Assembly: GCF_003350475.1 (NCBI RefSeq) | Contig: NZ_QQAV01000003.1 | Coordinates: 274,063-338,062 of the forward strand | DNA from: Pseudacidovorax intermedius | GTDB lineage: Bacteria > Pseudomonadota > Gammaproteobacteria > Burkholderiales > Burkholderiaceae_C | Direction of reading: 5' to 3' | DNA: 64,000 nt | In this document: piece by piece, positions 1 through 64,000 of the stretch | Position numbering within the stretch: the stretch's first letter is position 1 | How the letters are laid out: each line of letters opens with the position of its first letter | Program-made: the position numbers and the translations under genes | Notes under the pieces: generated by a model | Database searches by the model: none | What the model saw: the letters and a program-made list of their open reading frames with translations, nothing else | What the model was told of the DNA's origin: nothing

Positions 1-546
1 TCGATCATGCCGCAGAAGAAGAACCCCGACGTGCCCGAGCTGGCACGCGGCAAGACCGGCCGCGTGGTCGGCCACCTGATGGGCCTGATCACCCTGATGA
101 AGGGCCAGCCCCTGGCCTACAACAAGGACAACCAGGAAGACAAGGAGCCGCTGTTCGACACCGTCGACACGCTCAAGGACACCCTGCGCATCTTTGCCGA
201 GATGGTGGGCGGCATCACGGTGCGCCGCGAGGCCATGGAGGCCGCCGCCCTGCGTGGCTACGCCACCGCCACCGACCTGGCCGACTACCTGGTGAAGAAG
301 GGCCTGCCTTTCCGCGACGCGCACGAGACGGTGGCCCATGCCGTCAAGACGGCCATCGCCCAGGGCGTGGATCTGTCGCAGCTGCCGCTGGCGACGCTGC
401 AGCAGTTCAACCCGGCGATCCAGGAGGACGTGTTCGGCGTGCTGAGCCTGCGCGGCTCGCTGGAGGCCCGCAACACACTCGGCGGCACGGCGCCGGTGCA
501 GGTGACGGCGCAGATCGCCCGGCACCGGGCGCGGCTGGGGGACTGA
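1..546 (+). CDS. argH: Argininosuccinate lyase, C-terminal part (gene starts before the window)
   Basis: Cytoplasmic enzyme that splits argininosuccinate into arginine and fumarate, the last step of arginine synthesis. The reading frame is open from the first base and opens with [10 protein letters not shown], the signature loop of the fumarase/aspartase superfamily (GSSxMPxKxNP) that carries the catalytic serine. The remaining 181 residues match the ArgH C-terminal domain, including the helical segment with [14 protein letters not shown]. The internal ATG at base 7 lies inside the conserved loop, so it is not the start. About 60% of the protein is missing to the left. An inverted-repeat element lies downstream. 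Identity is secure from the motif. Confidence 0.95.
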
Positions 547-645
547 GCAGGCCATTCACGCACGCGGAAGGCACCGTTGCAGGCGCTGCGGACCAGTTCA
601 CCCAAATCCGTTCAGGCTGATTTAGGCTGAATCAGTTCACCAAAG

Positions 646-707
646 CCCGTTCGGGCTGAGCTTGTCGAAGCCGGGTGCAAGCCCTCCGACAAGCTCAGGG
701 CGAACGG
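646..707. repeat. Dispersed inverted-repeat element R1
   Basis: The left arm (CCGTTCGGGCTGAGCTTG, continuing TCGAAG) and the right arm (CCGACAAGCTCAGGGCGAAC, then GG) are imperfect inverted copies of each other around a short spacer, so the transcript could fold into a long hairpin. It sits between the convergent ends of argH and the lysR gene, where it could stop transcription from both sides. A single arm of the same element recurs at 61865-61893. Degenerate GTTCAGGCTGA/TTAGGCTGA copies precede it at about 610-633. This resembles dispersed intergenic repeats common in Burkholderiales genomes; calling it one is inference from two copies. Confidence 0.75.
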
Positions 708-767
708 ATGACTTGACTGGCATGGGCCGTCACGGCGCCCTTTTCGTTGACGCCGGCGCCTCGCAGG

Positions 768-1673
768 TCACCCCCCCGTTTCCGCCGCCACCGCCTTGAG
801 CAGTTCCAGCGCCGCGGCCTGCGTGCGCGTCACCGGCCGCTGCGCGCTCACGGCCACATGCGCCTGGACCTTCAGCCGCGGCGGGCCGATGGGCCGCACG
901 CTGAAAGCGGAGGGCCGGATCGAGGTCTGCACCGCCCGCCGCGCCAGGATGGCGCAGCCGGCGCCGTCGGCCACCAGGTCCAGGATGGCGGGCACGCCGT
1001 CGATCTCCAGCGCGATCTGCGGCTCGCATCCCAGGGCCGCCATCTCCGACTCCACATGCATGCGCACCGCGTTGGGACGGCTGGGGATGATGAGTGGCAG
1101 CTTCGCCACCTCGGCCAGCGGGATGGGCGGAGGCGGCGGGTCTTCGGCCAGGCCGGGCGGGCGGGCCTGCACCAGCATCAGTTCCTCGGTCATCAGCGGC
1201 GCGATGTCCAGCCCGGCGATGGGCTTGGCCTCGTAGAGCACGGCGATGTCCAGGCGGCCGGCGGCCAGCGCTTCGTGCATCGAGATCGACAGGCCCTCGC
1301 TGATGGAAAGTCGCGCCTCGGGCAGTTCGCGGCGGAAGCGCCGGGTCAGCGGCACGGCCAGCGCCCGCGCCACCGTGGGCGGCAGGCCCAGCGCCACCCG
1401 GCCCGCCAGGCCGCCGCGCACCCGGGCCAGTTCCTCCTGCGCCCGCTGCACCTGGTGCAGGATGCCGCGGCCATGCTCCAGCAGCAGGGTGCCGGCTTCG
1501 GTGGGCGTGACGCCGCGGCCGTTGCGCACCAGCAGGTTCTGGCGCAGTTCCACTTCCAGCGTGCGCACCTGCCGGCTGAGGGCCGGCTGGGCGATGTCGA
1601 GCGCCAGCGCGGCGCGGGTGAAGCTGCCCAGCTCCACCACCCGGACGAAGTACTCCAGCTGTTTCAGATCCAT
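768..1673 (-). CDS. LysR-family transcriptional regulator, likely of the pmd operon
   Basis: A 301-residue protein of typical LysR length. The N-terminal winged helix-turn-helix (residues 1-60; MDLKQLEYFVRVVELGSFTR, then AQPALSRQVRTLE) is textbook LysR. Residues 90-300 form the periplasmic-binding-protein-like effector domain. It is divergent from the protocatechuate 4,5-cleavage operon, with 160 bp between the start codons, which is the usual arrangement for a LysR activator and its target. A dyad centred in that gap is a candidate operator. The likely inducer is protocatechuate or a ring-cleavage intermediate (inference). The close counterpart would be the PmdR regulator of Comamonas, but sequence identity cannot be measured here. 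Confidence 0.9.
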   Translation of the reverse strand: MDLKQLEYFVRVVELGSFTRAALALDIAQPALSRQVRTLEVELRQNLLVRNGRGVTPTEAGTLLLEHGRGILHQVQRAQEELARVRGGLAGRVALGLPPTVARALAVPLTRRFRRELPEARLSISEGLSISMHEALAAGRLDIAVLYEAKPIAGLDIAPLMTEELMLVQARPPGLAEDPPPPPIPLAEVAKLPLIIPSRPNAVRMHVESEMAALGCEPQIALEIDGVPAILDLVADGAGCAILARRAVQTSIRPSAFSVRPIGPPRLKVQAHVAVSAQRPVTRTQAAALELLKAVAAETGG

Positions 1674-1703
1674 GACGTCAGACGCATATCGACACGCATG
1701 CTA

Positions 1704-1725
1704 TAGCAGTTTGTTCTAGCTGCTA
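1704..1725. promoter_or_regulatory. Candidate LysR operator between lysR and pmdE
   Basis: A perfect 6-bp dyad, TAGCAG-N10-CTGCTA, lies 31 bp upstream of the lysR start and 109 bp upstream of pmdE. The arms contain the T-N11-A type spacing expected for LysR binding sites. It is the only strong dyad in this gap and sits in a locally AT-richer stretch. Binding is inferred from position and symmetry. Confidence 0.5.
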
Positions 1726-1833
1726 GTCGATCTGCCCCCTGGAGGCGGACGGGGGCACGGCACAGAATGGGCCCTGCCTTCCAGACCCGCGGCCGGTTGT
1801 CACCGGCCCGCCCCGCCCTTCCCAGGAGACGAC

Positions 1834-2886
1834 ATGCCGAAATCCAACGGTCAGCCGCTGATCATCGACTGCCACGGCCACTACACCACCGCCCCCAAGG
1901 CCCTCGAGAACTGGCGCAATGCCCAGATCGCCGGCATCAAGGATCCGTCGGCCAAGCCCGACCCGGCCAGCCTCAAGATCAGCGACGACGAACTGCGCGA
2001 ATCCATCGAGCAGAACCAGCTGCGCCTGATGAAGGAACGCGGCAGCGACCTGACCGTCTTCAGCCCGCGCGCCAGCTTCATGGCCCACCACATCGGCGAC
2101 TTCGAGGTCTCCAGCACCTGGGCCGCCATCTGCAACGAGCTGTGCTACCGCGTGAGCGAGCTCTTTCCGGACAACTTCATCGGTGCGGCCATGCTGCCCC
2201 AGTCGCCGGGCGTGGACCCCAAGACCTGCATCCCCGAGCTGGAGAAGTGCGTCAAGGAATACGGCTTTGTCGGCATCAACCTGAACCCCGACCCCTCGGG
2301 CGGCCACTGGACCAGCCCGCCGCTGACCGACCGCCACTGGTACCCCATCTACGAAAAGATGGTGGAGTACGACATCCCGGCCATGGTGCACGTGAGCACC
2401 AGTTGCAACGCCTGCTTCCATACCACCGGCGCACACTACCTCAACGCCGACACCACGGCCGTGATGCAGTGCATCCAGGGCGACCTGTTCAAGGACTTCC
2501 CGACGCTGAAGTTCGTGATTCCCCACGGCGGCGGCGCAGTGCCCTACCACTGGGGCCGCTTCCGCGGCCTGGCGCAGGAGATGAAGAAGCCGCTGCTGGA
2601 AGAGCACCTGCTCAACAACATCTTCTTCGACACCTGCGTGTACCACCAGCCGGGCATCGACCTGCTGACCAAGGTGATACCGGTCAAGAACATCCTGTTC
2701 GCCTCCGAAATGATCGGCGCCGTGCGCGGCATCGACCCGCAGACCGGCCACTACTACGACGACACCAAGCGCTACGTGAGCGCGACCGCCAACCTGACGG
2801 ACGACGAGCGCTTCCAGGTCTTCGAAGGCAACGCGCGCCGGGTCTTCCCGCGCCTGGATGCCGCCCTGAAGGCCAAGAGCCTGTAA
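1834..2886 (+). CDS. pmdE: 4-oxalomesaconate hydratase (LigJ/PmdE-type amidohydrolase)
   Basis: Hydrates 4-oxalomesaconate to 4-carboxy-4-hydroxy-2-oxoadipate in the protocatechuate 4,5-cleavage pathway; cytoplasmic and metal-dependent. The 350-residue chain is an amidohydrolase barrel: metal-binding DCHGH (residues 12-16), later barrel histidines in VHVST and VIPHGGG, and the LigJ-type [13 protein letters not shown] segment near residues 290-302, where the family places an active-site glutamate. The start ATG follows AGGAGACGAC. It is the first gene of the operon and is followed 20 bp later by the aldolase that uses its product, which supports LigJ/PmdE over a generic amidohydrolase. The unrelated GalB-type hydratase is excluded by fold. 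Confidence 0.92.
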
Positions 2887-2906
2887 CCCCTTTCGGAGAG
2901 ACACAC

Positions 2907-3590
2907 ATGTACGAACTCGGCGTGGTTTATCGCAACATCCAGCGCACCGACCGCGAGACCGCGGACGGCCTGGCCGCCCTGGGCTCGGCCACGGTGCACG
3001 AGGCCATGGGCCGCGTGGGCCTGCTCAAGCCCTACATGCGCCCGATCTATCCGGGTCAGCAGGTGTCCGGCACGGCCGTGACCGTGCTGCTGCACCCCGG
3101 CGACAACTGGATGCTGCACGTCGCGGCCGAGCAGATCCAGCCCGGCGACATCGTGGTGGCGGCCATCACCGCCGAATGCACCGACGGCTACTTCGGCGAC
3201 CTGCTGGCCACCAGCTTCCAGGCCCGTGGCGCCCGCGCCCTGGTGATCGACGCCGGCGTGCGCGACGTCAAGACGCTGCAGGAGATGAACTTCCCCGTGT
3301 GGAGCAAGTGCATCAGCAGCAAGGGCTGCATCAAGGCGACCATCGGCTCGGTCAACATCCCCGTGGTGTGCGCCGGCATGCTGGTGACGCCCGGCGACGT
3401 GATCGTGGCCGACGACGACGGCGTGGTCTGCGTGCCGCGCGCCATCGCCGCCAAGACGCTCGAAGCCGCCCGCAAGCGCGAGTCCTTCGAGGGCGAGAAA
3501 CGCGCCAAGCTGGCCAGCGGCGTGCTGGGCCTGGACATGTACAAGATGCGCGAACCGCTGGCGGCCGCGGGCCTCAAGTACATCGACTGA
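2907..3590 (+). CDS. pmdF: 4-carboxy-4-hydroxy-2-oxoadipate aldolase (LigK/PmdF, RraA-like)
   Basis: Cleaves 4-carboxy-4-hydroxy-2-oxoadipate to pyruvate and oxaloacetate, the last step of the 4,5-cleavage pathway. This 227-residue protein belongs to the RraA-like class II aldolases: [20 protein letters not shown] carries the Arg-Asp pair that binds pyruvate and the metal, and the C-terminal [16 protein letters not shown] loop is typical. The open frame extends far upstream through pmdE in another frame. The ATG at 2907 is chosen because it follows CGGAGAGACACAC and gives the family length. It lies 20 bp after pmdE, so co-transcription is expected. Confidence 0.93.
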
Positions 3591-3655
3591 TCCTTTTGTG
3601 TTCCCCGGCCAGCGCCCCGGAGCGGGCGCGGCCCCTTTCCACGTCGGAGACATCC

Positions 3656-4645
3656 ATGAGCCTTTCCCGCCGCGCCGTGCTGACGGCCTGCGCCCTCGCC
3701 ACCACCCTGCCCTTCGCCGCCCATGCCCAGCAGCAGGGCGCCTTCCCGTATGGCAAGCCGGTGCGCATCGTCAATCCCTTCCCCGTGGGCGGTGGCCCGG
3801 ACGGCGTCTCGCGCCTGGTGGCCGACAAGCTGTCGCGCACCTGGGGCGTGCCGGTCACCGTGGACAACCGTCCGGGCGGCAACGGCTTCATCGCCATCGA
3901 CGCCTGGAAGCGCGGCGCCAAGGACGGCACCGACCTGCTGCTGCTGGACAACGTCCACCTGGCCGCCTACCCCTCGCTGTTCAAGAAGCTGCCCTACGAC
4001 CCGGCCAAGGACTTCGACGTCCTGCTGCCGCTGTTCAAGACCTACTTCTTCTTCACCGTCGGCGCCAACAGCAAGTACAAGACCGTGGGCGACATCGTGG
4101 CCGACGCCAAGGCGCGGCCCGGTAAGCTGAACTACGGCTCCTGGTCGGTGGGCAACCCCGTGCACCTGGGCACCGAGCTGTTCAAGTCGGCGACGGGCAC
4201 GCAGATGGAGCATGTGATCTTCAAGGAGACCACGCAGCTCTACACCTCGGTCTCCACCGGCGAGATCGATTTCGCCCTGGGCAGCGCTGCCACGGCCGGG
4301 CCGCTCTACCAGTCCGGCAAGCTGCGCTTCCTGGCCGTGACCGGCCCGCAGCGCATGGCGGCCTATCCCGATGTGCCCACCGTGGCCGAGTCCGGCGGCC
4401 CCAAGGGCTTCGAGGTAACCGGCTGGAACGCCATTGCCGTGCCCCGCGGCCTGCCCGATGCGGTGACGGAGAAGATCAAGCGCGACATCGAGCAGGCACT
4501 GACCGGCCCGGATGTGCAGGCCCGCTTCAAGAGCTTCGGCTACGAGCCCTTCCCGGTGACGCGCCCGCAGTTCGAGCAGTTCGTGAAGAGCGAATCGCAG
4601 CGCTTCGGCGACGTGATCCGCAAGGCCAATGTCTCCCTGGACTGA
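3656..4645 (+). CDS. Bug-family periplasmic solute receptor (TctC-like), first copy
   Basis: Periplasmic receptor of the tripartite tricarboxylate transporter type, 329 residues. A signal peptide (MSLSRRAVLTACALATTLPF, then AAHA) precedes a mature chain with the Bug signatures YGKPVRIVNPFPVGGGPDG and TVDNRPGGNG. Bug proteins bind carboxylates or aromatic acids. The position inside the pmd operon suggests protocatechuate, an aromatic precursor or a pathway acid as ligand (inference). The ATG at 3656 is chosen because the signal peptide starts there and GGAG lies 7 bases upstream. No TctA or TctB membrane subunit is present in the window, so it must borrow one or act as a sensor. Confidence 0.9.
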   Translation: MSLSRRAVLTACALATTLPFAAHAQQQGAFPYGKPVRIVNPFPVGGGPDGVSRLVADKLSRTWGVPVTVDNRPGGNGFIAIDAWKRGAKDGTDLLLLDNVHLAAYPSLFKKLPYDPAKDFDVLLPLFKTYFFFTVGANSKYKTVGDIVADAKARPGKLNYGSWSVGNPVHLGTELFKSATGTQMEHVIFKETTQLYTSVSTGEIDFALGSAATAGPLYQSGKLRFLAVTGPQRMAAYPDVPTVAESGGPKGFEVTGWNAIAVPRGLPDAVTEKIKRDIEQALTGPDVQARFKSFGYEPFPVTRPQFEQFVKSESQRFGDVIRKANVSLD

Positions 4646-4646
4646 C

Positions 4647-5639
4647 ATGCGCCAGACCGACGCGCAAGGCCCGTTCGTCTCCCGCCGCGTGGCGCTGGCC
4701 GCAGGGGCGGCGCTGCTGGCGCCGACGCTGGCGGGTGCGCAGAGCTATCCGACCAAGCCGGTGCGCGTGCTGGTCGGCTACTCGGCCGGCGGCGCGGTCG
4801 ATGCCGTGGCGCGCAGCGTGGGCCAGGCGCTGGCGGCCAGCATGGGCCAGCCTTTCGTGATCGACAACCGGCCCGGCGCCGGCACCAACATCGCGGTCAA
4901 GGCCACCATCGACGCGCCCGCCGACGGCTACACGCTGATGGTGGCCGCGAACGCGCTGGCGGCCAACATGGCGCTGTACCAGCCCATGCCCTTCGACGCC
5001 GAGCGCGACCTGGTGCCGGTGTCGCTGATCGGCCGCGTGCCGGTGGTGATCGCCGCCAATGCCGGCGCGCCCTTCAATACCGTCCAGCAGCTGATCGCGG
5101 CGGCCAAGACCAAGCCGGACGGCATCTCCTTCGCCTCGCCGGGCAACGGCTCGACGCCGCACATGGCGGTGGAGTTCTTCGAGCGCGCCGCCGGCATCAA
5201 GCTGCAGCACGTGCCCTACCGCGGCGGCGCCCAGGCACTGACCGACGTGATCGGCGGCCAGCTGCCGCTGGTGGCCATCAACGCGCTGGAGGCGCAGCCG
5301 CACGTGAAGAGCGGCAAGCTCAAGGTGCTGGCCGCCTTGAGCCCCAACCGCAGCGCCGTCTTTCCCGACGTGCCCACCATTGCCGAGTCCGGCTTTCCGG
5401 GCTTCGAGGCCTCGGTCTGGTACGGCATCGTGGCGCCCGCGGCCACGCCCAAATCCATCGTCACCCAGCTGCATGCCGAGGTGCAGAAAGCACTGCAGAC
5501 GCCGGCCGTGCGCGAACGCATGGCGCAGGTCGGCGGCGAGGTGCTGCCCGGCAGCATCGAGCAGTTCGCCCAGTTGATCCACTCGGAGCGCCTGCGCTAC
5601 GAGAAGCTGGTGCGCGAAGCCGGCATCAAGCCCGACTGA
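4647..5639 (+). CDS. Bug-family periplasmic solute receptor (TctC-like), second copy
   Basis: A second TctC/Bug receptor immediately after the first, 330 residues from the ATG at 4647. An alternative ATG at 4629 would overlap the previous gene. The N-terminus has a twin-arginine-like SRRVALAAGAALLAPTLAGA signal. The mature part has YPTKPVRVLVGYSAGGAVD and FVIDNRPGAGTN, the canonical Bug ligand-cradle motifs. It is clearly diverged from its neighbour rather than a recent duplicate. Two receptors in the operon imply two ligands or different affinities. The membrane permease genes are not nearby. Confidence 0.9.
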   Translation: MRQTDAQGPFVSRRVALAAGAALLAPTLAGAQSYPTKPVRVLVGYSAGGAVDAVARSVGQALAASMGQPFVIDNRPGAGTNIAVKATIDAPADGYTLMVAANALAANMALYQPMPFDAERDLVPVSLIGRVPVVIAANAGAPFNTVQQLIAAAKTKPDGISFASPGNGSTPHMAVEFFERAAGIKLQHVPYRGGAQALTDVIGGQLPLVAINALEAQPHVKSGKLKVLAALSPNRSAVFPDVPTIAESGFPGFEASVWYGIVAPAATPKSIVTQLHAEVQKALQTPAVRERMAQVGGEVLPGSIEQFAQLIHSERLRYEKLVREAGIKPD

Positions 5640-5685
5640 GGCGCATGCCCGTCGGCCTTCCCCCTTACTCCCAGGAGCAGTCCTC

Positions 5686-6621
5686 ATGAGCAAACCCACC
5701 ACAGGCCCCTTCGAGAAAACCGCCGGCTGGCTGGACTGGTACACCGGCCCCAGCAAGCCGAAATTCCAGGTGCCGGCCGGCAGCGTCGATGCGCACTGCC
5801 ACGTCTTCGGCCCCGGCGCCGAGTTTCCCTACGCGCCCGAGCGCAAGTACACGCCCTGCGACGCCAGCAAGGCGCAGCTCTTCGCCCTGCGCGACCACCT
5901 GGGCTTCGCCCGCAACGTGATCGTGCAGGCCACGTGCCACGGCGCGGACAACCGCGCGCTGGTCGACGCGCTGCAGTCGTCGAACGGCAAGGCGCGCGGC
6001 GTGGCCACCGTCAAGCGCAGCGTGACCGACGACGAGCTGCAGGCCCTGCACGCCGCCGGCGTGCGCGGCGTGCGCTTCAACTTCGTCAAGCGCCTGGTCG
6101 ACTTCACGCCCAAGGACGAGCTGATGGAGATCGCCGGCCGCATCGCCAAGCTGGGCTGGCATGTGGTCATCTACTTCGAGGCGGTGGACCTGCCCGAGCT
6201 GTGGGACTTCTTCACCGCGCTGCCGACCACGGTGGTGGTGGACCACATGGGCCGCCCCGACGTGACCAAGCCGGTCGACGGCCCGGAGTTCGCGCTGTTC
6301 GAGAAGTTCATGCGCGAGCACAGCAATGTGTGGAGCAAGGTGAGCTGCCCCGAGCGCCTGTCGGTGGCCGGCCCCAAGGCACTGGACGGCGAGCAGAACG
6401 CCTACACGGACGTGGTGCCCTTCGCACGCCGCATCGTCGAGCAGTTCCCCGACCGTGTGCTGTGGGGCACCGACTGGCCGCACCCCAACCTGAAGGACCA
6501 CATGCCCGACGACGGGCTGCTGGTGGACTTCATTCCGCACATCGCGCCGACCGCCGAACTTCAGCAGAAGCTCCTGGTCGACAACCCGATGCGTTTGTAT
6601 TGGCCCGAAGAAGCCAAGTAA
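5686..6621 (+). CDS. pmdD: 2-pyrone-4,6-dicarboxylate hydrolase (LigI/PmdD)
   Basis: Opens the lactone 2-pyrone-4,6-dicarboxylate to 4-oxalomesaconate, linking PmdC to PmdE in the pathway. The 311-residue amidohydrolase-superfamily protein starts after AGGAG. It has VDAHCHVFGPG near residue 30 (the His-x-His strand), RFNFVKRL in mid-chain, DHMGRP around residue 188, and GTDWPHPN near residue 263, which supplies the catalytic aspartate. LigI enzymes work without a bound metal. Its position between the receptor genes and the ring-cleavage dioxygenase matches the pmd clusters of Comamonas, which run E-F-D-A-B-C. Confidence 0.93.
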   Translation: MSKPTTGPFEKTAGWLDWYTGPSKPKFQVPAGSVDAHCHVFGPGAEFPYAPERKYTPCDASKAQLFALRDHLGFARNVIVQATCHGADNRALVDALQSSNGKARGVATVKRSVTDDELQALHAAGVRGVRFNFVKRLVDFTPKDELMEIAGRIAKLGWHVVIYFEAVDLPELWDFFTALPTTVVVDHMGRPDVTKPVDGPEFALFEKFMREHSNVWSKVSCPERLSVAGPKALDGEQNAYTDVVPFARRIVEQFPDRVLWGTDWPHPNLKDHMPDDGLLVDFIPHIAPTAELQQKLLVDNPMRLYWPEEAK

Positions 6622-6633
6622 GGAGACCCTTCG

Positions 6634-7948
<1,315 letters not shown>

Positions 7949-7977
7949 CCAACCATCCACACAAAGCCAACACCGAC

Positions 7978-8940
7978 ATGACCATCAAAGTCGCACTCGC
8001 CGGCGCCGGCGCCTTCGGCATCAAGCACCTGGACGGCATCAAGAACATTCCCGACGTCGAGGTGATCTCGCTCATCAGCCGCGACCTGGCCAAGACCCAG
8101 GAAGTGGCCGACAAGTACGGCATCCAACACGTCACCACCGACCTGGCCGACAGCCTGGCCATCCAGGAGCTGGACGCGGTCATCCTGTGCACGCCCACGC
8201 AGATGCACGCCGCCCAGACCAAGGCCTGCCTGCAGGCCGGCAAGCATGTGCAGGTGGAGATTCCGCTGTGCGACGTGCTCAAGGAGGGCGAGGAAGTGCT
8301 GGCGCTGCAGAAGCAGGTCGGCAAGGTGGCGATGGTGGGCCACACCCGCCGCTTCAACCCCAGCCACCAGTACGTGCACAAGAAGATCCAGGCCGGCGAA
8401 TTCAACATCCAGCAGATGGATGTGCAGACCTACTTCTTCCGCCGCACCAACATGAACGCGCTGGGCCAGCCGCGCAGCTGGACCGACCACCTGCTGTGGC
8501 ACCACGCCGCCCACACGGTGGACCTGTTCGCCTACCAGGCCGGCAGCCCGATCGTGAAGGCCAATGCCGTGCAGGGCCCGATCCACAATCAACTCGGCAT
8601 CGCCATGGACATGAGCATCCAGCTGCAGGCCGCCAACGGCGCCATCTGCACGCTGTCGCTCTCGTTCAACAACGACGGCCCGCTGGGCACCTTCTTCCGC
8701 TACATCGGCGACACCGCCACCTACATCGCGCGCTACGACGACCTGGTGCAGTCGCACAGCAAGGGCGCCGAAGAACCGGTGGACGTGAGCAAGGTCGATG
8801 TGTCGATGAACGGCATCGAGCTGCAGGACCGCGAGTTCTTCGCCGCCATCCGCGAAGGCCGCGAACCCAACAGCAGTGTGGCGCAGGTGCTGCCCTGCTA
8901 CCAGGTGCTGCATCAGCTGGAGCAGCAGCTCGCCGGTTGA
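7978..8940 (+). CDS. pmdC: 4-carboxy-2-hydroxymuconate-6-semialdehyde dehydrogenase (LigC/PmdC)
   Basis: NAD(P)-dependent oxidation of the ring-cleavage product (as its cyclic hemiacetal) to 2-pyrone-4,6-dicarboxylate. The 320-residue protein is of the Gfo/Idh/MocA family: Rossmann motif GAGAFGIKH at residues 8-16, EIPLCDVL where the family often has EKP, and HTRRFNPSHQYVH in the central domain. The ATG at 7978 gives the family N-terminus; the frame is open upstream but inside pmdB. It is the last gene of the operon. The next gene has its own promoter about 25-50 bp downstream. Confidence 0.93.
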   Translation: MTIKVALAGAGAFGIKHLDGIKNIPDVEVISLISRDLAKTQEVADKYGIQHVTTDLADSLAIQELDAVILCTPTQMHAAQTKACLQAGKHVQVEIPLCDVLKEGEEVLALQKQVGKVAMVGHTRRFNPSHQYVHKKIQAGEFNIQQMDVQTYFFRRTNMNALGQPRSWTDHLLWHHAAHTVDLFAYQAGSPIVKANAVQGPIHNQLGIAMDMSIQLQAANGAICTLSLSFNNDGPLGTFFRYIGDTATYIARYDDLVQSHSKGAEEPVDVSKVDVSMNGIELQDREFFAAIREGREPNSSVAQVLPCYQVLHQLEQQLAG

Positions 8941-8964
8941 GGCACGGCCCGGAAACCGGATCGC

Positions 8965-8994
8965 TTGATTCGGCCAAAATAACCCGGGTAAAAT
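8965..8994 (+). promoter_or_regulatory. Predicted sigma-70-type promoter of the GIY-YIG cassette
   Basis: TTGATT (8965-8970) and TAAAAT (8989-8994) are separated by 18 bp, close to the vegetative consensus, in a pocket that is AT-rich compared with everything around it. The start of transcription would fall near base 9001. It lies between the end of pmdC and the GIY-YIG gene and points to the latter. Confidence 0.6.
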
Positions 8995-8996
8995 TT

Positions 8997-9044
8997 CGGG
9001 CAGGTGCTGAGGGGCGCCTGCCCGCACAAGAGGCTCTCACCCTC
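8997..9044 (+). ncRNA. Candidate structured 5' leader with possible pseudoknot
   Basis: Bases 8997-9007 pair with 9014-9024 in an 11-bp stem with one G-T pair, closing the six-base loop TGAGGG. Loop bases 9009-9013 (GAGGG) can pair with CCCTC at 9040-9044, giving an H-type pseudoknot. If transcription starts near 9001, the 8-bp inner part of the stem is still formed. About 90 further leader bases follow before the GIY-YIG start. No poly-U tract follows, so it is not a standard terminator. It does not match any riboswitch class I can recognise. Function is unknown. Confidence 0.35.
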
Positions 9045-9136
9045 CCAATCCGTTTCTCTTCTTCCGTGGACAGACCGCGGTCTTCGTTCGAGCCCCATGC
9101 GGGACCGGCTCGGCGTCGAGGACCTGGAGCCCTGCC

Positions 9137-9517
9137 ATGACCCCTTCCCTTTCCCTGCAGGCCCGTCGCGAGCTGACGCGCCAGTACAAGCAGGCCTTCC
9201 CCGCCATGGGCATCTATGCCCTGCGTTGCAACGCTGCTGGACTGCTGCGCGTGGGCAGCAGCCGCCATCTGGACGGCATCTTCAACCGTCTGCGCTTCGA
9301 ACTCATGCGCGGCGCCCACCGCGACCGGGCCCTGCAGTTGGCCTGGAACACGCACGGCGCCGAAGCCTTCCGCTTCGAGGTCATCGACCGGGTGAAGGAA
9401 CGCGACGATCCCGCTTTCGACTACGACGCCGAACTGGCGACGCTGCTGGCGCTGTGGGAGGCGGAGTTGCTTTCACCCGCGGCCGAGGCCGGCGTACGTC
9501 AAGGAGGCAGCGCATGA
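9137..9517 (+). CDS. GIY-YIG nuclease-family protein, small
   Basis: A 126-residue stand-alone GIY-YIG domain: MGIYALRCNAAG supplies the GIY strand, and LRVGSSRHLDGIFNRLRFEL takes the YIG strand position (VGS instead of YIG) and the arginine helix. A glutamate lies in the C-terminal helix LLALWEAELL. Such small proteins can cut DNA or be degenerate; the altered YIG motif makes activity uncertain. It has its own promoter and a roughly 135-base structured leader. Its stop overlaps the next start as ATGA, so it is the first gene of a three-gene unit. Confidence 0.75.
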   Translation: MTPSLSLQARRELTRQYKQAFPAMGIYALRCNAAGLLRVGSSRHLDGIFNRLRFELMRGAHRDRALQLAWNTHGAEAFRFEVIDRVKERDDPAFDYDAELATLLALWEAELLSPAAEAGVRQGGSA

Positions 9518-9972
9518 GCCGGCTGACCGACGCCCAGGCCATGCGTCTCGGCCTCGCGCTGGCGCGGGCCCATGCACGCCAGCAGCAGCGCCTGGATGAG
9601 CGCCTGGGCATGTGGCACGGCCTCGACGCGAAGGACTTCCTGCTGCTCGATGCACTGACGCAGGCGTCGCATGGACGCCTGACGACGCTGCAGCTCGCGC
9701 AGTCCCTGCACATCGCGCCCTCGGCGCTCGTCCGGCAACTGATGCCCCTGGAAAAGACCGGCCTCGTTGCACGCGAGATCGGCGCCGTGCTGCTGCGGCC
9801 CGCCGGCCGGCAACTGCATGCCGAAGCCGCGCAGACCGTGGGTGCCGTGTGCGCCAAAGCGTGGGCCGGCGTCGGTCTGGACCTGTGCGGCCCGGACGCT
9901 CTGCAGGCGCAGCTCGATGCCGTGGCGGGCAGCGCCGTCATCCCGACACCGTCTGCAACGCCAGCGCCATGA
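9514..9972 (+). CDS. MarR-like winged-helix protein
   Basis: A 152-residue protein starting in an ATGA overlap with the GIY-YIG gene, preceded by AAGGAGGCAGCGC. The middle part (LTTLQLAQSLHIAPSALVRQ, then LMPLEKTGLVAREIG) reads as a MarR-type winged helix-turn-helix: recognition helix, then the Leu-Glu-Lys-x-Gly-Leu-Val wing start. The flanking helices would form the dimer interface. Likely a DNA-binding regulator, perhaps of its own cassette. The C-terminus is alanine- and proline-rich. Assignment rests on the HTH motif, with no recognisable ligand site. Confidence 0.65.
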   Translation: MSRLTDAQAMRLGLALARAHARQQQRLDERLGMWHGLDAKDFLLLDALTQASHGRLTTLQLAQSLHIAPSALVRQLMPLEKTGLVAREIGAVLLRPAGRQLHAEAAQTVGAVCAKAWAGVGLDLCGPDALQAQLDAVAGSAVIPTPSATPAP

Positions 9973-10544
9973 GCCAGCAGCCCCTCGGGCAGAAGCCCGC
10001 CCGCGACGACGTCCCGATGGGGAGCGCCAAGGTCCCGGCAGAGGAACTCAAGGTACGCGCCCGCGTGCGCCTGAACCGCGCCCGTCGCGAGGGTCGCAGC
10101 GATGACCGCACCCTGGGCGACCATCTGCAGGCTGCAGCGCGCGAACTCGGCTTCCTGCACTGGGACCATGCCCGCCGCGTGCTGGGCGGCCTCGCCGCGC
10201 CGGGCGATGACATGGGTGACTTCTGGCACGCGCCGCGCACGGGCCTGCTGCTGCACCTCTGGTTCGCCCGCCATGACGAGGCAGCGCCGGTGCTCGCGAC
10301 GCAGTCCGGCGGCTTCCTGCTCCCCTACCGCCGCCAATGCTTCATCGTGCAGGCACCCTTCATCGAAGCCCTGGGCCTCGACGCGACCGACCCCGCCTGG
10401 CAGGCCATCGGCCATGATCTGGTGGCAGGCTACGGCACGCCGGCCTGGCAGCACCTGGCCTGGCGAAGAGTCCGCGCGCCGCTTTCAACCTTCCAACCCC
10501 GACTAAGCTCTGCCCATGCAAACACGACGTATCGCGAACTTTGA
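9969..10544 (+). CDS. Conserved hypothetical protein of the GIY-YIG/MarR cassette
   Basis: A 191-residue protein of unrecognised function, overlapping the MarR-like gene by ATGA. Residues 20-45 are a basic helix (VRARVRLNRARREGR). LGDHLQAAARELGFLHWDHA resembles the Ala-Arg-x-x-Gly-Phe-x-x-Trp segment found in several uncharacterised and glyoxalase-related families. The rest is aromatic and tryptophan-rich (DFWHAPRTGLLLHLWFARHD). Its end runs 29 bases into the aldo/keto reductase gene, so its true C-terminus overlaps that start. Coupling to the two previous genes suggests a shared function that cannot be named. Confidence 0.65.
   Translation: MSQQPLGQKPARDDVPMGSAKVPAEELKVRARVRLNRARREGRSDDRTLGDHLQAAARELGFLHWDHARRVLGGLAAPGDDMGDFWHAPRTGLLLHLWFARHDEAAPVLATQSGGFLLPYRRQCFIVQAPFIEALGLDATDPAWQAIGHDLVAGYGTPAWQHLAWRRVRAPLSTFQPRLSSAHANTTYREL
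10504..10509 (+). promoter_or_regulatory. Possible -10 hexamer of a leaderless aldo/keto reductase transcript
   Basis: TAAGCT ends 6 bases before the ATG at 10516, so transcription would begin at or next to the start codon. No Shine-Dalgarno sequence precedes this ATG. The same geometry recurs at 21381 and 23849. The match to the hexamer is weak here. Confidence 0.3.
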
Positions 10545-11523
10545 GGTCTCGGCCATCGGCCTGGGCTGCATGAACCTGAGCCACGCCTATGGCGTGCCGC
10601 CCTCGCCCGAGCAGGGCGAGCGCGTGCTGCTGGCCGCGCTGGATGCCGGCGTGACGCTGTTCGACACGGCGGCGCTCTACGGCTTCGGCGCCAACGAGGA
10701 GCTGGTGGGCCGTGTGCTCAAGAAGCACCGCCAGCAGTTCACGCTGTGCAGCAAGGGCGGCATGGCCGGCGTCAAGGGCGAGGACGGCGTCCTGCGCCGG
10801 GTGATCGACGGCCGCCCCGCCACGCTGCGCCGCAATTGCGAGGACAGCCTGCGCCGCCTGGGCACCGACGTCATCGACCTCTACTACCTGCACCGCTGGG
10901 ACAAGAAGGTGCCCATCGAGGATTCGGTGGGCGAGATGTCGCGCCTGATCGAGGAAGGCAAGGTGCGCGCGCTGGGCCTGTCGGAAGTCTCGGCCGGCAC
11001 GCTGCGCAAGGCGGCGGCCGTGCATCCCGTCGCTGCCGTGCAGACCGAATATTCGCTCTGGACGCGCAACCCCGAGATCGCCGTGCTGGCCGCCTGCCGC
11101 GAGCTGGGCACCGCCTTCGTGGCCTTCAGCCCGCTGGCCCGCGCCTACCTCACCGGCCGCCTCACCGACGTGGCCGCGCTGGACGCCAAGGACATCCGCC
11201 GGCCCATGCCGCGTTTCTCGGCCGAACACTATCCGCGCAACCTGTCGCTGCTGTCCGGCTTCGACAAACTGGCGAAGGAAGCCGCCTGCACGCCCGCCCA
11301 ACTGGCGCTGGCTTGGCTGCTGGCGCAAGGCGAGGACATCATCCCCATTCCCGGCACCACCAGCGTGGACCATCTGCACGAAGACCTGGCCGCCGCCGAC
11401 CTGACGCTGCCCGCCGACGTGATCGCACGCGCCGGCGAGCTGATCAACCAGCGCACCGTGAGCGGTCCGCGCTACCCGGCCCAGGCCACCCAGGAAGTGG
11501 ACACGGAAGAGTTCGCGGGCTGA
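10516..11523 (+). CDS. Aldo/keto reductase
   Basis: NADPH-dependent cytoplasmic oxidoreductase of 335 residues that reduces aldehydes or ketones. The AKR catalytic tetrad is visible: Asp in TLFDTAALY, Tyr in the same strand (Tyr55 region), Lys in FTLCSKGG and His in DLYYLHR. The coenzyme end IIPIPGTTSVDHLHEDL is also typical. It resembles the YajO/IolS-type AKRs. Preceded by no clear ribosome site and by a -10-like element. It converges on urtE with only 9 bp between the stop codons. Substrate unknown. Confidence 0.9.
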   Translation: MQTRRIANFEVSAIGLGCMNLSHAYGVPPSPEQGERVLLAALDAGVTLFDTAALYGFGANEELVGRVLKKHRQQFTLCSKGGMAGVKGEDGVLRRVIDGRPATLRRNCEDSLRRLGTDVIDLYYLHRWDKKVPIEDSVGEMSRLIEEGKVRALGLSEVSAGTLRKAAAVHPVAAVQTEYSLWTRNPEIAVLAACRELGTAFVAFSPLARAYLTGRLTDVAALDAKDIRRPMPRFSAEHYPRNLSLLSGFDKLAKEAACTPAQLALAWLLAQGEDIIPIPGTTSVDHLHEDLAAADLTLPADVIARAGELINQRTVSGPRYPAQATQEVDTEEFAG

Positions 11524-11532
11524 CGGTCGGCC

Positions 11533-12237
11533 TCAAATGGCCACGAGCTGGCGGACGCCGTCCGCCGCCATGTCCTTACCCAGCCCGCGCGCGATGACCT
11601 CGCCGCGCTCCATCACCAGGTAGTGGTCGGCCAGCTCCTCGGCGAAGTCGTAGTACTGCTCGCACAGCACGATGGCCATCTTCTGGCCCTTCCAGCCCTC
11701 GTCGGCGAGGCGGCGGATGGCGCGGCCGATATCCTTGATGATGCTGGGCTGGATGCCTTCGGTGGGCTCGTCCAGGATCAGCATCTTCGGTCCCGGGGCC
11801 AGCGCGCGGGCGATGGCCAGCTGCTGCTGCTGGCCGCCCGACAGGTCGCCGCCGCGCCGGTGCAGCATCTGCTTGAGCACCGGGAACAGCTCGTAGAGCT
11901 CGGGCGCGATGGGCGTGGAAGCGCTGCGGTAGGCCAGGCCCATGCGCAGGTTCTCTTCCACCGTCAGCCGCGCGAAGATCTCGCGGCCCTGCGGCACGAA
12001 GCCCATGCCGGCGCGGGCGCGTTCGTAGGGCGTCTTCTTGTGCACCGGCTGGCCGTCGAACTCGATGCTGCCGCTCTTGATCGGCACCAGGCCCATGAGC
12101 GACTTCAGCAGCGTGGTCTTGCCCACGCCGTTGCGGCCCAGCAGCACGGTGACCTGGCCCAGCGGCGCCTCGAAGCTGACGTCGCGCAGGATGTGCGAGC
12201 CGCCGTAGTACTGGTGAATGTTCTTGACCTTCAGCAT
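11533..12237 (-). CDS. urtE: Urea ABC transporter ATP-binding protein UrtE
   Basis: ATPase subunit of the high-affinity urea importer, 234 residues, on the cytoplasmic face. Walker A GRNGVGKTT (near residue 34), Q-loop FVPQGREIFARLTVEENL, signature LSGGQQQQLAIARAL and Walker B MLILDEPTEG are all intact. The LivF-like form with EGIQPSIIKDI and LCEQYYDFAEELADHYLVMERG is characteristic of UrtE. It is the last gene of urtABCDE, 3 bp after urtD. Confidence 0.95.
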   Translation of the reverse strand: MLKVKNIHQYYGGSHILRDVSFEAPLGQVTVLLGRNGVGKTTLLKSLMGLVPIKSGSIEFDGQPVHKKTPYERARAGMGFVPQGREIFARLTVEENLRMGLAYRSASTPIAPELYELFPVLKQMLHRRGGDLSGGQQQQLAIARALAPGPKMLILDEPTEGIQPSIIKDIGRAIRRLADEGWKGQKMAIVLCEQYYDFAEELADHYLVMERGEVIARGLGKDMAADGVRQLVAI

Positions 12238-12240
12238 GGT

Positions 12241-13116
12241 TCAACGTCCCAGATAGACCTCGATGACGCGCTCGTCGGCCTGGACTTCGTCCAACGTGCC
12301 CTGCGCCAGCACCGAGCCGTCGCACAGCACGGTGACGATCTCGGAGATGGTGCGGATGAAGCTCATGTCGTGCTCCACCACCATCAGCGAGTGTTTGCCC
12401 TTGAGCGTGAGGAAGAGTTCGGCGGTGCGCGCCGTCTCCTCGTCGGTCATGCCGGCCACGGGCTCGTCGAGCAGCAGCAGCTTCGGGTCCTGCATGAGCA
12501 GCATGCCGATCTCCAGCCACTGCTTCTGGCCATGGCTCAGCGTACCGGCCATGCGGTTGACGCTGTCGGCCAGGTGAATGGTCTGCAGGATGTCGGCCAG
12601 CCGGTCGGCCTGGGCCGAGTCGAGCTTGAAGAACATCGATGGCTTCACGCGCTTGTCGGTCTTGAGCGCCAGCTCCAGGTTCTCGAACACGGTCAGGTGC
12701 TCGAAGACGGTGGGCTTCTGGAACTTGCGGCCGATGCCCAGCTGCGCGATCTCGGCCTCGCGGTGGCGCAGCAGGTCGATGGTGCTGCCGAAGTACACGG
12801 TGCCTTCGTCGGGCCGCGTCTTGCCGGTGATGATGTCCATCATCGTGGTCTTGCCCGCGCCGTTGGGGCCGATGATGCAGCGCAGCTCGCCGGGGGCGAT
12901 GTCCAGGCTCAGCTTGTTGATGGCCTTGAAGCCGTCGAAGCTCACGCTCACGTCTTCCAGGTACAGGATGCGGCCGTGGGTCACGTCCACCTCGCCGGCC
13001 ACGGCGGGCCGGCCGTAGCCGGCGGTGCGGCCACCGGACTCGGTCGAGGCGCCTGCAGGCAGGCCCTGGGCGCGGGCATGGCGCTCGGCGCCGGCTTCCA
13101 TCAGGTCGGGCGTCAT
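12241..13116 (-). CDS. urtD: Urea ABC transporter ATP-binding protein UrtD
   Basis: Second ATPase subunit, LivG-like, 291 residues. After a longer-than-usual N-terminal tail (residues 1-45, glycine- and alanine-rich), ILYLEDVSVSFDGFKAIN starts the nucleotide-binding domain. It has Walker A GPNGAGKTT, FQKPTVFEHLTVFENLEL, the variant signature LSHGQKQWLEIGMLL, and Walker B LLLLDEPVAGMTDEET, all standard for UrtD. The ATG overlaps the urtC stop as ATGA. The N-terminal tail is the only unusual feature; an internal start would lose it. Confidence 0.95.
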   Translation of the reverse strand: MTPDLMEAGAERHARAQGLPAGASTESGGRTAGYGRPAVAGEVDVTHGRILYLEDVSVSFDGFKAINKLSLDIAPGELRCIIGPNGAGKTTMMDIITGKTRPDEGTVYFGSTIDLLRHREAEIAQLGIGRKFQKPTVFEHLTVFENLELALKTDKRVKPSMFFKLDSAQADRLADILQTIHLADSVNRMAGTLSHGQKQWLEIGMLLMQDPKLLLLDEPVAGMTDEETARTAELFLTLKGKHSLMVVEHDMSFIRTISEIVTVLCDGSVLAQGTLDEVQADERVIEVYLGR

Positions 13117-14345
13117 GCCTGGGCTCCCTTGGGTTCGACATGCACGGTGGGCAGGGCGTCGGGCTCCACGCCCTCCTCCCTGGCCAGAGCGCGCTGGACT
13201 TCCGCGCGGCCGTTGGGCGCCACGGGTTCGGCAGCGGCCTCGGCCTTGCCGCGGTTCATCAACCGGCGCACCAGGCCGACGATGCCATCGGGCAGGAACA
13301 GCGTGACGGCGATGAACAGCGCGCCCAGGAAGTACAGCCAGTATTCCGGCGCCACCACCGTGAGCCAGCTCTTGGCACCGTTGACCAGGAAGGCGCCCAC
13401 GATGGGCCCGACCAGCGTGGCCCGGCCGCCCACGGCCGTCCAGATGGCGATCTCGATGGAGTTGGCGGCACTCATCTCGCCGGGGTTGATGATGCCCACC
13501 TGCGGCACGTACAGCGCGCCGGCCACGCCGCACATCATGGCCGAGATGACCCAGATGCTGAGCTTGTACGGCAGCGGGTTGTAGCCGCAGAACATGGTGC
13601 GCGACTCGGCATCGCGGATGGCCTGCAGCACGCGGCCATACTTGCTGCCGATCAGCCATTTGGCGAACAGGAAGAAGCCCAGCAGCACCGCACCGGTGAG
13701 GGCGAAGATCGTCATGCGCATCTCCTGCGTGGCGATCGGAATGCCCAGGATGCGCTTGAAGTCGGTGAAGCCGTTGTTGCCGCCGAAGCCGGTCTCGTTG
13801 CGGAAGAACAGCAGCATGGCCGCGAAGGTCATGGCCTGCGTGATGATCGAAAAGTACACGCCCTTGATGCGCGAGCGGAAGGCGAAGTAGCCGAAGACCA
13901 GCGCCAGCAGGCCCGGCACCACCACCACCATCAGCATCTGGAAGATGAAGCTGTCGCTGAAGGTCCAGTGCCAGGGCAAGGTCTTCCAGTCGAGGAAGAC
14001 CATGAAGTCCGGCAGATCGCTCTTGTAGTTGCCGTCGCGGCCGATCTGGCGCATGAGGTACATGCCCATCATGTAGCCGCCCAGCGCGAAGAACAGGCCG
14101 TGGCCCAGCGACAGGATGCCGGTGTAACCCCAGATCAGGTCCATGGCCAGCGCGCAGATGGCGTAGCACATGATCTTGCCGAGCAGCGCCACCGCATAGT
14201 CGCTGAGGTGGAAGGCGCTGCTTTCGGGCACCCACAGGTTGAGCACTGGCGCCAGGCCGCAGGCCACGATCAGCGCGATGAAGAAGGCGGTCCAGCCCTT
14301 GCCGCTCAGCAGCGGCGCCTTGGAAGGAAGAGTGACTGTCCTCAT
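13113..14345 (-). CDS. urtC: Urea ABC transporter permease UrtC
   Basis: LivM-like inner-membrane permease of 410 residues with about nine hydrophobic segments. The core WGYTGILSLGHGLFFALGGYMM is the branched-chain/urea permease signature. The segment GNNGFTDFKRILG and the cytoplasmic loop IRDAESRTMFCGYNP contact the ATPases. The C-terminal 45 residues after GIVGLVRR are a charged, alanine-rich tail. Start chosen at MRTVTLPSK; it overlaps the urtB stop by 4 bases. Confidence 0.94.
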   Translation of the reverse strand: MRTVTLPSKAPLLSGKGWTAFFIALIVACGLAPVLNLWVPESSAFHLSDYAVALLGKIMCYAICALAMDLIWGYTGILSLGHGLFFALGGYMMGMYLMRQIGRDGNYKSDLPDFMVFLDWKTLPWHWTFSDSFIFQMLMVVVVPGLLALVFGYFAFRSRIKGVYFSIITQAMTFAAMLLFFRNETGFGGNNGFTDFKRILGIPIATQEMRMTIFALTGAVLLGFFLFAKWLIGSKYGRVLQAIRDAESRTMFCGYNPLPYKLSIWVISAMMCGVAGALYVPQVGIINPGEMSAANSIEIAIWTAVGGRATLVGPIVGAFLVNGAKSWLTVVAPEYWLYFLGALFIAVTLFLPDGIVGLVRRLMNRGKAEAAAEPVAPNGRAEVQRALAREEGVEPDALPTVHVEPKGAQA

Positions 14346-15934
14346 GCTTCTGCACTCCGGCCCTTGATGGCGAAGATGCCCTGCGGCCGCTTCTGGATGA
14401 ACACGATGATGAAGACCAGGATGGCGATCTTGGCCAACACGGCGCCCGCCCAGCCTTCGATGAACTTGTTGAGCACGCCCAGGCCCAGCGCCGCGTACAC
14501 CGTGCCGGCCAGCTGGCCCACGCCACCCATCACCACCACCATGAAGCTGTCGACGATGTAGCTCTGGCCGAGGTCGGGGCCCACGTTGCCGATCTGGCTG
14601 AGCGCGCAGCCGGCCAGGCCCGCAATGCCGGAGCCGAGCGCGAAGGCGTAGGTGTCCACGCGTGCAGTGTTCACGCCCATGCAGGAGGCGATGGGCCGGT
14701 TCTGCGTCACGCCGCGCACGAAGAGGCCCAGGCGCGTGCGGCTGATCAACCAGGCCATGGCCGCCAGCACGAGGCCCGCGAAGATGATGATGCCGATGCG
14801 GTTCCAGGGCAGCACGAGGTTGGAGAGCACCTCCAGCCCGCCGCTCATCCAGCCGGGGTTCTCCACGCCCACGTTCTGCGCGCCGAAGATCGTGCGCACC
14901 AGCTGCTGCAGCATCAGGCTGATGCCCCAGGTGGCCAGCAGCGTCTCCAGCGGCCGGCCGTACAGGAAGCGGATCACGCCGCGCTCCAGCACCGCGCCCA
15001 CCAGGGCCGAGGCCATGAAGGACACGGGAATCGCCGCCACCAGGTACCAGCCGAACATCGACTCGGGCAGAAAGCGCTGGAACACGCCCTGCATCACATA
15101 GGTGGCATAGGCGCCGATCATCATCAGCTCGCCGTGGGCCATGTTGATCACGCCCATCAGGCCGTAGGTGATGGCCAAGCCCAGCGCCGCCAGCAGCAGC
15201 ACCGACCCCAAGCTGATGCCGCTGAAGATCACGCCCAGCCGGTCGCCCCACACCAGCGCGCCGTCGATGGACGCGATGCTGGCCTGGATGGCGGCCTTGA
15301 CCTGCGGATCGGTCTCATCGGCCAGCCGCTGATTAAGCAGCAGCTTGGTGTCCGGGTTCTTGTTGTCGCCCAGGGCCTTGGCAGCGGCCAGGCGCTTGGC
15401 GGCGTCCGCGCTGGAGAGCATGGAAGCGTCGCGCACCAGCATCAGCTTGGCCTTGACCTTGGCGCTCTGCTCGGCCGCGAGGGCTTTCTCGATCAACGGC
15501 ACGCGCGACTCGTCGGGCTCCTTGAACAGCGCCTCGGCCGCTTCCAGCCGCACGGCCTCGTCGGGGCTGATGAGCTGCAGCGCGGCCTGCGCGGCATCGA
15601 GCGCGCCGCGCATCAGGTTGTTGTTGACCACGTCCTCGGCCTCGGCCGGCACCTTCACCTCGGCACCGGTGACCGGGTCGAAGCCTTTGTCGTCCTTCAT
15701 GACGTAGGCCTGCTTGTCGGTGAACTTCACCGCCTCGTCCACCAGGGCCTGCAGGAAGGCCTTGGTCTTTTCGTCGGCCACGGCCACGGCCTTATTGATG
15801 GCCGCGATGCGGCTCTCGGCATCGCCCGAGGCCATCGCCAGGGCCTCGTCGGCCGTCAGCGCCCTGGCCGGCCCGGCCAGCATCAGCAGGGCGAGGAACG
15901 CCAGCTGCATGAACAAGCGAAGAGGTGTTTTCAC
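14342..15934 (-). CDS. urtB: Urea ABC transporter permease UrtB
   Basis: LivH-like permease of 530 residues. UrtB proteins carry a long periplasmic N-terminal domain before the membrane part, and this one does: a signal segment (MQLAFLALLMLAGPARA), roughly 220 helical residues with repeat-like LxxALAAxxxA stretches, then membrane spans with SGISLGSVLLLAALGLAITY and INMAHGELMMIGAY. The GTG at 15934 is preferred because GAGGAC lies 5 bases upstream and the length fits; a longer open frame to 16033 runs back into a repeat. Second gene of the operon. Confidence 0.92.
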   Translation of the reverse strand: MKTPLRLFMQLAFLALLMLAGPARALTADEALAMASGDAESRIAAINKAVAVADEKTKAFLQALVDEAVKFTDKQAYVMKDDKGFDPVTGAEVKVPAEAEDVVNNNLMRGALDAAQAALQLISPDEAVRLEAAEALFKEPDESRVPLIEKALAAEQSAKVKAKLMLVRDASMLSSADAAKRLAAAKALGDNKNPDTKLLLNQRLADETDPQVKAAIQASIASIDGALVWGDRLGVIFSGISLGSVLLLAALGLAITYGLMGVINMAHGELMMIGAYATYVMQGVFQRFLPESMFGWYLVAAIPVSFMASALVGAVLERGVIRFLYGRPLETLLATWGISLMLQQLVRTIFGAQNVGVENPGWMSGGLEVLSNLVLPWNRIGIIIFAGLVLAAMAWLISRTRLGLFVRGVTQNRPIASCMGVNTARVDTYAFALGSGIAGLAGCALSQIGNVGPDLGQSYIVDSFMVVVMGGVGQLAGTVYAALGLGVLNKFIEGWAGAVLAKIAILVFIIVFIQKRPQGIFAIKGRSAEA

Positions 15935-16032
15935 GTCGTCCTCGACATCCAAAGAAAAGGCCCGATCCCGACAAGCAAGATCGAGCCTGTGCGCCCATGA
16001 GCTCAGGGCAAGCGAAGCGAAGCCCGTTCGCA

Positions 16033-16102
16033 CGCACCCGCGGAACCGGCTTTGCCGGGCCGCCGGGTGCGCCCCTTGAGGGGGATTCGGCTACACGAAG
16101 TG
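16033..16102. repeat. Dispersed repeat R2, copy in the urtA-urtB gap
   Basis: The core GCGGAACCGGCTTTGCCGGG, which is itself a short hairpin, is followed by a GC-rich block GGGTGCGCCCCTTGAGGGGG and then GGCTACACGAAGTGAG. The same core recurs at about 18704 and, with changes, at about 32440. Here it falls between urtA and urtB, where it could attenuate the operon by forming a stem in the mRNA. Confidence 0.7.
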
Positions 16103-16112
16103 AGCAAGAAAC

Positions 16113-16140
16113 GGGGTGGTCACCGTTCTGGGGTGGTCAC
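16113..16140. repeat. Short direct repeat duplicating the urtA stop region
   Basis: GGGGTGGTCAC occurs at 16113-16123 and again at 16130-16140, with a 17-bp period. The second copy contains the urtA stop codon on the minus strand; the first lies just beyond it. It looks like a small slippage duplication at the junction with the R2 element. Confidence 0.6.
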
Positions 16141-17411
16141 ACTTTCGACTTGCCGTCCGGCTCGTCCTTCTTCTTGTCGTTGCCCTCGATGTACGGGCTC
16201 CAGGGCTTGGCCTTGACCGGCTCCTTGGTCTTCCACACCACCTTGAACTGGCCGTCGGCCTGGATCTCGCCGATGAACACCGACTTGTGCAGGTGATGGT
16301 TCTTCTCGTCCATCTTGCTCACGATGCCCGAGGGTGCGTTGAAGGTCTGGCCGGCCATGGCGGCGATGACCTTGTCGACGTCGGTGGACTTGGCCTTCTC
16401 GACGGCCTGCTTCCACATGTTGATGCCGATGTAGGTGGCTTCCATCGGGTCGTTGGTCAGCGGCTTGTCCTTGTGGCCGGGGATGTTCTTGGCCTTGGCG
16501 TAGGCGGACCACTTCTTGATGAACTCGGTGTTGGCCGGGCTCTTGATGCTCATGAAGTAGTTCCAGGCGGCCAGGTGGCCCACCAGCGGCTTGGTGTCCA
16601 CGCCGCGCAGCTCCTCTTCGCCCACCGAGAAGGCGACGACCGGCACGTCCTTGGCCTTCAGGCCGGCGTTGCCCAGTTCCTTGTAGAAGGGCACGTTGGA
16701 GTCGCCGTTGATGGTGGACACCACGGCCGTCTTGCCGCCCTGGCTGAACTTCTTGATGTCGGCGACGATGGTCTGGTAGTCGCTGTGGCCGAAGGGGGTG
16801 TACTTCTCGTCGATGTCCTTGTCGGCCACGCCCTTGCTCTTCAGGTAGGCGCGCAGGATCTTGTTGGTGGTGCGGGGGTACACGTAGTCGGTGCCCAGCA
16901 GCACCCAGCGCTTGGCGGCGCCGCCTTCCTTGCTCATCAGGTAGTCGACGGCGGGGATGGCCTGCTGGTTGGGCGCGGCGCCGGTGTAGAACACGTTCTT
17001 CGACAGCTCTTCACCTTCGTACTGCACGGGGTAGAACAGCAGGCCGTTCATCTCTTCGACGACCGGCAGCACCGACTTGCGCGACACCGAGGTCCAGCAG
17101 CCGAAGATCACGGCGACCTTGTCCTGGCCCAGCAGCTGCTTGGTCTTCTCGGCAAACAGGGGCCAGTTGGAGGCCGGGTCGACCACCACGGGCTCGAGCT
17201 TCTTGCCCAGCACGCCGCCCTTGGCGTTGATCTCGTCGATGGCCATCAGCACCGTGTCCTTGAGCACGGTCTCGGAAATGGCCATGGTGCCGGACAGCGA
17301 GTGCAGCACGCCGACCTTGATGGTGTCCTGCTGGGCAAAGGCGGGCGCGGCGCCGAGGCTGGCGAGGGCGACGCTGGCGGTCAGCGCCTTGAGGGTGAAG
17401 CGACGTTGCAT
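16137..17411 (-). CDS. urtA: Urea ABC transporter substrate-binding protein UrtA
   Basis: Periplasmic urea receptor, 424 residues. Signal peptide: MQRRFTLKALTASVALASLG followed by AAPAFA. The mature start QDTIKVGVLHSLSGTMAISE and the segments FGCWTSVSRKSVLPV and LLFYPVQYEGEE are diagnostic for UrtA rather than other LivK-like receptors. The ATG at 17411 has AGGAGA upstream; a longer open frame is ignored because it would bury the signal peptide. First gene of urtABCDE, usually induced by nitrogen limitation (family knowledge). No urease genes lie in this window. Confidence 0.96.
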   Translation of the reverse strand: MQRRFTLKALTASVALASLGAAPAFAQQDTIKVGVLHSLSGTMAISETVLKDTVLMAIDEINAKGGVLGKKLEPVVVDPASNWPLFAEKTKQLLGQDKVAVIFGCWTSVSRKSVLPVVEEMNGLLFYPVQYEGEELSKNVFYTGAAPNQQAIPAVDYLMSKEGGAAKRWVLLGTDYVYPRTTNKILRAYLKSKGVADKDIDEKYTPFGHSDYQTIVADIKKFSQGGKTAVVSTINGDSNVPFYKELGNAGLKAKDVPVVAFSVGEEELRGVDTKPLVGHLAAWNYFMSIKSPANTEFIKKWSAYAKAKNIPGHKDKPLTNDPMEATYIGINMWKQAVEKAKSTDVDKVIAAMAGQTFNAPSGIVSKMDEKNHHLHKSVFIGEIQADGQFKVVWKTKEPVKAKPWSPYIEGNDKKKDEPDGKSKV

Positions 17412-17490
17412 GGCTGCTCTTCTCCTGGGGTTTCGGTTGGCAAGGGATGGAAGGAACGGGATGGAGTCTCCTTGCCGGGCCCCGGGCGGG

Positions 17491-18519
17491 CTATACGCCG
17501 GGTGGCGTACATGCCGCCGCGAAGGCGCGGCGTGCGAAATCCCAGAACAGCCGGCTCGCGTCAGGGCCCGCGGGGTCGGTGTAGCTGCCGCGGGTGCTGC
17601 CCCCGCTCCAGGCATGGCCCAGCGCCTCGATCTCCACCAGGCGCACCTCCACCACGCGTCCCCGGCGGAAGTCGGTGACCCGCATGGGATGGCGCTTGCC
17701 GCGTTGCTGAGTCACGGCGTCGGTGACCTCGGCGCCGACGGCCCGGGCCCAGACCTCGGCGGCGAGCCGGCCGGCCGCGGGCCGCACCACCGTGTCGCGT
17801 CCGCCCTGCACCACCAGCAGCGGCGGCAGCATGGCGGCGCCATCGGCCGCCAGTTCCAGCACGGGCGCGCGCCGGCCCGACATGGCCCCCAGCGCCTGGC
17901 GCGCCGACGTCGCGGCGCCAGGCGCCACGCCCGAATGCATCATCACCGCCTGCACCCGCTCGGGCGCGCGCATTGCCAGCCGCGCCGCCAGTCCCGCGCC
18001 GGCCGACAGTCCCGCCACCGCGATGCGCGAAGCATCGGCGCCGTAGAGCAGACAGGCCTGGTCGATGGCCGCCAGCACCAATCCCACCTCGGCATCGGCC
18101 CGCTGTTCAGAGAACCAGTTCCAGCAGCCTTCCGGATTGGCCAGCGCCGACTGCTGCGGATAGAGCACCAGAAAGCCCTCGCGCCGCGCCAGCGCATTCA
18201 TGCGCGAGCCGATGGCGAAGTCGCGCGCCGTCTGCCGGCAGCCGTGCAGCATCACGACCAGTGGCAGTCCGCGCGCCGGCCGCCCCGGCACCGGCGGCGG
18301 CACGAACAGGTGATAACGGCAGGCCCCACCGGCCGCGAAGGCGATCCCTGCCAGCCAGTCGCCCGGCCCGGGTGGCGGCCGCGTGCTCTCCGCCGCCGCA
18401 TCGCGCACCCGCTTGGCCGCCCCCTGCCCGGCGCGCGCCATCGCGCCGGTGACGGCCTTCAACTGCCGCTGATAGGCCTTGGCGAAAGTACGGCCGAGGG
18501 AAGGAGGACGACGGGGCAT
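17491..18519 (-). CDS. PHB-depolymerase-family esterase
   Basis: A 342-residue alpha/beta-hydrolase of the PhaZ-like esterase family. Features in order: basic N-terminal helix (RRPPSLGRTFAKAYQRQLKA), oxyanion region PLVVMLHGCRQTARDFA, WNWFSEQ, nucleophile elbow GLSAGAG with the catalytic Ser, the acid in GGRDTVVRP, and His in ALGHAWSGG. Such proteins act on polyhydroxyalkanoate oligomers or acetylated sugars. There is no clear signal peptide, so an intracellular role is likely. The frame is open to 18747, but the upstream part overlaps a repeat; MPRRPPSL matches the usual start of this family. Confidence 0.85.
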   Translation of the reverse strand: MPRRPPSLGRTFAKAYQRQLKAVTGAMARAGQGAAKRVRDAAAESTRPPPGPGDWLAGIAFAAGGACRYHLFVPPPVPGRPARGLPLVVMLHGCRQTARDFAIGSRMNALARREGFLVLYPQQSALANPEGCWNWFSEQRADAEVGLVLAAIDQACLLYGADASRIAVAGLSAGAGLAARLAMRAPERVQAVMMHSGVAPGAATSARQALGAMSGRRAPVLELAADGAAMLPPLLVVQGGRDTVVRPAAGRLAAEVWARAVGAEVTDAVTQQRGKRHPMRVTDFRRGRVVEVRLVEIEALGHAWSGGSTRGSYTDPAGPDASRLFWDFARRAFAAACTPPGV

Positions 18520-18699
18520 GGCACGGCCTTGGAAAGAAGCAAAGCGCTCCATGCTTGGGACCGCGCCGCGCGGCGTCAAGCAGCAGAAGGCCCAATGCGA
18601 TGCCGGCTGCGTACGTGGCCAGCGCACCGCGGCGTTGCCTACCGCCAGCGCGGTCCGACGAACGAATGCTCGAGAGGCCGCGGAGCAGGCCAAGCCGAA

Positions 18700-18787
18700 G
18701 CATCCGCGGAACCGGCTTTGCCGGGCCGCAGGATGCGCCCCCTGCAAGGGGGGAGGCGGAGCGCGAAGCGCGCAGCCTGGGGGTGAG
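18700..18787. repeat. Dispersed repeat R2, copy downstream of ppk2
   Basis: Carries the same GCGGAACCGGCTTTGCCGGG core as the copy at 16033, then GCAGGATGCGCCCCCTGCAA and a GGAGCGCGAAGCGCGCAGCC hairpin ending right at the ppk2 stop. It occupies most of the 268-bp gap between ppk2 and the esterase gene. The rest of the gap (18520-18699) shows no convincing gene. A transcription-terminating or mRNA-stabilising role is possible. Confidence 0.7.
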
Positions 18788-19711
18788 TCAATAGATCTCC
18801 GGAACGATCATGCTCTGCGGCACGGGCTGGCGGAAGTAGTCGGGATGCCGCTCCCGGTCCGGCAGCGCGATGGGCGGATGCTCCACCTCGCGGTAGGGCA
18901 TCTGGCCCAGCAGGTGCGTGATGCAGTTCAGGCGCGCCTTCTTCTTGTCCACCGCCTGAACCACCCACCACGGCGCCTCGGGAATGTGGGTGCGCTCCAG
19001 CATCGCCTCCTTGGCCTTGGTGTAGTCCTCCCAGCGGCGGCGGCTTTCCAGGTCCATGGGGCTGAGCTTCCACTGCTTGAGCGGATCGTGGATGCGGCCC
19101 AGGAAGCGCAGGTGCTGCTCCTCGTCGGTGATGGAGAACCAGTACTTGATCAGCCGGATGCCCGAGCGCACCAGCATCTTCTCGAACTCGGGGACGGTGC
19201 GGAAGAACTCCTCCAGCTCGTCGTCGGTGCAGAAACCCATCACCTTCTCGACGCCGGCGCGGTTGTACCAGCTGCGGTCGAACAGCACCATCTCGCCGGC
19301 CGCCGGCAGGTGCGACACATAGCGCTGGAAGTACCACTGCGTGCGCTCACGGTCATTGGGCGCTGGCAGTGCCGCCACGCGGGCCACCCGCGGGTTCAGG
19401 CGCTGGGTGATGCGCTTGATCACGCCCCCTTTGCCCGCCGCGTCGCGGCCCTCGAAGAGGATCACCACCTTCTGGCCGGTGTGCTGCACCCAGTCCTGCA
19501 GCTTGACCAGTTCGCCCTGCAGGCGGAAGAGCGCCTCGAAGTAGGTGCGGCGCGGCAGGCCGCCTTCCTCGTGCTGCAGCTTGCTGTCGGGGCCGACCAC
19601 GCGGTCCTCCAGCTCCAGCTCGATCTCCTCGTCGTAGCCGTCGATCAGATCCTCGGCGATGCGGCGCATCAGCACGTCATGGTCGGTGGGCGTGAAGTCG
19701 GAAGAAGGCAT
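18788..19711 (-). CDS. ppk2: Polyphosphate kinase 2
   Basis: Transfers phosphate between polyphosphate and nucleoside di- or monophosphates. A 307-residue single-domain PPK2: Walker A FEGRDAAGKGGVIKRI near residue 85, PNDRERTQWYFQRYVSHLPA, the Walker B/lid region FDRSWYNRAGVEKVMGF and IRLIKYWFSITDEEQ. The length and single domain fit PPK2 class I. The start MPSSDFTPTDHD follows GAAGAAGG-like sequence, and a longer frame to 19783 is less likely. It is divergent from the CorA-like transporter gene. Confidence 0.94.
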   Translation of the reverse strand: MPSSDFTPTDHDVLMRRIAEDLIDGYDEEIELELEDRVVGPDSKLQHEEGGLPRRTYFEALFRLQGELVKLQDWVQHTGQKVVILFEGRDAAGKGGVIKRITQRLNPRVARVAALPAPNDRERTQWYFQRYVSHLPAAGEMVLFDRSWYNRAGVEKVMGFCTDDELEEFFRTVPEFEKMLVRSGIRLIKYWFSITDEEQHLRFLGRIHDPLKQWKLSPMDLESRRRWEDYTKAKEAMLERTHIPEAPWWVVQAVDKKKARLNCITHLLGQMPYREVEHPPIALPDRERHPDYFRQPVPQSMIVPEIY

Positions 19712-19811
19712 GGCGATGCACCGGAAAGTGGGACACAAGAACGCCGCACATGCTCGTGCGGCCCCATGACGCAACCATGACACCCGGGGCCCGTGCCGTC
19801 ATCGGATTGAC

Positions 19812-20951
19812 ATGCCGACGTCACATCATCCCAGACCTACTTTCGCTCCCCGCGCCGTGCCCTCGCCCCTGCCGCCCCCCGCTCCGCTCGCCGCAGCCGC
19901 CCATGGCGCCGACGCCGCCGGATTGATCTGCGGCTACCTCTTCGACGGCGAGGCGTCCTCGCCGCCGCGCCCGCTGGACCTGGACGAGGCCGCGCTGTGG
20001 CTGCAGGGCGTCGCCGACACGCGCAGCGACACCGGCACCCATGCCGGCGCCGTGGCCCGGGCCGAGCCGGACGGCGCCCCGCCCTATGCCTGGCTGCACT
20101 TCAACCTCAGCCATGCGCAGGCCCAGCGCTGGCTGGAGCGCCATGCCGGCCTGCCCGACAGCTTCTACGAGGCGCTGCGCGAGGGCACCCATTCGACCCG
20201 CATCGAGCGCGACGACGACGCCCTGGTGGCCGTCATCAACGACCTGCATTTCGACTTCGGCTTCGAGCCTTCGGACATCGCCACGCTGTGGATCGGCGTC
20301 GGCCCGCGTCTGGTGGTGACGGCCCGCACGCGGCCGCTGCGCTCGGTGGACGACCTGCGCCTGGCCGTGCGCACCGGCGAGGCGCCCCGCTCCACCACCG
20401 AACTGCTGGAGCGGCTGATGCGCACGCAGGCGGATGTGCTGGTGGGCGTGGTGCGCACCGTCACCGGCCGCATCGACGCCATCGAGGACGCGCTGCTCGC
20501 CCGCCGCCCCGACGCGCAGCGCGCGAAGCTGGGCGAGCTGCGGCGCGTGCTGGTGCGACTTCAGCGCCTGCTGGCGCCCGAGCCGGCGGCGCTGTTCCGC
20601 CTGCTGCAGCGCCCGCCGGCCTGGATGGCCGAGGCCGATGCGCAGGGGCTGCGCGATGCGTCGGAGGAGTTCTCGGTCGTCCTGCGCGACATGCACGGGT
20701 TGCAGGAGCGCGTGAAGCTGCTGCAGGAAGAGATCGCCGCCAGCGTTCAGGAGGACAACAACCGCAGCCTGTTCGTGCTGACGGTGGTGACGGTGCTGGC
20801 GCTGCCCATCAACATCCTGGCCGGCCTGTTCGGCATGAACGTGGGCGGCATCCCGCTGGCCGAGAACCCGCATGGGTTCTGGCACCTGGTGGCCATCGTG
20901 GCCACCTTCACGGCCGTGGCGGCCTGGCTGGCCTTCAGGAAGAAGAAGTAG
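19812..20951 (+). CDS. zntB: CorA-family metal transporter, ZntB-like
   Basis: Inner-membrane divalent cation transporter, 379 residues. The long cytoplasmic N-terminal domain carries WLHFNLSHAQAQRWL and DLHFDFGFEPSDIATLW; coiled segments follow (around residues 200-300). Two C-terminal membrane spans flank the pore signature GMNVGG (near residue 343). The GMN motif is invariant in CorA, and the N-terminal domain resembles ZntB zinc transporters more than CorA magnesium transporters. It ends 17 bases inside the convergent small gene. Confidence 0.88.
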   Translation: MPTSHHPRPTFAPRAVPSPLPPPAPLAAAAHGADAAGLICGYLFDGEASSPPRPLDLDEAALWLQGVADTRSDTGTHAGAVARAEPDGAPPYAWLHFNLSHAQAQRWLERHAGLPDSFYEALREGTHSTRIERDDDALVAVINDLHFDFGFEPSDIATLWIGVGPRLVVTARTRPLRSVDDLRLAVRTGEAPRSTTELLERLMRTQADVLVGVVRTVTGRIDAIEDALLARRPDAQRAKLGELRRVLVRLQRLLAPEPAALFRLLQRPPAWMAEADAQGLRDASEEFSVVLRDMHGLQERVKLLQEEIAASVQEDNNRSLFVLTVVTVLALPINILAGLFGMNVGGIPLAENPHGFWHLVAIVATFTAVAAWLAFRKKK

Positions 20952-21225
20952 CGTCGACGGACGTGGCCGGTGTCTCCGGCGACTGATGCACCTGCATGGA
21001 GAGATCGAACAGCTTGGCCTTGCCCGCGTAGTAGCGGTCCAGGCGCCAGTCGCGCAGCACCTCGATGGCCAGGTCGAAGCTCTTGTAGTCCAGGTCGTAG
21101 AGCGAGGACAGGTCGAAACCGCGGTCGGTCTCCAGCGCCAGGACCAGGGCCGCCAGCGTACGGGCCGCTGGATCTTCCGGCGGGCGGCGTTCGATGTAGC
21201 GGCGGGCTTCCTTGATGGCGTTCAT
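20935..21225 (-). CDS. Small conserved hypothetical protein
   Basis: A 96-residue acidic, helical protein (MNAIKEARRYIERRPPEDPA) with TLAALVLALETDRGFDLSSL and YDLDYKSFDLAIEVLRDWRL in the middle. The codon pattern is that of a real gene, and the end overlaps zntB by 17 bases. I do not recognise a functional family, though similar short proteins are common in Burkholderiales genomes. No signal peptide or membrane span. Confidence 0.7.
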   Translation of the reverse strand: MNAIKEARRYIERRPPEDPAARTLAALVLALETDRGFDLSSLYDLDYKSFDLAIEVLRDWRLDRYYAGKAKLFDLSMQVHQSPETPATSVDATSSS

Positions 21226-21380
21226 GCGTAGGTAGAGGATGACAGACGGTCGTGGATTCTGCCCTTGCGTCCTGCCTGGAAATATGACAACTCCGAGTCA
21301 GTCCCGGGGTTGTTCCCAGGGGACCGCCGGCCCCTTCGCGCCCCCCGGCCCCTGCGCCGGCAGGGCAAAGACCGACTCCT

Positions 21381-21386
21381 TAGAAT
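21381..21386 (+). promoter_or_regulatory. -10 element of a probable leaderless PHP-phosphatase transcript
   Basis: TAGAAT ends 7 bases before the GTG at 21394, so RNA synthesis should begin at the start codon itself. There is no Shine-Dalgarno sequence upstream, which fits leaderless translation. Confidence 0.5.
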
Positions 21387-21393
21387 CGAGCGA

Positions 21394-22251
21394 GTGCCCG
21401 ACCACGACATCAACGCCGACCTGCATTGCCACTCCGTGGTCTCGGACGGCACGTTGACGCCCGAAGCGCTGGCCGCCCGCGCCGCCGCCAATGGCGTGCA
21501 GCTCTGGGCCCTGACGGACCATGACGAGGTCGGCGGCCTGGAACGCGCGGCCGAAGCCGCCCGCGCCAACGGCCTGCGCTTCCTCACCGGTGTCGAGATC
21601 TCCGTCACCTTCTGCAGCGAGACGGTGCACATCGTGGGCCTGGGCTTCGATGCCGCGGACGCCGCGGTGCGCCAGGGCCTGTACGACACCCGCAACGGCC
21701 GCGGCCCGCGCGCCCGCGAGATCGCCGATCAGCTTGCCCGGGTCGGCATCAAGGGGGCCTATGAAGGCGCGCTGCGCTTCGTCGGCAATCCCGAACTCAT
21801 CTCCCGCACGCACTTCGCGCGCTTCCTGGTCGAGCAGGGCCACTGCCGCGACACCTCCGAGGTGTTCCGCAAGTACCTGACCGAAGGCAAGCCCGGCTAC
21901 GTGCCCCACCGCTGGGCCAGCCTGGGCGACGCGATCCGCTGGATCCGCGATGCCGGCGGCGTCGCGGTCATCGCGCACCCGGGCCGCTACAAGTTCACCG
22001 CCAACGAGGAATACGCCCTCTTCACCGAATTCAAGGGCCACGGCGGCCAAGCGGTGGAGGTGGTCACCGGCAGCCACACGCCCGCCGAGTACGTGGAATA
22101 CGCCGACAAGGCGAAGGAGTTCGGCCTGGCCGCCTCCCGCGGCAGCGACTTCCACAGCCCCGACGAAAGCCATTGCGACCTGGGGCGTCTGCCCCTTCTC
22201 TCGCCCAGCCTGCAGCCCGTCTGGTCCCTGCTGGCGGACCGCGTGCAGTGA
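21394..22251 (+). CDS. PHP-domain phosphoesterase (RNase AM / nucleoside 3',5'-bisphosphate phosphatase type)
   Basis: Metal-dependent phosphoesterase of 285 residues. PHP motifs in order: NADLHCHSVVSDGTLTP (motif I), ALTDHDEVGG (II), GVEISVTF (III), VAVIAHPGRY and ASRGSDFHSP (IV). The arrangement with a PHP-associated insertion matches the YciV/RNase AM family, which removes 5' nucleotides from RNA and hydrolyses nucleoside 3',5'-bisphosphates. The GTG at 21394 is chosen because the family starts at this residue and a -10 element lies directly upstream; the open frame to 21265 is GC-rich noise. It overlaps the next gene as GTGA. Confidence 0.88.
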   Translation: MPDHDINADLHCHSVVSDGTLTPEALAARAAANGVQLWALTDHDEVGGLERAAEAARANGLRFLTGVEISVTFCSETVHIVGLGFDAADAAVRQGLYDTRNGRGPRAREIADQLARVGIKGAYEGALRFVGNPELISRTHFARFLVEQGHCRDTSEVFRKYLTEGKPGYVPHRWASLGDAIRWIRDAGGVAVIAHPGRYKFTANEEYALFTEFKGHGGQAVEVVTGSHTPAEYVEYADKAKEFGLAASRGSDFHSPDESHCDLGRLPLLSPSLQPVWSLLADRVQ

Positions 22252-23180
22252 CCGGCGCGGCCTGCGCCCCGCGGGGTGCCGTCCCCGCGAGCGACACGCT
22301 GCGGACGCTGGCCGGCATGGCCCTGCTGCTGCTGGCCGTGGGCTGCTTCGCGGTGCTCGACACCACCACCAAGGTCGCTTCGGCCACCGTGCCCGTGTTC
22401 ATGGCCGTGTGGTTCCGCTATGCCTTCCAGGCCGTGGCCACCACCGCCATCCTGCTGCCCCTGCACGGCACGGCGCTGCTGCGCACGCAGCATCCGCGCT
22501 TCCAGGTGCTGCGCGGGGCGCTGCTGCTGGGCAGCAGCCTGCTGGCCTATCTGAGCCTGGGCCACATGCCCATGGCCGAATTCACCGCCATCGTGCTCGT
22601 CGTGCCGCTGGCCGTCACGCTGATGGCCGCCACCCTCCTGGGCGAGCGGGTGTCGGCCCTGCGCTGGGCCCTCGTGGCCGGCGGCTTCGTGGGCACGCTG
22701 CTGATCCTGCGCCCGGGCGGCGAGGGCTTCGGCTGGGCGGTCGTGATGCCCGTGGGGCTGGTGGTGTGCAACGCCTGGTTCCAGGTGCTGACCAGTCGTC
22801 TGGCCCGCACCGAGAAGCCGCTGACGCTGCACTTCTACACCGGCTGGGTGGGCACGCTGATCGCGGCGCTGTTCCTGCCCTTCGCCTGGCAGGCGCTGCC
22901 CGCCTGGCAGGACTGGGCGCTGCTGGCCCTCATGGGGCTGATGGGCACGGTGGGCCACTTCCTGCTGATCCTGGCCTACCAGCGCGCCCATGCGTCCACC
23001 CTCACCCCCTTTCTCTACGCCCAGATCGGCTTCGCCATGCTGGGGGGCTGGCTGGTGTTCGACCAGTTGCCCGACCGCATGTCGTTCGCGGGCATCGGCC
23101 TGATCGCCGTGTGCGGCGCCGGTGGCGCCTGGCTGACGGTGCGCGAGCGGCGCCAGCCCATCGAGCCGGTCGAGGGCTGA
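22248..23180 (+). CDS. EamA/DMT-family transporter
   Basis: Inner-membrane transporter with ten predicted spans in 310 residues: two EamA repeats, roughly residues 20-150 and 165-300. The first repeat contains FAVLDTTTKVASATVPVFMA and WFRYAFQAV; the repeat boundary is TLLILRPGGEGFGWAVVMP. The GTG at 22248 overlaps the previous stop as GTGA, whereas the ATG at 22173 would lie well inside that gene. The substrate is unknown; family members export metabolites or amino acids. Confidence 0.88.
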   Translation: MTGAACAPRGAVPASDTLRTLAGMALLLLAVGCFAVLDTTTKVASATVPVFMAVWFRYAFQAVATTAILLPLHGTALLRTQHPRFQVLRGALLLGSSLLAYLSLGHMPMAEFTAIVLVVPLAVTLMAATLLGERVSALRWALVAGGFVGTLLILRPGGEGFGWAVVMPVGLVVCNAWFQVLTSRLARTEKPLTLHFYTGWVGTLIAALFLPFAWQALPAWQDWALLALMGLMGTVGHFLLILAYQRAHASTLTPFLYAQIGFAMLGGWLVFDQLPDRMSFAGIGLIAVCGAGGAWLTVRERRQPIEPVEG

Positions 23181-23202
23181 ACTTCGACAGGAGGACAAGA
23201 CC

Positions 23203-23838
23203 ATGGCCCAGTATTTCGAGGTCCACCCCGACAACCCGCAACCGCGGCTGCTCAAGCAGGCGGCGGCCCTGCTCGCCAAGGGCGAGGTGATCGCGGTGCC
23301 CACCGACTCGAGCTATGCGCTCGCCTGCCAGCTGGACGACCGGAATGCCGTCGACAAGCTGCGCCGCATCCGCCAGATCGACGAGAAGCGGCTGCTGACC
23401 CTGCTGTGCCGCGACCTGAGCGAGCTGGCCAATTACGCCCGCGTGGACAACCGCCAGTACCGCCTGCTCAAGACCTGCACGCCCGGCCCCTACACCTTCG
23501 TGCTGGAGGCGACCAAGGAAGTCCCCCGCCGCGTGAGCCATCCGCAGCGCAAGACCATCGGCCTGCGGGTGCCCGAGCATCCGGTGCTGGCCGAGCTGCT
23601 GGCGCTGCACGGCGCGCCGCTGCTGGCCAGTACGCTGATCCCGCCGGGCGAGACCGAGCCGATGAACGACCCGCAGGAGATCCGCGACCGCTTCGAGAAG
23701 CTGGTCGGCGCCGTGATCGATGCCGGCGCCTGCACGTCCGAGCCGACCACGGTGGTCGACCTGACGCCCATGGACGCGGGCGGCGAGCCGGCGCTGATCC
23801 GGCAGGGCCGCGGCCCGCTGGGGCCGCTGGGCCTGTGA
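23203..23838 (+). CDS. Sua5/YciO/YrdC-family protein (YciO type)
   Basis: A 211-residue YrdC-fold protein starting after GACAGGAGGACAAGACC. The segment VIAVPTDSSYALACQLDDRNAVDKL is the nucleotide/threonylcarbamate cleft. KRLLTLLCRDLSEL, PGPYTFVLEATKEVPRR and GLRVPEHPVL are typical of YciO homologues. Related TsaC enzymes make threonylcarbamoyl-AMP for tRNA t6A; YciO paralogues are less active. It lies in a housekeeping run with the M50 protease and trpS. Confidence 0.85.
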   Translation: MAQYFEVHPDNPQPRLLKQAAALLAKGEVIAVPTDSSYALACQLDDRNAVDKLRRIRQIDEKRLLTLLCRDLSELANYARVDNRQYRLLKTCTPGPYTFVLEATKEVPRRVSHPQRKTIGLRVPEHPVLAELLALHGAPLLASTLIPPGETEPMNDPQEIRDRFEKLVGAVIDAGACTSEPTTVVDLTPMDAGGEPALIRQGRGPLGPLGL

Positions 23839-23848
23839 ATCCGTCTGA

Positions 23849-23854
23849 GACAAT
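23849..23854 (+). promoter_or_regulatory. -10 element of a probable leaderless M50-protease transcript
   Basis: GACAAT ends 6 bases before the GTG at 23861. No Shine-Dalgarno sequence is present. Together with the elements at 10504 and 21381 it suggests a leaderless promoter class. Confidence 0.45.
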
Positions 23855-23860
23855 CCCGCG

Positions 23861-24532
23861 GTGGAAGCCTCCAACCTCATCCAGACCGTCCTCATCTACG
23901 CCCTGCCGGTGATCTTCGCGATCACGGTGCACGAGGCGGCCCATGGCTACGTCGCCCGGCACTTCGGCGACAACACCGCGCAGATGATGGGGCGGCTCAC
24001 GCTCAACCCGCTCAAGCACATCGATCCGATCGGCACCATCGCCATGCCGATCCTGCTGTATTTCGCCACCTCGGGCGCCTTCCTGTTCGGCTATGCCAAG
24101 CCGGTGCCGGTCAACTTCGGCCACCTGCGCAACCCCAAGCGCGACATGATCTGGGTGGCGCTGGCCGGGCCGGCCTCCAACTTCATCCAGGCCATCCTCT
24201 GGACGCTGTTCCTGGTCGGGCTCACCGTGGCGGGCGTGCAGGAGCGCTTCTTCGTCGGCATGGCCAACGCCGGCATCCTGACCAACCTGGTCATGTGGGC
24301 CTTCAACCTGTTCCCGCTGCCGCCGCTCGACGGCGGCCGCATCCTGGCCGGCCTGCTGCCACGTGGCCGGGCACAGTACTGGCTAGCACGCATCGAGCCC
24401 TTCGGTTTCTTCATCGTCATGGGCCTGGTGGTGCTGGGCGTGGTCGGCTCGCTGTGGCTGCGGCCGCTGATGGGCCTGGGCTATGCCTTCCTGAACCTGC
24501 TGATCTCTCCCATTGCCGCGCTGCTGCGCTGA
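23861..24532 (+). CDS. Site-2 protease family (M50) membrane metalloprotease
   Basis: Intramembrane zinc protease of 223 residues with about five or six hydrophobic spans. [17 protein letters not shown] holds the HExxH metal site (near residue 24), and [14 protein letters not shown] holds the conserved Asp of the LDG motif. [15 protein letters not shown] is family-specific. No PDZ domain is present, so it is the short YwhC/Rip3-type form rather than RseP. It starts with GTG directly behind a -10 element. Substrate unknown. Confidence 0.9.
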
Positions 24533-24560
24533 CCCCCTTTTCGCTGCCGTCCGCCCCGCC

Positions 24561-25898
24561 ATGTCCTCCGCCTCCGCTCCGACCCGCTTCCTGACCGGCA
24601 TCACCACCACCGGCACGCCGCACCTGGGCAACTACGTGGGCTCGATCCGCCATTCGGTGCGCTTCAGCCAGCGCCCGGACGTGCAGAGCTACTACTTCCT
24701 GGCCGACTACCACGCGCTCATCAAGTGCGACGAGCCGGCGCGCATTCAGCGCTCCACGCTGGAGATCGCGGCCTCGTGGCTGGCCTGCGGGCTCGACCCG
24801 GAGCGCGTCACCTTCTACCGCCAGTCCGACATTCCCGAGATTCCGGAGCTGACCTGGTTCCTCAGCTGCGTGACCGGCAAGGGCGTGCTCAACCGCGCCC
24901 ATGCCTACAAGGCCGCGGTGGACCGCAACACCGCCGCCGGCACCGACCCGGATGCCGACGTGAGCATCGGCCTGTTCATGTACCCGGCGCTGATGGCGGC
25001 CGACATCCTGATGTTCAACGCCCACAAGGTGCCGGTGGGCCGCGACCAGGTGCAGCACATCGAGATGGCGCGCGACATGGCGCAGCGCTTCAACCACCTC
25101 TACGGCGAGCACTTCACGCTGCCCGAGGCCGAGATCGACGACGCCGTCGCCCTGCTGCCCGGCCTGGATGGCCGCAAGATGAGCAAGAGCTACGGCAACA
25201 CCATTCCCCTCTTCTCCTCGCGTGCGCAGTTGCAGAAGCTGATCGCCAGCATCGTGACCGACTCGCGCGCGCCCGGCGAGCCCAAGGAGACCGATGGCTC
25301 GGCGCTGTTCCAGATCTACCAGGCCTTCGCCACCGCCGACGAGACCGACGCGCTGCGCAAGGCCTATGCCGAGGGCATCGCCTGGGGCGACGCCAAGCAG
25401 GTGCTGGTGGACCGCATCGACCAGGAGGTCGCCCCCCTGCGCGAACGCTATGAGGCGCTGATGGCCGAGCCCCAGCGCATCGAGGACACTCTGCGCGCGG
25501 GCGGCGAGAAGGCCCGCGTGCTCTCGCGCGCGCTGACCTCGCGGCTGCGCGAGGCCGTGGGCCTGCGCAACCTGGGCCAGCTCGGCGCTGCCGCCGGCGG
25601 CACGACGAAGGCCGCCAAGGCCGCCCGGCCCAGCTTCAAGCAGTACCGCGAGCGCGACGACGGGCAGTTCTACTTCAAGCTGCAGGACGCCCGCGGCACG
25701 GTGCTGCTGCAAAGCCAGGGCTTCGCATCGCCCCAGGAAGCCGGCCGCGCCATCGCCCAGTTGCAGGCGGAGGGCGAACCGGCCCTCGCGGCGCTGGCTT
25801 CCCGGCTCGCGCCGCTGGACAATGCTGCGCGCGCTGCCGTCGTGGCAGCGCTGGCCGTGCTGGCGGAAGCGGCGGCCGAATCCGCCCCAGCGTCCTGA
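24561..25898 (+). CDS. trpS: Tryptophan--tRNA ligase with C-terminal YegP-like domain
   Basis: Charges tRNA-Trp. The 445-residue chain has the class I catalytic core: [18 protein letters not shown] (the HIGH equivalent is TPHLGN) and [10 protein letters not shown] (KMSKS). From about residue 350 a segment absent from short TrpS enzymes follows, with [18 protein letters not shown] and [20 protein letters not shown], which resembles the YegP/DUF1508 fold, and then an alanine-rich helix. The ATG at 24561 is preferred over one at 24513, which lies in the previous gene. The extension may bind RNA or aid folding (inference). Confidence 0.93.
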
Positions 25899-25957
25899 CC
25901 CGGCACGTCGCCCCCGACGGACGCCATCTCCCGGCCCTCTCTCCAGACACGCACACC

Positions 25958-26557
25958 ATGAGCATCTACGTCATCGACGACCACCCCCTCATGCGCGAGG
26001 CCATCGTGATGGTCCTTCGCCGCCTGCGGCCCTCCGAGAACGTGGTCGAACTCGACCGCCTGGACAAGCTGGCCAACGCCGTGGAGCACCACGGCCGGCC
26101 CAAGCTGTTCTGCCTCGACCTCAAGCTGCCCGACGTCACCGGCGTCTCGGGCGTGCTGACGGTCAAGGAGTCGTACCCCGACATCCCGGTGGCCGTGTAC
26201 TCCGCCTCGCCCGCCGCCGACATGGAAGAGGCCTGCATCGAGGCCGGTGCGGACATCTACATCGAGAAGTCCAGCGGCTCGGCCGAGCTGACGGCGGCCC
26301 TGCGCGGCCTGCTGCTGGCCGACGACGGCGACCTGGAGCCGCCGGCGCCCACGGGCAAGCTCTCGCGTCGGCAGACGCAGCTGATCGCCATGCTCGACCA
26401 AGGCCTGTCCAACCGCGACATCGCGACCCAGCTGGAGATCAGCGAGCACACCGTCAAGGTGCACCTGTGGCGGCTGTTCCGCAGACTGGGCGTCAAGAGC
26501 CGCACGCAGGCGCTGCACCATGCGCGCAGCCACGGCCTGCTTTCCAACCTGCGCTGA
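25958..26557 (+). CDS. LuxR/NarL-family response regulator
   Basis: A 199-residue response regulator. The receiver (1-120) has the acidic pair in YVIDDHPLMREA, phosphoacceptor Asp in FCLDLKLPDVTG and Lys in IYIEKSSG. The DNA-binding domain (residues 135-195) has LSRRQTQLIAMLDQGLSNRD, then IATQLEISEHTVKVHLWRLF. It probably pairs with the histidine kinase at 30941-32329; both are separated from any other partner and flank the iron cassette. Target genes unknown. Confidence 0.9.
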   Translation: MSIYVIDDHPLMREAIVMVLRRLRPSENVVELDRLDKLANAVEHHGRPKLFCLDLKLPDVTGVSGVLTVKESYPDIPVAVYSASPAADMEEACIEAGADIYIEKSSGSAELTAALRGLLLADDGDLEPPAPTGKLSRRQTQLIAMLDQGLSNRDIATQLEISEHTVKVHLWRLFRRLGVKSRTQALHHARSHGLLSNLR

Positions 26558-26604
26558 CCTTCTGCCTGCCAGGGCAGCCTCGGCGCCCGGATGTACGCCA
26601 TAGA

Positions 26605-26621
26605 ATGAGAACAATTCTCAT
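26605..26621. promoter_or_regulatory. Fur box upstream of the iron-uptake sigma factor
   Basis: ATGAGAA-CAA-TTCTCAT is a perfect 7-3-7 dyad of the kind recognised by the ferric uptake regulator (direct consensus GATAATGATWATCATTATC). It overlaps possible -10 hexamers TAGAAT (26601) and CATAAT (26619). The sigma/anti-sigma/receptor genes downstream are standard Fur targets, which supports the call. Confidence 0.8.
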
Positions 26622-26663
26622 AATCGACGGCTTTGCCGTCCCTGGCGCATCCGAGGGCATGTC

Positions 26664-27176
26664 GTGGCAAGTACCGAGTTCTCGCTTCCTCCGCAAAGCA
26701 TCGAGGGCCTGTATGTCGCCCACCATGGCTGGCTGAAGGGCTGGCTCCGCCGCCGACTGGGTGACTCCTGCATCGCGGCCGATCTGGCGCAGGACACCTT
26801 CGTCAGCATGCTCGCCGCGGGCGCACCTGCGCGCATCGAGGCGCCACGGCCCTTTCTCGCCACAGTCGCGAGGCGGCTGATCGCCCACCGCCACCGCCGG
26901 CAGCGACTCGAAGAGGCCTACCTCGCCCTGCTCGCAGCGCTGCCCGACGAACTCGCACCCTCGGCTGAAGCCCGCTACTTGGCGCTCGAAGCCCTGCGGC
27001 AGGTCGATCAGGCGCTCGATGGCCTGCCCGTGCCGGTGCGTGAGGCCTTCCTGCTGGCCCATCTGGAAGGCCTGAGCTATGCCGACATCGCTGCACGGCT
27101 GCGCGTATCCACCAGTTCCGTCAAGCAGTACCTGTCGCGTGCCAATCGGCACTGCCTGTTCGCGCTGGGGGCCTGA
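26664..27176 (+). CDS. ECF sigma factor, FecI/PvdS type
   Basis: Extracytoplasmic-function sigma factor of 170 residues, iron-starvation type. Region 2: LYVAHHGWLKGWLRRRLGDS and ADLAQDTFVSML. Region 4: VREAFLLAHLEGLSYADIAA and RLRVSTSSVKQYLSRAN. It starts with GTG; no in-frame ATG lies near. By analogy with FecI it directs transcription of the TonB receptor gene when FecR relays binding of ferric siderophore. The Fur box sits 43 bp upstream. Confidence 0.92.
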   Translation: MASTEFSLPPQSIEGLYVAHHGWLKGWLRRRLGDSCIAADLAQDTFVSMLAAGAPARIEAPRPFLATVARRLIAHRHRRQRLEEAYLALLAALPDELAPSAEARYLALEALRQVDQALDGLPVPVREAFLLAHLEGLSYADIAARLRVSTSSVKQYLSRANRHCLFALGA

Positions 27177-27191
27177 GCCGACCACCGTCCC

Positions 27192-28226
27192 ATGATCTCG
27201 CCGACGACCCGCCCGCCTGCAGGCCGGCCGGCTCCGCAGGCCGGCGGGCGCGCCCTCGACCCGGCCATCGCCGACCAAGCCGCCGATTGGCTGACCCTGT
27301 TCATGTCCGGCGAAGCCAGCGACCATGACCGCCAGCGCTGGTCCCGTTGGCGCAGCGCGCACCCCGACCATGATCGGGCCTGGCGGCACATCGAGGAAGT
27401 CACGGGCCGCCTGCGGGACATGGACAGCCGCACGGCCTATCCGGTCCTGTCACCCTATGCGGACGCCTCGCGCCCACCGCCGCGGCGCCGCGCTGCGTTG
27501 CGCGCCCTGCTGTGGGGTGGTGTCGCGGGCGCGGCGGGCCTGCTGGCGGCCCGCACACCGCTCGCCGAGCGGCTGGCCGCCGACTACCGCACGGGCATTG
27601 GTGAACGCCGCACCGTCATGCTGGCCGACGGCACGGCGCTCACGCTCAACACGGCCAGCGCCGTCGACCTGCGTTTCGACGGCAGGCAGCGCCTGCTTCT
27701 TCTTCGCGCCGGTGAGGTGCTGATTGCCACCGGCCACGCCGCCAGCGCGATTGGCAGCGAGCTGCCCCCCTTCGTCGTCGCCTCCGCCGACGGCCGCATC
27801 CGCGCCCTCGGTACCCGCTTCACGGTGCGCCAACATGCGCAAGGGACGGAGGTCACCGTGCTCGAGAGCGCCGTCGAGATCGCACCCTTCGACCTGCCGC
27901 CCGGCACCCGCGTGCTGGAGGCGGGCCAGCGTCTGCGCTTCACCCGCGCCGCGATCGGCCCCCCGCAGCCGGCCAGCGACGCCCTCCCGGCCTGGTCGCG
28001 CGGGCAACTGGTGGCGGACAACATGCGCCTGGACGACTTCCTCGAAGAACTCGGCCGCTACCGGCCCGGCCTGCTCCGCTGCGCGCCCGAGGTGGCCGGC
28101 CTGCGCCTGTCGGGCGTGTTCCCAGTGCAAGACACCGACCGCGTCCTCGCCACGCTGCCCAGCGTGCTGCCGGTTGAGGTGGCGCAGCGCACCCGCTTCT
28201 GGGTGACGGTGGAAGCCGCGCCGTAG
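27192..28226 (+). CDS. FecR-family anti-sigma regulator
   Basis: Inner-membrane regulator of 344 residues. The N-terminal DUF4880 part contains DQAADWLTLFMSGEASDHDR and DHDRAWRHIEEV, which binds the sigma factor. One membrane span follows (ALLWGGVAGAAGLLA, near residue 115). The periplasmic FecR domain has RTVMLADGTALTLNTASAVD and IRALGTRFTVRQ. The C-terminal end contacts the receptor STN domain (family knowledge). It follows the sigma gene by 15 bp, forming the usual FecI-FecR-receptor unit. Confidence 0.92.
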   Translation: MISPTTRPPAGRPAPQAGGRALDPAIADQAADWLTLFMSGEASDHDRQRWSRWRSAHPDHDRAWRHIEEVTGRLRDMDSRTAYPVLSPYADASRPPPRRRAALRALLWGGVAGAAGLLAARTPLAERLAADYRTGIGERRTVMLADGTALTLNTASAVDLRFDGRQRLLLLRAGEVLIATGHAASAIGSELPPFVVASADGRIRALGTRFTVRQHAQGTEVTVLESAVEIAPFDLPPGTRVLEAGQRLRFTRAAIGPPQPASDALPAWSRGQLVADNMRLDDFLEELGRYRPGLLRCAPEVAGLRLSGVFPVQDTDRVLATLPSVLPVEVAQRTRFWVTVEAAP

Positions 28227-28402
28227 ACGCCAGCGATCCCGGCGCGCCCGACCCCGGCTCGGCACCTGCCGGCCCTCCGCTGCCCGGCAGAGCAGCGGTC
28301 CACCCCGTCCTCAGCACTTTTTTTGCGGCACCTCTGCCCGATCCGCCGTTTCGCGGCACCCACCAGGGAAAGCACTTCCGTCCACTTCCCGAGGGAACAC
28401 CC

Positions 28403-30925
28403 ATGCGCGCAAAAAGCCTCCAACACCAGCGTCCCAAGCGTACGCCGGACCGCCGATCCATTCCCCGCCCAGCCGTCGCGGCCGCCTGGCTCACGCTGGA
28501 CTGCCTGATCCTGGCCTCGCTGTCGGTGCATGTGCGGGCCCAGGCTCCGTCCGCACAGGCCGTCTCGGCCAGCCCATATGCCTTCGACATCCCGGCAGGT
28601 CCGCTGGCCCCGGCCTTGCACCAGCTCGCCAGCACGGCCGACATCCTGCTCAGCTTCACGCCGGAACAGACCCAGGGCCGGCAGACCCCGGGCCTGCGCG
28701 GACGCCACACCGTGGACGCCGCGCTGCAGGCCCTGCTGGCCGGCACCGGCCTGCGCGCGGCACGGCTGGACAACGGTGCCTACGTCCTGCGTCCGCAGGC
28801 CACGCCCGCCGACCCCGGCGCCGCTGGCCAGATCGCACCGCAGCCAGCGGCAGCCCTCCCGGCCGTGACCGTGGTGGGAGATGGCGACGCCGCGACCGGA
28901 CCGGTGCGCGGCTATCTCGCCCGCCGAAGCGCAGCCGGCAGCAAGACCGACACGGCCATCGTCGAGACACCGCAATCGCTGTCGGTCGTCACCGCCGAGC
29001 GCATCGAGGCCATCGGCGCCGCCAGCGTGCGCGACGCGCTGGGCTACACGCCCGGCATCAACATCTCGCCCTACGGCGCCGACTCGCGCTACGACTGGAT
29101 CAGCATCCGCGGCTTCGATGCCTACAGCCCGGGCTTCTACCAGGACGGCCTGCCACTGCGCAACGCCAACACCTTCGCCGTCTGGAAGGTCGAGCCCTAC
29201 GGCACGGAACGCATCGACGTGCTGCGTGGACCGGCGTCGGTGCTCTACGGCCAGGCCAGTCCGGGCGGTGTGGTCGACGTGGTGAGCAAGCTGCCCACGG
29301 CCTTGCCGGTGCGCGAGCTGCAGATGCAGGTGGGCAGCCACGGTCACAAGCAGATCGCCGGGGACTTCTCGGGCCAGCTCGACGCCGAGGGCCAGGTGCG
29401 CTATCGCGTCGTCGGCCTGCTGCGCGACGCGCGGATGCCGACCGGCGACAAGGACGACGACCGCACGTACCTCGCGCCGTCGCTCACATGGCGGCTGTCG
29501 GGCGACACCTCGCTCACCCTGTATGCGCAACTCATGCGCAACCGCGCCGGCGTGTACACCCGCATCCGGCCCATCGAGGGCTCGCTGATACCCACGCCGG
29601 TGGGCAGCCGCATTCCGAGCGCGCTCGACACCGGCAATCGCCACTTCGACCGCTTCGACCAGGACCAGACGCTGGTCGGCTACCAGTTCGAACACCGGCT
29701 GAACGACACCTTCACCTTCCGCCAGAACCTGCGCGCAGGCCACATGAAGCTCGACTATGCGGGGCTGCAGGCACCACGCTTCGTCACGACCGACCCCGAG
29801 CAGCCGCTGGACCCGGCCAATTACCGCCTGCTCAGCCGCACGCTCTTCGGCAGCCGCGAGTCGGCCCGCAGCCTGAGCCTTGACAACCAGTTGCAGGCCG
29901 ACCTGCGCGCCGGCGATTGGCAGCACACGCTGCTGGTGGGACTGGACCATCAGCGCAGCCGCTTCGAGGCACGCACCTTCAGCGGCGGCAGTGCGCCGCT
30001 GCTGGACATCGCGGCGCCCGTCTACCCCAACGGACCGTTCGAGATTCCCGACCCCTATGCCGTCGACAGCACGCGCCTGCAGCAGACAGGCCTGTACCTG
30101 CAGGACCAGATCAAGTGGGGCGAGCGCTGGCAGCTCACGCTGGGCGGCCGCTACGACCAGGCGCGCACAGAAAACTTCGACCGTCTGGGTGGCGCATCCT
30201 CGCGCGTGGCCGACCACCGGTTCACCAAGCGCGCGGGGCTGGTGTACCTGGCGCCCAACGGGCTCGCACCCTACGCGAGTTACACCGAGTCGTTCAACCC
30301 GAACCCGGCGCTCAACCCGCTGACCCGCCAGCCCTTCGAGCCCGAGACCGGCCGGCAATACGAAGCGGGCCTGCGCTACCAGCCACCCGGCTCGCGCAGC
30401 CTCTACAGCGCGGCCGTGTTCGACCTGCGGCGGCGCAACTACATCACCTTCGATCCGGACTTCGTGCCCTACCAGACCGGGGAGATCTCCACGCGTGGCC
30501 TGGAACTGGAGGCCACCACGCAGCCGATGCCGCACATGAACCTCACCGCGGCCTACAGCTACACGCCGCGCGCCATCGTCACGGCCAGCGCCAACCCCGA
30601 GCAGATCGGCAGGCAGGCGCTGGCCGTACCGCGCAACCAGCTGTCGGGCTGGATCGACTACCGTTTCGCCAACGGCCTGAAGGTGGGCATCGGGGCGCGC
30701 CACACCGGCTCGACCTACGGCAACGGCGGGCGCACGCCCGTCAAGGTGCCGGCCTATACCCTGGTCGACCTGCTGCTGGCCTACGACATCGACCGCTGGA
30801 GCCTGGCGCTCAACGTGCGCAACCTGACCAACCGGACGTACCTGAGCAATTGCGACAGCACTGCGCAGACGTGCTACTACGGCGACCAGCGCCGCGTGGT
30901 CGCCACCGCCACCTACCGCTGGTGA
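28403..30925 (+). CDS. TonB-dependent ferric-siderophore receptor with signalling (STN) domain
   Basis: Outer-membrane transducer of 840 residues. Signal peptide ends near VHVRAQA (about residue 47). The STN domain (about 60-130) contains LAPALHQLASTADILLSF and VDAALQALLAGTGLRA and talks to FecR. The plug (about 170-290) has VETPQSLSVVTAERIEAIGA and GFDAYSPGFYQDGLP, with RGPASVLYGQASPGGVVDVV. The barrel runs to a terminal YRW. The plug sequence resembles hydroxamate (ferrichrome/ferrioxamine) receptors; the ligand is an inference. ATG after GAGGGAACACCC. Confidence 0.93.
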   Translation: MRAKSLQHQRPKRTPDRRSIPRPAVAAAWLTLDCLILASLSVHVRAQAPSAQAVSASPYAFDIPAGPLAPALHQLASTADILLSFTPEQTQGRQTPGLRGRHTVDAALQALLAGTGLRAARLDNGAYVLRPQATPADPGAAGQIAPQPAAALPAVTVVGDGDAATGPVRGYLARRSAAGSKTDTAIVETPQSLSVVTAERIEAIGAASVRDALGYTPGINISPYGADSRYDWISIRGFDAYSPGFYQDGLPLRNANTFAVWKVEPYGTERIDVLRGPASVLYGQASPGGVVDVVSKLPTALPVRELQMQVGSHGHKQIAGDFSGQLDAEGQVRYRVVGLLRDARMPTGDKDDDRTYLAPSLTWRLSGDTSLTLYAQLMRNRAGVYTRIRPIEGSLIPTPVGSRIPSALDTGNRHFDRFDQDQTLVGYQFEHRLNDTFTFRQNLRAGHMKLDYAGLQAPRFVTTDPEQPLDPANYRLLSRTLFGSRESARSLSLDNQLQADLRAGDWQHTLLVGLDHQRSRFEARTFSGGSAPLLDIAAPVYPNGPFEIPDPYAVDSTRLQQTGLYLQDQIKWGERWQLTLGGRYDQARTENFDRLGGASSRVADHRFTKRAGLVYLAPNGLAPYASYTESFNPNPALNPLTRQPFEPETGRQYEAGLRYQPPGSRSLYSAAVFDLRRRNYITFDPDFVPYQTGEISTRGLELEATTQPMPHMNLTAAYSYTPRAIVTASANPEQIGRQALAVPRNQLSGWIDYRFANGLKVGIGARHTGSTYGNGGRTPVKVPAYTLVDLLLAYDIDRWSLALNVRNLTNRTYLSNCDSTAQTCYYGDQRRVVATATYRW

Positions 30926-30940
30926 ACGAGGGCCGCAGGC

Positions 30941-32329
30941 TCAGCCCACCGCGTCCGACATGCGGGCCTGGGCCTGGGCCTCGTCGGCGTCGGTGAGCAT
31001 CACGCGGAAGACGCTGCCGCGGCCGACGCGGGAGCGCACGCTCACCGCATGGCCCAGGGCATGCGACAGGCGCGCGACGATGGCCAGGCCCAGGCCGAAG
31101 CCGTCGGAGGTGCCGGCGTCGTGGTCGGCCACCTTGTAGAACTCCAGGAAGACGTCGCGCAGGTGCTCGCGCGGGATGCCGATACCGGTGTCCCACACCT
31201 CCACCCGCAGTCCCTCGCGGGTCTGACGCGCCGCCAGCAGGATGCCGCCCTCGTGCGTGTACTTGATGGCGTTGGACAGCAGGTTGCCCAGCATGCGCCG
31301 CACCCGCACCGGGTCGGTCAGCACCGTGCCGGGCACCATGTGCACCCGGAAGCGCAGGCCCTTGGCCTCGGCCACCGGGCGGTACTGCAGCTCCAGGTCG
31401 CGCAGCAGCTGCACCACGTCCACCCGCTCGATGTGCAGCCGCACCTGGCCCGAATCGATGCGCGCCAGGTCGAACAGCGAGTCGAACAGCACGTTCACCG
31501 CCTGCGTGGCGCCCGAGATCTTGGGCGCGATCTCGTGCACCAGCTCCGGCTCGTTGCGCAGCCAGTCGGCGTACAGCGACAGCGCCAGCACCGGCTGGCG
31601 CATGTCGTGCGCCGCGCTGGCCAGGAAGCGGTTCTTCATCGCCACCGCCGAGACGGCCGCCTGCCGCTGCTGGGTGAGCGAGGCGATCAGGATCTTGTTG
31701 TGGAAGAGCAGCTCGAAGCTGTTGCGTGCCGTCTCGTAGATGCGCCGGCCCGCGTGCAGCAGCAGCCACCAGTGCAGCGCCGGCAGCAGCACGAAGGGCA
31801 GCCCGAACTGCAGGCCCTCGATGCCCACCTCCGCCACCCGGATGCCCATGCACAGCAGCATGGTGATGAACAGCGACGCCATGTAGCGCCGCAGCACCGG
31901 CGGATGCAGCGCGATGCTGACCACGGGGAAGGTGGCCGCCCCCGCCACGATGAACCAGCAGATGAACTGGTTGACCAGCGGTGTGCGCTCGAAGAAAAGG
32001 TACGCCGACATGCCCCAGACCACGCCGCTGGCGCCCCAGAGATGCCGGTACCGGTGGACGAAATGCTCCTGCGCATCGGCGTCGCGGCCTTCGTAGCGCA
32101 GCCGGTAGAGGTGCTCGAAGCGCACCCGCGCGAGCGAGACGCAGACCACCAGGAACACCCAGAGCGAGGCGACCCACCAGGGCAGGTCGCGCCAGCTCAG
32201 GGCCACGATGACGGGCGTGAGCACCGCCGCCAGGATGTAGTTGCCCCGGGCGGCCCGCATGAGCGAGCGCACCAGTTCGCCGCGGACCCAGCGGTCCGCC
32301 TCATCGCCGGAAACGGGTGACGGCGTCAT
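30941..32329 (-). CDS. Membrane sensor histidine kinase
   Basis: A 462-residue kinase. Residues 20-210 hold about five or six hydrophobic spans (YILAAVLTPVIVALSW; FICWFIVAGAATFPVVSIAL; MASLFITMLLCMGI). A linker helix leads to the HisKA box FLASAAHDMRQPVLALSLYA with the unusual His-Asp-Met-Arg-Gln-Pro sequence, then HATPase motifs NLLSNAIKYT, DTGIGIP and GFGLGLAIV. The frame is open to 32584, but a minus-strand terminator at 32401-32427 lies inside that extension, so the start must be 32383 or 32329; the latter leaves room for a promoter. Likely partner: the LuxR-type regulator at 25958. Confidence 0.85.
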   Translation of the reverse strand: MTPSPVSGDEADRWVRGELVRSLMRAARGNYILAAVLTPVIVALSWRDLPWWVASLWVFLVVCVSLARVRFEHLYRLRYEGRDADAQEHFVHRYRHLWGASGVVWGMSAYLFFERTPLVNQFICWFIVAGAATFPVVSIALHPPVLRRYMASLFITMLLCMGIRVAEVGIEGLQFGLPFVLLPALHWWLLLHAGRRIYETARNSFELLFHNKILIASLTQQRQAAVSAVAMKNRFLASAAHDMRQPVLALSLYADWLRNEPELVHEIAPKISGATQAVNVLFDSLFDLARIDSGQVRLHIERVDVVQLLRDLELQYRPVAEAKGLRFRVHMVPGTVLTDPVRVRRMLGNLLSNAIKYTHEGGILLAARQTREGLRVEVWDTGIGIPREHLRDVFLEFYKVADHDAGTSDGFGLGLAIVARLSHALGHAVSVRSRVGRGSVFRVMLTDADEAQAQARMSDAVG

Positions 32330-32400
32330 TCCCACGAGCGAGGAATGACGCCATCCGCCGAACGACGTCACCGGAGCATCCATGCGCTGCTGTTGGCCCA

Positions 32401-32427
32401 GAAAGAAAAAAGCCCCGTCGAGGGGCC
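32401..32427 (-). terminator. Rho-independent terminator of the che operon
   Basis: Read on the minus strand: GCCCC-TCGAC-GGGGC hairpin followed at once by TTTTTTCTTTCT. This is a canonical intrinsic terminator. It lies 138 bp past the cheB stop, after an R2-like repeat, and just ahead of the sensor kinase gene on the same strand, so it separates the two units. Confidence 0.85.
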
Positions 32428-32437
32428 TCGAAGGCAC

Positions 32438-32510
32438 CGCCGGAACCGGCTTCGCCCGGCCGGTCGGTACCTCCCGCATCGCCTCGCGGGGGTCGCGCGG
32501 CGCGGGCGCT
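32438..32510. repeat. Diverged R2-like repeat after cheB
   Basis: CCGGAACCGGCTTCGCCCGG matches the R2 core with a few changes, followed by GGTCGGTACCTCCCGCATCG and a GC-rich tail as in the other copies. It fills the gap between the cheB stop and the terminator. Confidence 0.5.
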
Positions 32511-32564
32511 AATGTAGCACCGCCCCAGGGACCCGCCGGACGTGGCGCGGGCCCGGGCGCATCC

Positions 32565-33692
32565 CTACGCCGCCGCATCGGCATCGCCGAGGTCCTGCAT
32601 CAGCGCCTCGCCCAGTTGCGCCAGCGGCAGCACCCGGCCTGCCGCACCCAGCGCGATGGCCTCGCGGGGCATGCCGAAGACGACGCAGCTGGCCTCGTCC
32701 TGCGCATAGGTCAGGGCGCCGGCGCGGCGCAGCGCCAGCAGGCCGGCGGCGCCGTCGCGGCCCATGCCGGTCATCAGCACGCCGCAGGCGCGCCGGCCCA
32801 GCAGCCGGGCGGCGCTGTCGAAGAGCACGTCGACCGACGGCCGGTGCCGGTTGACCGGCGACGTCGCGAGCAGCGCCGCCTCCAACCGGCCCTGCTCGCC
32901 GCGCCGGACGGCCAGATGGTGGCTGCCCGGCGCGATGAGCGCCTGCCCGGCCCGCAGCGGCTCGCCGTCGCAGGCCTCGGCGACGCGCAGCGGCAGGTGG
33001 CGGTCCAGCCGGTCGGCAAAGCTGCGGGTGAAGCCGGCCGGCATGTGCTGCACCACCAGGACGGGCGGACAGTGCGGCGGCAGCTGGGCCAGGAACTGCA
33101 GCAAGGCCTCGGTGCCGCCGGTCGAGGCGCCGGCGACGATGACCCGCTCGCCCCGCCACGCCCGGCGCCCGGGCGGTGCCGCCGGGCCGGGCCCACGATC
33201 GGCGCCCGCCGCCGCGCCGTCGTCGGCACGGACGGTGGCCGCTGCCGACCGCGCACGCGCCGTCTCGGCCGCGCGCGCGGCCCGCGCTTCCTGCACCGCC
33301 TGGCGCAAGGCCTGGCAGATGGCATCGCCGTCGTCGCGCAGGCCCTGCGCCACGCCCAGGCGCGGCTTGGGCAGCACGCCGCAGGCGCCCAGCGCGCGGG
33401 CCTGCCGCGCGACCTGCACCTCGGCCTCGGTGGGCGTAGCCACGATCAGCACCGGCAGCGGCGGCCCGCCGGCCAGCTCGCGCAGGAAGTCCAGCCCGTT
33501 CATGCCCGGCAGCTGGATGTCCAGCGTCAGCGCGTCGGGCGCCAGCGCCACGATGCGCGACCGGGCCGCGGCGGCGTCGCCGGCGGTGCCCACGGCCTGC
33601 ATGTCGGGCTGCGCATCGATGATGGCGCACAGCACCTGGCGCACCAGCGCCGAATCGTCCACCACCAGGATGCGCAGGCGCTCGTCCGGCAT
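32565..33692 (-). CDS. cheB: Chemotaxis response regulator / protein-glutamate methylesterase CheB
   Basis: Demethylates and deamidates MCPs when phosphorylated by CheA. The 375-residue chain has an N-terminal receiver (LRILVVDDSALVRQVLCAII; phospho-Asp in LTLDIQLPGMNG), a long alanine/arginine-rich linker (about 130-190) and the methylesterase domain with catalytic Ser in GASTGGTEALL, His in VVQHMPAGF and Asp in TGMGRDGAAG. Its ATG shares one base with the cheD stop (TGATG). Last gene of the operon. Confidence 0.95.
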   Translation of the reverse strand: MPDERLRILVVDDSALVRQVLCAIIDAQPDMQAVGTAGDAAAARSRIVALAPDALTLDIQLPGMNGLDFLRELAGGPPLPVLIVATPTEAEVQVARQARALGACGVLPKPRLGVAQGLRDDGDAICQALRQAVQEARAARAAETARARSAAATVRADDGAAAGADRGPGPAAPPGRRAWRGERVIVAGASTGGTEALLQFLAQLPPHCPPVLVVQHMPAGFTRSFADRLDRHLPLRVAEACDGEPLRAGQALIAPGSHHLAVRRGEQGRLEAALLATSPVNRHRPSVDVLFDSAARLLGRRACGVLMTGMGRDGAAGLLALRRAGALTYAQDEASCVVFGMPREAIALGAAGRVLPLAQLGEALMQDLGDADAAA

Positions 33693-34303
33693 CAGTCGAA
33701 GAGCTCGATGGCACCGGCCACCGGCGTGCGGGCCAGGCTGGCCTGGTAGGACTGCTCGCGGCAGGCGACGCTGGCCGGCAGCGCCTCGTTCAGCCGCTTG
33801 ACGCGGGCTTCGCCGGTGCGGGGAAAGTACGCCACCTTGCGCGGGCAGGTGTCGGCCAGGTCCTGCGCCCGCACCGGGATGCGTTCGGTCGCCAGGAAGT
33901 CGAGCACGAAGCGGGCGTTGCGGTGGCCGATGTTGACCTGGTTCATGCCGGGGATCACGTTGGCGCCGCCGAACACCTTGGCCTCCAGCCGGTTGCGGCG
34001 GGCGCCCAGCTTCACCAGCTGGTTGATCAGCACCTCCATGGCATAGCTGCCGTAGCGCGCCGGGGCGGAATCGGCCGGCCCGGTGGCGGGCCCGGCATCG
34101 GGCAGCATGAAGTGGTTCATGCCGCCCACCCCGCGTTCGGCGTCGCGGATGCAGGCGGCCACGCACGAGCCCAGCACGGTGACGAGCACCAGGTCCTCGG
34201 CGGTGGCATGGAACTCGCCGGGCAGCACGCGCACGCCGCGGCGGCCGAAGACGGTCTCGTAGTGCAGCGTACCGCTGCCGGCCGGATGCAGGTCCAGGCT
34301 CAT
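33692..34303 (-). CDS. cheD: Chemoreceptor glutamine deamidase CheD
   Basis: Deamidates specific glutamines in MCPs to create methylation sites; in some bacteria it also binds CheC. The 203-residue protein has the catalytic Cys and His in VTVLGSCVAACIRD and GGMNHFMLP, and the conserved FGGANVIPGM and NIGHRNARFVLDFL segments. It lies between cheR and cheB in the minus-strand operon. Because a CheX/CheC-like gene occurs in the same operon, a CheC-CheD style interaction is conceivable (inference). Confidence 0.94.
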   Translation of the reverse strand: MSLDLHPAGSGTLHYETVFGRRGVRVLPGEFHATAEDLVLVTVLGSCVAACIRDAERGVGGMNHFMLPDAGPATGPADSAPARYGSYAMEVLINQLVKLGARRNRLEAKVFGGANVIPGMNQVNIGHRNARFVLDFLATERIPVRAQDLADTCPRKVAYFPRTGEARVKRLNEALPASVACREQSYQASLARTPVAGAIELFD

Positions 34304-34346
34304 CGGGGGGCTCCGGCGCGGGCGGCGGGCCGGACGGCTGCGCGTC

Positions 34347-35213
34347 TCACGGCCCCGCCTTCACGCGCTCGTACACGGTCTGCGCCCGCAGCCGGAACAG
34401 GTCCGAGGCGAACAGCAGGCTTTCCGAATGGCCGACGAAGAGCAGCCCGTCGGGCTCCAGCAGGCGGGCGAGCTTGCGCAGCACCTGGTATTGCGTGGGC
34501 TTGTCGAAATAGATCATGACGTTGCGGCAGAAGATGGCGTCGAAGGGCGCCAGCGCGGGCCAGTCGGGTGCCAGCAGGTTCAGCGGTCGGAAGGCCAGCA
34601 GGGCCCGCAGCTCGGGCCGCACGCGCACCCGGCCCGCGTTGGCGCCGGTGCCGCGCAGGAAGTGACGCTGCAGCTGCTCGGGCGGCAGGCGCTCCACCCG
34701 CTCCTGGTCGTAGACGCCGGCCTCGGCCGTCGCCAGCACGCGGGTGTCCAGGTCGGTCGCCAGGATCTCCAGCGGCGGACTGGGGCTGGCCCACTCCTGC
34801 GCGGCGGCCATGGCAATGGAATACGGCTCCTCGCCGGTGGAGGCGGCGCAGCTCCACACGCGCAGCGCCCGCTGCCGCCGCAGGCCGCGCAGGTGGCGCA
34901 TCAGCACCGGAAAGTGGTGCGGCTCGCGGAAGAAGGCCGTGAGGTTGGTGGTCAGCGCGTTGACGAACTGCTCCCACTCGGGCTGGGCGGCATCGCCTTC
35001 CAGCGCGTCCAGGTAGTCGCGAAAGCGCCCGATGCCGCAGCTGCGCAGCCGCCGCGACAGCCGGCTGTAGACCATCGCCTCCTTGCTCTCGGCCAGGGCG
35101 ATGCCGGCACGCGCGTGGATCAGGCGGCGCACGCGATCGAAGTCGGCCGGGCCGTAGTCGAACTCGCGTGCGGACACGGTCGGCGCATGCATGGCGGCGG
35201 CGGAATTGCTCAC
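34347..35213 (-). CDS. cheR: Chemotaxis protein methyltransferase CheR
   Basis: S-adenosylmethionine-dependent methylation of MCP glutamates. 288 residues from the GTG at 35213, which overlaps the cheW stop as GTGA; an in-frame ATG at 35192 would give 281. N-terminal helical domain (FDRVRRLIHARAGIALAESK; NALTTNLTAFFREPHHFPVL), SAM site VWSCAASTGEEPYSIAMA, and FDAIFCRNVMIYFDKPTQ. The beta-subdomain that can hold receptor pentapeptides is present. One MCP of this operon ends in GWESF, a matching tether. Confidence 0.94.
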   Translation of the reverse strand: MSNSAAAMHAPTVSAREFDYGPADFDRVRRLIHARAGIALAESKEAMVYSRLSRRLRSCGIGRFRDYLDALEGDAAQPEWEQFVNALTTNLTAFFREPHHFPVLMRHLRGLRRQRALRVWSCAASTGEEPYSIAMAAAQEWASPSPPLEILATDLDTRVLATAEAGVYDQERVERLPPEQLQRHFLRGTGANAGRVRVRPELRALLAFRPLNLLAPDWPALAPFDAIFCRNVMIYFDKPTQYQVLRKLARLLEPDGLLFVGHSESLLFASDLFRLRAQTVYERVKAGP

Positions 35214-35686
35214 TGCGCCACGTGGGCCAGCAGCGCCTCCAGGTCCAGCAGCATGACCATGCGGTCCTGCAGCGTGGCCAGGCCGGTGATGCACGACAGG
35301 TCGACCGCGGCCATGTCGGGCCGGGGCTGCACCTGCTCGGCCGCGAGCGTGACCACCTCCGAGACGCCGTCCACCACCATGCCGATGACCTTGGCCCCGA
35401 CGTTGACGATGATGACGGCGGTGAAGCGGTCGCAGTCGGCCTGCGGCAGGCCGAAGCGCAGCCGCAGGTCCACGATGGGCACGATGGCGCCGCGCAGGTT
35501 GATCACGCCGCGCACCGCCGGATCGGCCTGCGGGATGCGGGTGACCGGCTCGTAGCTGCGGATCTCCTGCACCTTGAGGATGTCGATGCCGTAGTGCTCG
35601 GTGTCGAGCCGGAAGGTGAGGATGCCGGTCTGCGCCATCTGGGCGGCGAGTTCGGCGGCGGGAATGGCGGGTTCGGCAGCGCGCAT
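35210..35686 (-). CDS. cheW: Chemotaxis coupling protein CheW
   Basis: Scaffold that connects MCPs to CheA. 158 residues: TFRLDTEHYGIDILKVQEIR, VTRIPQADPAVRGVINLRGA and IVPIVDLRLRFGL are the canonical CheW motifs. The N-terminal 20 residues are alanine-rich. It starts 8 bp after the cheA stop and overlaps cheR by 4 bases. Confidence 0.95.
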   Translation of the reverse strand: MRAAEPAIPAAELAAQMAQTGILTFRLDTEHYGIDILKVQEIRSYEPVTRIPQADPAVRGVINLRGAIVPIVDLRLRFGLPQADCDRFTAVIIVNVGAKVIGMVVDGVSEVVTLAAEQVQPRPDMAAVDLSCITGLATLQDRMVMLLDLEALLAHVAQ

Positions 35687-35694
35687 GAGGAGCC

Positions 35695-37608
35695 TCAGGC
35701 AGGAAGGGGTTCGGTGGAAAGGAAGGCGCCCGCGCTCTCCAGCGGCGACGGCAGGCGGACGGACGAGGCCGCCTGCCGGCCCAGTCCCGCCGCATCGAGG
35801 ATCAGCGCGACACGGCCGTCGCCCATGATGGTGGCGCCCGAGATGCCCGCCACCTTGCGGTAGTTGGCCTCCAGGCTCTTGATGACGACCTGGTGCTGGC
35901 CCAGCAGCGCGTCCACGAAGAGTGCGATGCGCTGGCCCTCGGTCTCCAGCACGATGAAGATGCCGTCCGCGCCGGGCGGCGTGCCGCCGGACAGGCCCAG
36001 CACCTCGTGCAGCGCCACCACCGGCAGGTAGCGCCCGCGGATGCGCAGCACGCGGCCCGCGCCGGCCACGCTGCGCACGGCGTCGCCCTCGGCCCGCAGC
36101 GATTCGACGATGAAGGCCAGCGGCACGATGAAGACCTCGCCGCCGCAGGCCACCGACAGGCCGTCGAGGATGGCCAGCGTGAGCGGCAGCCGTACCGCGA
36201 TGCGCGTGCCGCGGCCCTTCTCGCTGTGGATGTCCACCCGCCCGCCCAGGGCCTGGATGTTGCGGCGGACCACGTCCATGCCCACGCCGCGGCCCGAGAC
36301 GTCGGTGACCGCCGCCGCAGTGGAGAAGCCGGCCTCGAAGATCAGCGCCCACACCTGCGCGTCGGTGGGCTGCTCGGGCACGGCCATGCCGCGCTCGCGC
36401 GCCTTGGCCAGGATGCGCTCGCGGTCCAGCCCGCGGCCGTCGTCGGCCACCTCGATCACGATGCTGCCGCCTTCGTGGCGGGCGCTCAGCGCGATCGCGC
36501 CCGCGACCGGCTTGCCGGCCGCCACGCGCTCGGCGGGCAGTTCCAGACCATGGTCCAGGCTGTTGCGCACCAGGTGCGTGAGCGGGTCGACGATGCGCTC
36601 GATCAGACCCTTGTCCAGCTCGGTGCCCTCGCCTTCGAGGCGGATCTCCACCTCCTTGCCCAGGCGCTGCGCCAGGTCGCGCGCCAGGCGCGGAAAGCGG
36701 CTGAACACGGCCGAGATCGGCATCATGCGGACGGCCATGGCGGCCTCCTGCAGGCTGCGGGTGTTGCGGTCCAGCAGGTCCAGGCCGCTGCGCAGCCGCT
36801 CGATCTGCTGCGGCGTCTCGCTCTGCGCATGCTGGGCCAGCATGGACTGGATGATCACCAGCTCGCCCACCAGGTTGATGATCTGGTCGACCTTGTCGAC
36901 GCTCACGCGGATGGAGCTGGATTCGTGGCCGGCATGCGCCGCGCCTGGCCCGGCCGAGGGCGCAGGCAGGCCGGCGGACGCGGACGCAGCGGGCGGCTCG
37001 GCCATGGCAGACGACGCAGGCACGGCACCGGCCAATGGCTCGGGCATGTCCTCGAAGAAGCCGAAGGCCACGCCCTCGCCGGCCAGGGGCCCGGCGGCTT
37101 CAGTCGCTTCGTTCGCTTCGGCAGCGGCAACCACGGGCGCGGGCAGCGCGGCGGAAGGCGGCATCGCCAGTGGCGCCTCGGCCGGGAGGGCCGGCCAGGC
37201 CGCCGGCGCGGGCACCGCCACCGGACCGGCGAGCGCCGACAGTTGGGCCCGCGCCGCCTCCACCTGGGGCGCGGGCACCGCCGCATGGCCCTCGAAGGCG
37301 GCGATCTGCGCCCGCATCACATCGGTCGCCACCAGCAGCGCATCGACGATGTCGGCGCTGAGCGCCAGCCGCTGGTCGCGCAGCCGGTCCAGCAGCGACT
37401 CCGCCACATGTGCGAGCCCGGCGACCTCGTCGAGGCCGAAGGTGGCGGCCCCGCCCTTGATGGAATGCGCCGCCCGGAACAGCGCGTTCAGCATCTCGCC
37501 GTCCACCCGGTTGGGGCTGAGGGCGAGCAGCAGCGACTCCATCGCGTCCAGGTGCTCGCGGGCCTCCTCCACGAAGATGCCGACGAATTCGCCGAGGTCC
37601 ACTTTCAT
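35695..37608 (-). CDS. cheA: Chemotaxis histidine kinase CheA
   Basis: Central kinase of the array, 637 residues. P1 Hpt domain (1-105) with phospho-His48 in FRAAHSIKGGAATFG; a poorly conserved alanine/proline-rich linker (about 115-245) where no clear P2 domain can be recognised; P3 dimerisation (VDKVDQIINLVGELVIIQSM); P4 kinase with LVRNSLDHGLE, VADDGRGLDRERI and GRGVGMDVVRRNI; P5 CheW-like domain to the end. The ATG at 37608 fits the family. Signals to cheY1, cheY2 and cheB in the same operon. Confidence 0.95.
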   Translation of the reverse strand: MKVDLGEFVGIFVEEAREHLDAMESLLLALSPNRVDGEMLNALFRAAHSIKGGAATFGLDEVAGLAHVAESLLDRLRDQRLALSADIVDALLVATDVMRAQIAAFEGHAAVPAPQVEAARAQLSALAGPVAVPAPAAWPALPAEAPLAMPPSAALPAPVVAAAEANEATEAAGPLAGEGVAFGFFEDMPEPLAGAVPASSAMAEPPAASASAGLPAPSAGPGAAHAGHESSSIRVSVDKVDQIINLVGELVIIQSMLAQHAQSETPQQIERLRSGLDLLDRNTRSLQEAAMAVRMMPISAVFSRFPRLARDLAQRLGKEVEIRLEGEGTELDKGLIERIVDPLTHLVRNSLDHGLELPAERVAAGKPVAGAIALSARHEGGSIVIEVADDGRGLDRERILAKARERGMAVPEQPTDAQVWALIFEAGFSTAAAVTDVSGRGVGMDVVRRNIQALGGRVDIHSEKGRGTRIAVRLPLTLAILDGLSVACGGEVFIVPLAFIVESLRAEGDAVRSVAGAGRVLRIRGRYLPVVALHEVLGLSGGTPPGADGIFIVLETEGQRIALFVDALLGQHQVVIKSLEANYRKVAGISGATIMGDGRVALILDAAGLGRQAASSVRLPSPLESAGAFLSTEPLPA

Positions 37609-37630
37609 GACCGCGCTCCTGCAATGCCGC

Positions 37631-37999
37631 TCACGCCAGCACCTTGCCGATGACTGCAATCAATGTTTGGGGATCGAAGGGCTTGACCATCCAGCCCGTC
37701 AGGCCCGCCGCGCGGCCGGCCGCCTTCATCTCGGCGCTGGACTCGGTGGTCAGCATCAGGATGGGCGTGCGCGCATGCTGCGCCTGGCCACGCAGGCGAC
37801 GGGTGAAGGTCAGGCCGTCCACATGCGGCATGTTCTGGTCGGTGACGATGGCGTCCACGTGCACGCCGCCGGCCAGCTTGTCCAGCGCCTCGGCACCGTC
37901 GGCGGCCTCGACCACGGCGTAGCCGCCCATGCGCAGCGTCATCGCCACCATCTGGCGGATCGAGGGGGAATCGTCCACGGTCATGACGGTCTTGTTCAT
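37631..37999 (-). CDS. cheY: CheY-type response regulator (CheY1)
   Basis: A 122-residue single receiver: acidic pair in MTVDDSPSIRQMVAMTLR, phospho-Asp in IVTDQNMPHVDG, Thr/Ser switch in LMLTTESS, Lys in GWMVKPFDP. This is the motility-type CheY that contacts FliM or acts as a phosphate sink. GGAGCAAGCC precedes the ATG. It lies directly upstream of cheA. Confidence 0.95.
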   Translation of the reverse strand: MNKTVMTVDDSPSIRQMVAMTLRMGGYAVVEAADGAEALDKLAGGVHVDAIVTDQNMPHVDGLTFTRRLRGQAQHARTPILMLTTESSAEMKAAGRAAGLTGWMVKPFDPQTLIAVIGKVLA

Positions 38000-38019
38000 G
38001 GCTTGCTCCTCCCCGCGCG

Positions 38020-39726
38020 TCAGAAGGATTCCCAGCCCGCTTCGGCCCCGGCACCGGCCAGCACGGGGGCGGGTGCAGACAGCCGCCGCGGGGCCGGCCT
38101 GGCGCGCCCTGCCGTGCCGGTCGCAGCCACGGCGGCCGTCGCGCCGCGGGGCTTGCGCACGGGCGGCGCCGCGGCCACCGTGGCATCGGCACCCAGGCGG
38201 AAGACCGCCACACTGCGCACCAGGTGCTCGGCCTGCTCCTTGAGCACGGCGGCGGCGGCCGACAGCTCCTCCACCACGGCCGCGTTCTGCTGTGTGGCCT
38301 GGTCCATCTGCACCACCGCCTGGCCCACCTGGGCCACGCCCAGGCTCTGCTCGCGGCTGGCGGCGCTGATCTCGCCCGCCACCTGGGCCACGCCGCGGAT
38401 CGCGCCCACCACCTGCTCCATGGTGCTGCCGGCCTGGTCGGCCAGGTCCGAGCCGTGGGCCACGGTCTCCACGCTGGCGGTGATGAGCGACTTGATCTCC
38501 TTGGCCGCCTCGGCGCTGCGCTGGGCCAGCGCCCGCACCTCGCTGGCCACCACCGCGAAGCCGCGGCCCTGCTCGCCGGCGCGTGCGGCCTCCACGGCGG
38601 CATTGAGCGCCAGGATGTTGGTCTGGAACGCGATGCCGTCGATCACGCCGATGATCTCGGAGATGCGGCCCGCGCTGTCGGCGATGCCGCGCATGGTCTG
38701 CACCACCTGCGCCACCACGGCGCCGCCCTCGGCCGCCACCTGCGAGGCGCGCGTGGCCAGCTCGCTGGCCTTCTGCGCATGCTCGGAGTTGTGGCGCACG
38801 GTGGTGTTGAGCTGCTCCATCGAGGCGGCCGTCTCCTCCAGCGCCGAGGCCTGCTGCTCGGTGCGGGCCGACAGGTCGCTGCTGCCCGCCGCGATCTCGC
38901 GGCTGGCCGAGGCCAGGCCGTCGGCATTGCGGCGCACTTCGCTGACCACCGCGGCCAGCTTGCCGCGCATGGCCTCCAGGCTGTGCAGCAGGCGGGCGGT
39001 CTCGTCGCGGCCCTCGGCATGGACGCGCACCGTCAGGTCGCCCGCCGCCACCGATTCGGCCACGCCGGAGGCGCCGGCGATGGGCCGGGTGATCGAACGC
39101 GTGACCAGCACCGAGCACAACCCGCCCAGCAGCACCGCCGCCAGGCCGCCGACCAGGATCATCCATTCGCTGCTGCGCAGCGTGTCGATCGTGTGCTGGC
39201 GATGGCGGCTGCCGTCGGCCCGGATGTCCTCGCTCACGCGCTCCAGGGCGGCCAGGTAGGTGTCGGCATACGCCACCAGCGCCTGTTCCTGCTCGGCCGT
39301 CATGGCGCGGCCGGCCGACTGGGCGGCGAAGAGCTCCTCGCGCAGCCGGGTGTAGGCCGCGCGGTCGGCCACCACGCGGGCGATGTGCTGGCGGCCTTCG
39401 TCGTCGACGGCCGAGTCGGCGACGCTCTTGGCCATCTCGCCGATGCGCTGCGAGGTGGTCTGGGTCTCGCGCGAGAGGGCCTGTACGTAGGCGCCATCAC
39501 GGCTGTGCAGCAGGGCCAGCGACCGCACCATGTTCAGCCGGATGTCGGCCGCCCACTGCTGGGCCAGCACCTCGCGCTCGTGGATCACGTTCGCCTGGTA
39601 GTCCAGCGCCTCGCGCAGCATCCGCAGCCGAGAGACGCCCAGGGCCGCCACCAGGCCGGTGACGATCAGCACGAGGAGGAAGGCGGCCGCGAGCCGGCTG
39701 CCGGTCTTGAAGTTGTTCAGGCGCAT
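38020..39726 (-). CDS. Methyl-accepting chemotaxis protein with CheR-tether-like C-terminus
   Basis: 568 residues. Membrane span 1 ([20 protein letters not shown]), a four-helix-bundle periplasmic sensor (about 35-185; Tar/4HB-like, rich in helices), span 2 ([20 protein letters not shown]), HAMP, then the signalling domain with the hairpin tip [20 protein letters not shown] and methylation helices. After a proline/alanine linker the chain ends GWESF, resembling the xWxxF pentapeptide (NWETF in E. coli Tsr) that docks CheR and CheB. Ligand unknown. Confidence 0.93.
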
Positions 39727-39741
39727 GAGGACGCTTTCGGG

Positions 39742-40155
39742 TCAGAAGAATTCATGGGTGCCCGCGCCGGGGGCGCCAGGCTTCGGGCAGACGGTGCCGT
39801 GCGCATCGCCCCAGGCGGCCACGGGCGGCCAGGCCGGCGATCGCCGGACCGCGTCGGCCGAGCCGGTGTCGGCGGCGACATGGCGCAGGGCTCCGGCCAG
39901 CTGCGACTGCCGCCGCTGGGCGGCCTGCAGCAGCTGGCCCAGCGTGTCTTCGGCCTGCAGGGCGACCATCACCTGCCGCAGGGCCGTGCGGACCGCGACG
40001 TCCGAATCGGCGTGCGCGCCGGCCACCTGCACGAAGCCGGCGCGCAGGTCACCCATGGCCTGTGCCAGCATGGCGCCGGCCAGCGCCAGTTCCTGGGCGC
40101 CCGCCTCGAGTTGCGCGGCCAGGCTGCAGCTGTCGACGGGCAGGGGCGCATTCAT
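39742..40155 (-). CDS. Hypothetical protein of the chemotaxis operon
   Basis: A 137-residue protein, helical in its first 100 residues (LAAQLEAGAQELALAGAMLA; ALRQVMVALQAEDTLGQLLQ, then AAQRRQSQLAGAL). The segment ALQAEDTLGQLLQ loosely recalls the FQDITGQ helix of CheZ, but the chain is shorter and lacks other CheZ features. The last 35 residues are likely disordered. It overlaps the CheX/CheC-like gene by 4 bases and precedes the MCP. I do not recognise the family; a role in CheY-P handling or array assembly is only an inference. Confidence 0.7.
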   Translation of the reverse strand: MNAPLPVDSCSLAAQLEAGAQELALAGAMLAQAMGDLRAGFVQVAGAHADSDVAVRTALRQVMVALQAEDTLGQLLQAAQRRQSQLAGALRHVAADTGSADAVRRSPAWPPVAAWGDAHGTVCPKPGAPGAGTHEFF

Positions 40156-40640
40156 GCGGCGCCCCACAGGCCCAGCAGCCCCTCGGCGTAGCCGTCCACC
40201 TCGACCTTGAACACGGCCCGGCGCAGACGCGCGGTGGCGGGCGGCAGCAGGGCGGCGACAGCCGGCTCGCCGAAGGCGGTCTGCAGCAGGGTCAGGCGGC
40301 CGGCGTCGTCGCGCACGATCAGCCGTGCTCCCACGTTGAGCACCTCGGCGAAGTTCTCGCGCAGCGTGTCGTCCAGGGCGCCGGCGCGCACCCGGTCGTC
40401 GGCGGCGTCGGCCGGCACCAGCGACAGCGCGGCTGCCAGGTGCGCGGCCAGCGGCAGGTCGGCCGCCAGCCAGGCCAGCGGCGTGCGGTCGCCGCCGTGG
40501 TAGCTGCCGGCGGCCGCGAAACGGCAGTGGGTGGCGGCCGGCTGCATCGACGCCTCCACGGCGCGCCGCAGCAGCAGGCCGAGCGAGCGCTCCACCTGGG
40601 CCGCCGTGGGCAGGGACAGCATCATGGCGGCCGCCGTCAT
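40152..40640 (-). CDS. Putative CheX/CheC-like CheY-P phosphatase
   Basis: 162 residues. In the second half, TLRENFAEVLNVGARLIV followed 24 residues after the Asn by Pro in FGEPAV resembles the CheC/CheX/FliY active site (acid-xxx-Glu-xx-Asn and a Pro about 22 residues on). The N-terminal half (LGLLLRRAVEASMQ and LAWLAADLPLAAHLAAALSL) fits the alpha-beta pattern of that fold. It starts in an ATGA overlap with cheY2. If correct, it would remove phosphate from CheY-P, and no cheZ is visible. Family membership is from motif only. Confidence 0.6.
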   Translation of the reverse strand: MTAAAMMLSLPTAAQVERSLGLLLRRAVEASMQPAATHCRFAAAGSYHGGDRTPLAWLAADLPLAAHLAAALSLVPADAADDRVRAGALDDTLRENFAEVLNVGARLIVRDDAGRLTLLQTAFGEPAVAALLPPATARLRRAVFKVEVDGYAEGLLGLWGAA

Positions 40641-40999
40641 TCGAGCAGGTCCACCAGCGCCACGCGGAAGTCCTCGGCGCTGAAGGGCTTGCCGATGAGG
40701 AAGGCCGCCCCGGCATCGAAGGCCTGCTGCTGCATCTCGGCGCTGACCTCGGTGGTGACGAAGCCGAAGGGCGTCGTCGACGCCTCGGCGCGCAGGGCCT
40801 GGAGCAGCTCGATGCCCGTCATGGCCGGCATGTTCCAGTCCGAGATGATCAGCTCGGGCGACTCGGCATGGGCGGCCGCCAGCGCCTGCTGGCCATCGGC
40901 GGCCTCGACGATGTGGTGGCCGCGGAAGCCGGCCTCGCGCAGCATGTGGGCGATGACCTGCCGCATGGCGCGGCTGTCGTCGGCGATCAGGATCTTCAT
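40637..40999 (-). CDS. cheY: CheY-type response regulator (CheY2)
   Basis: A 120-residue receiver: MKILIADDSRAMRQVIAHML, phospho-Asp in LIISDWNMPAMTG, Thr switch in FVTTEVSAEM and Lys in FLIGKPFSAE. It is distinct from CheY1 and overlaps the putative CheX/CheC-like gene as ATGA, which suggests the pair works together. AGGAGTCGCC precedes the ATG. Confidence 0.94.
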   Translation of the reverse strand: MKILIADDSRAMRQVIAHMLREAGFRGHHIVEAADGQQALAAAHAESPELIISDWNMPAMTGIELLQALRAEASTTPFGFVTTEVSAEMQQQAFDAGAAFLIGKPFSAEDFRVALVDLLE

Positions 41000-41028
41000 G
41001 GCGACTCCTTGGATGAGGGCCCAGGCGC

Positions 41029-42708
41029 TCAGGCATGGGCCAGGCGGGAGGCCGGGGGCAGGTCGTCGGCGAAGGCGGCGGCGCCCTCCTCGCCGGCGTC
41101 GTCGAAGGCGCTGGCGTGGGCCGCGGGGGCGGTCCGGCCGCGCGCACCGGTGCCGCGGAACACGCTCACCGCCTGGCCCAGGTGCTGGGCCTTCTCCTCC
41201 AGCGCGGCAGAGGCGGCGGCCACCTCCTCCACCAGCGCCGCGTTCTGCTGCGTCACCTGGTCGAGCTGGATGACGGTCTGGTTGATCTGCTGGATGCCGG
41301 CCGTCTGCTCGGCGCTGGCCGCGGCGATCTCGCCGATGAAGTCGGTGACGCGCTTGACGCTGTCGACCACCTCGCCCATGGTGCTGCCGGCCTCGCCCAC
41401 CAGGCGGGTGCCGGCGTCCACCTTGGCCACGGCGTCGTCGATCAGCGTCTTGATCTCGCGCGCCGCCTGGGCCGAGCGCTGCGCCAGCTGGCGCACCTCG
41501 GCCGCCACCACCGCGAAGCCGCGGCCCTGCTCGCCGGCCCGGGCCGCCTCCACCGCGGCGTTGAGGGCCAGGATGTTGGTCTGGAAGGCGATGCCGTCGA
41601 TCACGTCGATGATCTCCACCACCCGCTTGGACGAGCCGTGGATCGAGGCCATGGTCTGCACCACCTGCGCCACCACGCCGCCGCCCCGGGCCGCCACCTG
41701 CGAGGCGGAGACCGCCAGCTCGTTGGCCTGGCGCGCGTTCTCGGCGTTCTGGCCCACGGTGCTGGTGAGCTCCTCCATCGACGCGGCCGCCTCCTCCAGC
41801 GCACTGGCCTGCTCCTCGGTGCGCGAGGACAGGTTCAGGTTGCCCTGTGCGATCTCGGTCGAGGCGGTGCTCACGCCGGCCACGCCGCTGCCCACGTCGG
41901 CGATCACGGCGACGAAGTTGGCGCTCATCTGGTTGAGGGCACTGACCAGCGCCTGCGTCTCGTCGCCGCGGCGCAGCACGAAACGGCGCGGGTCGGCGCT
42001 GGCGATGGCCCGGGCGGTGCGCACCGCGGCATCCAGCGGGCCGAGCACGGTGCGCTCCAGCATCAGGCCCAGCACCGTCCAGGCCAGGGCCGAGGCGGCG
42101 GACAGCCCGGCGAGCAGGCCGGTCGCCGACCCGGCCACGCCGCTCCAGGCCAGCCACGCACCCACCGCGGCGCTGGCCACGGCCAGCGTGCCGGTGGCCC
42201 AGGCCATGCGCCGGCGCAGCGGCAGGCGGCGCAGTGCGGCCATCGGATCGGCCCAGACCGGGCCGACAGGTTCGCCCTGGCGCACGCGCAGGCGGCTGCC
42301 GCCCCTGCGCAGGCGCTCGTAGAGCTGCTCGGCGGCACGCACGTCCTCGGGCGAGGGCCTGTTGCGCACCGACATGTAGCCCTCGATGCGGCCATCGGCG
42401 CAGATGGGACTGGCGTTGGCGCGCACCCAGTAGAAGTCGCCGTTCTTGCAGCGGTTCTTGACGATGCCGGTCCACGGCAGGCCCTGCGCCAGCGTGGCCC
42501 ACATGTCGGCGAAGACCTCCGGCGGCATGTCGGGGTGGCGAATGATGTTGTGCGCCCGGCCCAGCAGCTCCGATTCGGCGAAGCCGCTGATGTCCACGAA
42601 GGTGCCGTTCACGTAGGTGATGCGGCCCTTGAGGTCGGTGCGCGAGACCATGAAGCCGTTGTCCGGCAGCTGGCGCTCCTGGGTGGTGATGGGCAGGTTG
42701 ATCCGCAT
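41029..42708 (-). CDS. PAS-containing energy-taxis receptor (Aer-like MCP)
   Basis: 559 residues. Cytoplasmic N-terminal PAS (residues 10-120: [57 protein letters not shown]) of the Aer type, which binds FAD in homologues. Two adjacent hydrophobic segments ([37 protein letters not shown]) form a membrane hairpin without a periplasmic domain. HAMP and the MCP tip [20 protein letters not shown] follow. No CheR pentapeptide. First gene of the che operon; an FNR-like box lies 133 bp upstream. Start MRINLPITT matches Aer proteins; the frame is open further upstream. Confidence 0.92.
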
Positions 42709-43049
42709 CGCTGTTCCTTGGCTGGCGGCGCTGCCCGGGCAGATCCGTGCAGGCCGTGAAACAGATTGGAGCCAACAAGACGTGACAAATCGTTTCTTCT
42801 CTGTGTCTTTTGCGAGGTGCGCGGGCCGCATAGACATCTCTTGATATTGGTCAAATTAACGCCCTGAATGGGACTGCAGCATGGCTTGAAGGCCCATCTG
42901 GACAGTCGGGATGGGCCGCCGGAGCCCCTGCATCGCGCTCGGATGTTCAGATTCAAGAAAGAACGGCTTGTTACCTTTTGCCTGACGCTGTGTCATCCTT
43001 CCGTCACGGATCGCGGCACAACCACGAGACAAGCTGGACACGTTTTTCC
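42709..43049. other. Divergent regulatory region between the che operon and the kinase/partner-switch operon
   Basis: A 341-bp gap without a convincing gene, AT-richer than any neighbour. It must hold both outward promoters. Visible elements: an FNR-like dyad at 42841-42854; on the minus strand TTGACC and TATGCG at a 16-bp spacing partly overlapping that dyad; on the plus strand a run from about 42950 (TTCAAGAAAGAACGG, then TTGTTACC) that may contain the promoter of the 43050 gene. No clear flagellar sigma-28 consensus was found. Confidence 0.6.
42841..42854. promoter_or_regulatory. FNR/Anr-like box upstream of the Aer-like receptor
   Basis: TTGAT-ATTG-GTCAA matches the FNR/Anr consensus TTGAT-N4-ATCAA in 9 of 10 positions. 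It lies 133 bp upstream of the Aer-like MCP start. Oxygen control of an energy-taxis operon would make sense, but a single motif match is weak evidence. Confidence 0.4.
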
Positions 43050-44513
43050 ATGCCTTCCAACCCCTCCGCGACCTTCCATGTCCTTGTCGTCGGCACCGAC
43101 GGGGCCGCGCGCGCCGAGCTGTGCGAGCGGCTCGGGCGGACCGGCCACCGCGTGCGGCCTGTAGCCAGCGTGGGCGACGCCGTCGCCTGGCTGGGCTCGG
43201 GCATTCCCACGGACGTGCTGCTGTGGCTGCCGGCCCCGGGCCAGTGGGAGCCCGAACGGGTCTGTGGCCGACTGCGGGCCGGTGACCGGTGGCTGCCGAT
43301 CGTGGCCCTGCTGGAGGCGCCGGACGAGGCGCGCGCCATCGCCGCACTCACGGCCGGCATGGACGATTGCCTGCACCGCGGCCTGAGCGACGCGCTGCTG
43401 GAAGCCCGGCTGGCGCGGCACGCCCAACGCTCGGCCCTCCAGGCCGACTGGCGGCGCCAGCTGCAGCGCCAGCGCGGCATCCAGGACAACATCGCCGACG
43501 CCGTCGTCACTGTGGACGCGCAGGCGATGGTGGTCGACGCCAACCGCGCCGCGCTGCGCTATTTCGGCGCGGCCGGCGCGCGCAGCCTGGCCGGCCAGCC
43601 ACTGGAGGCCGTCATCGGCGCGGCGCCCGGCCAGCTCGCCACCGGCGAGCGCCTGTGGCTGCGCACGGCCGACGGCAACGGCTTCTGGGCCCAGGCCAGC
43701 GCCAGCCGCTGGTGCGAGGGTGGCGCCGTGCGCACCACCTGGGTCCTGCGCGACCTGACCGAGGCGCTGCGCAACGAACGCATGCGCGATGAATTCCTGG
43801 CCAGCGTCAGCCACGAGCTGCGCACGCCGCTGACCTCGATCCTCGGCGCCGTCGGCCTGCTGGCCTCGGGCGTGGCCGGCCGCCTGCCGCCGACCGCACA
43901 GCCCCTGGTGGCCGCCGCGCAGCGCAACGGCGAGCGCCTGGGCAAGCTGATCGACGACGTGCTGGACCTGGCCAAGCTCGAAGGCGACCGCATGACCCTG
44001 CATTGCCAGTCGCAGGCGCTGGCCCCGCTGGCCGGCGAGGCCGTGAGCGCCGCGCAGGCCTATGCGGCGCGTGCCGGCGTGCAGTTGCGGCTGCGCTGCC
44101 CGGCCACCACGCCGGTCACCGGCCGTGGCGCCAGCGTGGATGCCGACCGCCTGCTGCAGGTGCTGGCCAACCTGATCTCCAACGCCATCAAGCATTCGGC
44201 GCCCGGCCAGACGGTGCTCATCGAACTCAGCGACACCGGCGACGGCCAGCGCATCGCCGTCACCGACCAGGGCCGCGGCGTGCCGGCGGCGTTCCGCTCG
44301 CACCTGTTCGAGAAGTTCGCCCAGGCCGAGGGCGGCGACCAGCGCGGGCCCGGCGGCACCGGCCTGGGCCTGCACCTGGCGCGGCTGCTGGTGCAGCGCA
44401 TGGGCGGGCGCATCGGCTACGCGCCCGGCGCCGGCGAGGTCGGCTCCACCTTCGACGTCTGGTTCCCGGCCGAACCGGTCCCGCAGCCGGTCCGCGCGAG
44501 GGCGATGCCATGA
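43050..44513 (+). CDS. PAS histidine kinase with a degenerate N-terminal receiver
   Basis: 487 residues, soluble. Residues 10-125 have the receiver fold (FHVLVVGTDGAARAELCERL) but VLLWLPAPG stands where the phosphoacceptor Asp should be, and CLHRG replaces the conserved Lys-Pro; this is a pseudo-receiver. A PAS follows (IQDNIADAVVTVDAQAMVVD). HisKA: FLASVSHELRTPLTSILGAV; HATPase: NLISNAIKHS, VTDQGRGVP, GTGLGLHLARLLV. Start MPSNPSAT; overlaps the next response regulator as ATGA. First gene of the plus-strand block. Confidence 0.9.
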   Translation: MPSNPSATFHVLVVGTDGAARAELCERLGRTGHRVRPVASVGDAVAWLGSGIPTDVLLWLPAPGQWEPERVCGRLRAGDRWLPIVALLEAPDEARAIAALTAGMDDCLHRGLSDALLEARLARHAQRSALQADWRRQLQRQRGIQDNIADAVVTVDAQAMVVDANRAALRYFGAAGARSLAGQPLEAVIGAAPGQLATGERLWLRTADGNGFWAQASASRWCEGGAVRTTWVLRDLTEALRNERMRDEFLASVSHELRTPLTSILGAVGLLASGVAGRLPPTAQPLVAAAQRNGERLGKLIDDVLDLAKLEGDRMTLHCQSQALAPLAGEAVSAAQAYAARAGVQLRLRCPATTPVTGRGASVDADRLLQVLANLISNAIKHSAPGQTVLIELSDTGDGQRIAVTDQGRGVPAAFRSHLFEKFAQAEGGDQRGPGGTGLGLHLARLLVQRMGGRIGYAPGAGEVGSTFDVWFPAEPVPQPVRARAMP

Positions 44514-44989
44514 GCATTCGCCCGGCTGTTCGGAAGAGTGCCTGCACCGCAGGCGAAGCCGACGGCGTTCGGATCGACGCCCCCCTCGACGGCGATGACG
44601 CGCTGCGGCGCGTGATGTGCGTGGAGGACGACGACGACATCCGCTACATCCTCGACTTCAGCCTCAGTCAGATCGGCGGCTACGAGGTCTGCGCGGTGGG
44701 CAGCGGCGCCGAGGCGCTGCAGGCGGCGCCCGGCTTCCGGCCCGACCTGGTGCTGCTGGACGTCATGATGCCGCAGCTGTCCGGCCCGCAGACCTTGCAG
44801 CAGCTGCGGCAGCTGCCCGGCATGGAAGGCGTGCCGGTGGTCTTCCTCACGGCCAAGGCGATGCCCGAACAGCTGGAGGAGCTGCTGCGCCACGGCGCCA
44901 CCGGGGTGATCGTCAAGCCCTTCGACCCCGTGCGCCTGCCGCAGGACATCCGCATGTACTGGGAGCACGGCCGTGGGCCCCGGGGCTGA
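44510..44989 (+). CDS. Single-domain response regulator
   Basis: 159 residues with a 35-residue N-terminal extension before the receiver. MCVEDDDDIRYILDFSLSQI holds the acidic triad, LVLLDVMMPQLSG the phospho-Asp, FLTAKAMPEQ the switch residue and VIVKPFDPVRLP the Lys. All phosphotransfer residues are intact, unlike the pseudo-receiver of the kinase just upstream. No output domain, so it is a relay or a protein-binding output. Overlaps both neighbours. Confidence 0.9.
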   Translation: MSIRPAVRKSACTAGEADGVRIDAPLDGDDALRRVMCVEDDDDIRYILDFSLSQIGGYEVCAVGSGAEALQAAPGFRPDLVLLDVMMPQLSGPQTLQQLRQLPGMEGVPVVFLTAKAMPEQLEELLRHGATGVIVKPFDPVRLPQDIRMYWEHGRGPRG

Positions 44990-45311
44990 CCGCGGCGGGC
45001 CCGCCTACGCGGCGCTGCGCCGCCGCTTCCTCGACGGCCTGCCCCAGCGCCGGGCGGCCATCCTGGAGGCCGCCGATGCCCAGGGCCGCCAGCAGGCGCT
45101 GCACCGCCTGGCCGGTGCCGCCGGCAGTTACGGCTTCGCCGCGCTGGGCGAGCTGGCGCGCCATGCCGAAGGGCAGACCGACCCGGCCGGCATCCGCCAG
45201 GCCCTGGACGCACTGGAGGCCGCCCTCGACGGCCTGATCGCCCCCGCCCGCGACGGAGACACGCCACCATGGAAATCAGCAGCCACCCCGCCGGACACGA
45301 CGTCGTCGTGA
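44973..45311 (+). CDS. Histidine phosphotransfer (Hpt) domain protein
   Basis: 112 residues starting at a GTG that overlaps the response regulator by 17 bases. LDGLPQRRAAILEAADAQGR leads into the Hpt helix ALHRLAGAAGSYGFAALGEL, where His sits in the expected HxLxGxxxxxG context. Such proteins carry phosphate between a receiver and another receiver. The tail overlaps the STAS gene by 43 bases, so the real end may be translated from a shared mRNA region. A phosphorelay kinase - regulator - Hpt is implied. Confidence 0.8.
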   Translation: MGPGADRGGPAYAALRRRFLDGLPQRRAAILEAADAQGRQQALHRLAGAAGSYGFAALGELARHAEGQTDPAGIRQALDALEAALDGLIAPARDGDTPPWKSAATPPDTTSS

Positions 45312-45610
45312 TCGCCCTGCGCGAGGCCAACCTCGACGCCAGCAACGTGCGCGAGTTCAAGGAGACTGTGCAGGCCCTGGTCGGCCCCACGGCGACGCGC
45401 GTGGTGTTCGACCTGCAGGGCGTGAAGTTCATCGACAGCTCGGGCCTGGGCGCGCTGATCTCCTGCCTCCGGCAGCTCAATGCCCGGCGCGGCGACTTGC
45501 GGCTGTGCAACCTCACGCCCACGGTGCAGGCGCTGCTGGCGCTGATGCGCATGAACCGCGTGTTCCAGATCTTCCCGGACCGGCAGGATGCCATCGCCTC
45601 CTTCGGCTGA
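45269..45610 (+). CDS. STAS-domain anti-sigma-factor antagonist
   Basis: 113 residues, whole-length STAS fold of the SpoIIAA/RsbV type. VVFDLQGVKFIDSSGLGALI contains the phosphorylatable serine (Ser57 or Ser58). It should be phosphorylated by an RsbW-like kinase and dephosphorylated by a SpoIIE-like phosphatase, and both domains occur in the next gene. AGACACGCCACC precedes the ATG. It ends 23 bases inside that gene. Confidence 0.92.
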   Translation: MEISSHPAGHDVVVIALREANLDASNVREFKETVQALVGPTATRVVFDLQGVKFIDSSGLGALISCLRQLNARRGDLRLCNLTPTVQALLALMRMNRVFQIFPDRQDAIASFG

Positions 45611-48600
45611 AGCGGGTCCGGACGCAGCTCCGGACCCGCGCGCCGACGCCGCCCTGGAACGCGCCCTGCGCCGGCGCGAGCAGCAGTTGCGATGGGTGGG
45701 CCTGCTGGTGGCCGTCGCGGTGCTGCTGACGATGGCCGCCCGGGTGGCACAGGGCTGGAACAACCTGCGCGACGAAGCGCAGGAACACGCCCGGCTGCAT
45801 GCCACGGCGCTCGCAAGCCTGGTGGAAGCCCGGCTGGACCGGGCGGAAGCCGCCACGCAGGCCCTGGCGGCCGCCTGGCCGGCCGGCACGGCCGACGCAC
45901 CCGCCTTGCCGGAGGCCGCCGGCGAAGGCCTGCGGCCGCCGTGGGACCACGAGCTGCTGGCCGTGCTGGCGCTGGACGAGCGCGGCGGCCCCCTGGCGCA
46001 GGACGGCGCGCCGCCGCTGCTGCCGCCACCGGCCAGCCTGCGCCTGCCGGCCACGGCGTCGGCCTGCGACCCGTGCGTCGGCCGAAGGCTGCCCGCGGCG
46101 GCCCTGCCGCCCGTCCTCGCGCAGCGGGCACCGGCCGGCGTCGTGCCGGTGCTGCGCGTGCTGCCGGGCCAGCGCGGCTGGGCCGTGGCCCTGCTGCAGG
46201 CCGACAGCCTGGACCGGCTGACCGATGCGCTGGCCCAGGAGCGCGGCGGCTGGGCCCTGCTGGCCGGCCCCGCCGGCGAAGTGCTGTCGGCCAGCGCCAA
46301 CGCGCCCTGGCCGGCCGGCACCCGGGCCGGCGTCGTGGACCCGGACGACCTGGCCGCCGAGCAGTGGCTGCCGCAGCGGGCGCTGAAGGTGCAGGTCGTC
46401 CAGCCGCGCCAGCCGCTGCTGCAGCACCTGCTGCGCCAGATCCGCCCGGGCGTCGGCCTGACCCTGTTCACGCTGGCCATCGTGCTGGTGGCGCTGCGTG
46501 CGCTGCGCCACAGCATCGCCAGCCAGCACAGGGCACGCGCCACCCTGGCCCGACTGCATGCGCAGGGCGAGCAGCGCGCCCAGCGCTGGCGCCGCGCGCT
46601 GGCGGCGTCGGGCGACGCGCTGTGGGAATGGCGGCTGCCCGACGGCCGGGTCGACCTGAGCGAGCGCTGGGCCGCCATGCGCGGCGAGCCGCCGGCCGAA
46701 TGCCGCTACGACAGCGCCGCCTGGCTGGCCCTGCTGCATCCCGAGGACCGGCACACACTGGCGGACCGGCTCGCCCGCCATCTGCGCCGGGAGCTCGCCA
46801 GCCTGCACTGCGAGGCCCGCGTGCGCTGCGCCGACGGCCGCTGGAAGTGGATGCTGCTGCGCGGCGTGGCCCTGCCCGTGACGCGCGGCGGCCAGGAGGC
46901 CATGCATGTGCTGGGCTTCGTCACCGACATCGCCGACCAGCGCGCCAACGAGGCGGCCCTGAGCACCGCCCAGGCCCGGCATCAGGCCGTGCTCGACAGC
47001 GCACTCGACGCCGTCGTCACCGCCGACGCCCGCGGCAAGGTGGTCGACTTCAACCCCGCGGCCGAACGCATGTTCGGCCTGCCGCGCGAGCAGGCGCTGC
47101 ACCGCCCCATCCACCGCCTGCTGGCACCCGGCGAGGCCCGGCGCGCCATGCGCCAGCGGGCGATGCACGCCCTGCGCGGCGCCGGCGTGGGCATGCATGG
47201 GGGCGGCCGCATCGACGTGATGGCGCTGCGGGCCAACGGCGAGCACTTCCCGGTGGAGGCCACGGTGGTGGCGGTGCGCGCCGGCGCGCAGACGCTGTTC
47301 ACCGCCACCATGCGCGACATCTCGGAGCAGCGCCGCGTGGAGCGCGCCCTGCGCGACAGCGAGGTGCGCGCCCGCGCCACCTTCGAGCAGGCGGCCGTGG
47401 GCATCTTCCTGCTGGACGAGCGGCAGCAGCAGCTGGTGCGCGTCAACCAGACGCTGTGCCGCCTGCTCGGCCGCGACGCCGCCGCGCTGCTGGGCCTGCC
47501 GCTGCAGCACCTGCTGCATCCGCTGGACGCACCCGCCGTGATGGAAGGCACCGAACGGCTGTTCGACGGCGCCGGTTCCAGCCTGCGGCTGGAGGCGCGG
47601 CTGGTGCGCGCCACGGGTCGGCCGCTGTGGGTGCGGCTCACGGCTTCGCTGGCGCACGACGACCGCGGCCGCGTGCTCTACCTGATCGGCATCGTCGAGG
47701 ACATCGAGGAGCAGCGCCAGCACCGTGAGGACCTGCGCGCCGCGCGCCAGCTGGAGGTGATGATCAGCGCCCGCATCCAGGCCTCGCTGCTGGTGGCCGC
47801 GCCTGCCGTGGACCTGCCGGGCCTGTGGCTGAGCAGCTTCAACCATGCCTCGCAGGACATCGACGGCGACTTCTTCGAGGTGATGCGCCCGGGCCCGCGC
47901 TGCGTGGACCTGATCGCCGGCGACGTGATGGGCAAGGGCGTCAATGCCGCGCTGCTGGGCGCGGCCGTGAAGATGCAGTTCAGCCGCTCGCTCGTGGAAC
48001 TGATGATGCAGCCCGCCGCCCGCGACGCCACGCCCGAGCCGGCCGACATCCTCAACGCCGTGCACGCGGCCATGACACCGCACCTGCAAGCGCTGGAGAC
48101 CTTCGTCACCCTGGCCTACGTGCGCATCGACCTGGCGCGCGGCCTGCTCACCTGGTGCGGCTGCGGCCATGAGGAGGTGATGCACATCGGCCCGGGCGGC
48201 GCCGTAGCGCTGCTGCGCAACCAGCATCCGCCACTGGGCGTGCTGGCCGACACCCGCTTCACGCAGGAAAGCCGGCCCGTGGGCCCGGGCGACGCCCTGC
48301 TGCTGCATTCCGACGGTCTGTGCGACGCCCGCCTGGCTGACGGCGAGCGCGTGGGCGTGCAGCAGGTGCATGCCGCCTTCCGCCGGCTGGCCCAGCACCA
48401 TGCCACGCCGGCCGCCATGCTGCACCGCATGCGCCAGCAGTTGCTGGCCGGCACCATGCTGACCGACGACGTGACGCTGGCCACGGTGCGGGTGTTCGAC
48501 CCGCAGCAGCCTGTGCAGCGCCTCGAACTGCCCGCCGAGCCGGGGGCCATCGGCGCCCTGCGGGACCTGGTGGACCGCGGCCTGGCCGATGCCGGCCAGA

Positions 48601-49010
48601 CCTCGCCGGCCAGTGGCCTGTTCACCGTGGCGGTGGTGGAGGCCTTCACCAACATCGTGCGCCACACGCGCGGGCGGCTGCCGCAGGCGCCGGTGGAGGC
48701 GCTGCTGCGGCGGCCGCCCGACGCGCTGGAGGTGTCGCTGATCCACATCGGCGAGCCCTACGTGCCGCCCGAGGACGAGCTGCCGACCAACTTCGACGAG
48801 TACCCCGAAGGCGGCTTCGGCCTGACCATCATCCGCAAGGCCTGCGACCAGGTCGACTACCTGCACCACGACGGCGTGAGCACCGTGCGGCTCACCCGCT
48901 GGCTGGACGAGGCCGCTCCTGGCGGGAGTTTGCAGTCCCGTCACGATCTGGCCGCCCCCTCGGCCGTCCAATCCCAGGACCGCCCCCAACCCCACTCCCA
49001 GCCCGCATGA
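45588..49010 (+). CDS. Membrane PAS sensor with SpoIIE phosphatase and RsbW-like kinase domains
   Basis: 1140 residues, a complete partner-switch controller in one chain. Span 1 (RWVGLLVAVAVLLTMAA, about 35-52), periplasmic sensor (about 55-285), span 2 (GVGLTLFTLAIVLVALRAL, about 287-305). Three PAS-like domains follow (about 325-450, 460-585, 590-705; VFDFNPAAERMFGLP-like motif in VVDFNPAAERMFG). The SpoIIE/PP2C domain has DIDGDFFEVM and AGDVMGKGVNAALLGA. The C-terminal HATPase has VAVVEAFTNIVRHTRG and GGFGLTIIRKACDQVDY. It should both phosphorylate and dephosphorylate the preceding STAS protein. It overlaps the next gene by ATGA. Confidence 0.92.
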   Translation: MPSPPSAEAGPDAAPDPRADAALERALRRREQQLRWVGLLVAVAVLLTMAARVAQGWNNLRDEAQEHARLHATALASLVEARLDRAEAATQALAAAWPAGTADAPALPEAAGEGLRPPWDHELLAVLALDERGGPLAQDGAPPLLPPPASLRLPATASACDPCVGRRLPAAALPPVLAQRAPAGVVPVLRVLPGQRGWAVALLQADSLDRLTDALAQERGGWALLAGPAGEVLSASANAPWPAGTRAGVVDPDDLAAEQWLPQRALKVQVVQPRQPLLQHLLRQIRPGVGLTLFTLAIVLVALRALRHSIASQHRARATLARLHAQGEQRAQRWRRALAASGDALWEWRLPDGRVDLSERWAAMRGEPPAECRYDSAAWLALLHPEDRHTLADRLARHLRRELASLHCEARVRCADGRWKWMLLRGVALPVTRGGQEAMHVLGFVTDIADQRANEAALSTAQARHQAVLDSALDAVVTADARGKVVDFNPAAERMFGLPREQALHRPIHRLLAPGEARRAMRQRAMHALRGAGVGMHGGGRIDVMALRANGEHFPVEATVVAVRAGAQTLFTATMRDISEQRRVERALRDSEVRARATFEQAAVGIFLLDERQQQLVRVNQTLCRLLGRDAAALLGLPLQHLLHPLDAPAVMEGTERLFDGAGSSLRLEARLVRATGRPLWVRLTASLAHDDRGRVLYLIGIVEDIEEQRQHREDLRAARQLEVMISARIQASLLVAAPAVDLPGLWLSSFNHASQDIDGDFFEVMRPGPRCVDLIAGDVMGKGVNAALLGAAVKMQFSRSLVELMMQPAARDATPEPADILNAVHAAMTPHLQALETFVTLAYVRIDLARGLLTWCGCGHEEVMHIGPGGAVALLRNQHPPLGVLADTRFTQESRPVGPGDALLLHSDGLCDARLADGERVGVQQVHAAFRRLAQHHATPAAMLHRMRQQLLAGTMLTDDVTLATVRVFDPQQPVQRLELPAEPGAIGALRDLVDRGLADAGQTSPASGLFTVAVVEAFTNIVRHTRGRLPQAPVEALLRRPPDALEVSLIHIGEPYVPPEDELPTNFDEYPEGGFGLTIIRKACDQVDYLHHDGVSTVRLTRWLDEAAPGGSLQSRHDLAAPSAVQSQDRPQPHSQPA

Positions 49011-50554
49011 ACATCGCCCTCCTGGAAGACGACCCCGATCAGCGGGACCTGGCCACCCTGTGGCTCAGCCACGGCGGCCATCAGGTGACCAGCTTCGGCA
49101 GCACCGGCGAGCTGATCCGCGAGCTGGGCTCGCGCCGCTATGACCTGCTGGTGCTGGACTGGACGCTGCCCGACGGCACCGGCGGCGACGTGCTGACCTG
49201 GCTGCGCAACCGCCCGGGCGTGCAGCCGCCGGCCATCGTGCTGACCTCGCGCGACGAGGAGGCGCACGTGGTCGAAGGCCTGAACAGCGGCGCCGACGAC
49301 TACCTCGTCAAGCCCGCGCGCCCGGCGGAGCTGCTGGCCCGCATCAGCGCCCTGAGCCGCCGCGCCCGCACGCGCGGCCCCCAGGTGCTGGAGCTGAACG
49401 GCTACCGCGTGGACCTGGTGCAGCACCGCATCGCCGTCGACGGCACGGCGGTCGACCTGACGCAGAAGGAATTCGACCTGGCCGTCTACCTCTTCCAGAA
49501 CCCGGGCGTGCTGCTGTCGCGCGAACACCTGCTCAACCGCGTCTGGGGCAGGACGGCGGACGTGACCACCCGCACGGTGGACACCCACATCAGCCGCCTG
49601 CGCCGCAAGCTGCGGCTGGACGGCCAGGGCCCGCTGCGCCTCACGCCGGTGTACGGCCAGGGCTACCGGCTGGACGCGGTCGAGCCGGCCGGCGCCGAGG
49701 TGGACACCGGCGCGGACCCGCAAGCTGGAACGGCCCTGCACACGCCCGCATGCGTCGCCGAACCGGCGGCCGGGCAGCCGGCCGCCTGTACAGACGCCGG
49801 CCCGGCCCCCGGCGCCGACGAAGCCGCCGGGTGGGACACCACCGCCGCCGCGGGCATCGACTGCTGCCCGGGCGTGCTCGCCCAGGGTGGCCCCGCCGAG
49901 CCCCGCGAAGTGCTGGACCACCTGGCGCGCGCCGCGCGCTTCCGCGATGGCGAGACGGCCTCGCACATGGTGCGGGTGGGCTTCCTGGCCTGGGCCCTGG
50001 CCCTGGCGGCCGGCTGCAGCCCCGAAGCCGCACTGCTGCTGCGGCAGGCCGCGCCCATGCACGACGTCGGCAAGATCGGCGTGGCCGATGCGCTGCTCAA
50101 GCACCCGGGGCGCTTCTCGTCGGACCAGCACCGGCAGATGGAGGCCCACACCGTCATGGGCGCCGAGATCCTCGGCGGCTCCGACCTGCCGCTGCTGCGC
50201 CTGGCCGCCGAGATCGCCCTGACCCACCACGAGCGCTGGGACGGCGGCGGCTACCCGCGCGGCCTGCGGGGCGACGCCATTCCGCTGCCGGGGCGCATCA
50301 CGGCCCTGGTCGACTTCTTCGATGCGATGGTGAGCGAGCGCCGCTACCGCGCGCGCATGAAGCCCGACGAGGTGCTGCGCCTGCTGCATGCGCAGAGCGG
50401 CGCGGCCTTCGACCCCAAGCTGGTGTCGATCTTCATCCGCCACGGCGAGCGCATGGCACGGGTGTGCGAGCAGGTGATGGAGCGCGGCCTGGGCTTCGGC
50501 GCGCTGAGCGACCCGCATTCGCTGGACTTCGCGGCGCTGCCAGTCGGCGCTTGA
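49007..50554 (+). CDS. Response regulator fusing receiver, OmpR-type DNA-binding and HD-GYP domains
   Basis: 515 residues in one uninterrupted frame. Receiver 1-115: acidic pair in LLEDDPDQRD, phospho-Asp51 in LVLDWTLPDGTGG, Lys102 in YLVKPARP. Winged helix 125-225: VDLTQKEFDLAVYLFQNPGV, LLSREHLLNRVWGR and THISRLRRKLR, as in OmpR/PhoB. A disordered linker (about 230-300). HD-GYP 300-490: RFRDGETASHMVRV, MHDVGKIGV (His352-Asp353), THHERWDGGGYPRGLRG with GYP at 415-417, ITALVDFFDAMVSERRYR. All metal and GYP residues are present, so c-di-GMP hydrolysis is likely. Start ATG overlaps the previous gene. Confidence 0.93.
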   Translation: MNIALLEDDPDQRDLATLWLSHGGHQVTSFGSTGELIRELGSRRYDLLVLDWTLPDGTGGDVLTWLRNRPGVQPPAIVLTSRDEEAHVVEGLNSGADDYLVKPARPAELLARISALSRRARTRGPQVLELNGYRVDLVQHRIAVDGTAVDLTQKEFDLAVYLFQNPGVLLSREHLLNRVWGRTADVTTRTVDTHISRLRRKLRLDGQGPLRLTPVYGQGYRLDAVEPAGAEVDTGADPQAGTALHTPACVAEPAAGQPAACTDAGPAPGADEAAGWDTTAAAGIDCCPGVLAQGGPAEPREVLDHLARAARFRDGETASHMVRVGFLAWALALAAGCSPEAALLLRQAAPMHDVGKIGVADALLKHPGRFSSDQHRQMEAHTVMGAEILGGSDLPLLRLAAEIALTHHERWDGGGYPRGLRGDAIPLPGRITALVDFFDAMVSERRYRARMKPDEVLRLLHAQSGAAFDPKLVSIFIRHGERMARVCEQVMERGLGFGALSDPHSLDFAALPVGA

Positions 50555-50770
50555 GGCGCCGGGCGGCCGCGCTCCCGAGCGACCGGCCCGCCCCGGCCGA
50601 TCGCGTTGCACGGGCGCAGCGCGCGCCATGGCGGATGGCAGGCGCAATCCGTGTGGGCCAACAGCGCAAAAGAGGTATCGGCTGACAACGACGGCTGTCA
50701 CCTTTTCCTACACTTTTGGACGCTCCCGCATCCCCATCCCTACAAGGGAGCATTCAACGAGGGCCTCCCC

Positions 50771-51619
50771 ATGAACCCGGAAACCGCGGCCCTTGTCCGT
50801 GCTCTGAACGACGATGCCACCGCCGTGGTCGAGGAATGGATGCGCGAGCTCCAGGCCACCACGCAGGGCGGCCTGCATGCCAGCGCCAAGGCCGAGGCCA
50901 CGGCCGTCGCCGATGGCCTGCGCAGCGCCCTCGAAGCCGGGGGCGATGCGCAGTCGCTCCAGGGCCCGGCCTGGCAGGCGCTGCGGCGCACGCTGGAGCA
51001 GCTGTCGGCCAGCCGCGCCGCCAAGGGCGATTCGGCCGGCGCCACCAGCGTCTTCGTTCTGGGGCTCAAGAAGCCCCTCTTCGGCCGCCTGCAGCAGGCC
51101 TTCGCGCAGGACCCGGCCGCCATGGGCAGCGCCCTGTGGACGCTCTCCGCCCTGGTCGACCGCCTGGCGCAGCACACGGCCGACACCTTCCAGCAGTCGC
51201 GCGAGGACGTCATCCGCCGCCAGCAGGAGGACCTGCTCGAACTCTCCACCCCGGTGGTCAAGCTCTGGGACGGGGTGCTGGCCGTGCCGATGATCGGCAC
51301 GCTGGACAGCAACCGCACCCAGGTCGTCATGGAGACGCTGCTGCAGACGGTGGTGGACACCGGCTCGGCGCTGGCCATCATCGACATCACCGGCGTGCCG
51401 ACGGTGGACACGCTGGTGGCCCGCCACCTGCTCAAGACCGTCACGGCCATCCGCCTGATGGGCGCCGACTGCATCATCAGCGGCATCCGCCCGCAGATCG
51501 CGCAGACCATCGTGCACCTGGGCATCGACCTGCAGGGCATCGTCACCAAGGCCACGCTGGCCGACGCGCTGGCGCAGGCCCTCAAGACCAACGGCTGGCG
51601 CATCAGCCGCGAGGCCTGA
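50771..51619 (+). CDS. rsbR: Stressosome scaffold/sensor RsbR
   Basis: 282 residues. The N-terminal helical sensor (1-150) with [20 protein letters not shown] and [20 protein letters not shown] is of the RsbRD type, with no visible haem or flavin site. STAS domain 160-280: [20 protein letters not shown] and [20 protein letters not shown], with the threonines that RsbT phosphorylates in B. subtilis homologues. It should co-assemble with RsbS into a stressosome. The open frame reaches 50606; the ATG at 50771 is family-like. The 216-bp gap upstream presumably holds the promoter (TTTTCCTACACTTTT near 50702). Confidence 0.92.
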
Positions 51620-51624
51620 ACCCC

Positions 51625-52005
51625 ATGGACCGCATCCCGATCCTGCGCATGGGCCAGACCCTGCTGGTCACCATCCAGATCGACCTGCAGGACCAGACCG
51701 CCATGGCGCTGCAGGAAGACCTGGCCAACCGCATCGCGGCCACCGGCGCCTCCGGCGTGCTGATCGACATCTCGGCGCTGGAGGTGGTCGATTCCTTCAT
51801 CGGCCGCATGCTCAGCACCATCTCGGGCACGGCCGCCATCCTCTCGGCCACCGCGGTGGTGGTGGGCATGCAACCGGCCGTGGCCATCACCCTCGTCGAG
51901 CTGGGCCTGTCGCTCGACGGCGTGCGCACCGCGCTGGACGTCGAGCGCGGCATGGCGCTGCTCGATCGCCTGCGCGCCCAGCCGGGAGCCCGCCTTGGCG
52001 CCTGA
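51625..52005 (+). CDS. rsbS: Stressosome scaffold protein RsbS
   Basis: 126-residue STAS protein without a sensor. [20 protein letters not shown] contains Ser57 in the position of the RsbT-phosphorylated Ser59 of B. subtilis. [20 protein letters not shown] is the RsbS-typical second half. It forms the stressosome core with RsbR and holds RsbT inactive until phosphorylated. It starts 5 bp after rsbR and overlaps rsbT by 11 bases. Confidence 0.94.
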
Positions 52006-52399
52006 ACCCACCGGCACCCTGCCGCTGGCCAGCGAACAGCACATCGTCGCCAGCCGGCAGACGGTGCGCGCCCTGTGCCAGGAGCTGCGCTTCTCGCTGG
52101 TGGAGCAGACCAAGATGGTCACCGCCGCCAGCGAGCTGTCGCGCAACACGCTGATCCATGGCGGCGGCGGCCGCATGCACTGGGCCGTGCTGCAGGAAGG
52201 CGCGCGCCGCGGCCTGCAACTGCGCTTCGAGGACGAAGGCCCCGGCATCGCCAACATCGACCTCGCCATGTCCGACGGCTACACCTCCGGCGGCGGCATG
52301 GGCCTGGGCCTGCCGGGCAGCAAGCGGCTGGTGAACGACTTCGACATCCGCTCCACGCCTGGCCAGGGCACTTGCGTGAGCATCGTGAAGTGGAAGTGA
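51995..52399 (+). CDS. rsbT: Serine/threonine switch kinase RsbT
   Basis: 134 residues starting with TTG (no other start gives the family length). HATPase: [20 protein letters not shown] (N box), FEDEGPGI (G1), [15 protein letters not shown] (G2). It phosphorylates RsbR and RsbS and, once freed, activates a partner. In Firmicutes that partner is the phosphatase RsbU; here the candidates are the phosphatase-bearing protein encoded next or the 45588 sensor. Confidence 0.94.
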
Positions 52400-53415
52400 T
52401 CCGCGGCTGGACGCACCGCGCGTTCCCCATCGAGGACCTGAGCTTCGTCGGCGAAGCCCGGCGCCATGTGGCGCGCCTGGCCGCCGAGCGCGCCTGGCCC
52501 GAGCACGACGCCGCCCGCGCCGCGTTGGTGGCCACCGAGCTGGGCACCAACCTCGCCAAGCATGCGCAGGCCGGCCAGCTGCTGGTGGCCGCGCGCGATG
52601 CGCTGGGCGACATCGAGCTGATCGCCGTGGACCGCGGCCCGGGCATGCCCGACCTGGCGCGCTCGATGCGCGACGGCTTCTCCACCACCGCCACGGCCGG
52701 CACCGGGCTGGGCGCCATCGCGCGGCAGAGCGAGGGGTTCGACCTCCATTCGCTGCCCGGCATGGGCACCGTCTGCCTGGCCCGCGTGCGGCCGCGCACG
52801 GGCACGGCCGTGGCCGCCCCGGCCCGGGCGGACGCCTTCGACTGGGGCGCCGTGTGCGTGCCGGTGCGCGGCGAGACCGCCTGCGGCGATGCCTGGATGC
52901 TGGCCTTCGACGGCCGCCGCGCCGCGGCCCTGCTGGCCGACGGGCTGGGCCACGGGCCCGAGGCGCAGGTCGCCGCCCAGGCGGCGCTGGACGGTTTTGC
53001 CAGCCGCCCCTTCGACGACGGCGCGGCCACGATGCAATCCATGCACGAGCGCCTGCGCACCACCCGGGGCGCGGCCGTGTTCGGCCTGTGGATGGAGGGC
53101 GAGGCACTGCGCTACACCGGGGCCGGCAATGTGGCGGGCCGGTTGGTCTCGGGCACCGCCGACAAGGCCCTGGCGACGGCCCACGGCACGCTGGGGCTGC
53201 AGGTGCGCCGCTTCGACATGACCCCCGCGACGCGGCCGCCGCATGCGCTGGCCCTGCTGCACAGCGACGGCGTGCAGACCCGCTGGCCCGGCGCCGCGCT
53301 GGCGCCGCTGCTCGCGCGCGAGCCCACGCTGCTGGCGGCGCGCATCTTTGCCGACCATGCCCGCGGCCGCGACGATGCCTGCGTCGTCGCGCTGCGCCCC
53401 AAGGAGGGCCCATGA
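52396..53415 (+). CDS. RsbT-like ATPase fused to an RsbX/SpoIIE-type phosphatase
   Basis: 339 residues from the GTG that overlaps the rsbT stop as GTGA. Residues 1-125 are a second GHKL domain: VATELGTNLAKHAQAGQLLV, AVDRGPGMPD, TAGTGLGAIARQSEGFD. Residues 145-335 are a PP2C domain (CGDAWMLAF; ALLADGLGHGPEAQVAAQAA; GAGNVAGRL; LLHSDGVQTRW). RsbX in Bacillus is the phosphatase domain alone and resets the stressosome. The fused form occurs in several Gram-negative modules (family knowledge). It could both switch and reset the complex. Confidence 0.88.
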   Translation: MIRGWTHRAFPIEDLSFVGEARRHVARLAAERAWPEHDAARAALVATELGTNLAKHAQAGQLLVAARDALGDIELIAVDRGPGMPDLARSMRDGFSTTATAGTGLGAIARQSEGFDLHSLPGMGTVCLARVRPRTGTAVAAPARADAFDWGAVCVPVRGETACGDAWMLAFDGRRAAALLADGLGHGPEAQVAAQAALDGFASRPFDDGAATMQSMHERLRTTRGAAVFGLWMEGEALRYTGAGNVAGRLVSGTADKALATAHGTLGLQVRRFDMTPATRPPHALALLHSDGVQTRWPGAALAPLLAREPTLLAARIFADHARGRDDACVVALRPKEGP

Positions 53416-54347
53416 CCGAATCTCCGCAAACCGACGCGCGGGTGCTGCAGCTGCAGCAGCGCCTGCAGGCCGCCGAAGCGGAGGCTGCCCTGCTGCGGGA
53501 GGAGCTGGAAGAGACCAACCGCGGCGTGGTCGCCCTCTATGCCGAGCTGGACGAACAGGCGATCGCCCTCAAGCGCGCCACCGAACTCAAGAGCCGCTTT
53601 CTGTCGCACATGAGCCACGAGTTCCGCACGCCGGTCAATGCCATCCGCAGCATCGCGCGGTTGCTGAGCGACGAGGTGGACGGCCCGCTCTCCGACGAGC
53701 AGCGCCGGCAGGTGCAGTTCATCCAGACCTCGGCGCGCGAGTTCGCCGAGATGGTGGACGACCTGCTCGACCTGGCCAAGATCGAGGCCGGCCGCGTGGA
53801 GATCTCGCCGGCCTGGTTCGAGATGGTCGACCTGTTCTCGGCGCTGCGCGGCATGTTCCGGCCCATGCTGGAGAACCAGCAGGTCAGCCTCGCCTTCGAG
53901 GAGCCGAGCGACCTGCCGCGGCTGTACACCGACGACCGCAAGCTCTCGCAGATCCTGCGCAACTACGTCTCCAACGCCCTCAAGTTCACGCCGCAGGGCG
54001 AGGTGCGCGTGGCGGCCTGCCGCCTCGGCGAGGACCGGGTGCGCTTCTCGGTGAGCGACACCGGCATCGGCATCGCCCCGGAGCACCAGGCCTCGGTCTT
54101 CGACGACTTCTCGCAGGTGGATTCGCCGATGCAGAAGCGCCTGCGCGGCACCGGCCTGGGCCTGGCGCTGTGCCGCCAGCTGGCCGGCCTGCTGGGCGGC
54201 GAAGTGGGCGTGGAGAGCGAACTGGGCCGCGGCTCCACCTTCTGGCTCACCCTGCCGATGCAGCTGCCGGATGCGCCGGCGCCCGCGCCCGCGCGCACGG
54301 GCGCGCCTGCCGATCAGCCGGAGGTCGCGTGGAAACCACCCGTGTGA
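53412..54347 (+). CDS. Soluble histidine kinase of the stressosome operon
   Basis: 311 residues, no membrane span and no recognisable sensor. A coiled coil (residues 10-60, rich in LQQRLQAAEAEAALLREELE) leads directly to HisKA FLSHMSHEFRTPVNAIRSIA and HATPase NYVSNALKFTP, SDTGIGIAPE, GTGLGLALCRQLA. The coiled coil may receive its signal from the stressosome. The ATG overlaps the preceding stop as ATGA, so it is translated with the Rsb proteins. C-terminal 30 residues are proline-rich. Confidence 0.9.
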   Translation: MTESPQTDARVLQLQQRLQAAEAEAALLREELEETNRGVVALYAELDEQAIALKRATELKSRFLSHMSHEFRTPVNAIRSIARLLSDEVDGPLSDEQRRQVQFIQTSAREFAEMVDDLLDLAKIEAGRVEISPAWFEMVDLFSALRGMFRPMLENQQVSLAFEEPSDLPRLYTDDRKLSQILRNYVSNALKFTPQGEVRVAACRLGEDRVRFSVSDTGIGIAPEHQASVFDDFSQVDSPMQKRLRGTGLGLALCRQLAGLLGGEVGVESELGRGSTFWLTLPMQLPDAPAPAPARTGAPADQPEVAWKPPV

Positions 54348-56320
54348 TCCACACCACCATCGACCGGGGTGCCCACCGCATCCTGGTGGTGGACGACCAT
54401 CCGACCACGCGCTACTCGACCGCTCGCACGCTGCGCGCGGCCGGCTTCGCCACCGAGGAGGCGGCCTCCGGCGGCCAGGCACTGGCGCTGGCCGCCCAGG
54501 GCATGTCGGCGCTGGTGCTGGACGTGCACCTGCCCGACGTGGACGGCTTCGAGGTCTGCCGGCTTTTGCGCGAGGACCCGCGCACCGCCAGCCTGCCGGT
54601 GATCCACCTGTCGGCCACCTTCGTCCAGGACCGCGACAAGGTGGCCGGCCTCAACGCCGGCGCCGACGCCTACCTGGTGCACCCGGCCGAGCCCGCGGTG
54701 CTGGTGGCCACGCTGCAGGCGCTGATCCGCGCGCGCAGCGCCGAGGACCGGCTGCGCCAGAGCGAGAGCCGCTTCCGCGCCATCTATAACCAGGTGCCCG
54801 ACGGCATGGCGCTGCTGGATGCGCAGGGGCGGCTGGATGACGTGAATCCGGCCCTGGCCCATCTTCTGGGCCGCACGCCCGACGCACTGGTGGGCGTGCG
54901 CCTGTCCACCCTGGCCCAGGTGGCCGCCGCGGCGCAGGTGCAGGCGTTCGTGGCGCAGGCCGCGGAGGCGGCGCCGGGCAGTACCAGCAGCGTGTGGCGG
55001 GCGGAGTTTCCGCTGCTGCATGCCGACGGGCACGAGATCCCGCTGGCCTGGAGCCTGTCGCCCCACGGCCCCACCGGCCTGCTGGTGGCGGTGGCCGTCG
55101 ACATCTCCGAGCGCCTCGCCCTGGAGCAGGCCCGCCAGGAGGTGCTGGAACGCGAGCAGGCGGCCCGGGCGTTGGCCGAGCGCCACAGCCGCACCAAGGA
55201 CGACTTCGTGGCCGTGCTCTCGCACGAGCTGCGCACCCCGCTCAACGCCATCAGCGGCTGGGTCCACATCCTGCAGAAGCATGGCGGGCGGCCCGACCTG
55301 ATGGCGAAGGCGCTGGACGCCATCGCCCGCAGCGTGAAGGCGCAGAGCCGCATCATCTCGGACATCCTCGACGTCTCCCGCGTCAACGCCGGCAAGCTGC
55401 GGCTGCACCGCGAATGGACCGACCCGCTGGAACTGACCCAGGCCGCCGTGGATGCGCTCAAGGACGACATCGCCGCGCGCGGCCTGACGGTCGCGCTGCA
55501 GGCCGACGAGCCGGCGCGCCAGAGCGCCTGGCTGGACCCGACGCGCTTCCAGCAGATCGTGTGGAACCTGCTGAACAACGCGATCAAGTTCTCGGCGCAC
55601 GGCGGCCGCATCGACGTGGTGCTGCGGCGCGAAGGCCGGCAGCTGACGCTGCAGGTGCAGGACCACGGCAAGGGCATTGCTCCGGACTTCCTGCCCCATC
55701 TTTTCGACCGCTTTGCGCAGAGCGACGGCCCCGACAACCGGCTGCACGGCGGCCTGGGACTGGGCCTGTCGATCGTCAGGCGGCTGGCCGAGCTGCATGG
55801 CGGCGCCGTGCAGGCCTTCAGCGAGGGTGAAGGCCGTGGGGCCCGCCTGGTGGTCGAGCTGGACGTGGCGCCCGAGAACCAGCCCGAGCCCGCCAGCGCC
55901 GAGCCAACAGTCGATGGCGCTCAGGCGCCCCACCGCGACCGGCCCCTTGCGGGCCACGACGTCCTGGCGGTGGAGGACAACCCCGACGCCGCCGAGATGC
56001 TGCAGGTGGTGCTGCACGAGGCGGGCGCACAGGTGCGCGTGGTGCACGACCACGACAGCGCCCTGGAGGCGCTGCGCGAGCGCTGGCCCAGCCTGCTGGC
56101 CAGCGACATCGGCCTGCCCGGCCGCGACGGCTACGAGCTGGTGCGCGCGCTGCGTCGGCTGGAGGCCGAGGGCGGCCGCCCGCGCGTGCGCTGCGTGGCG
56201 CTCACGGCCTTCTCGCGTCCGCAGGACCGCGACCGGGCGCTGGAGGCGGGCTTCGACGCCCATGTGTCGAAACCGCTGGACACGCATGCGCTGCTGGCGG
56301 CGCTTCGGGGCGGCGGCTGA
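54329..56320 (+). CDS. Hybrid histidine kinase, REC-PAS-HisKA-HATPase-REC
   Basis: 663 residues from a GTG with GGAGG five bases upstream. First receiver (15-135): ILVVDDHPTTRYSTARTL, phospho-Asp in LVLDVHLPDVDG, but YLVHPAEP has His in place of the invariant Lys. PAS (about 150-270: IYNQVPDGMALLDAQGRLDD). HisKA: FVAVLSHELRTPLNAISGWV; HATPase: NLLNNAIKFS, DHGKGIAPD, GGLGLGLSIV. Last receiver (540-660) is complete (LAVEDNPDAAEM, ASDIGLPGRDG, VSKPLD). Overlaps the previous kinase by 19 bases. Last gene of the block. Confidence 0.92.
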   Translation: METTRVIHTTIDRGAHRILVVDDHPTTRYSTARTLRAAGFATEEAASGGQALALAAQGMSALVLDVHLPDVDGFEVCRLLREDPRTASLPVIHLSATFVQDRDKVAGLNAGADAYLVHPAEPAVLVATLQALIRARSAEDRLRQSESRFRAIYNQVPDGMALLDAQGRLDDVNPALAHLLGRTPDALVGVRLSTLAQVAAAAQVQAFVAQAAEAAPGSTSSVWRAEFPLLHADGHEIPLAWSLSPHGPTGLLVAVAVDISERLALEQARQEVLEREQAARALAERHSRTKDDFVAVLSHELRTPLNAISGWVHILQKHGGRPDLMAKALDAIARSVKAQSRIISDILDVSRVNAGKLRLHREWTDPLELTQAAVDALKDDIAARGLTVALQADEPARQSAWLDPTRFQQIVWNLLNNAIKFSAHGGRIDVVLRREGRQLTLQVQDHGKGIAPDFLPHLFDRFAQSDGPDNRLHGGLGLGLSIVRRLAELHGGAVQAFSEGEGRGARLVVELDVAPENQPEPASAEPTVDGAQAPHRDRPLAGHDVLAVEDNPDAAEMLQVVLHEAGAQVRVVHDHDSALEALRERWPSLLASDIGLPGRDGYELVRALRRLEAEGGRPRVRCVALTAFSRPQDRDRALEAGFDAHVSKPLDTHALLAALRGGG

Positions 56321-56366
56321 GCCGTCGGCGCTCGCGTGAGACCCGCGCGAGCCTCCTTTAGACTGC

Positions 56367-56378
56367 GCAGAATTCTGC
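56367..56378. promoter_or_regulatory. Palindromic candidate operator of the toxin-antitoxin pair
   Basis: GCAGAATTCTGC is a perfect 12-bp palindrome 19 bp before the antitoxin start, just downstream of a -10-like TAGACT (56359-56364). Phd/RelB-type antitoxins repress their own promoter at such sites. AAGGAG follows as ribosome site. Confidence 0.5.
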
Positions 56379-56396
56379 AATCTCAAGGAGCCGCTC

Positions 56397-56720
56397 ATGG
56401 GCTTTTCAGCCAGCGACGTCGTGCCTTTCACCCAGGCCCGCGCCAACCTCTCGGAACTGGCCGATCAGGCCAAGGCCGGCGCCGAGAAGATCATCACCAA
56501 GAACGGTGAAAGCTACGTCGCCCTCATCGATGCCGACCGGCTGGACTACTACCACCGCCTGGAGCGCGAGCGCATCCATCTGCTGCTGATCGACGATGCC
56601 CGGCGCGGCATTGCCGACATCGAGGCCGGCCGCACCTACGGTGCCGATGCGGCCCTTGCCCAGCTTCAACAGCGCCGCGCGGCCGTCCCCACTGGCAAAG
56701 CCGCCAAGAAGCGTGGCTGA
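56397..56720 (+). CDS. Phd/YefM-type antitoxin
   Basis: 107 residues. The N-terminal half (VVPFTQARANLSELADQAKA and KIITKNGESYVALIDADRL) is the Phd/YefM DNA-binding fold. The C-terminal half (LLLIDDARRGIADIEAGRTY) would wrap the toxin. Antitoxin genes come first in such pairs, as here, with an 8-base overlap with the toxin gene. Preceded by AAGGAG. Confidence 0.88.
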   Translation: MGFSASDVVPFTQARANLSELADQAKAGAEKIITKNGESYVALIDADRLDYYHRLERERIHLLLIDDARRGIADIEAGRTYGADAALAQLQQRRAAVPTGKAAKKRG

Positions 56721-57114
56721 GGCTCTGCATCGGGTCGAACTGACCGCGAGCTTCCTGGAGCGGCTGGACGCCATCGAGACCTTTCTGACAGAAGCCGACG
56801 CGGCATTCGCCTTCGATGATCTGCTGGCCGGCCTGCGTGCCACGGTCATCCCCAATCTGGCCCGGTTCCCCCGCATCGGCCGGCGCTACCTGGACAACCC
56901 GCCGCAGTCGGCCGAAGCACTGGCCCAACTCGCAGCACTGCCAGCCGGCACAGCCAGTGCTCTGCGCGAGTACCTGCATGGCGACTACCTGATGCTCTAC
57001 ACCGTCTTGGACGCCAGTGCGACGGTCTATCTGCTGTCCATCCGGCACCACCGCCAGCTTTCATTCGACTTCGCCCGCCTGTGGCCGGGCGCCAACGCGC
57101 AGGAGCGGCGCTGA
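56713..57114 (+). CDS. RelE/ParE-superfamily toxin
   Basis: 133 residues from the GTG overlapping the antitoxin stop. HRVELTASFLERLDAIETFL opens the ParE/RelE fold; FPRIGRRYLDNPP, REYLHGDYLMLYTVL and VYLLSIRHHRQLSFDF supply the sheet and the C-terminal basic and aromatic residues. It is somewhat longer than the typical 95-100. Target (gyrase or ribosomal mRNA) cannot be decided from sequence. Confidence 0.82.
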   Translation: MAEALHRVELTASFLERLDAIETFLTEADAAFAFDDLLAGLRATVIPNLARFPRIGRRYLDNPPQSAEALAQLAALPAGTASALREYLHGDYLMLYTVLDASATVYLLSIRHHRQLSFDFARLWPGANAQERR

Positions 57115-57157
57115 GCTTGTATGAGGCTTTGATCACAATGCATTCGAAAGGCACCCC

Positions 57158-58261
57158 ATGAAGATCGACACCATCAGCGTCGAGGGCTACAAGTCCTTTG
57201 CCAAAGTCGATCAGTTCGCTCTGGGCAACCTGAACGTGCTGATTGGCGCGAACGGGGCGGGCAAGAGCAACTTCCTGTCGCTCTTCCGTCTGCTGACGGC
57301 TGCCTCGCAAGGCAACTTGCAAACCTACGTCAAATCGCAGGGCGGCCCCGACGTGCTGCTGCATGGCGGACGCAAAAGGACGCCCCAACTCAGCATCGCC
57401 TTGAGGTTCCGGCCTAATGGCTCGGTCGTCAATGGATACGACATCACGCTCGCGCCAACAGCAGACAACCGCTTCCAATTCGTCCGCGAAGTGCCTTGGA
57501 TCGACGGTGACTTCGGAATCACACGCTATCAACTAGGCAGCGCCCATGAAGAGGCGCGGCTGTTGGCAGATACACGCCAGGTAAGCCAATACGTGGCGCG
57601 ATGGATGAAGAGCTGGCAGCAGTTCCATTTCCACGACACGAGCGAAGGCGCTGCCGTCAAGCTGCCCCACCCGAGCAATGACAACCTTCGGCTGAAGCCC
57701 CAAGCGGACAATCTCGCGGCCTACCTTTACCGCCTTCGCGCGCTGCGGTCGCATCAGGCCGCCTATCAGCGCATCGTCGACACGGTCAAGCTCGCAGCAC
57801 CGTTTTTCGGTGGTTTCGTGGATCGGGCGCCGATGCCCAATACGGTTGAACTGGAATGGTTCGAGCAGAGCGATCCCGAGACGCCGTACCGGGCCCACAC
57901 GCTTTCGGACGGCACGCTGCGCTTCATCTGTCTGACGACGCTGCTGTTGCAACCATCGCATTTGTTGCCAGACACCATCCTGATCGACGAGCCGGAGCTG
58001 GGGTTGCACCCATTCGCCATCAATCTGCTGGCGGACATGATGAAAGAGTTGGCCCAAACCAAGCAGTTGATCGTCTCCACTCAGTCGGTCGAACTGCTGA
58101 ATGCCATGGAGCCGAAGGATGTGGTGGTGGCGCAGCGCGTGGACGGGGCCACGACCCTCGAGCGCCTGGATGCCGAGGAACTCCGAGGTTGGCTCGATGA
58201 CTACCAGAGCCTGGGCGAGCTATGGAAGCGCAATGTGATTGGTGGGAGGCCCAGTCTGTGA
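57158..58261 (+). CDS. AAA/SMC-like ATPase, possible defence protein
   Basis: 367 residues of the OLD/RecF-like ABC ATPase class. Walker A GANGAGKS at residues 30-37; signature-like THTLSDGTLRFICLTTLLLQ; Walker B ILIDEPELGLHP; then IVSTQSVELLNAM, where Gln replaces the usual His of the STHSP switch. Codon use and base composition are less GC-rich than the neighbouring genes, a sign of transfer. Its stop overlaps the next gene start. The pairing with a DUF4276 protein resembles ATPase-Toprim anti-phage pairs. Confidence 0.85.
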   Translation: MKIDTISVEGYKSFAKVDQFALGNLNVLIGANGAGKSNFLSLFRLLTAASQGNLQTYVKSQGGPDVLLHGGRKRTPQLSIALRFRPNGSVVNGYDITLAPTADNRFQFVREVPWIDGDFGITRYQLGSAHEEARLLADTRQVSQYVARWMKSWQQFHFHDTSEGAAVKLPHPSNDNLRLKPQADNLAAYLYRLRALRSHQAAYQRIVDTVKLAAPFFGGFVDRAPMPNTVELEWFEQSDPETPYRAHTLSDGTLRFICLTTLLLQPSHLLPDTILIDEPELGLHPFAINLLADMMKELAQTKQLIVSTQSVELLNAMEPKDVVVAQRVDGATTLERLDAEELRGWLDDYQSLGELWKRNVIGGRPSL

Positions 58262-58932
58262 TGCGTCGCGTGGTAGTGGTGTGTGAAGGCCAGACCGAAG
58301 AAGCCTTCATCTCTCGGGTGCTGTTCCCGGCGTTCGCAGCGGATGGCATTCACCTTCAAGGCATCACTGTCGAGACGTCGCCAGGTCACAAGGGTGGGGC
58401 GATGAGCTATGCCCGCTTGCGCCCGGCATTGCGCAATGCGTTGGCGAGCAATCGCGTCGTGGCCGTCACGACGTTGATCGATCTTTACAAGCTGGATTCC
58501 CAGTTTCCGGGCTATGCCACGGTACAGCCTCACTCCAGCTTGGCCGCTCGCCTTCAGACCTTGGAGAGCGAACTGCATGCCGACGTGGTGGCTCACTGTG
58601 GATGCCACCCGAATCGATTCATCGCCCACATCCAGCCACACGAATTCGAAGCGCTCCTATTCAGCGATGTCGCCAGCCTGGCTTCCGTCGAGGAAGGCTG
58701 GTCGGCGGCGCTGCCGGATCTCGTCAAGGCCCGGTCGGCGGTGACGACGCCCGAAGAACTCAACGATGGCCACAAGACCAAACCGTCCGCTCGACTGGAG
58801 GCCTTGCTGCGCAGCCCGTCCTATCGAAAGCTCCGTCACGGACCCATTGCCGCCGAGCGCATCGGGCTGGCTCGGATGGAGGCCGAATGCCTGCACTTCG
58901 CTGCATGGGTGGCCAAGCTGCGCCGGCTTTGA
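58261..58932 (+). CDS. DUF4276-family protein, Toprim-like, partner of the AAA ATPase
   Basis: 223 residues. It opens with MRRVVVVCEGQTEEAFISRV, resembling the first strand and catalytic Glu of Toprim domains (EGxTE). VTTLIDLYKLDSQFPGY holds the acidic pair expected later, and HIQPHEFEALLFSD is the DUF4276 signature. Start taken at the ATG sharing its A with the ATPase stop. In PARIS and OLD-type systems an ATPase controls such a Toprim nuclease or toxin; function here is inferred. Lower GC than flanks. Confidence 0.8.
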   Translation: MRRVVVVCEGQTEEAFISRVLFPAFAADGIHLQGITVETSPGHKGGAMSYARLRPALRNALASNRVVAVTTLIDLYKLDSQFPGYATVQPHSSLAARLQTLESELHADVVAHCGCHPNRFIAHIQPHEFEALLFSDVASLASVEEGWSAALPDLVKARSAVTTPEELNDGHKTKPSARLEALLRSPSYRKLRHGPIAAERIGLARMEAECLHFAAWVAKLRRL

Positions 58933-58986
58933 GGGCGCCTGCCTCGAACAGCTCCTCGACATCCAGCGCAGCAGCGACGCCGCCCC

Positions 58987-59976
58987 TCACTCCACCCGCA
59001 GCCGCGCCGTCCTCGCCAGCGCCTGCCAGCTGTCCATGTCGCGCCAGACCGTCGCGCTGAATTCCTCGGCCGACTTCAGCGGGGGGCGCGGCATGTTCTG
59101 CGCCGCGAACTTCTGCACCACCTCCGGCGTCGCCAGGATGCGGTTGATCTCGCGGTTGAGCCGCTGCACCACCGCCGGTGGCGTGCCGGCCGGCACGAAG
59201 ACGCCATACCAGCCATCGACGTCGAAGCGGTAGCCCTGCTCGGTGAGCGTGGGCACCTCCGGCAGGGCCGGACCACGGGCGGAGCCGGTGCAGCCCAGGG
59301 CCAGCAGCTTGCCGGCGCGGATGTGCGGCACCGGCGAGGCGATGTCGACGAAGCCCACGCCGATGGTGTTGGCCAGCAAATCGGCCACCAGCGGCGAGAC
59401 GCCCTTGTACGGCACATGGGGCATGACCAGCCCGTATTCCGACTTGATGCCTTCCATCACCAGGTGACCGGTGGAGCCGCTGCCCCAGGAGCCATAGGCG
59501 ATGCGGTCCGGCTGCGCCCGCGCGGCGCGCACCAGGTCGGCCAACGAGCGCAGACCGGTGGCCGGATTCGCCACCAGCAGCACGCCGGCCGATCCCACCT
59601 GCGCCACCGGTTGCAGGTCCTTGCGGGCGTCGTAGGGCATGCGTGGCTGGATCACCGGATTGATGGCGATGGCCGACGAGGGCGACAGCAGCAGCGTATA
59701 GCCGTCCGCCGCGGCGCGCGCCACGGCCTCATTGCCGATCAGCCCGTTGGCGCCGGCCCGGTTGTCGACCACCACCGGCTGGCCCAGGGCTTCCTGCAGG
59801 TTCACGGCCAGCAGGCGGGCGAAGATGTCGGAGCCGGCACCGGGCGGGCCGGGCACCACCAGCTTGAGCGGCCGTTGCGGCCAGGCGTCGGACTGGGCAT
59901 GGGCCATCGCGGGATGCAGGCCCAGCAGCGCGGCGGCGGTGAGCAGGTGCCGGCGATTGCAGATCGGCTCGTTCAT
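58987..59976 (-). CDS. Bug-family periplasmic solute receptor, third copy
   Basis: 329 residues. Signal peptide with basic start NEPICNRRHLLTAAALLGLH then PAMAHA. Mature part: WPQRPLKLVVPGPPGAGSD and VVVDNRAGANGLIGNEAV, the Bug motifs. The second of two ATGs (59976) is chosen because GGAG lies 8 bases upstream; the first (59982) would have it 2 bases away. Last gene of the minus-strand catabolic operon, so its ligand is probably the substrate of that pathway. No TctA/TctB genes nearby. Confidence 0.9.
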   Translation of the reverse strand: MNEPICNRRHLLTAAALLGLHPAMAHAQSDAWPQRPLKLVVPGPPGAGSDIFARLLAVNLQEALGQPVVVDNRAGANGLIGNEAVARAAADGYTLLLSPSSAIAINPVIQPRMPYDARKDLQPVAQVGSAGVLLVANPATGLRSLADLVRAARAQPDRIAYGSWGSGSTGHLVMEGIKSEYGLVMPHVPYKGVSPLVADLLANTIGVGFVDIASPVPHIRAGKLLALGCTGSARGPALPEVPTLTEQGYRFDVDGWYGVFVPAGTPPAVVQRLNREINRILATPEVVQKFAAQNMPRPPLKSAEEFSATVWRDMDSWQALARTARLRVE

Positions 59977-59978
59977 GG

Positions 59979-61289
59979 TCATGTCTCCGGGTTTGGGATC
60001 GTTGTCGTCGCCGCGGCGGCCCGCAGCCATTGGCCGGTGAGGAAGCGCGAACGCGGGCCGGCCACGAAGGCCAGCAATGCCTGCGTGGCGGCATCCACGC
60101 CGGGCCCGTCGATGGCCACGGCATTGATGCGCAGGCCCTGGCTGCCCCATTCGGCGGCCAGCGTGTGCAGCAGCATGCGGGCGGCGGCGGGGTCGCCGGC
60201 CTGGGCCCAGGGCAGCGCGGGCACCGCGGCCGGCACCAGCAATGTCAGGCTGGCCTGGGCCGTGTGCGCGTGCCGGAAGCGCCGTGCGGCGGCCTGCAAG
60301 GTGGCCAGCCACTGCCCCGGAGCGGCCGTCATCAGGCTCGCATCGAGCATGGCCGGATAGTCGCCCGTGGCCGTGGCCGTGGCCGTGCCCGTGGTCGTGC
60401 CGGCGTCGTGCGGGGTGCAGGCCATGTCCAGCGGCGGCAGCGGCGCCTGGGCCGGTGGCAGCGGCTGGCTGCCCCCGCACACCGACGATCCGCCGTCCAG
60501 CACCAGCAACTGGCCGGACAGCGGCCTGGCGCCCTCGCCCGCCAGAAAGTACAGCGCCTCGGCCATGTCCTCCGGCTCGGCCATATGGCCCAGCGGGATC
60601 TTGGCCGTGGCCTGCGCGGGCACCAGACGGCCGCTGTCGATCAGCTGCTGCACCAGCTCGGTCCGCACGAAGCCCGGCGCCAGCGCGGTGACCGTCCAGT
60701 CCGGGCGCGCCTGTGCCAGGGCGCGGGTCTGGGCGATCAGAGCAGCCTTGCTGGGGCTGTAGAGGCCGCGCCAGGGAATGGCGCGCAGGCCCGCACCGGA
60801 GGCCACGTTGACGATGCGCGCGCCGGGACGCAGCCTTGGGGTGTAGGCCTGCACCAGCCGCGCGGGCGCTTCGAGGTTGAGGGCCAGCAGGCGTTGGCCT
60901 TCGGCGTCGAGCGCATCGCGTCCGCCGGCCGACATGCCGGCGTTGTTGATCAGTGCATCGAGCGGCGGCAGGTCGGCCCCCAGCGCGGCGATCTGCGCGG
61001 CGTCGCACAGATCGACGGCGCGGACCTGCGGCGCGGGCGCTTCAGCCGGCCAATCGGCGGCCAGTTGCGCGAGGCGCGCGGCGTCGGCATCGACAAGCAC
61101 GCAGTGCCAGCCATCGCGCGCGAGCCGCAGCGCGGTGGCGCGGCCGATGCCCGCGGCCGCGCCGGTGATGAGCACGTGGCGCGACGCCGCGCCGCCCAAG
61201 GGCCCGGTGGCCGCAGGGGCGAAGCCGCTTGCGACCTCGCCTGGGCCGGGCACGCGGTCCGGCGCTGCCGGGTGCCTACCCCTCGTCAT
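59979..61289 (-). CDS. Tandem short-chain dehydrogenase/reductase, second domain degenerate
   Basis: 436 residues, nearly twice the family length. Domain 1 (about 35-275) is a complete SDR: HVLITGAAAGIGRATALRLA, LINNAGMSAGG, Ser in IVNVASGAG, Tyr-x-x-x-Lys in GLYSPSKAALIAQ, APGFVRTELV, LSGQLLVLDGGSS. A low-complexity Thr/Ala linker follows, encoded by hexanucleotide repeats. Domain 2 (about 310-430) keeps only the later SDR parts (MLLHTLAAEWGSQGLRINAV; FLTGQWLRAAA) and lacks the cofactor motif and catalytic residues. It starts in an ATGA overlap with the SnoaL-like gene. Confidence 0.85.
   Translation of the reverse strand: MTRGRHPAAPDRVPGPGEVASGFAPAATGPLGGAASRHVLITGAAAGIGRATALRLARDGWHCVLVDADAARLAQLAADWPAEAPAPQVRAVDLCDAAQIAALGADLPPLDALINNAGMSAGGRDALDAEGQRLLALNLEAPARLVQAYTPRLRPGARIVNVASGAGLRAIPWRGLYSPSKAALIAQTRALAQARPDWTVTALAPGFVRTELVQQLIDSGRLVPAQATAKIPLGHMAEPEDMAEALYFLAGEGARPLSGQLLVLDGGSSVCGGSQPLPPAQAPLPPLDMACTPHDAGTTTGTATATATGDYPAMLDASLMTAAPGQWLATLQAAARRFRHAHTAQASLTLLVPAAVPALPWAQAGDPAAARMLLHTLAAEWGSQGLRINAVAIDGPGVDAATQALLAFVAGPRSRFLTGQWLRAAAATTTIPNPET
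60365..60400. repeat. Hexanucleotide repeat tract inside the tandem SDR gene
   Basis: Six consecutive units of CCGTGG or one-base variants. On the coding (minus) strand it specifies alternating Thr and Ala in the linker between the two SDR domains. The tract length is a multiple of three, so copy-number change by one unit adds or removes two residues without shifting the frame. Confidence 0.7.
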
Positions 61290-61843
61290 CGCCGGGCCGG
61301 CTCGTGCAGGGCCGCGAGGAGCGCATAGACCGGATCGGCCGGCGCCATCGCCGCCGTCGGCTGCCGCACGCCGAAGAGCTGCGCATCGTCCTGCGCCAGC
61401 TCGGGCCGCATGCGCTCCTCGATCCAGTCGTACACCACGGTGCGGTCGGCCACGCGCCATTCGCCCTGGCGGCGCTCGAAGCGGTCGACGTAGCGGCCAC
61501 AGAGAAAGGTCTCGCGCCCGGGTTGGGCCGCCGTCGACTGCAGCGCGAGAAAGCTGCTCTCGACCGCCGCCGTGTCGCCGGCGAGTTCGATCAGGATGTT
61601 GCTGATCTGGTGCACCCGCCGGCCGCCCTGGCGCAGCCTGGCCAGCGCCTGGTCGATGAAGCCGGTGGCGCTGCCCTTCCAGGCGCCGTGGCAGTCCGTG
61701 GCATCGGGCCAGTAGGCTGAGCGCAAGGCCGCCTCGTCGCAGCGGTCGATGCCACGGCAGTAGCGGTACAGGCAGTCGCGGATGGCCTCGCGGTCCAGCA
61801 GGGCCTGCAGCGCCGCGGTGGCGTCGTCGAAAGGGGCGTTCAC
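61286..61843 (-). CDS. SnoaL-like / NTF2-fold protein
   Basis: 185 residues starting with GTG. LLDREAIRDCLYRYCRGIDR, then DEAALRSAYWPDATDCHG and RETFLCGRYVDRFERRQGEW RVADRTVVYDW-type strands identify the SnoaL_4/NTF2 family that includes ring-hydroxylating dioxygenase beta-like and steroid or bile-acid dehydratase-like members. Enzymes of this fold dehydrate, isomerise or hydrate cyclic substrates. Role here unknown. It overlaps the next SDR as ATGA. Confidence 0.82.
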   Translation of the reverse strand: MNAPFDDATAALQALLDREAIRDCLYRYCRGIDRCDEAALRSAYWPDATDCHGAWKGSATGFIDQALARLRQGGRRVHQISNILIELAGDTAAVESSFLALQSTAAQPGRETFLCGRYVDRFERRQGEWRVADRTVVYDWIEERMRPELAQDDAQLFGVRQPTAAMAPADPVYALLAALHEPARR

Positions 61844-61849
61844 CGGTGG

Positions 61850-62287
61850 CTACTCTGTATTCAGCCGTTCGGGCTGAGCTTGTCGAAGCCGGGGCGCATC
61901 TTCCGCATTCGCAGGCAGCGCCCGCCGGAAGAGCTGCACCACATGACCCTCCGGGTCGCGCAGCGACAGCACGGCGCCATGGGCGCCCATGTCGCGCAGA
62001 CCCAGCACCTCACCGCCGGCCGCGTCGATGCGTTCCGAAGCGCCATCGAAGTCCGCCACCTCGAACACCATCACCGCGCCCGCGGTGGCCGGCGCTGCCT
62101 CCTCGCGGCAGGCGAGCGAGACATTGCCGCCGCCCACGCCGTACTGGTACCAGCGCTCGCCATCGGCGAACTTGAGCGACAGGCCCAGGGCCTCGCTGTA
62201 GAAGGCATGCAGCGCGGCAGGCTGCTCGGCCACCAGGTAGACGTTCTGCAGCCGCGTGGGCGCGAAGGCCTTGGCCGGGGCACTCAC
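61850..62287 (-). CDS. VOC/glyoxalase-family protein
   Basis: 145 residues from a GTG that overlaps the upstream SDR as GTGA. RLQNVYLVAEQPAALHAFYS and ALGLSLKFADGERWYQYGVG form the first beta-alpha-beta-beta-beta unit; VMVFEVADFDGASERIDAAG and LSLRDPEGHVVQLFRR the second, with the family DPxGxxxxL motif. The last 12 residues (RLRQAQPERLNTE) are translated from a half copy of dispersed repeat R1, so the native C-terminus has been replaced or extended. Reaction unknown: epimerase, lyase, hydrolase or ring-cleavage type. Confidence 0.82.
   Translation of the reverse strand: MSAPAKAFAPTRLQNVYLVAEQPAALHAFYSEALGLSLKFADGERWYQYGVGGGNVSLACREEAAPATAGAVMVFEVADFDGASERIDAAGGEVLGLRDMGAHGAVLSLRDPEGHVVQLFRRALPANAEDAPRLRQAQPERLNTE
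61865..61893. repeat. Single arm of dispersed repeat R1
   Basis: CCGTTCGGGCTGAGCTTGTC, continuing GAAGCCGGG, is identical over its first 28 bases to the left arm of the element at 646. It lies inside the 3' end of the VOC-family gene and is read as its last codons on the minus strand. Confidence 0.75.
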
Positions 62288-63051
62288 AGCGAGGTCTCCG
62301 AAGCGCCGCCGTCCAGCCGCAGCACCTCCGCATTGAGGAAGCGCGCCTCGTCGCTGGCCAGAAAGACGATGGCGTCCGCGATGTCCTGCACCGTGCCCAG
62401 CCGGCCCAGGGGCGTGCGCGCGATGCGCTTGGCGTCCAGCTCGGCATTGCGGTTGCGCACCGTGCCCTCGGTGGGCACGGCGCCCGGCGCCACCGCATTG
62501 ACGCGGATGCGGCGTGCGCCCAGGTCGGCCGCGGCGGCACGGGTGATGCCCAGCACGCCGGCCTTGATGCCGCTGTAGACCACCGAGCGCATCGGCGACT
62601 TGAAGGCCGCGATGGACGCCACGTTGACGATGGCCCCGCCCCGCTCGGCATCCATGGCCTCGGCCGCGGCCTGGATGCCCCAGATCACCGACTTGAAGCC
62701 GATCTCCACCATGCGGTCCATGACCTCGGGCGTGATCTCGGGCAGCGACTGATAGCGGACCCAGGCGGCGTTGTTGACCATCACGTCGAGGCGACCGGCA
62801 TCGGCCGCGAAGCGCTGCACCGCCTCGCGCATGCCGTCGCGGGTGGCGACGTTGCAGGGCAGGCCGATGGCCTGGCCGCCCGCGGCGCGCACCGCAGCCA
62901 CGGCGTCTTCGACGAACTCGGGCTTGAGGTCGTTGATGCCGACGACGGCGCCACGCGCCGCCAGGGCCAGCGCCGTGGCGCGGCCGATGCCGTGGCCGGC
63001 GCCGCTGATGAAGGCCGTGCGGCCGGCGAGAGAGGAAAGGGTCGCGGTCAT
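62284..63051 (-). CDS. Short-chain dehydrogenase/reductase
   Basis: 255 residues, classical SDR. FISGAGHGIGRATALALAAR (cofactor site), VMVNNAAWV, catalytic Ser in AIVNVASIAAF, Tyr and Lys in VVYSGIKAGVLGI, and NAVAPGAVPTEGT are intact. INDLKPEF, with Asp after the second strand, favours NAD over NADP. ATG overlaps the preceding acyl-CoA synthetase stop as ATGA. Substrate unknown; the operon context points to a hydroxy- or oxo-acyl or cyclic intermediate. Confidence 0.9.
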   Translation of the reverse strand: MTATLSSLAGRTAFISGAGHGIGRATALALAARGAVVGINDLKPEFVEDAVAAVRAAGGQAIGLPCNVATRDGMREAVQRFAADAGRLDVMVNNAAWVRYQSLPEITPEVMDRMVEIGFKSVIWGIQAAAEAMDAERGGAIVNVASIAAFKSPMRSVVYSGIKAGVLGITRAAAADLGARRIRVNAVAPGAVPTEGTVRNRNAELDAKRIARTPLGRLGTVQDIADAIVFLASDEARFLNAEVLRLDGGASETSL

Positions 63052-64000
63052 GGATGAACGTCCTTCTTGTTCGTCGAGGTGGGCACCAGCAGCGCATCGA
63101 GCGCAAAGGCACCCTGGCCGGCGTCCAGCACCACCAGCGGGTTGATGTCGATCTCGGCCACGTCGTCGGCATGCCGCGCGGCAAAGCGCGACAGCGCGGC
63201 GATGGCCTGGGCCGCGGCCGCCACGTCGGCCTTGGGCCGGCCGCGCGCGCCGTCGAGCAGCGCGAAAGACTTCAGGGAGCGCAGCATGGCGTCGGCCGCC
63301 GCAGCATCCACCGGCGCGGGCCGCAGGGCCACGTCCTTCCAGATCTCGGCATGGATGCCACCCAGGCCCACCATGACCATGGGCCCGAAGACCGGGTCGG
63401 TCTTGGTGCCCAGGATCAGCTCGCAGCCGGCTGGCGCCATCTGCGCCACCAGCACGCCGTCGATGCGGGCCCCCGGCGCCTTCTCGGCCACGCGGGCGAG
63501 CATCGTGTCATGCGCATCGATGAGCTGGCCCTCGCTGCGCACACCCACCGCCACGCCGCCCACCTCGGTCTTGTGGGCGATGTCGGGCGACACGATCTTG
63601 AGCACCACCGGAAAGCCGATGGCGCTTGCGGCGGCCACCGCCTCGTCACGCGTGGTGGCGACCACCTCGCGCAGCACCGGCAGGCCGGCCGCAGCCAGGG
63701 CCGCCTTGGCGCTGGCCTCAGTGGCGAAGGCCTCGGCCGCCAGCGGCGTGCGGGGTGTTGCTTCGACGGTGGATGGTTGTGCGGACTGCATGCCCAGCGT
63801 GGCCAGGGCCGCCACGGTGGCACAGGCCGCGTCGATGCCCTCGATGGCCGGAATGCCCAGCGCATCCAGTTGCCGCCGTACGTCGGCCGGCGCCCGCGCG
63901 CACAGCACGATGAGCCGCTGCGGATGCCGCTCGCGCATCTGCGTGAGCGCGGCCAGGAAGACGTCGCGCAGCCGCGGCACATGGAAGGCATTGGCCGATT
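63048..64000 (-). CDS. ADP-forming acyl-CoA synthetase, C-terminal part (start lies beyond the window)
   Basis: Acid--CoA ligase of the acetyl-CoA synthetase (ADP-forming)/succinyl-CoA-ligase-like family. The window holds the last 317 residues: the end of the CoA-ligase domain, then an ATP-grasp domain with LAAAGLPVLREVVATTRDEA, VLKIVSPDIAHKTEVGGVAV, GCELILGTKTDPVFGPMVMV and AEIDINPLVV. The frame stays open to the right edge (residues SANAFHVPRLRD precede the GTG at 63980), so the gene continues. It likely activates the operon substrate to its CoA thioester. Confidence 0.9.
   Translation of the reverse strand, partial: SANAFHVPRLRDVFLAALTQMRERHPQRLIVLCARAPADVRRQLDALGIPAIEGIDAACATVAALATLGMQSAQPSTVEATPRTPLAAEAFATEASAKAALAAAGLPVLREVVATTRDEAVAAASAIGFPVVLKIVSPDIAHKTEVGGVAVGVRSEGQLIDAHDTMLARVAEKAPGARIDGVLVAQMAPAGCELILGTKTDPVFGPMVMVGLGGIHAEIWKDVALRPAPVDAAAADAMLRSLKSFALLDGARGRPKADVAAAAQAIAALSRFAARHADDVAEIDINPLVVLDAGQGAFALDALLVPTSTNKKDVHP

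Follow-up and report, generated by a model that had tools for sequence, protein, structure and literature searches.

The window analyzed here is a 64,000-nucleotide stretch of the Pseudacidovorax intermedius genome (contig NZ_QQAV01000003.1). At positions 49007-50554 of its plus strand, a single unbroken open reading frame, from ATG to stop, encodes a 515-residue protein (hereafter the fusion) in which a receiver (REC), an OmpR/PhoB-type winged helix (wHTH), and an HD-GYP domain follow one another. The gene stands between a set of kinase, phosphotransfer, and partner-switch genes and a stressosome module, as follows (basis of each assignment in brackets):

42978..44513, plus strand: histidine kinase with PAS, HisKA, and HATPase_c (Pfam)
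44510..44989, plus strand: stand-alone receiver (Pfam Response_reg)
44973..45311, plus strand: HPt (phosphotransfer) protein (Pfam Hpt, 32.3 bits)
45269..45610, plus strand: STAS protein, anti-sigma-factor-antagonist type (Pfam STAS)
45588..49010, plus strand: protein with PAS repeats, SpoIIE (PP2C-type) phosphatase, and HATPase_c_2 (Pfam)
49007..49372, plus strand: fusion, receiver, residues 1-122 (Pfam Response_reg; 11-row alignment; model elements E2-6 to H106-120)
49373..49681, plus strand: fusion, OmpR/PhoB-type winged helix, residues 123-225 (Trans_reg_C; regX3 aligned as far as residue 223; model with strands followed by helices)
49682..49900, plus strand: fusion, linker, residues 226-298 (composition, orthologue comparison, model)
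49901..50452, plus strand: fusion, HD-GYP domain, residues 299-482, with HD at 352-353 and GYP at 415-417 (HD_5; alignment to 4mcw)
50453..50554, plus strand: fusion, C-terminal tail, residues 483-515, and stop codon
50771..51619, plus strand: RsbR-like protein with RsbRD_N and STAS (Pfam)
51625..52005, plus strand: RsbS-like STAS protein (Pfam STAS)
51995..52399, plus strand: RsbT-like HATPase (Pfam)
52396..53415, plus strand: RsbX-like protein with HATPase_c_2 and a SpoIIE match below the cut-off (20.8 bits; cut-off 25) (Pfam)
53412..54347, plus strand: histidine kinase (Pfam)
54344..56320, plus strand: hybrid kinase, REC-PAS-HisKA-HATPase-REC (Pfam)

Pfam placed all three domains of the fusion in the one frame at scores above the cut-offs, as an earlier note on this DNA had claimed: Response_reg at residues 3-113 (75.9 bits; cut-off 30.2), Trans_reg_C at residues 146-222 (85.2 bits; cut-off 26.2), internal and not at the C terminus of the protein, and HD_5 at residues 322-472 (93.6 bits; cut-off 27.2). 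The residues named in that note (D51, K102, H352-D353, and G415-Y416-P417) are all in place. A sequence search against solved structures matched residues 3-223 to OmpR/PhoB regulators, including regX3 (E = 9.7e-37), and residues 300-488 to 4mcw, the solved HD-GYP enzyme PmGH (E = 1.8e-48); the PhoB model TIGR02154 scored 168 bits over residues 2-223, which is below its equivalog cut-off of 296. The phospho-acceptor D51 and the conserved K102 are invariant in an 11-row alignment, together with D97, D98, R112, R118, and R119. With a phosphorylatable Asp and a Lys in its receiver and a Trans_reg_C winged helix behind it, the protein is an OmpR/PhoB regulator by domain content, and residues 1-225 form a complete member. 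OmpR/PhoB regulators normally end after the winged helix, whereas the fusion continues for 290 more residues.

In the alignment to 4mcw, the HD-GYP domain keeps 8 of the 8 metal ligands of PmGH, and PmGH D183, K225, and D308 also have equivalents (PmGH residues as given in the cited part of PMC4159591). The corresponding residues in the fusion are D314, E316, H320, H352, D353, K356, H381, H407, H408, D436, and D439; the PmGH substrate contact K317 corresponds to R448. The metal ligands and the three further key residues are unchanged across the aligned fusion orthologues, and with both the HD and GYP motifs present, the domain is predicted to be an enzyme of the HD-GYP phosphodiesterase type. 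Like RpfG-type proteins, the fusion holds a receiver and an HD-GYP domain in one protein, but RpfG-type proteins join the two without a DNA-binding domain, and here a winged helix sits between them in a REC-wHTH part that scores as an OmpR/PhoB regulator. Nor does it have the layout of VieA, in which an EAL domain lies between REC and HTH; no EAL match was found in the fusion, and HD_5 is C terminal. The architecture is real and, as the earlier note held, differs from RpfG-type and OmpR-type proteins alike.

The AlphaFold2 model of the fusion, made with the 11-row alignment, had a mean pLDDT of 56.8. The receiver and winged helix were fair to good and the HD-GYP part was poor, with ten-residue blocks of 27-67 over residues 301-490; values were below 50 across residues 228-320, and the linker, in which Ala, Gly, and Pro make up 41 of 73 residues, had no predicted structure. 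With just 4 of the 11 rows covering the HD-GYP domain, the thin alignment may account for part of the low values in that domain and in the linker.

Full-length fusions were found in 5 of the 15 Pseudacidovorax genomes (G000, G402, G404, G405, and G406). The protein at locus L009 is identical to that of the window, and those at L010, L011, and L012 share 93, 81, and 78% overall identity with it; across the four distinct orthologues (window, L010, L011, and L012), the HD-GYP domain is in frame at 85-97% identity. Their linkers are 67-77 residues long and differ by whole codons, with 14 of 73 columns invariant, including an Asp-Cys-Cys at residues 285-287. For the three more distant pairs (window versus L011, window versus L012, and L011 versus L012), dN/dS was 0.12-0.21 in the receiver, 0.08-0.23 in the winged helix, somewhat higher at 0.22-0.28 in the HD-GYP domain, and 0.47-0.75 in the linker. 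Between the window and L010, a pair too close for good ratios, the linker gave 1.08 and the folded domains gave 0, 0.56, and 0.25. These ratios indicate purifying selection on the receiver, winged helix, and HD-GYP domain and fast evolution of the linker. We found nothing in favor of the reading in which a sequencing or assembly error joined two genes, and we give it a negligible probability, because 5 of the 15 genus genomes carry the fusion, the reading frame survives a rapidly changing linker, and the domains are constrained; the same in-frame fusion is present in the separate assemblies at L009-L012. A stop or frameshift hidden between residues 225 and 300, which the earlier note had named as a danger to its claim, is excluded by the full-length genomes and the whole-codon changes in the linker.

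One genome of the genus carries the same locus with the regulator alone. In P. intermedius NS331 (G400, taken as L013), a REC-wHTH gene without an HD-GYP domain is 82% identical to the fusion over residues 50-231 (the contig begins at residue 50), and its frame ends 18 residues past GYRLDA, the end of the winged helix. A gap of 208 bases separates the stop codon of the regulator from the start of the rsbR-like gene, which leaves no room for an HD-GYP domain at this locus. A homologue of the SpoIIE gene lies on a separate contig of NS331 (77% identity; partial, residues 462-950). An rpoB tree, rooted at the midpoint, covered 14 of the 15 genus genomes (G403 had no match). One of its branches, with support of 100/99, separates the five fused genomes from the others, and another, with support of 100/100, separates the five together with NS331; a tree of the REC-wHTH part (177 columns) did not resolve the branching order. 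Outside the genus, the REC-wHTH relatives at L014-L025 and L044 lack the fusion and end at 227-247 residues, and no HD-GYP match was found 3' of the REC-wHTH gene in L128-L141 and L147. Since rpoB places NS331 beside the five fused genomes and the outside relatives are unfused, the simplest history is one recent C-terminal gain of the HD-GYP domain once NS331 had branched off. The alternative, in which the common ancestor gained the domain and NS331 later lost it, would be less simple, with two events versus one.

The closest HD-GYP sequences found belong to stand-alone proteins of Comamonadaceae (L143-L146; 54-58% identity). Unlike the fusion, these have neither a receiver nor a winged helix in frame, and they carry an extra N-terminal segment, helical by eye, that the fusion lacks; at L145, the HD-GYP gene lies 3' of a separate 123-residue receiver and 5' of a gene of 864 residues that has a kinase match. 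The other HD-GYP domains of the host genome are, among the matches listed, less alike (47, 46, and 39% identity).

The earlier note had proposed a search for REC, Trans_reg_C, and HD-GYP together across genomes. Scoring the best few candidates per genome in the large samples, we found no other full-length fusion among the matches listed for 399 family genomes (at most 3 candidates per genome), in the hits from 369 class genomes (at most 4) and 399 order genomes (at most 3), or, with residues 123-490 as the query, among the matches listed for 150 phylum genomes (at most 13) and 117 genomes of the phylum of genome G777 (at most 17) and in nine further genomes. The family, class, order, and phylum samples overlap, and each includes the window's own genome. 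None of 387 plasmid records matched the fusion at ≥80% coverage. A winged-helix profile built from sequences of this analysis was run on 81 HD-GYP frames, comprising 60 hand-picked regions around HD-GYP hits (longer frames), 17 other loci, and L009-L012, with L107 and L143 being one gene. It matched in 4 of 81, which are the fusion orthologues; the remaining 77 had no winged helix, and 46 of these had a receiver match, 4 of them below 30 bits. Among the titles and abstract openings listed in the open-licence literature searched, we found no description of an HD-GYP domain in a regulator of the OmpR type. Within these searches the fusion was not seen outside Pseudacidovorax, which does not prove its absence elsewhere.

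The stop codon of the SpoIIE-HATPase gene overlaps the start of the fusion as ATGA, and the start context is the same in L009-L012. Homologues of the upstream genes are found near unfused REC-wHTH relatives at 8 of 15 loci in the family sample, namely the SpoIIE protein at six (L128, L133-L136, and L138) and the kinase, receiver, and STAS protein at two (L131 and L137), and this recurrence supports a possible working link between the fusion and the upstream set. No upstream partner-switch genes were seen at the other 7 of the 15 loci or at any of five loci outside the family sample (L014-L018), some loci being cut by contig ends.

The downstream module has a wider distribution, with RsbT present at 81-99% identity in 9 of the 15 genus genomes. 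G071, G401, and G255 have the rsbR-S-T-X and two-kinase module but not this regulator immediately 5' of it. Some 2 kb before the G255 module, on the opposite strand, are a distant response regulator (38% identity over part) and a partial kinase (33%). Two of these three fusion-less genomes were searched for the SpoIIE gene, and neither had a match (0 of 2 at E 1e-40). In loci long enough to show it, the downstream ATPase gene is absent. Between the fusion and rsbR lies a block of the form TGACA-N21-TANANT, which 7 of 7 compared sequences share (window, L010-L013, L232, and L234). Because some of these come from genomes that lack the fusion locus, a promoter of its own is probable for the stressosome operon, one that would be unlike an ordinary sigma-70 promoter since the 21-base spacer is too long. 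A promoter scan gave a single promoter-like and a single terminator-like match, both within the rsbR-like gene. From its distribution, the module looks older than the fusion. Because the module is found without the regulator, and the regulator without the HD-GYP domain in NS331, the locus may have been assembled stepwise: the stressosome module, then the phosphorelay, partner-switch, and regulator genes upstream, and then the HD-GYP domain. The earlier description of the fusion as the output device of the whole supercluster therefore stands in part; the fusion is the last gene of the upstream set, but the stressosome has its own conserved upstream block and occurs without the regulator in three genomes.

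We lean, by somewhat more than even belief, toward reading the fusion as a two-output response regulator in which phosphorylation-controlled DNA binding is combined with a flexibly tethered c-di-GMP phosphodiesterase. The upstream kinase, receiver, and HPt relay would set the phosphorylation of D51, and the phosphorylated receiver would dimerize in the OmpR/PhoB fashion, allowing the winged helices to bind promoters. Phosphorylation-driven binding of a dimer to DNA is the rule in the OmpR/PhoB family, and we take it as the default for the fusion because the receiver and winged helix keep residues invariant among relatives. The HD-GYP domain, added at the 3' end of the gene within the genus, would act as a metal-dependent c-di-GMP phosphodiesterase at the end of a flexible linker, and it would lower c-di-GMP at the times and sites at which the regulator is expressed and bound. 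The host genome has 27 GGDEF matches above the cut-off, so the cell should make c-di-GMP. In this way a phosphorelay and partner-switch set beside a stressosome operon could drive a single-step change in both transcription and c-di-GMP. The domains, key residues, selection, sampled distribution, and gene order are direct observations, whereas we infer the phosphorylation route, dimerization, DNA binding, hydrolysis, and their coupling. The earlier note had suggested coupling of promoter binding to c-di-GMP hydrolysis through phosphorylation, or tuning of DNA binding by c-di-GMP; loose tethering seems preferable to such coupling because the linker is long and fast-evolving and because hydrolysis by VieA is reported to be independent of phosphorylation (in the part of PMC5498567 that cites earlier work).

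A tethered enzyme is favored over one under rigid control of the receiver by a linker that is rich in Ala, Gly, and Pro, unstructured in the model, and fast-drifting. The same linker bears on the reading in which the fusion is a trigger phosphodiesterase, in which the HD-GYP domain, on binding and hydrolyzing c-di-GMP, would directly alter DNA binding by the winged helix, so that c-di-GMP is read at promoters, as proposed for PdeL of E. coli with an EAL domain. Both domains are intact and constrained, but a long, length-variable, fast-evolving linker is an unlikely route for direct allostery, and we consider this reading improbable. Equally doubtful is its boldest form, a first HD-GYP trigger phosphodiesterase whose promoter binding would be set jointly by phosphorylation and c-di-GMP occupancy or hydrolysis, and which would be tied to the partner-switch and stressosome genes around it and have arisen inside a single genus. 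RpfG is reported to bind GGDEF proteins, and the HD-GYP domain might instead be catalytically silent or secondary, serving as a docking or dimerization surface for such partners, for which the GGDEF proteins of the host would be candidates. The metal content of HD-GYP domains does vary, RpfG lacking two of the eight PmGH ligands (cited part of PMC4159591); against a docking role, the fusion has all eight ligands and the three further key residues, unchanged in its aligned orthologues, which leaves this a rather slim prospect. Slimmer still is a chance fusion, in which the domain, active or not, is a passenger without regulatory role and heading for loss. Its confinement to five genomes of one genus in our samples and the existence of a sister genome that lives without it fit such a history, but the HD-GYP domain has a dN/dS of 0.22-0.28 and keeps its catalytic residues while the linker drifts.

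The two-output reading has a functional precedent in VieA of Vibrio cholerae, which the cited part of PMC4352251 describes as a REC-EAL-HTH response regulator whose DNA-binding domain is putative, direct binding being said not to have been shown. VieA likewise combines a receiver, a c-di-GMP phosphodiesterase, and a putative DNA-binding domain, but its phosphodiesterase is an EAL domain in the middle of the protein, and the likeness is one of function, not descent. PdeL of Escherichia coli (LuxR-HTH-EAL), a proposed trigger phosphodiesterase acting on DNA binding, also joins an active phosphodiesterase to a DNA-binding domain but has an EAL domain and a LuxR-type HTH, and the cited part of PMC5052742 mentions no receiver. 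In Pseudomonas aeruginosa, the HptB-HsbA-HsbD system ties an HPt and anti-anti-sigma route to c-di-GMP through an enzyme, HsbD, that, unlike that of the fusion, is a separate protein (PMC5085249). Vibrio vulnificus has a stressosome with two-component genes, and stressosomes adjoin c-di-GMP or phosphorelay outputs (PMC9237108); for neither system do the cited parts of these two papers describe a DNA-binding phosphodiesterase. A phosphodiesterase in a putative DNA-binding regulator (VieA) and a stressosome near a c-di-GMP output are therefore known already, and the fusion differs in enzyme class and domain order.

The part of the 2016 review by Hengge cited here leaves open whether the direct action at promoters that EAL enzymes seem capable of extends to HD-GYP enzymes (PMC5052742), and the fusion is a direct candidate for such an enzyme. 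NS331 offers a natural control, with the same regulator at the same locus and no HD-GYP domain. The pair would show how, between close relatives, a predicted c-di-GMP enzyme came to be added to a transcription factor that was already there, and through a single predicted two-output protein, one signal could alter gene expression and c-di-GMP together.

For the kinase at 42978..44513, an alignment of the upstream region makes the ATG at 43050 the likely true start; its N terminus has, by eye, the look of a degenerate receiver, without a Pfam match. An antisense coding reading of the fusion gene was rejected, long antisense frames over the gene being commonplace in DNA of 70.6% GC. The GC content at codon position 3 of the plus frame is 0.88-0.98 in each of the five segments of the gene.

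A single match to the motif TTGAT-N4-GTCAA, which we take to be of FNR/ANR type, was found in the 64-kb window, against 0.05 expected. This predicted box lies just before the histidine kinase gene that opens the gene set upstream of the fusion, and the features flanking the locus are as follows:

33692-42837 (-), chemotaxis genes encoding CheA, two MCPs, and CheD, on the opposite strand upstream of the kinase gene
42841-42854, FNR/ANR-type box, in the gap that separates the kinase gene from the divergently transcribed MCP gene
50683-50714, conserved block TGACA-N21-TANANT, 5' of the rsbR-like gene
56397-58261, Phd/YefM-type antitoxin gene and AAA_21 (AbiEii-like) ATPase gene, directly downstream of the locus

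Alignment of upstream regions showed the box in all four Pseudacidovorax loci with fusion orthologues (L009, L010, L011, and L012), and it is perfect in L011 and L012. The kinase gene itself likely starts at the ATG at 43050 rather than at 42978; judged by eye, its N-terminus looks like a receiver that has lost its features. The block preceding the rsbR-like gene is, in the upstream alignment, common also to genomes without the fusion locus.

When these four loci and L013 (P. intermedius NS331, whose regulator gene lacks HD-GYP) were compared, the antitoxin gene adjoined the locus in L009, L011, L012, and L013, with no match beside it in L010; the ATPase gene was matched in one of the five, L012.

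Within the fusion protein, only 14 of the 73 linker columns are invariant among the aligned orthologues. Asp-Cys-Cys at residues 285 to 287 (49859-49867), kept in every one, may be a redox or metal site, or may reflect chance. A possible relative of the HD-GYP domain's donor is found in a Comamonadaceae locus:

L145:6887-10697, adjacent genes, of which one encodes a receiver as a protein of its own, another a stand-alone HD-GYP protein, and another a large kinase-like protein
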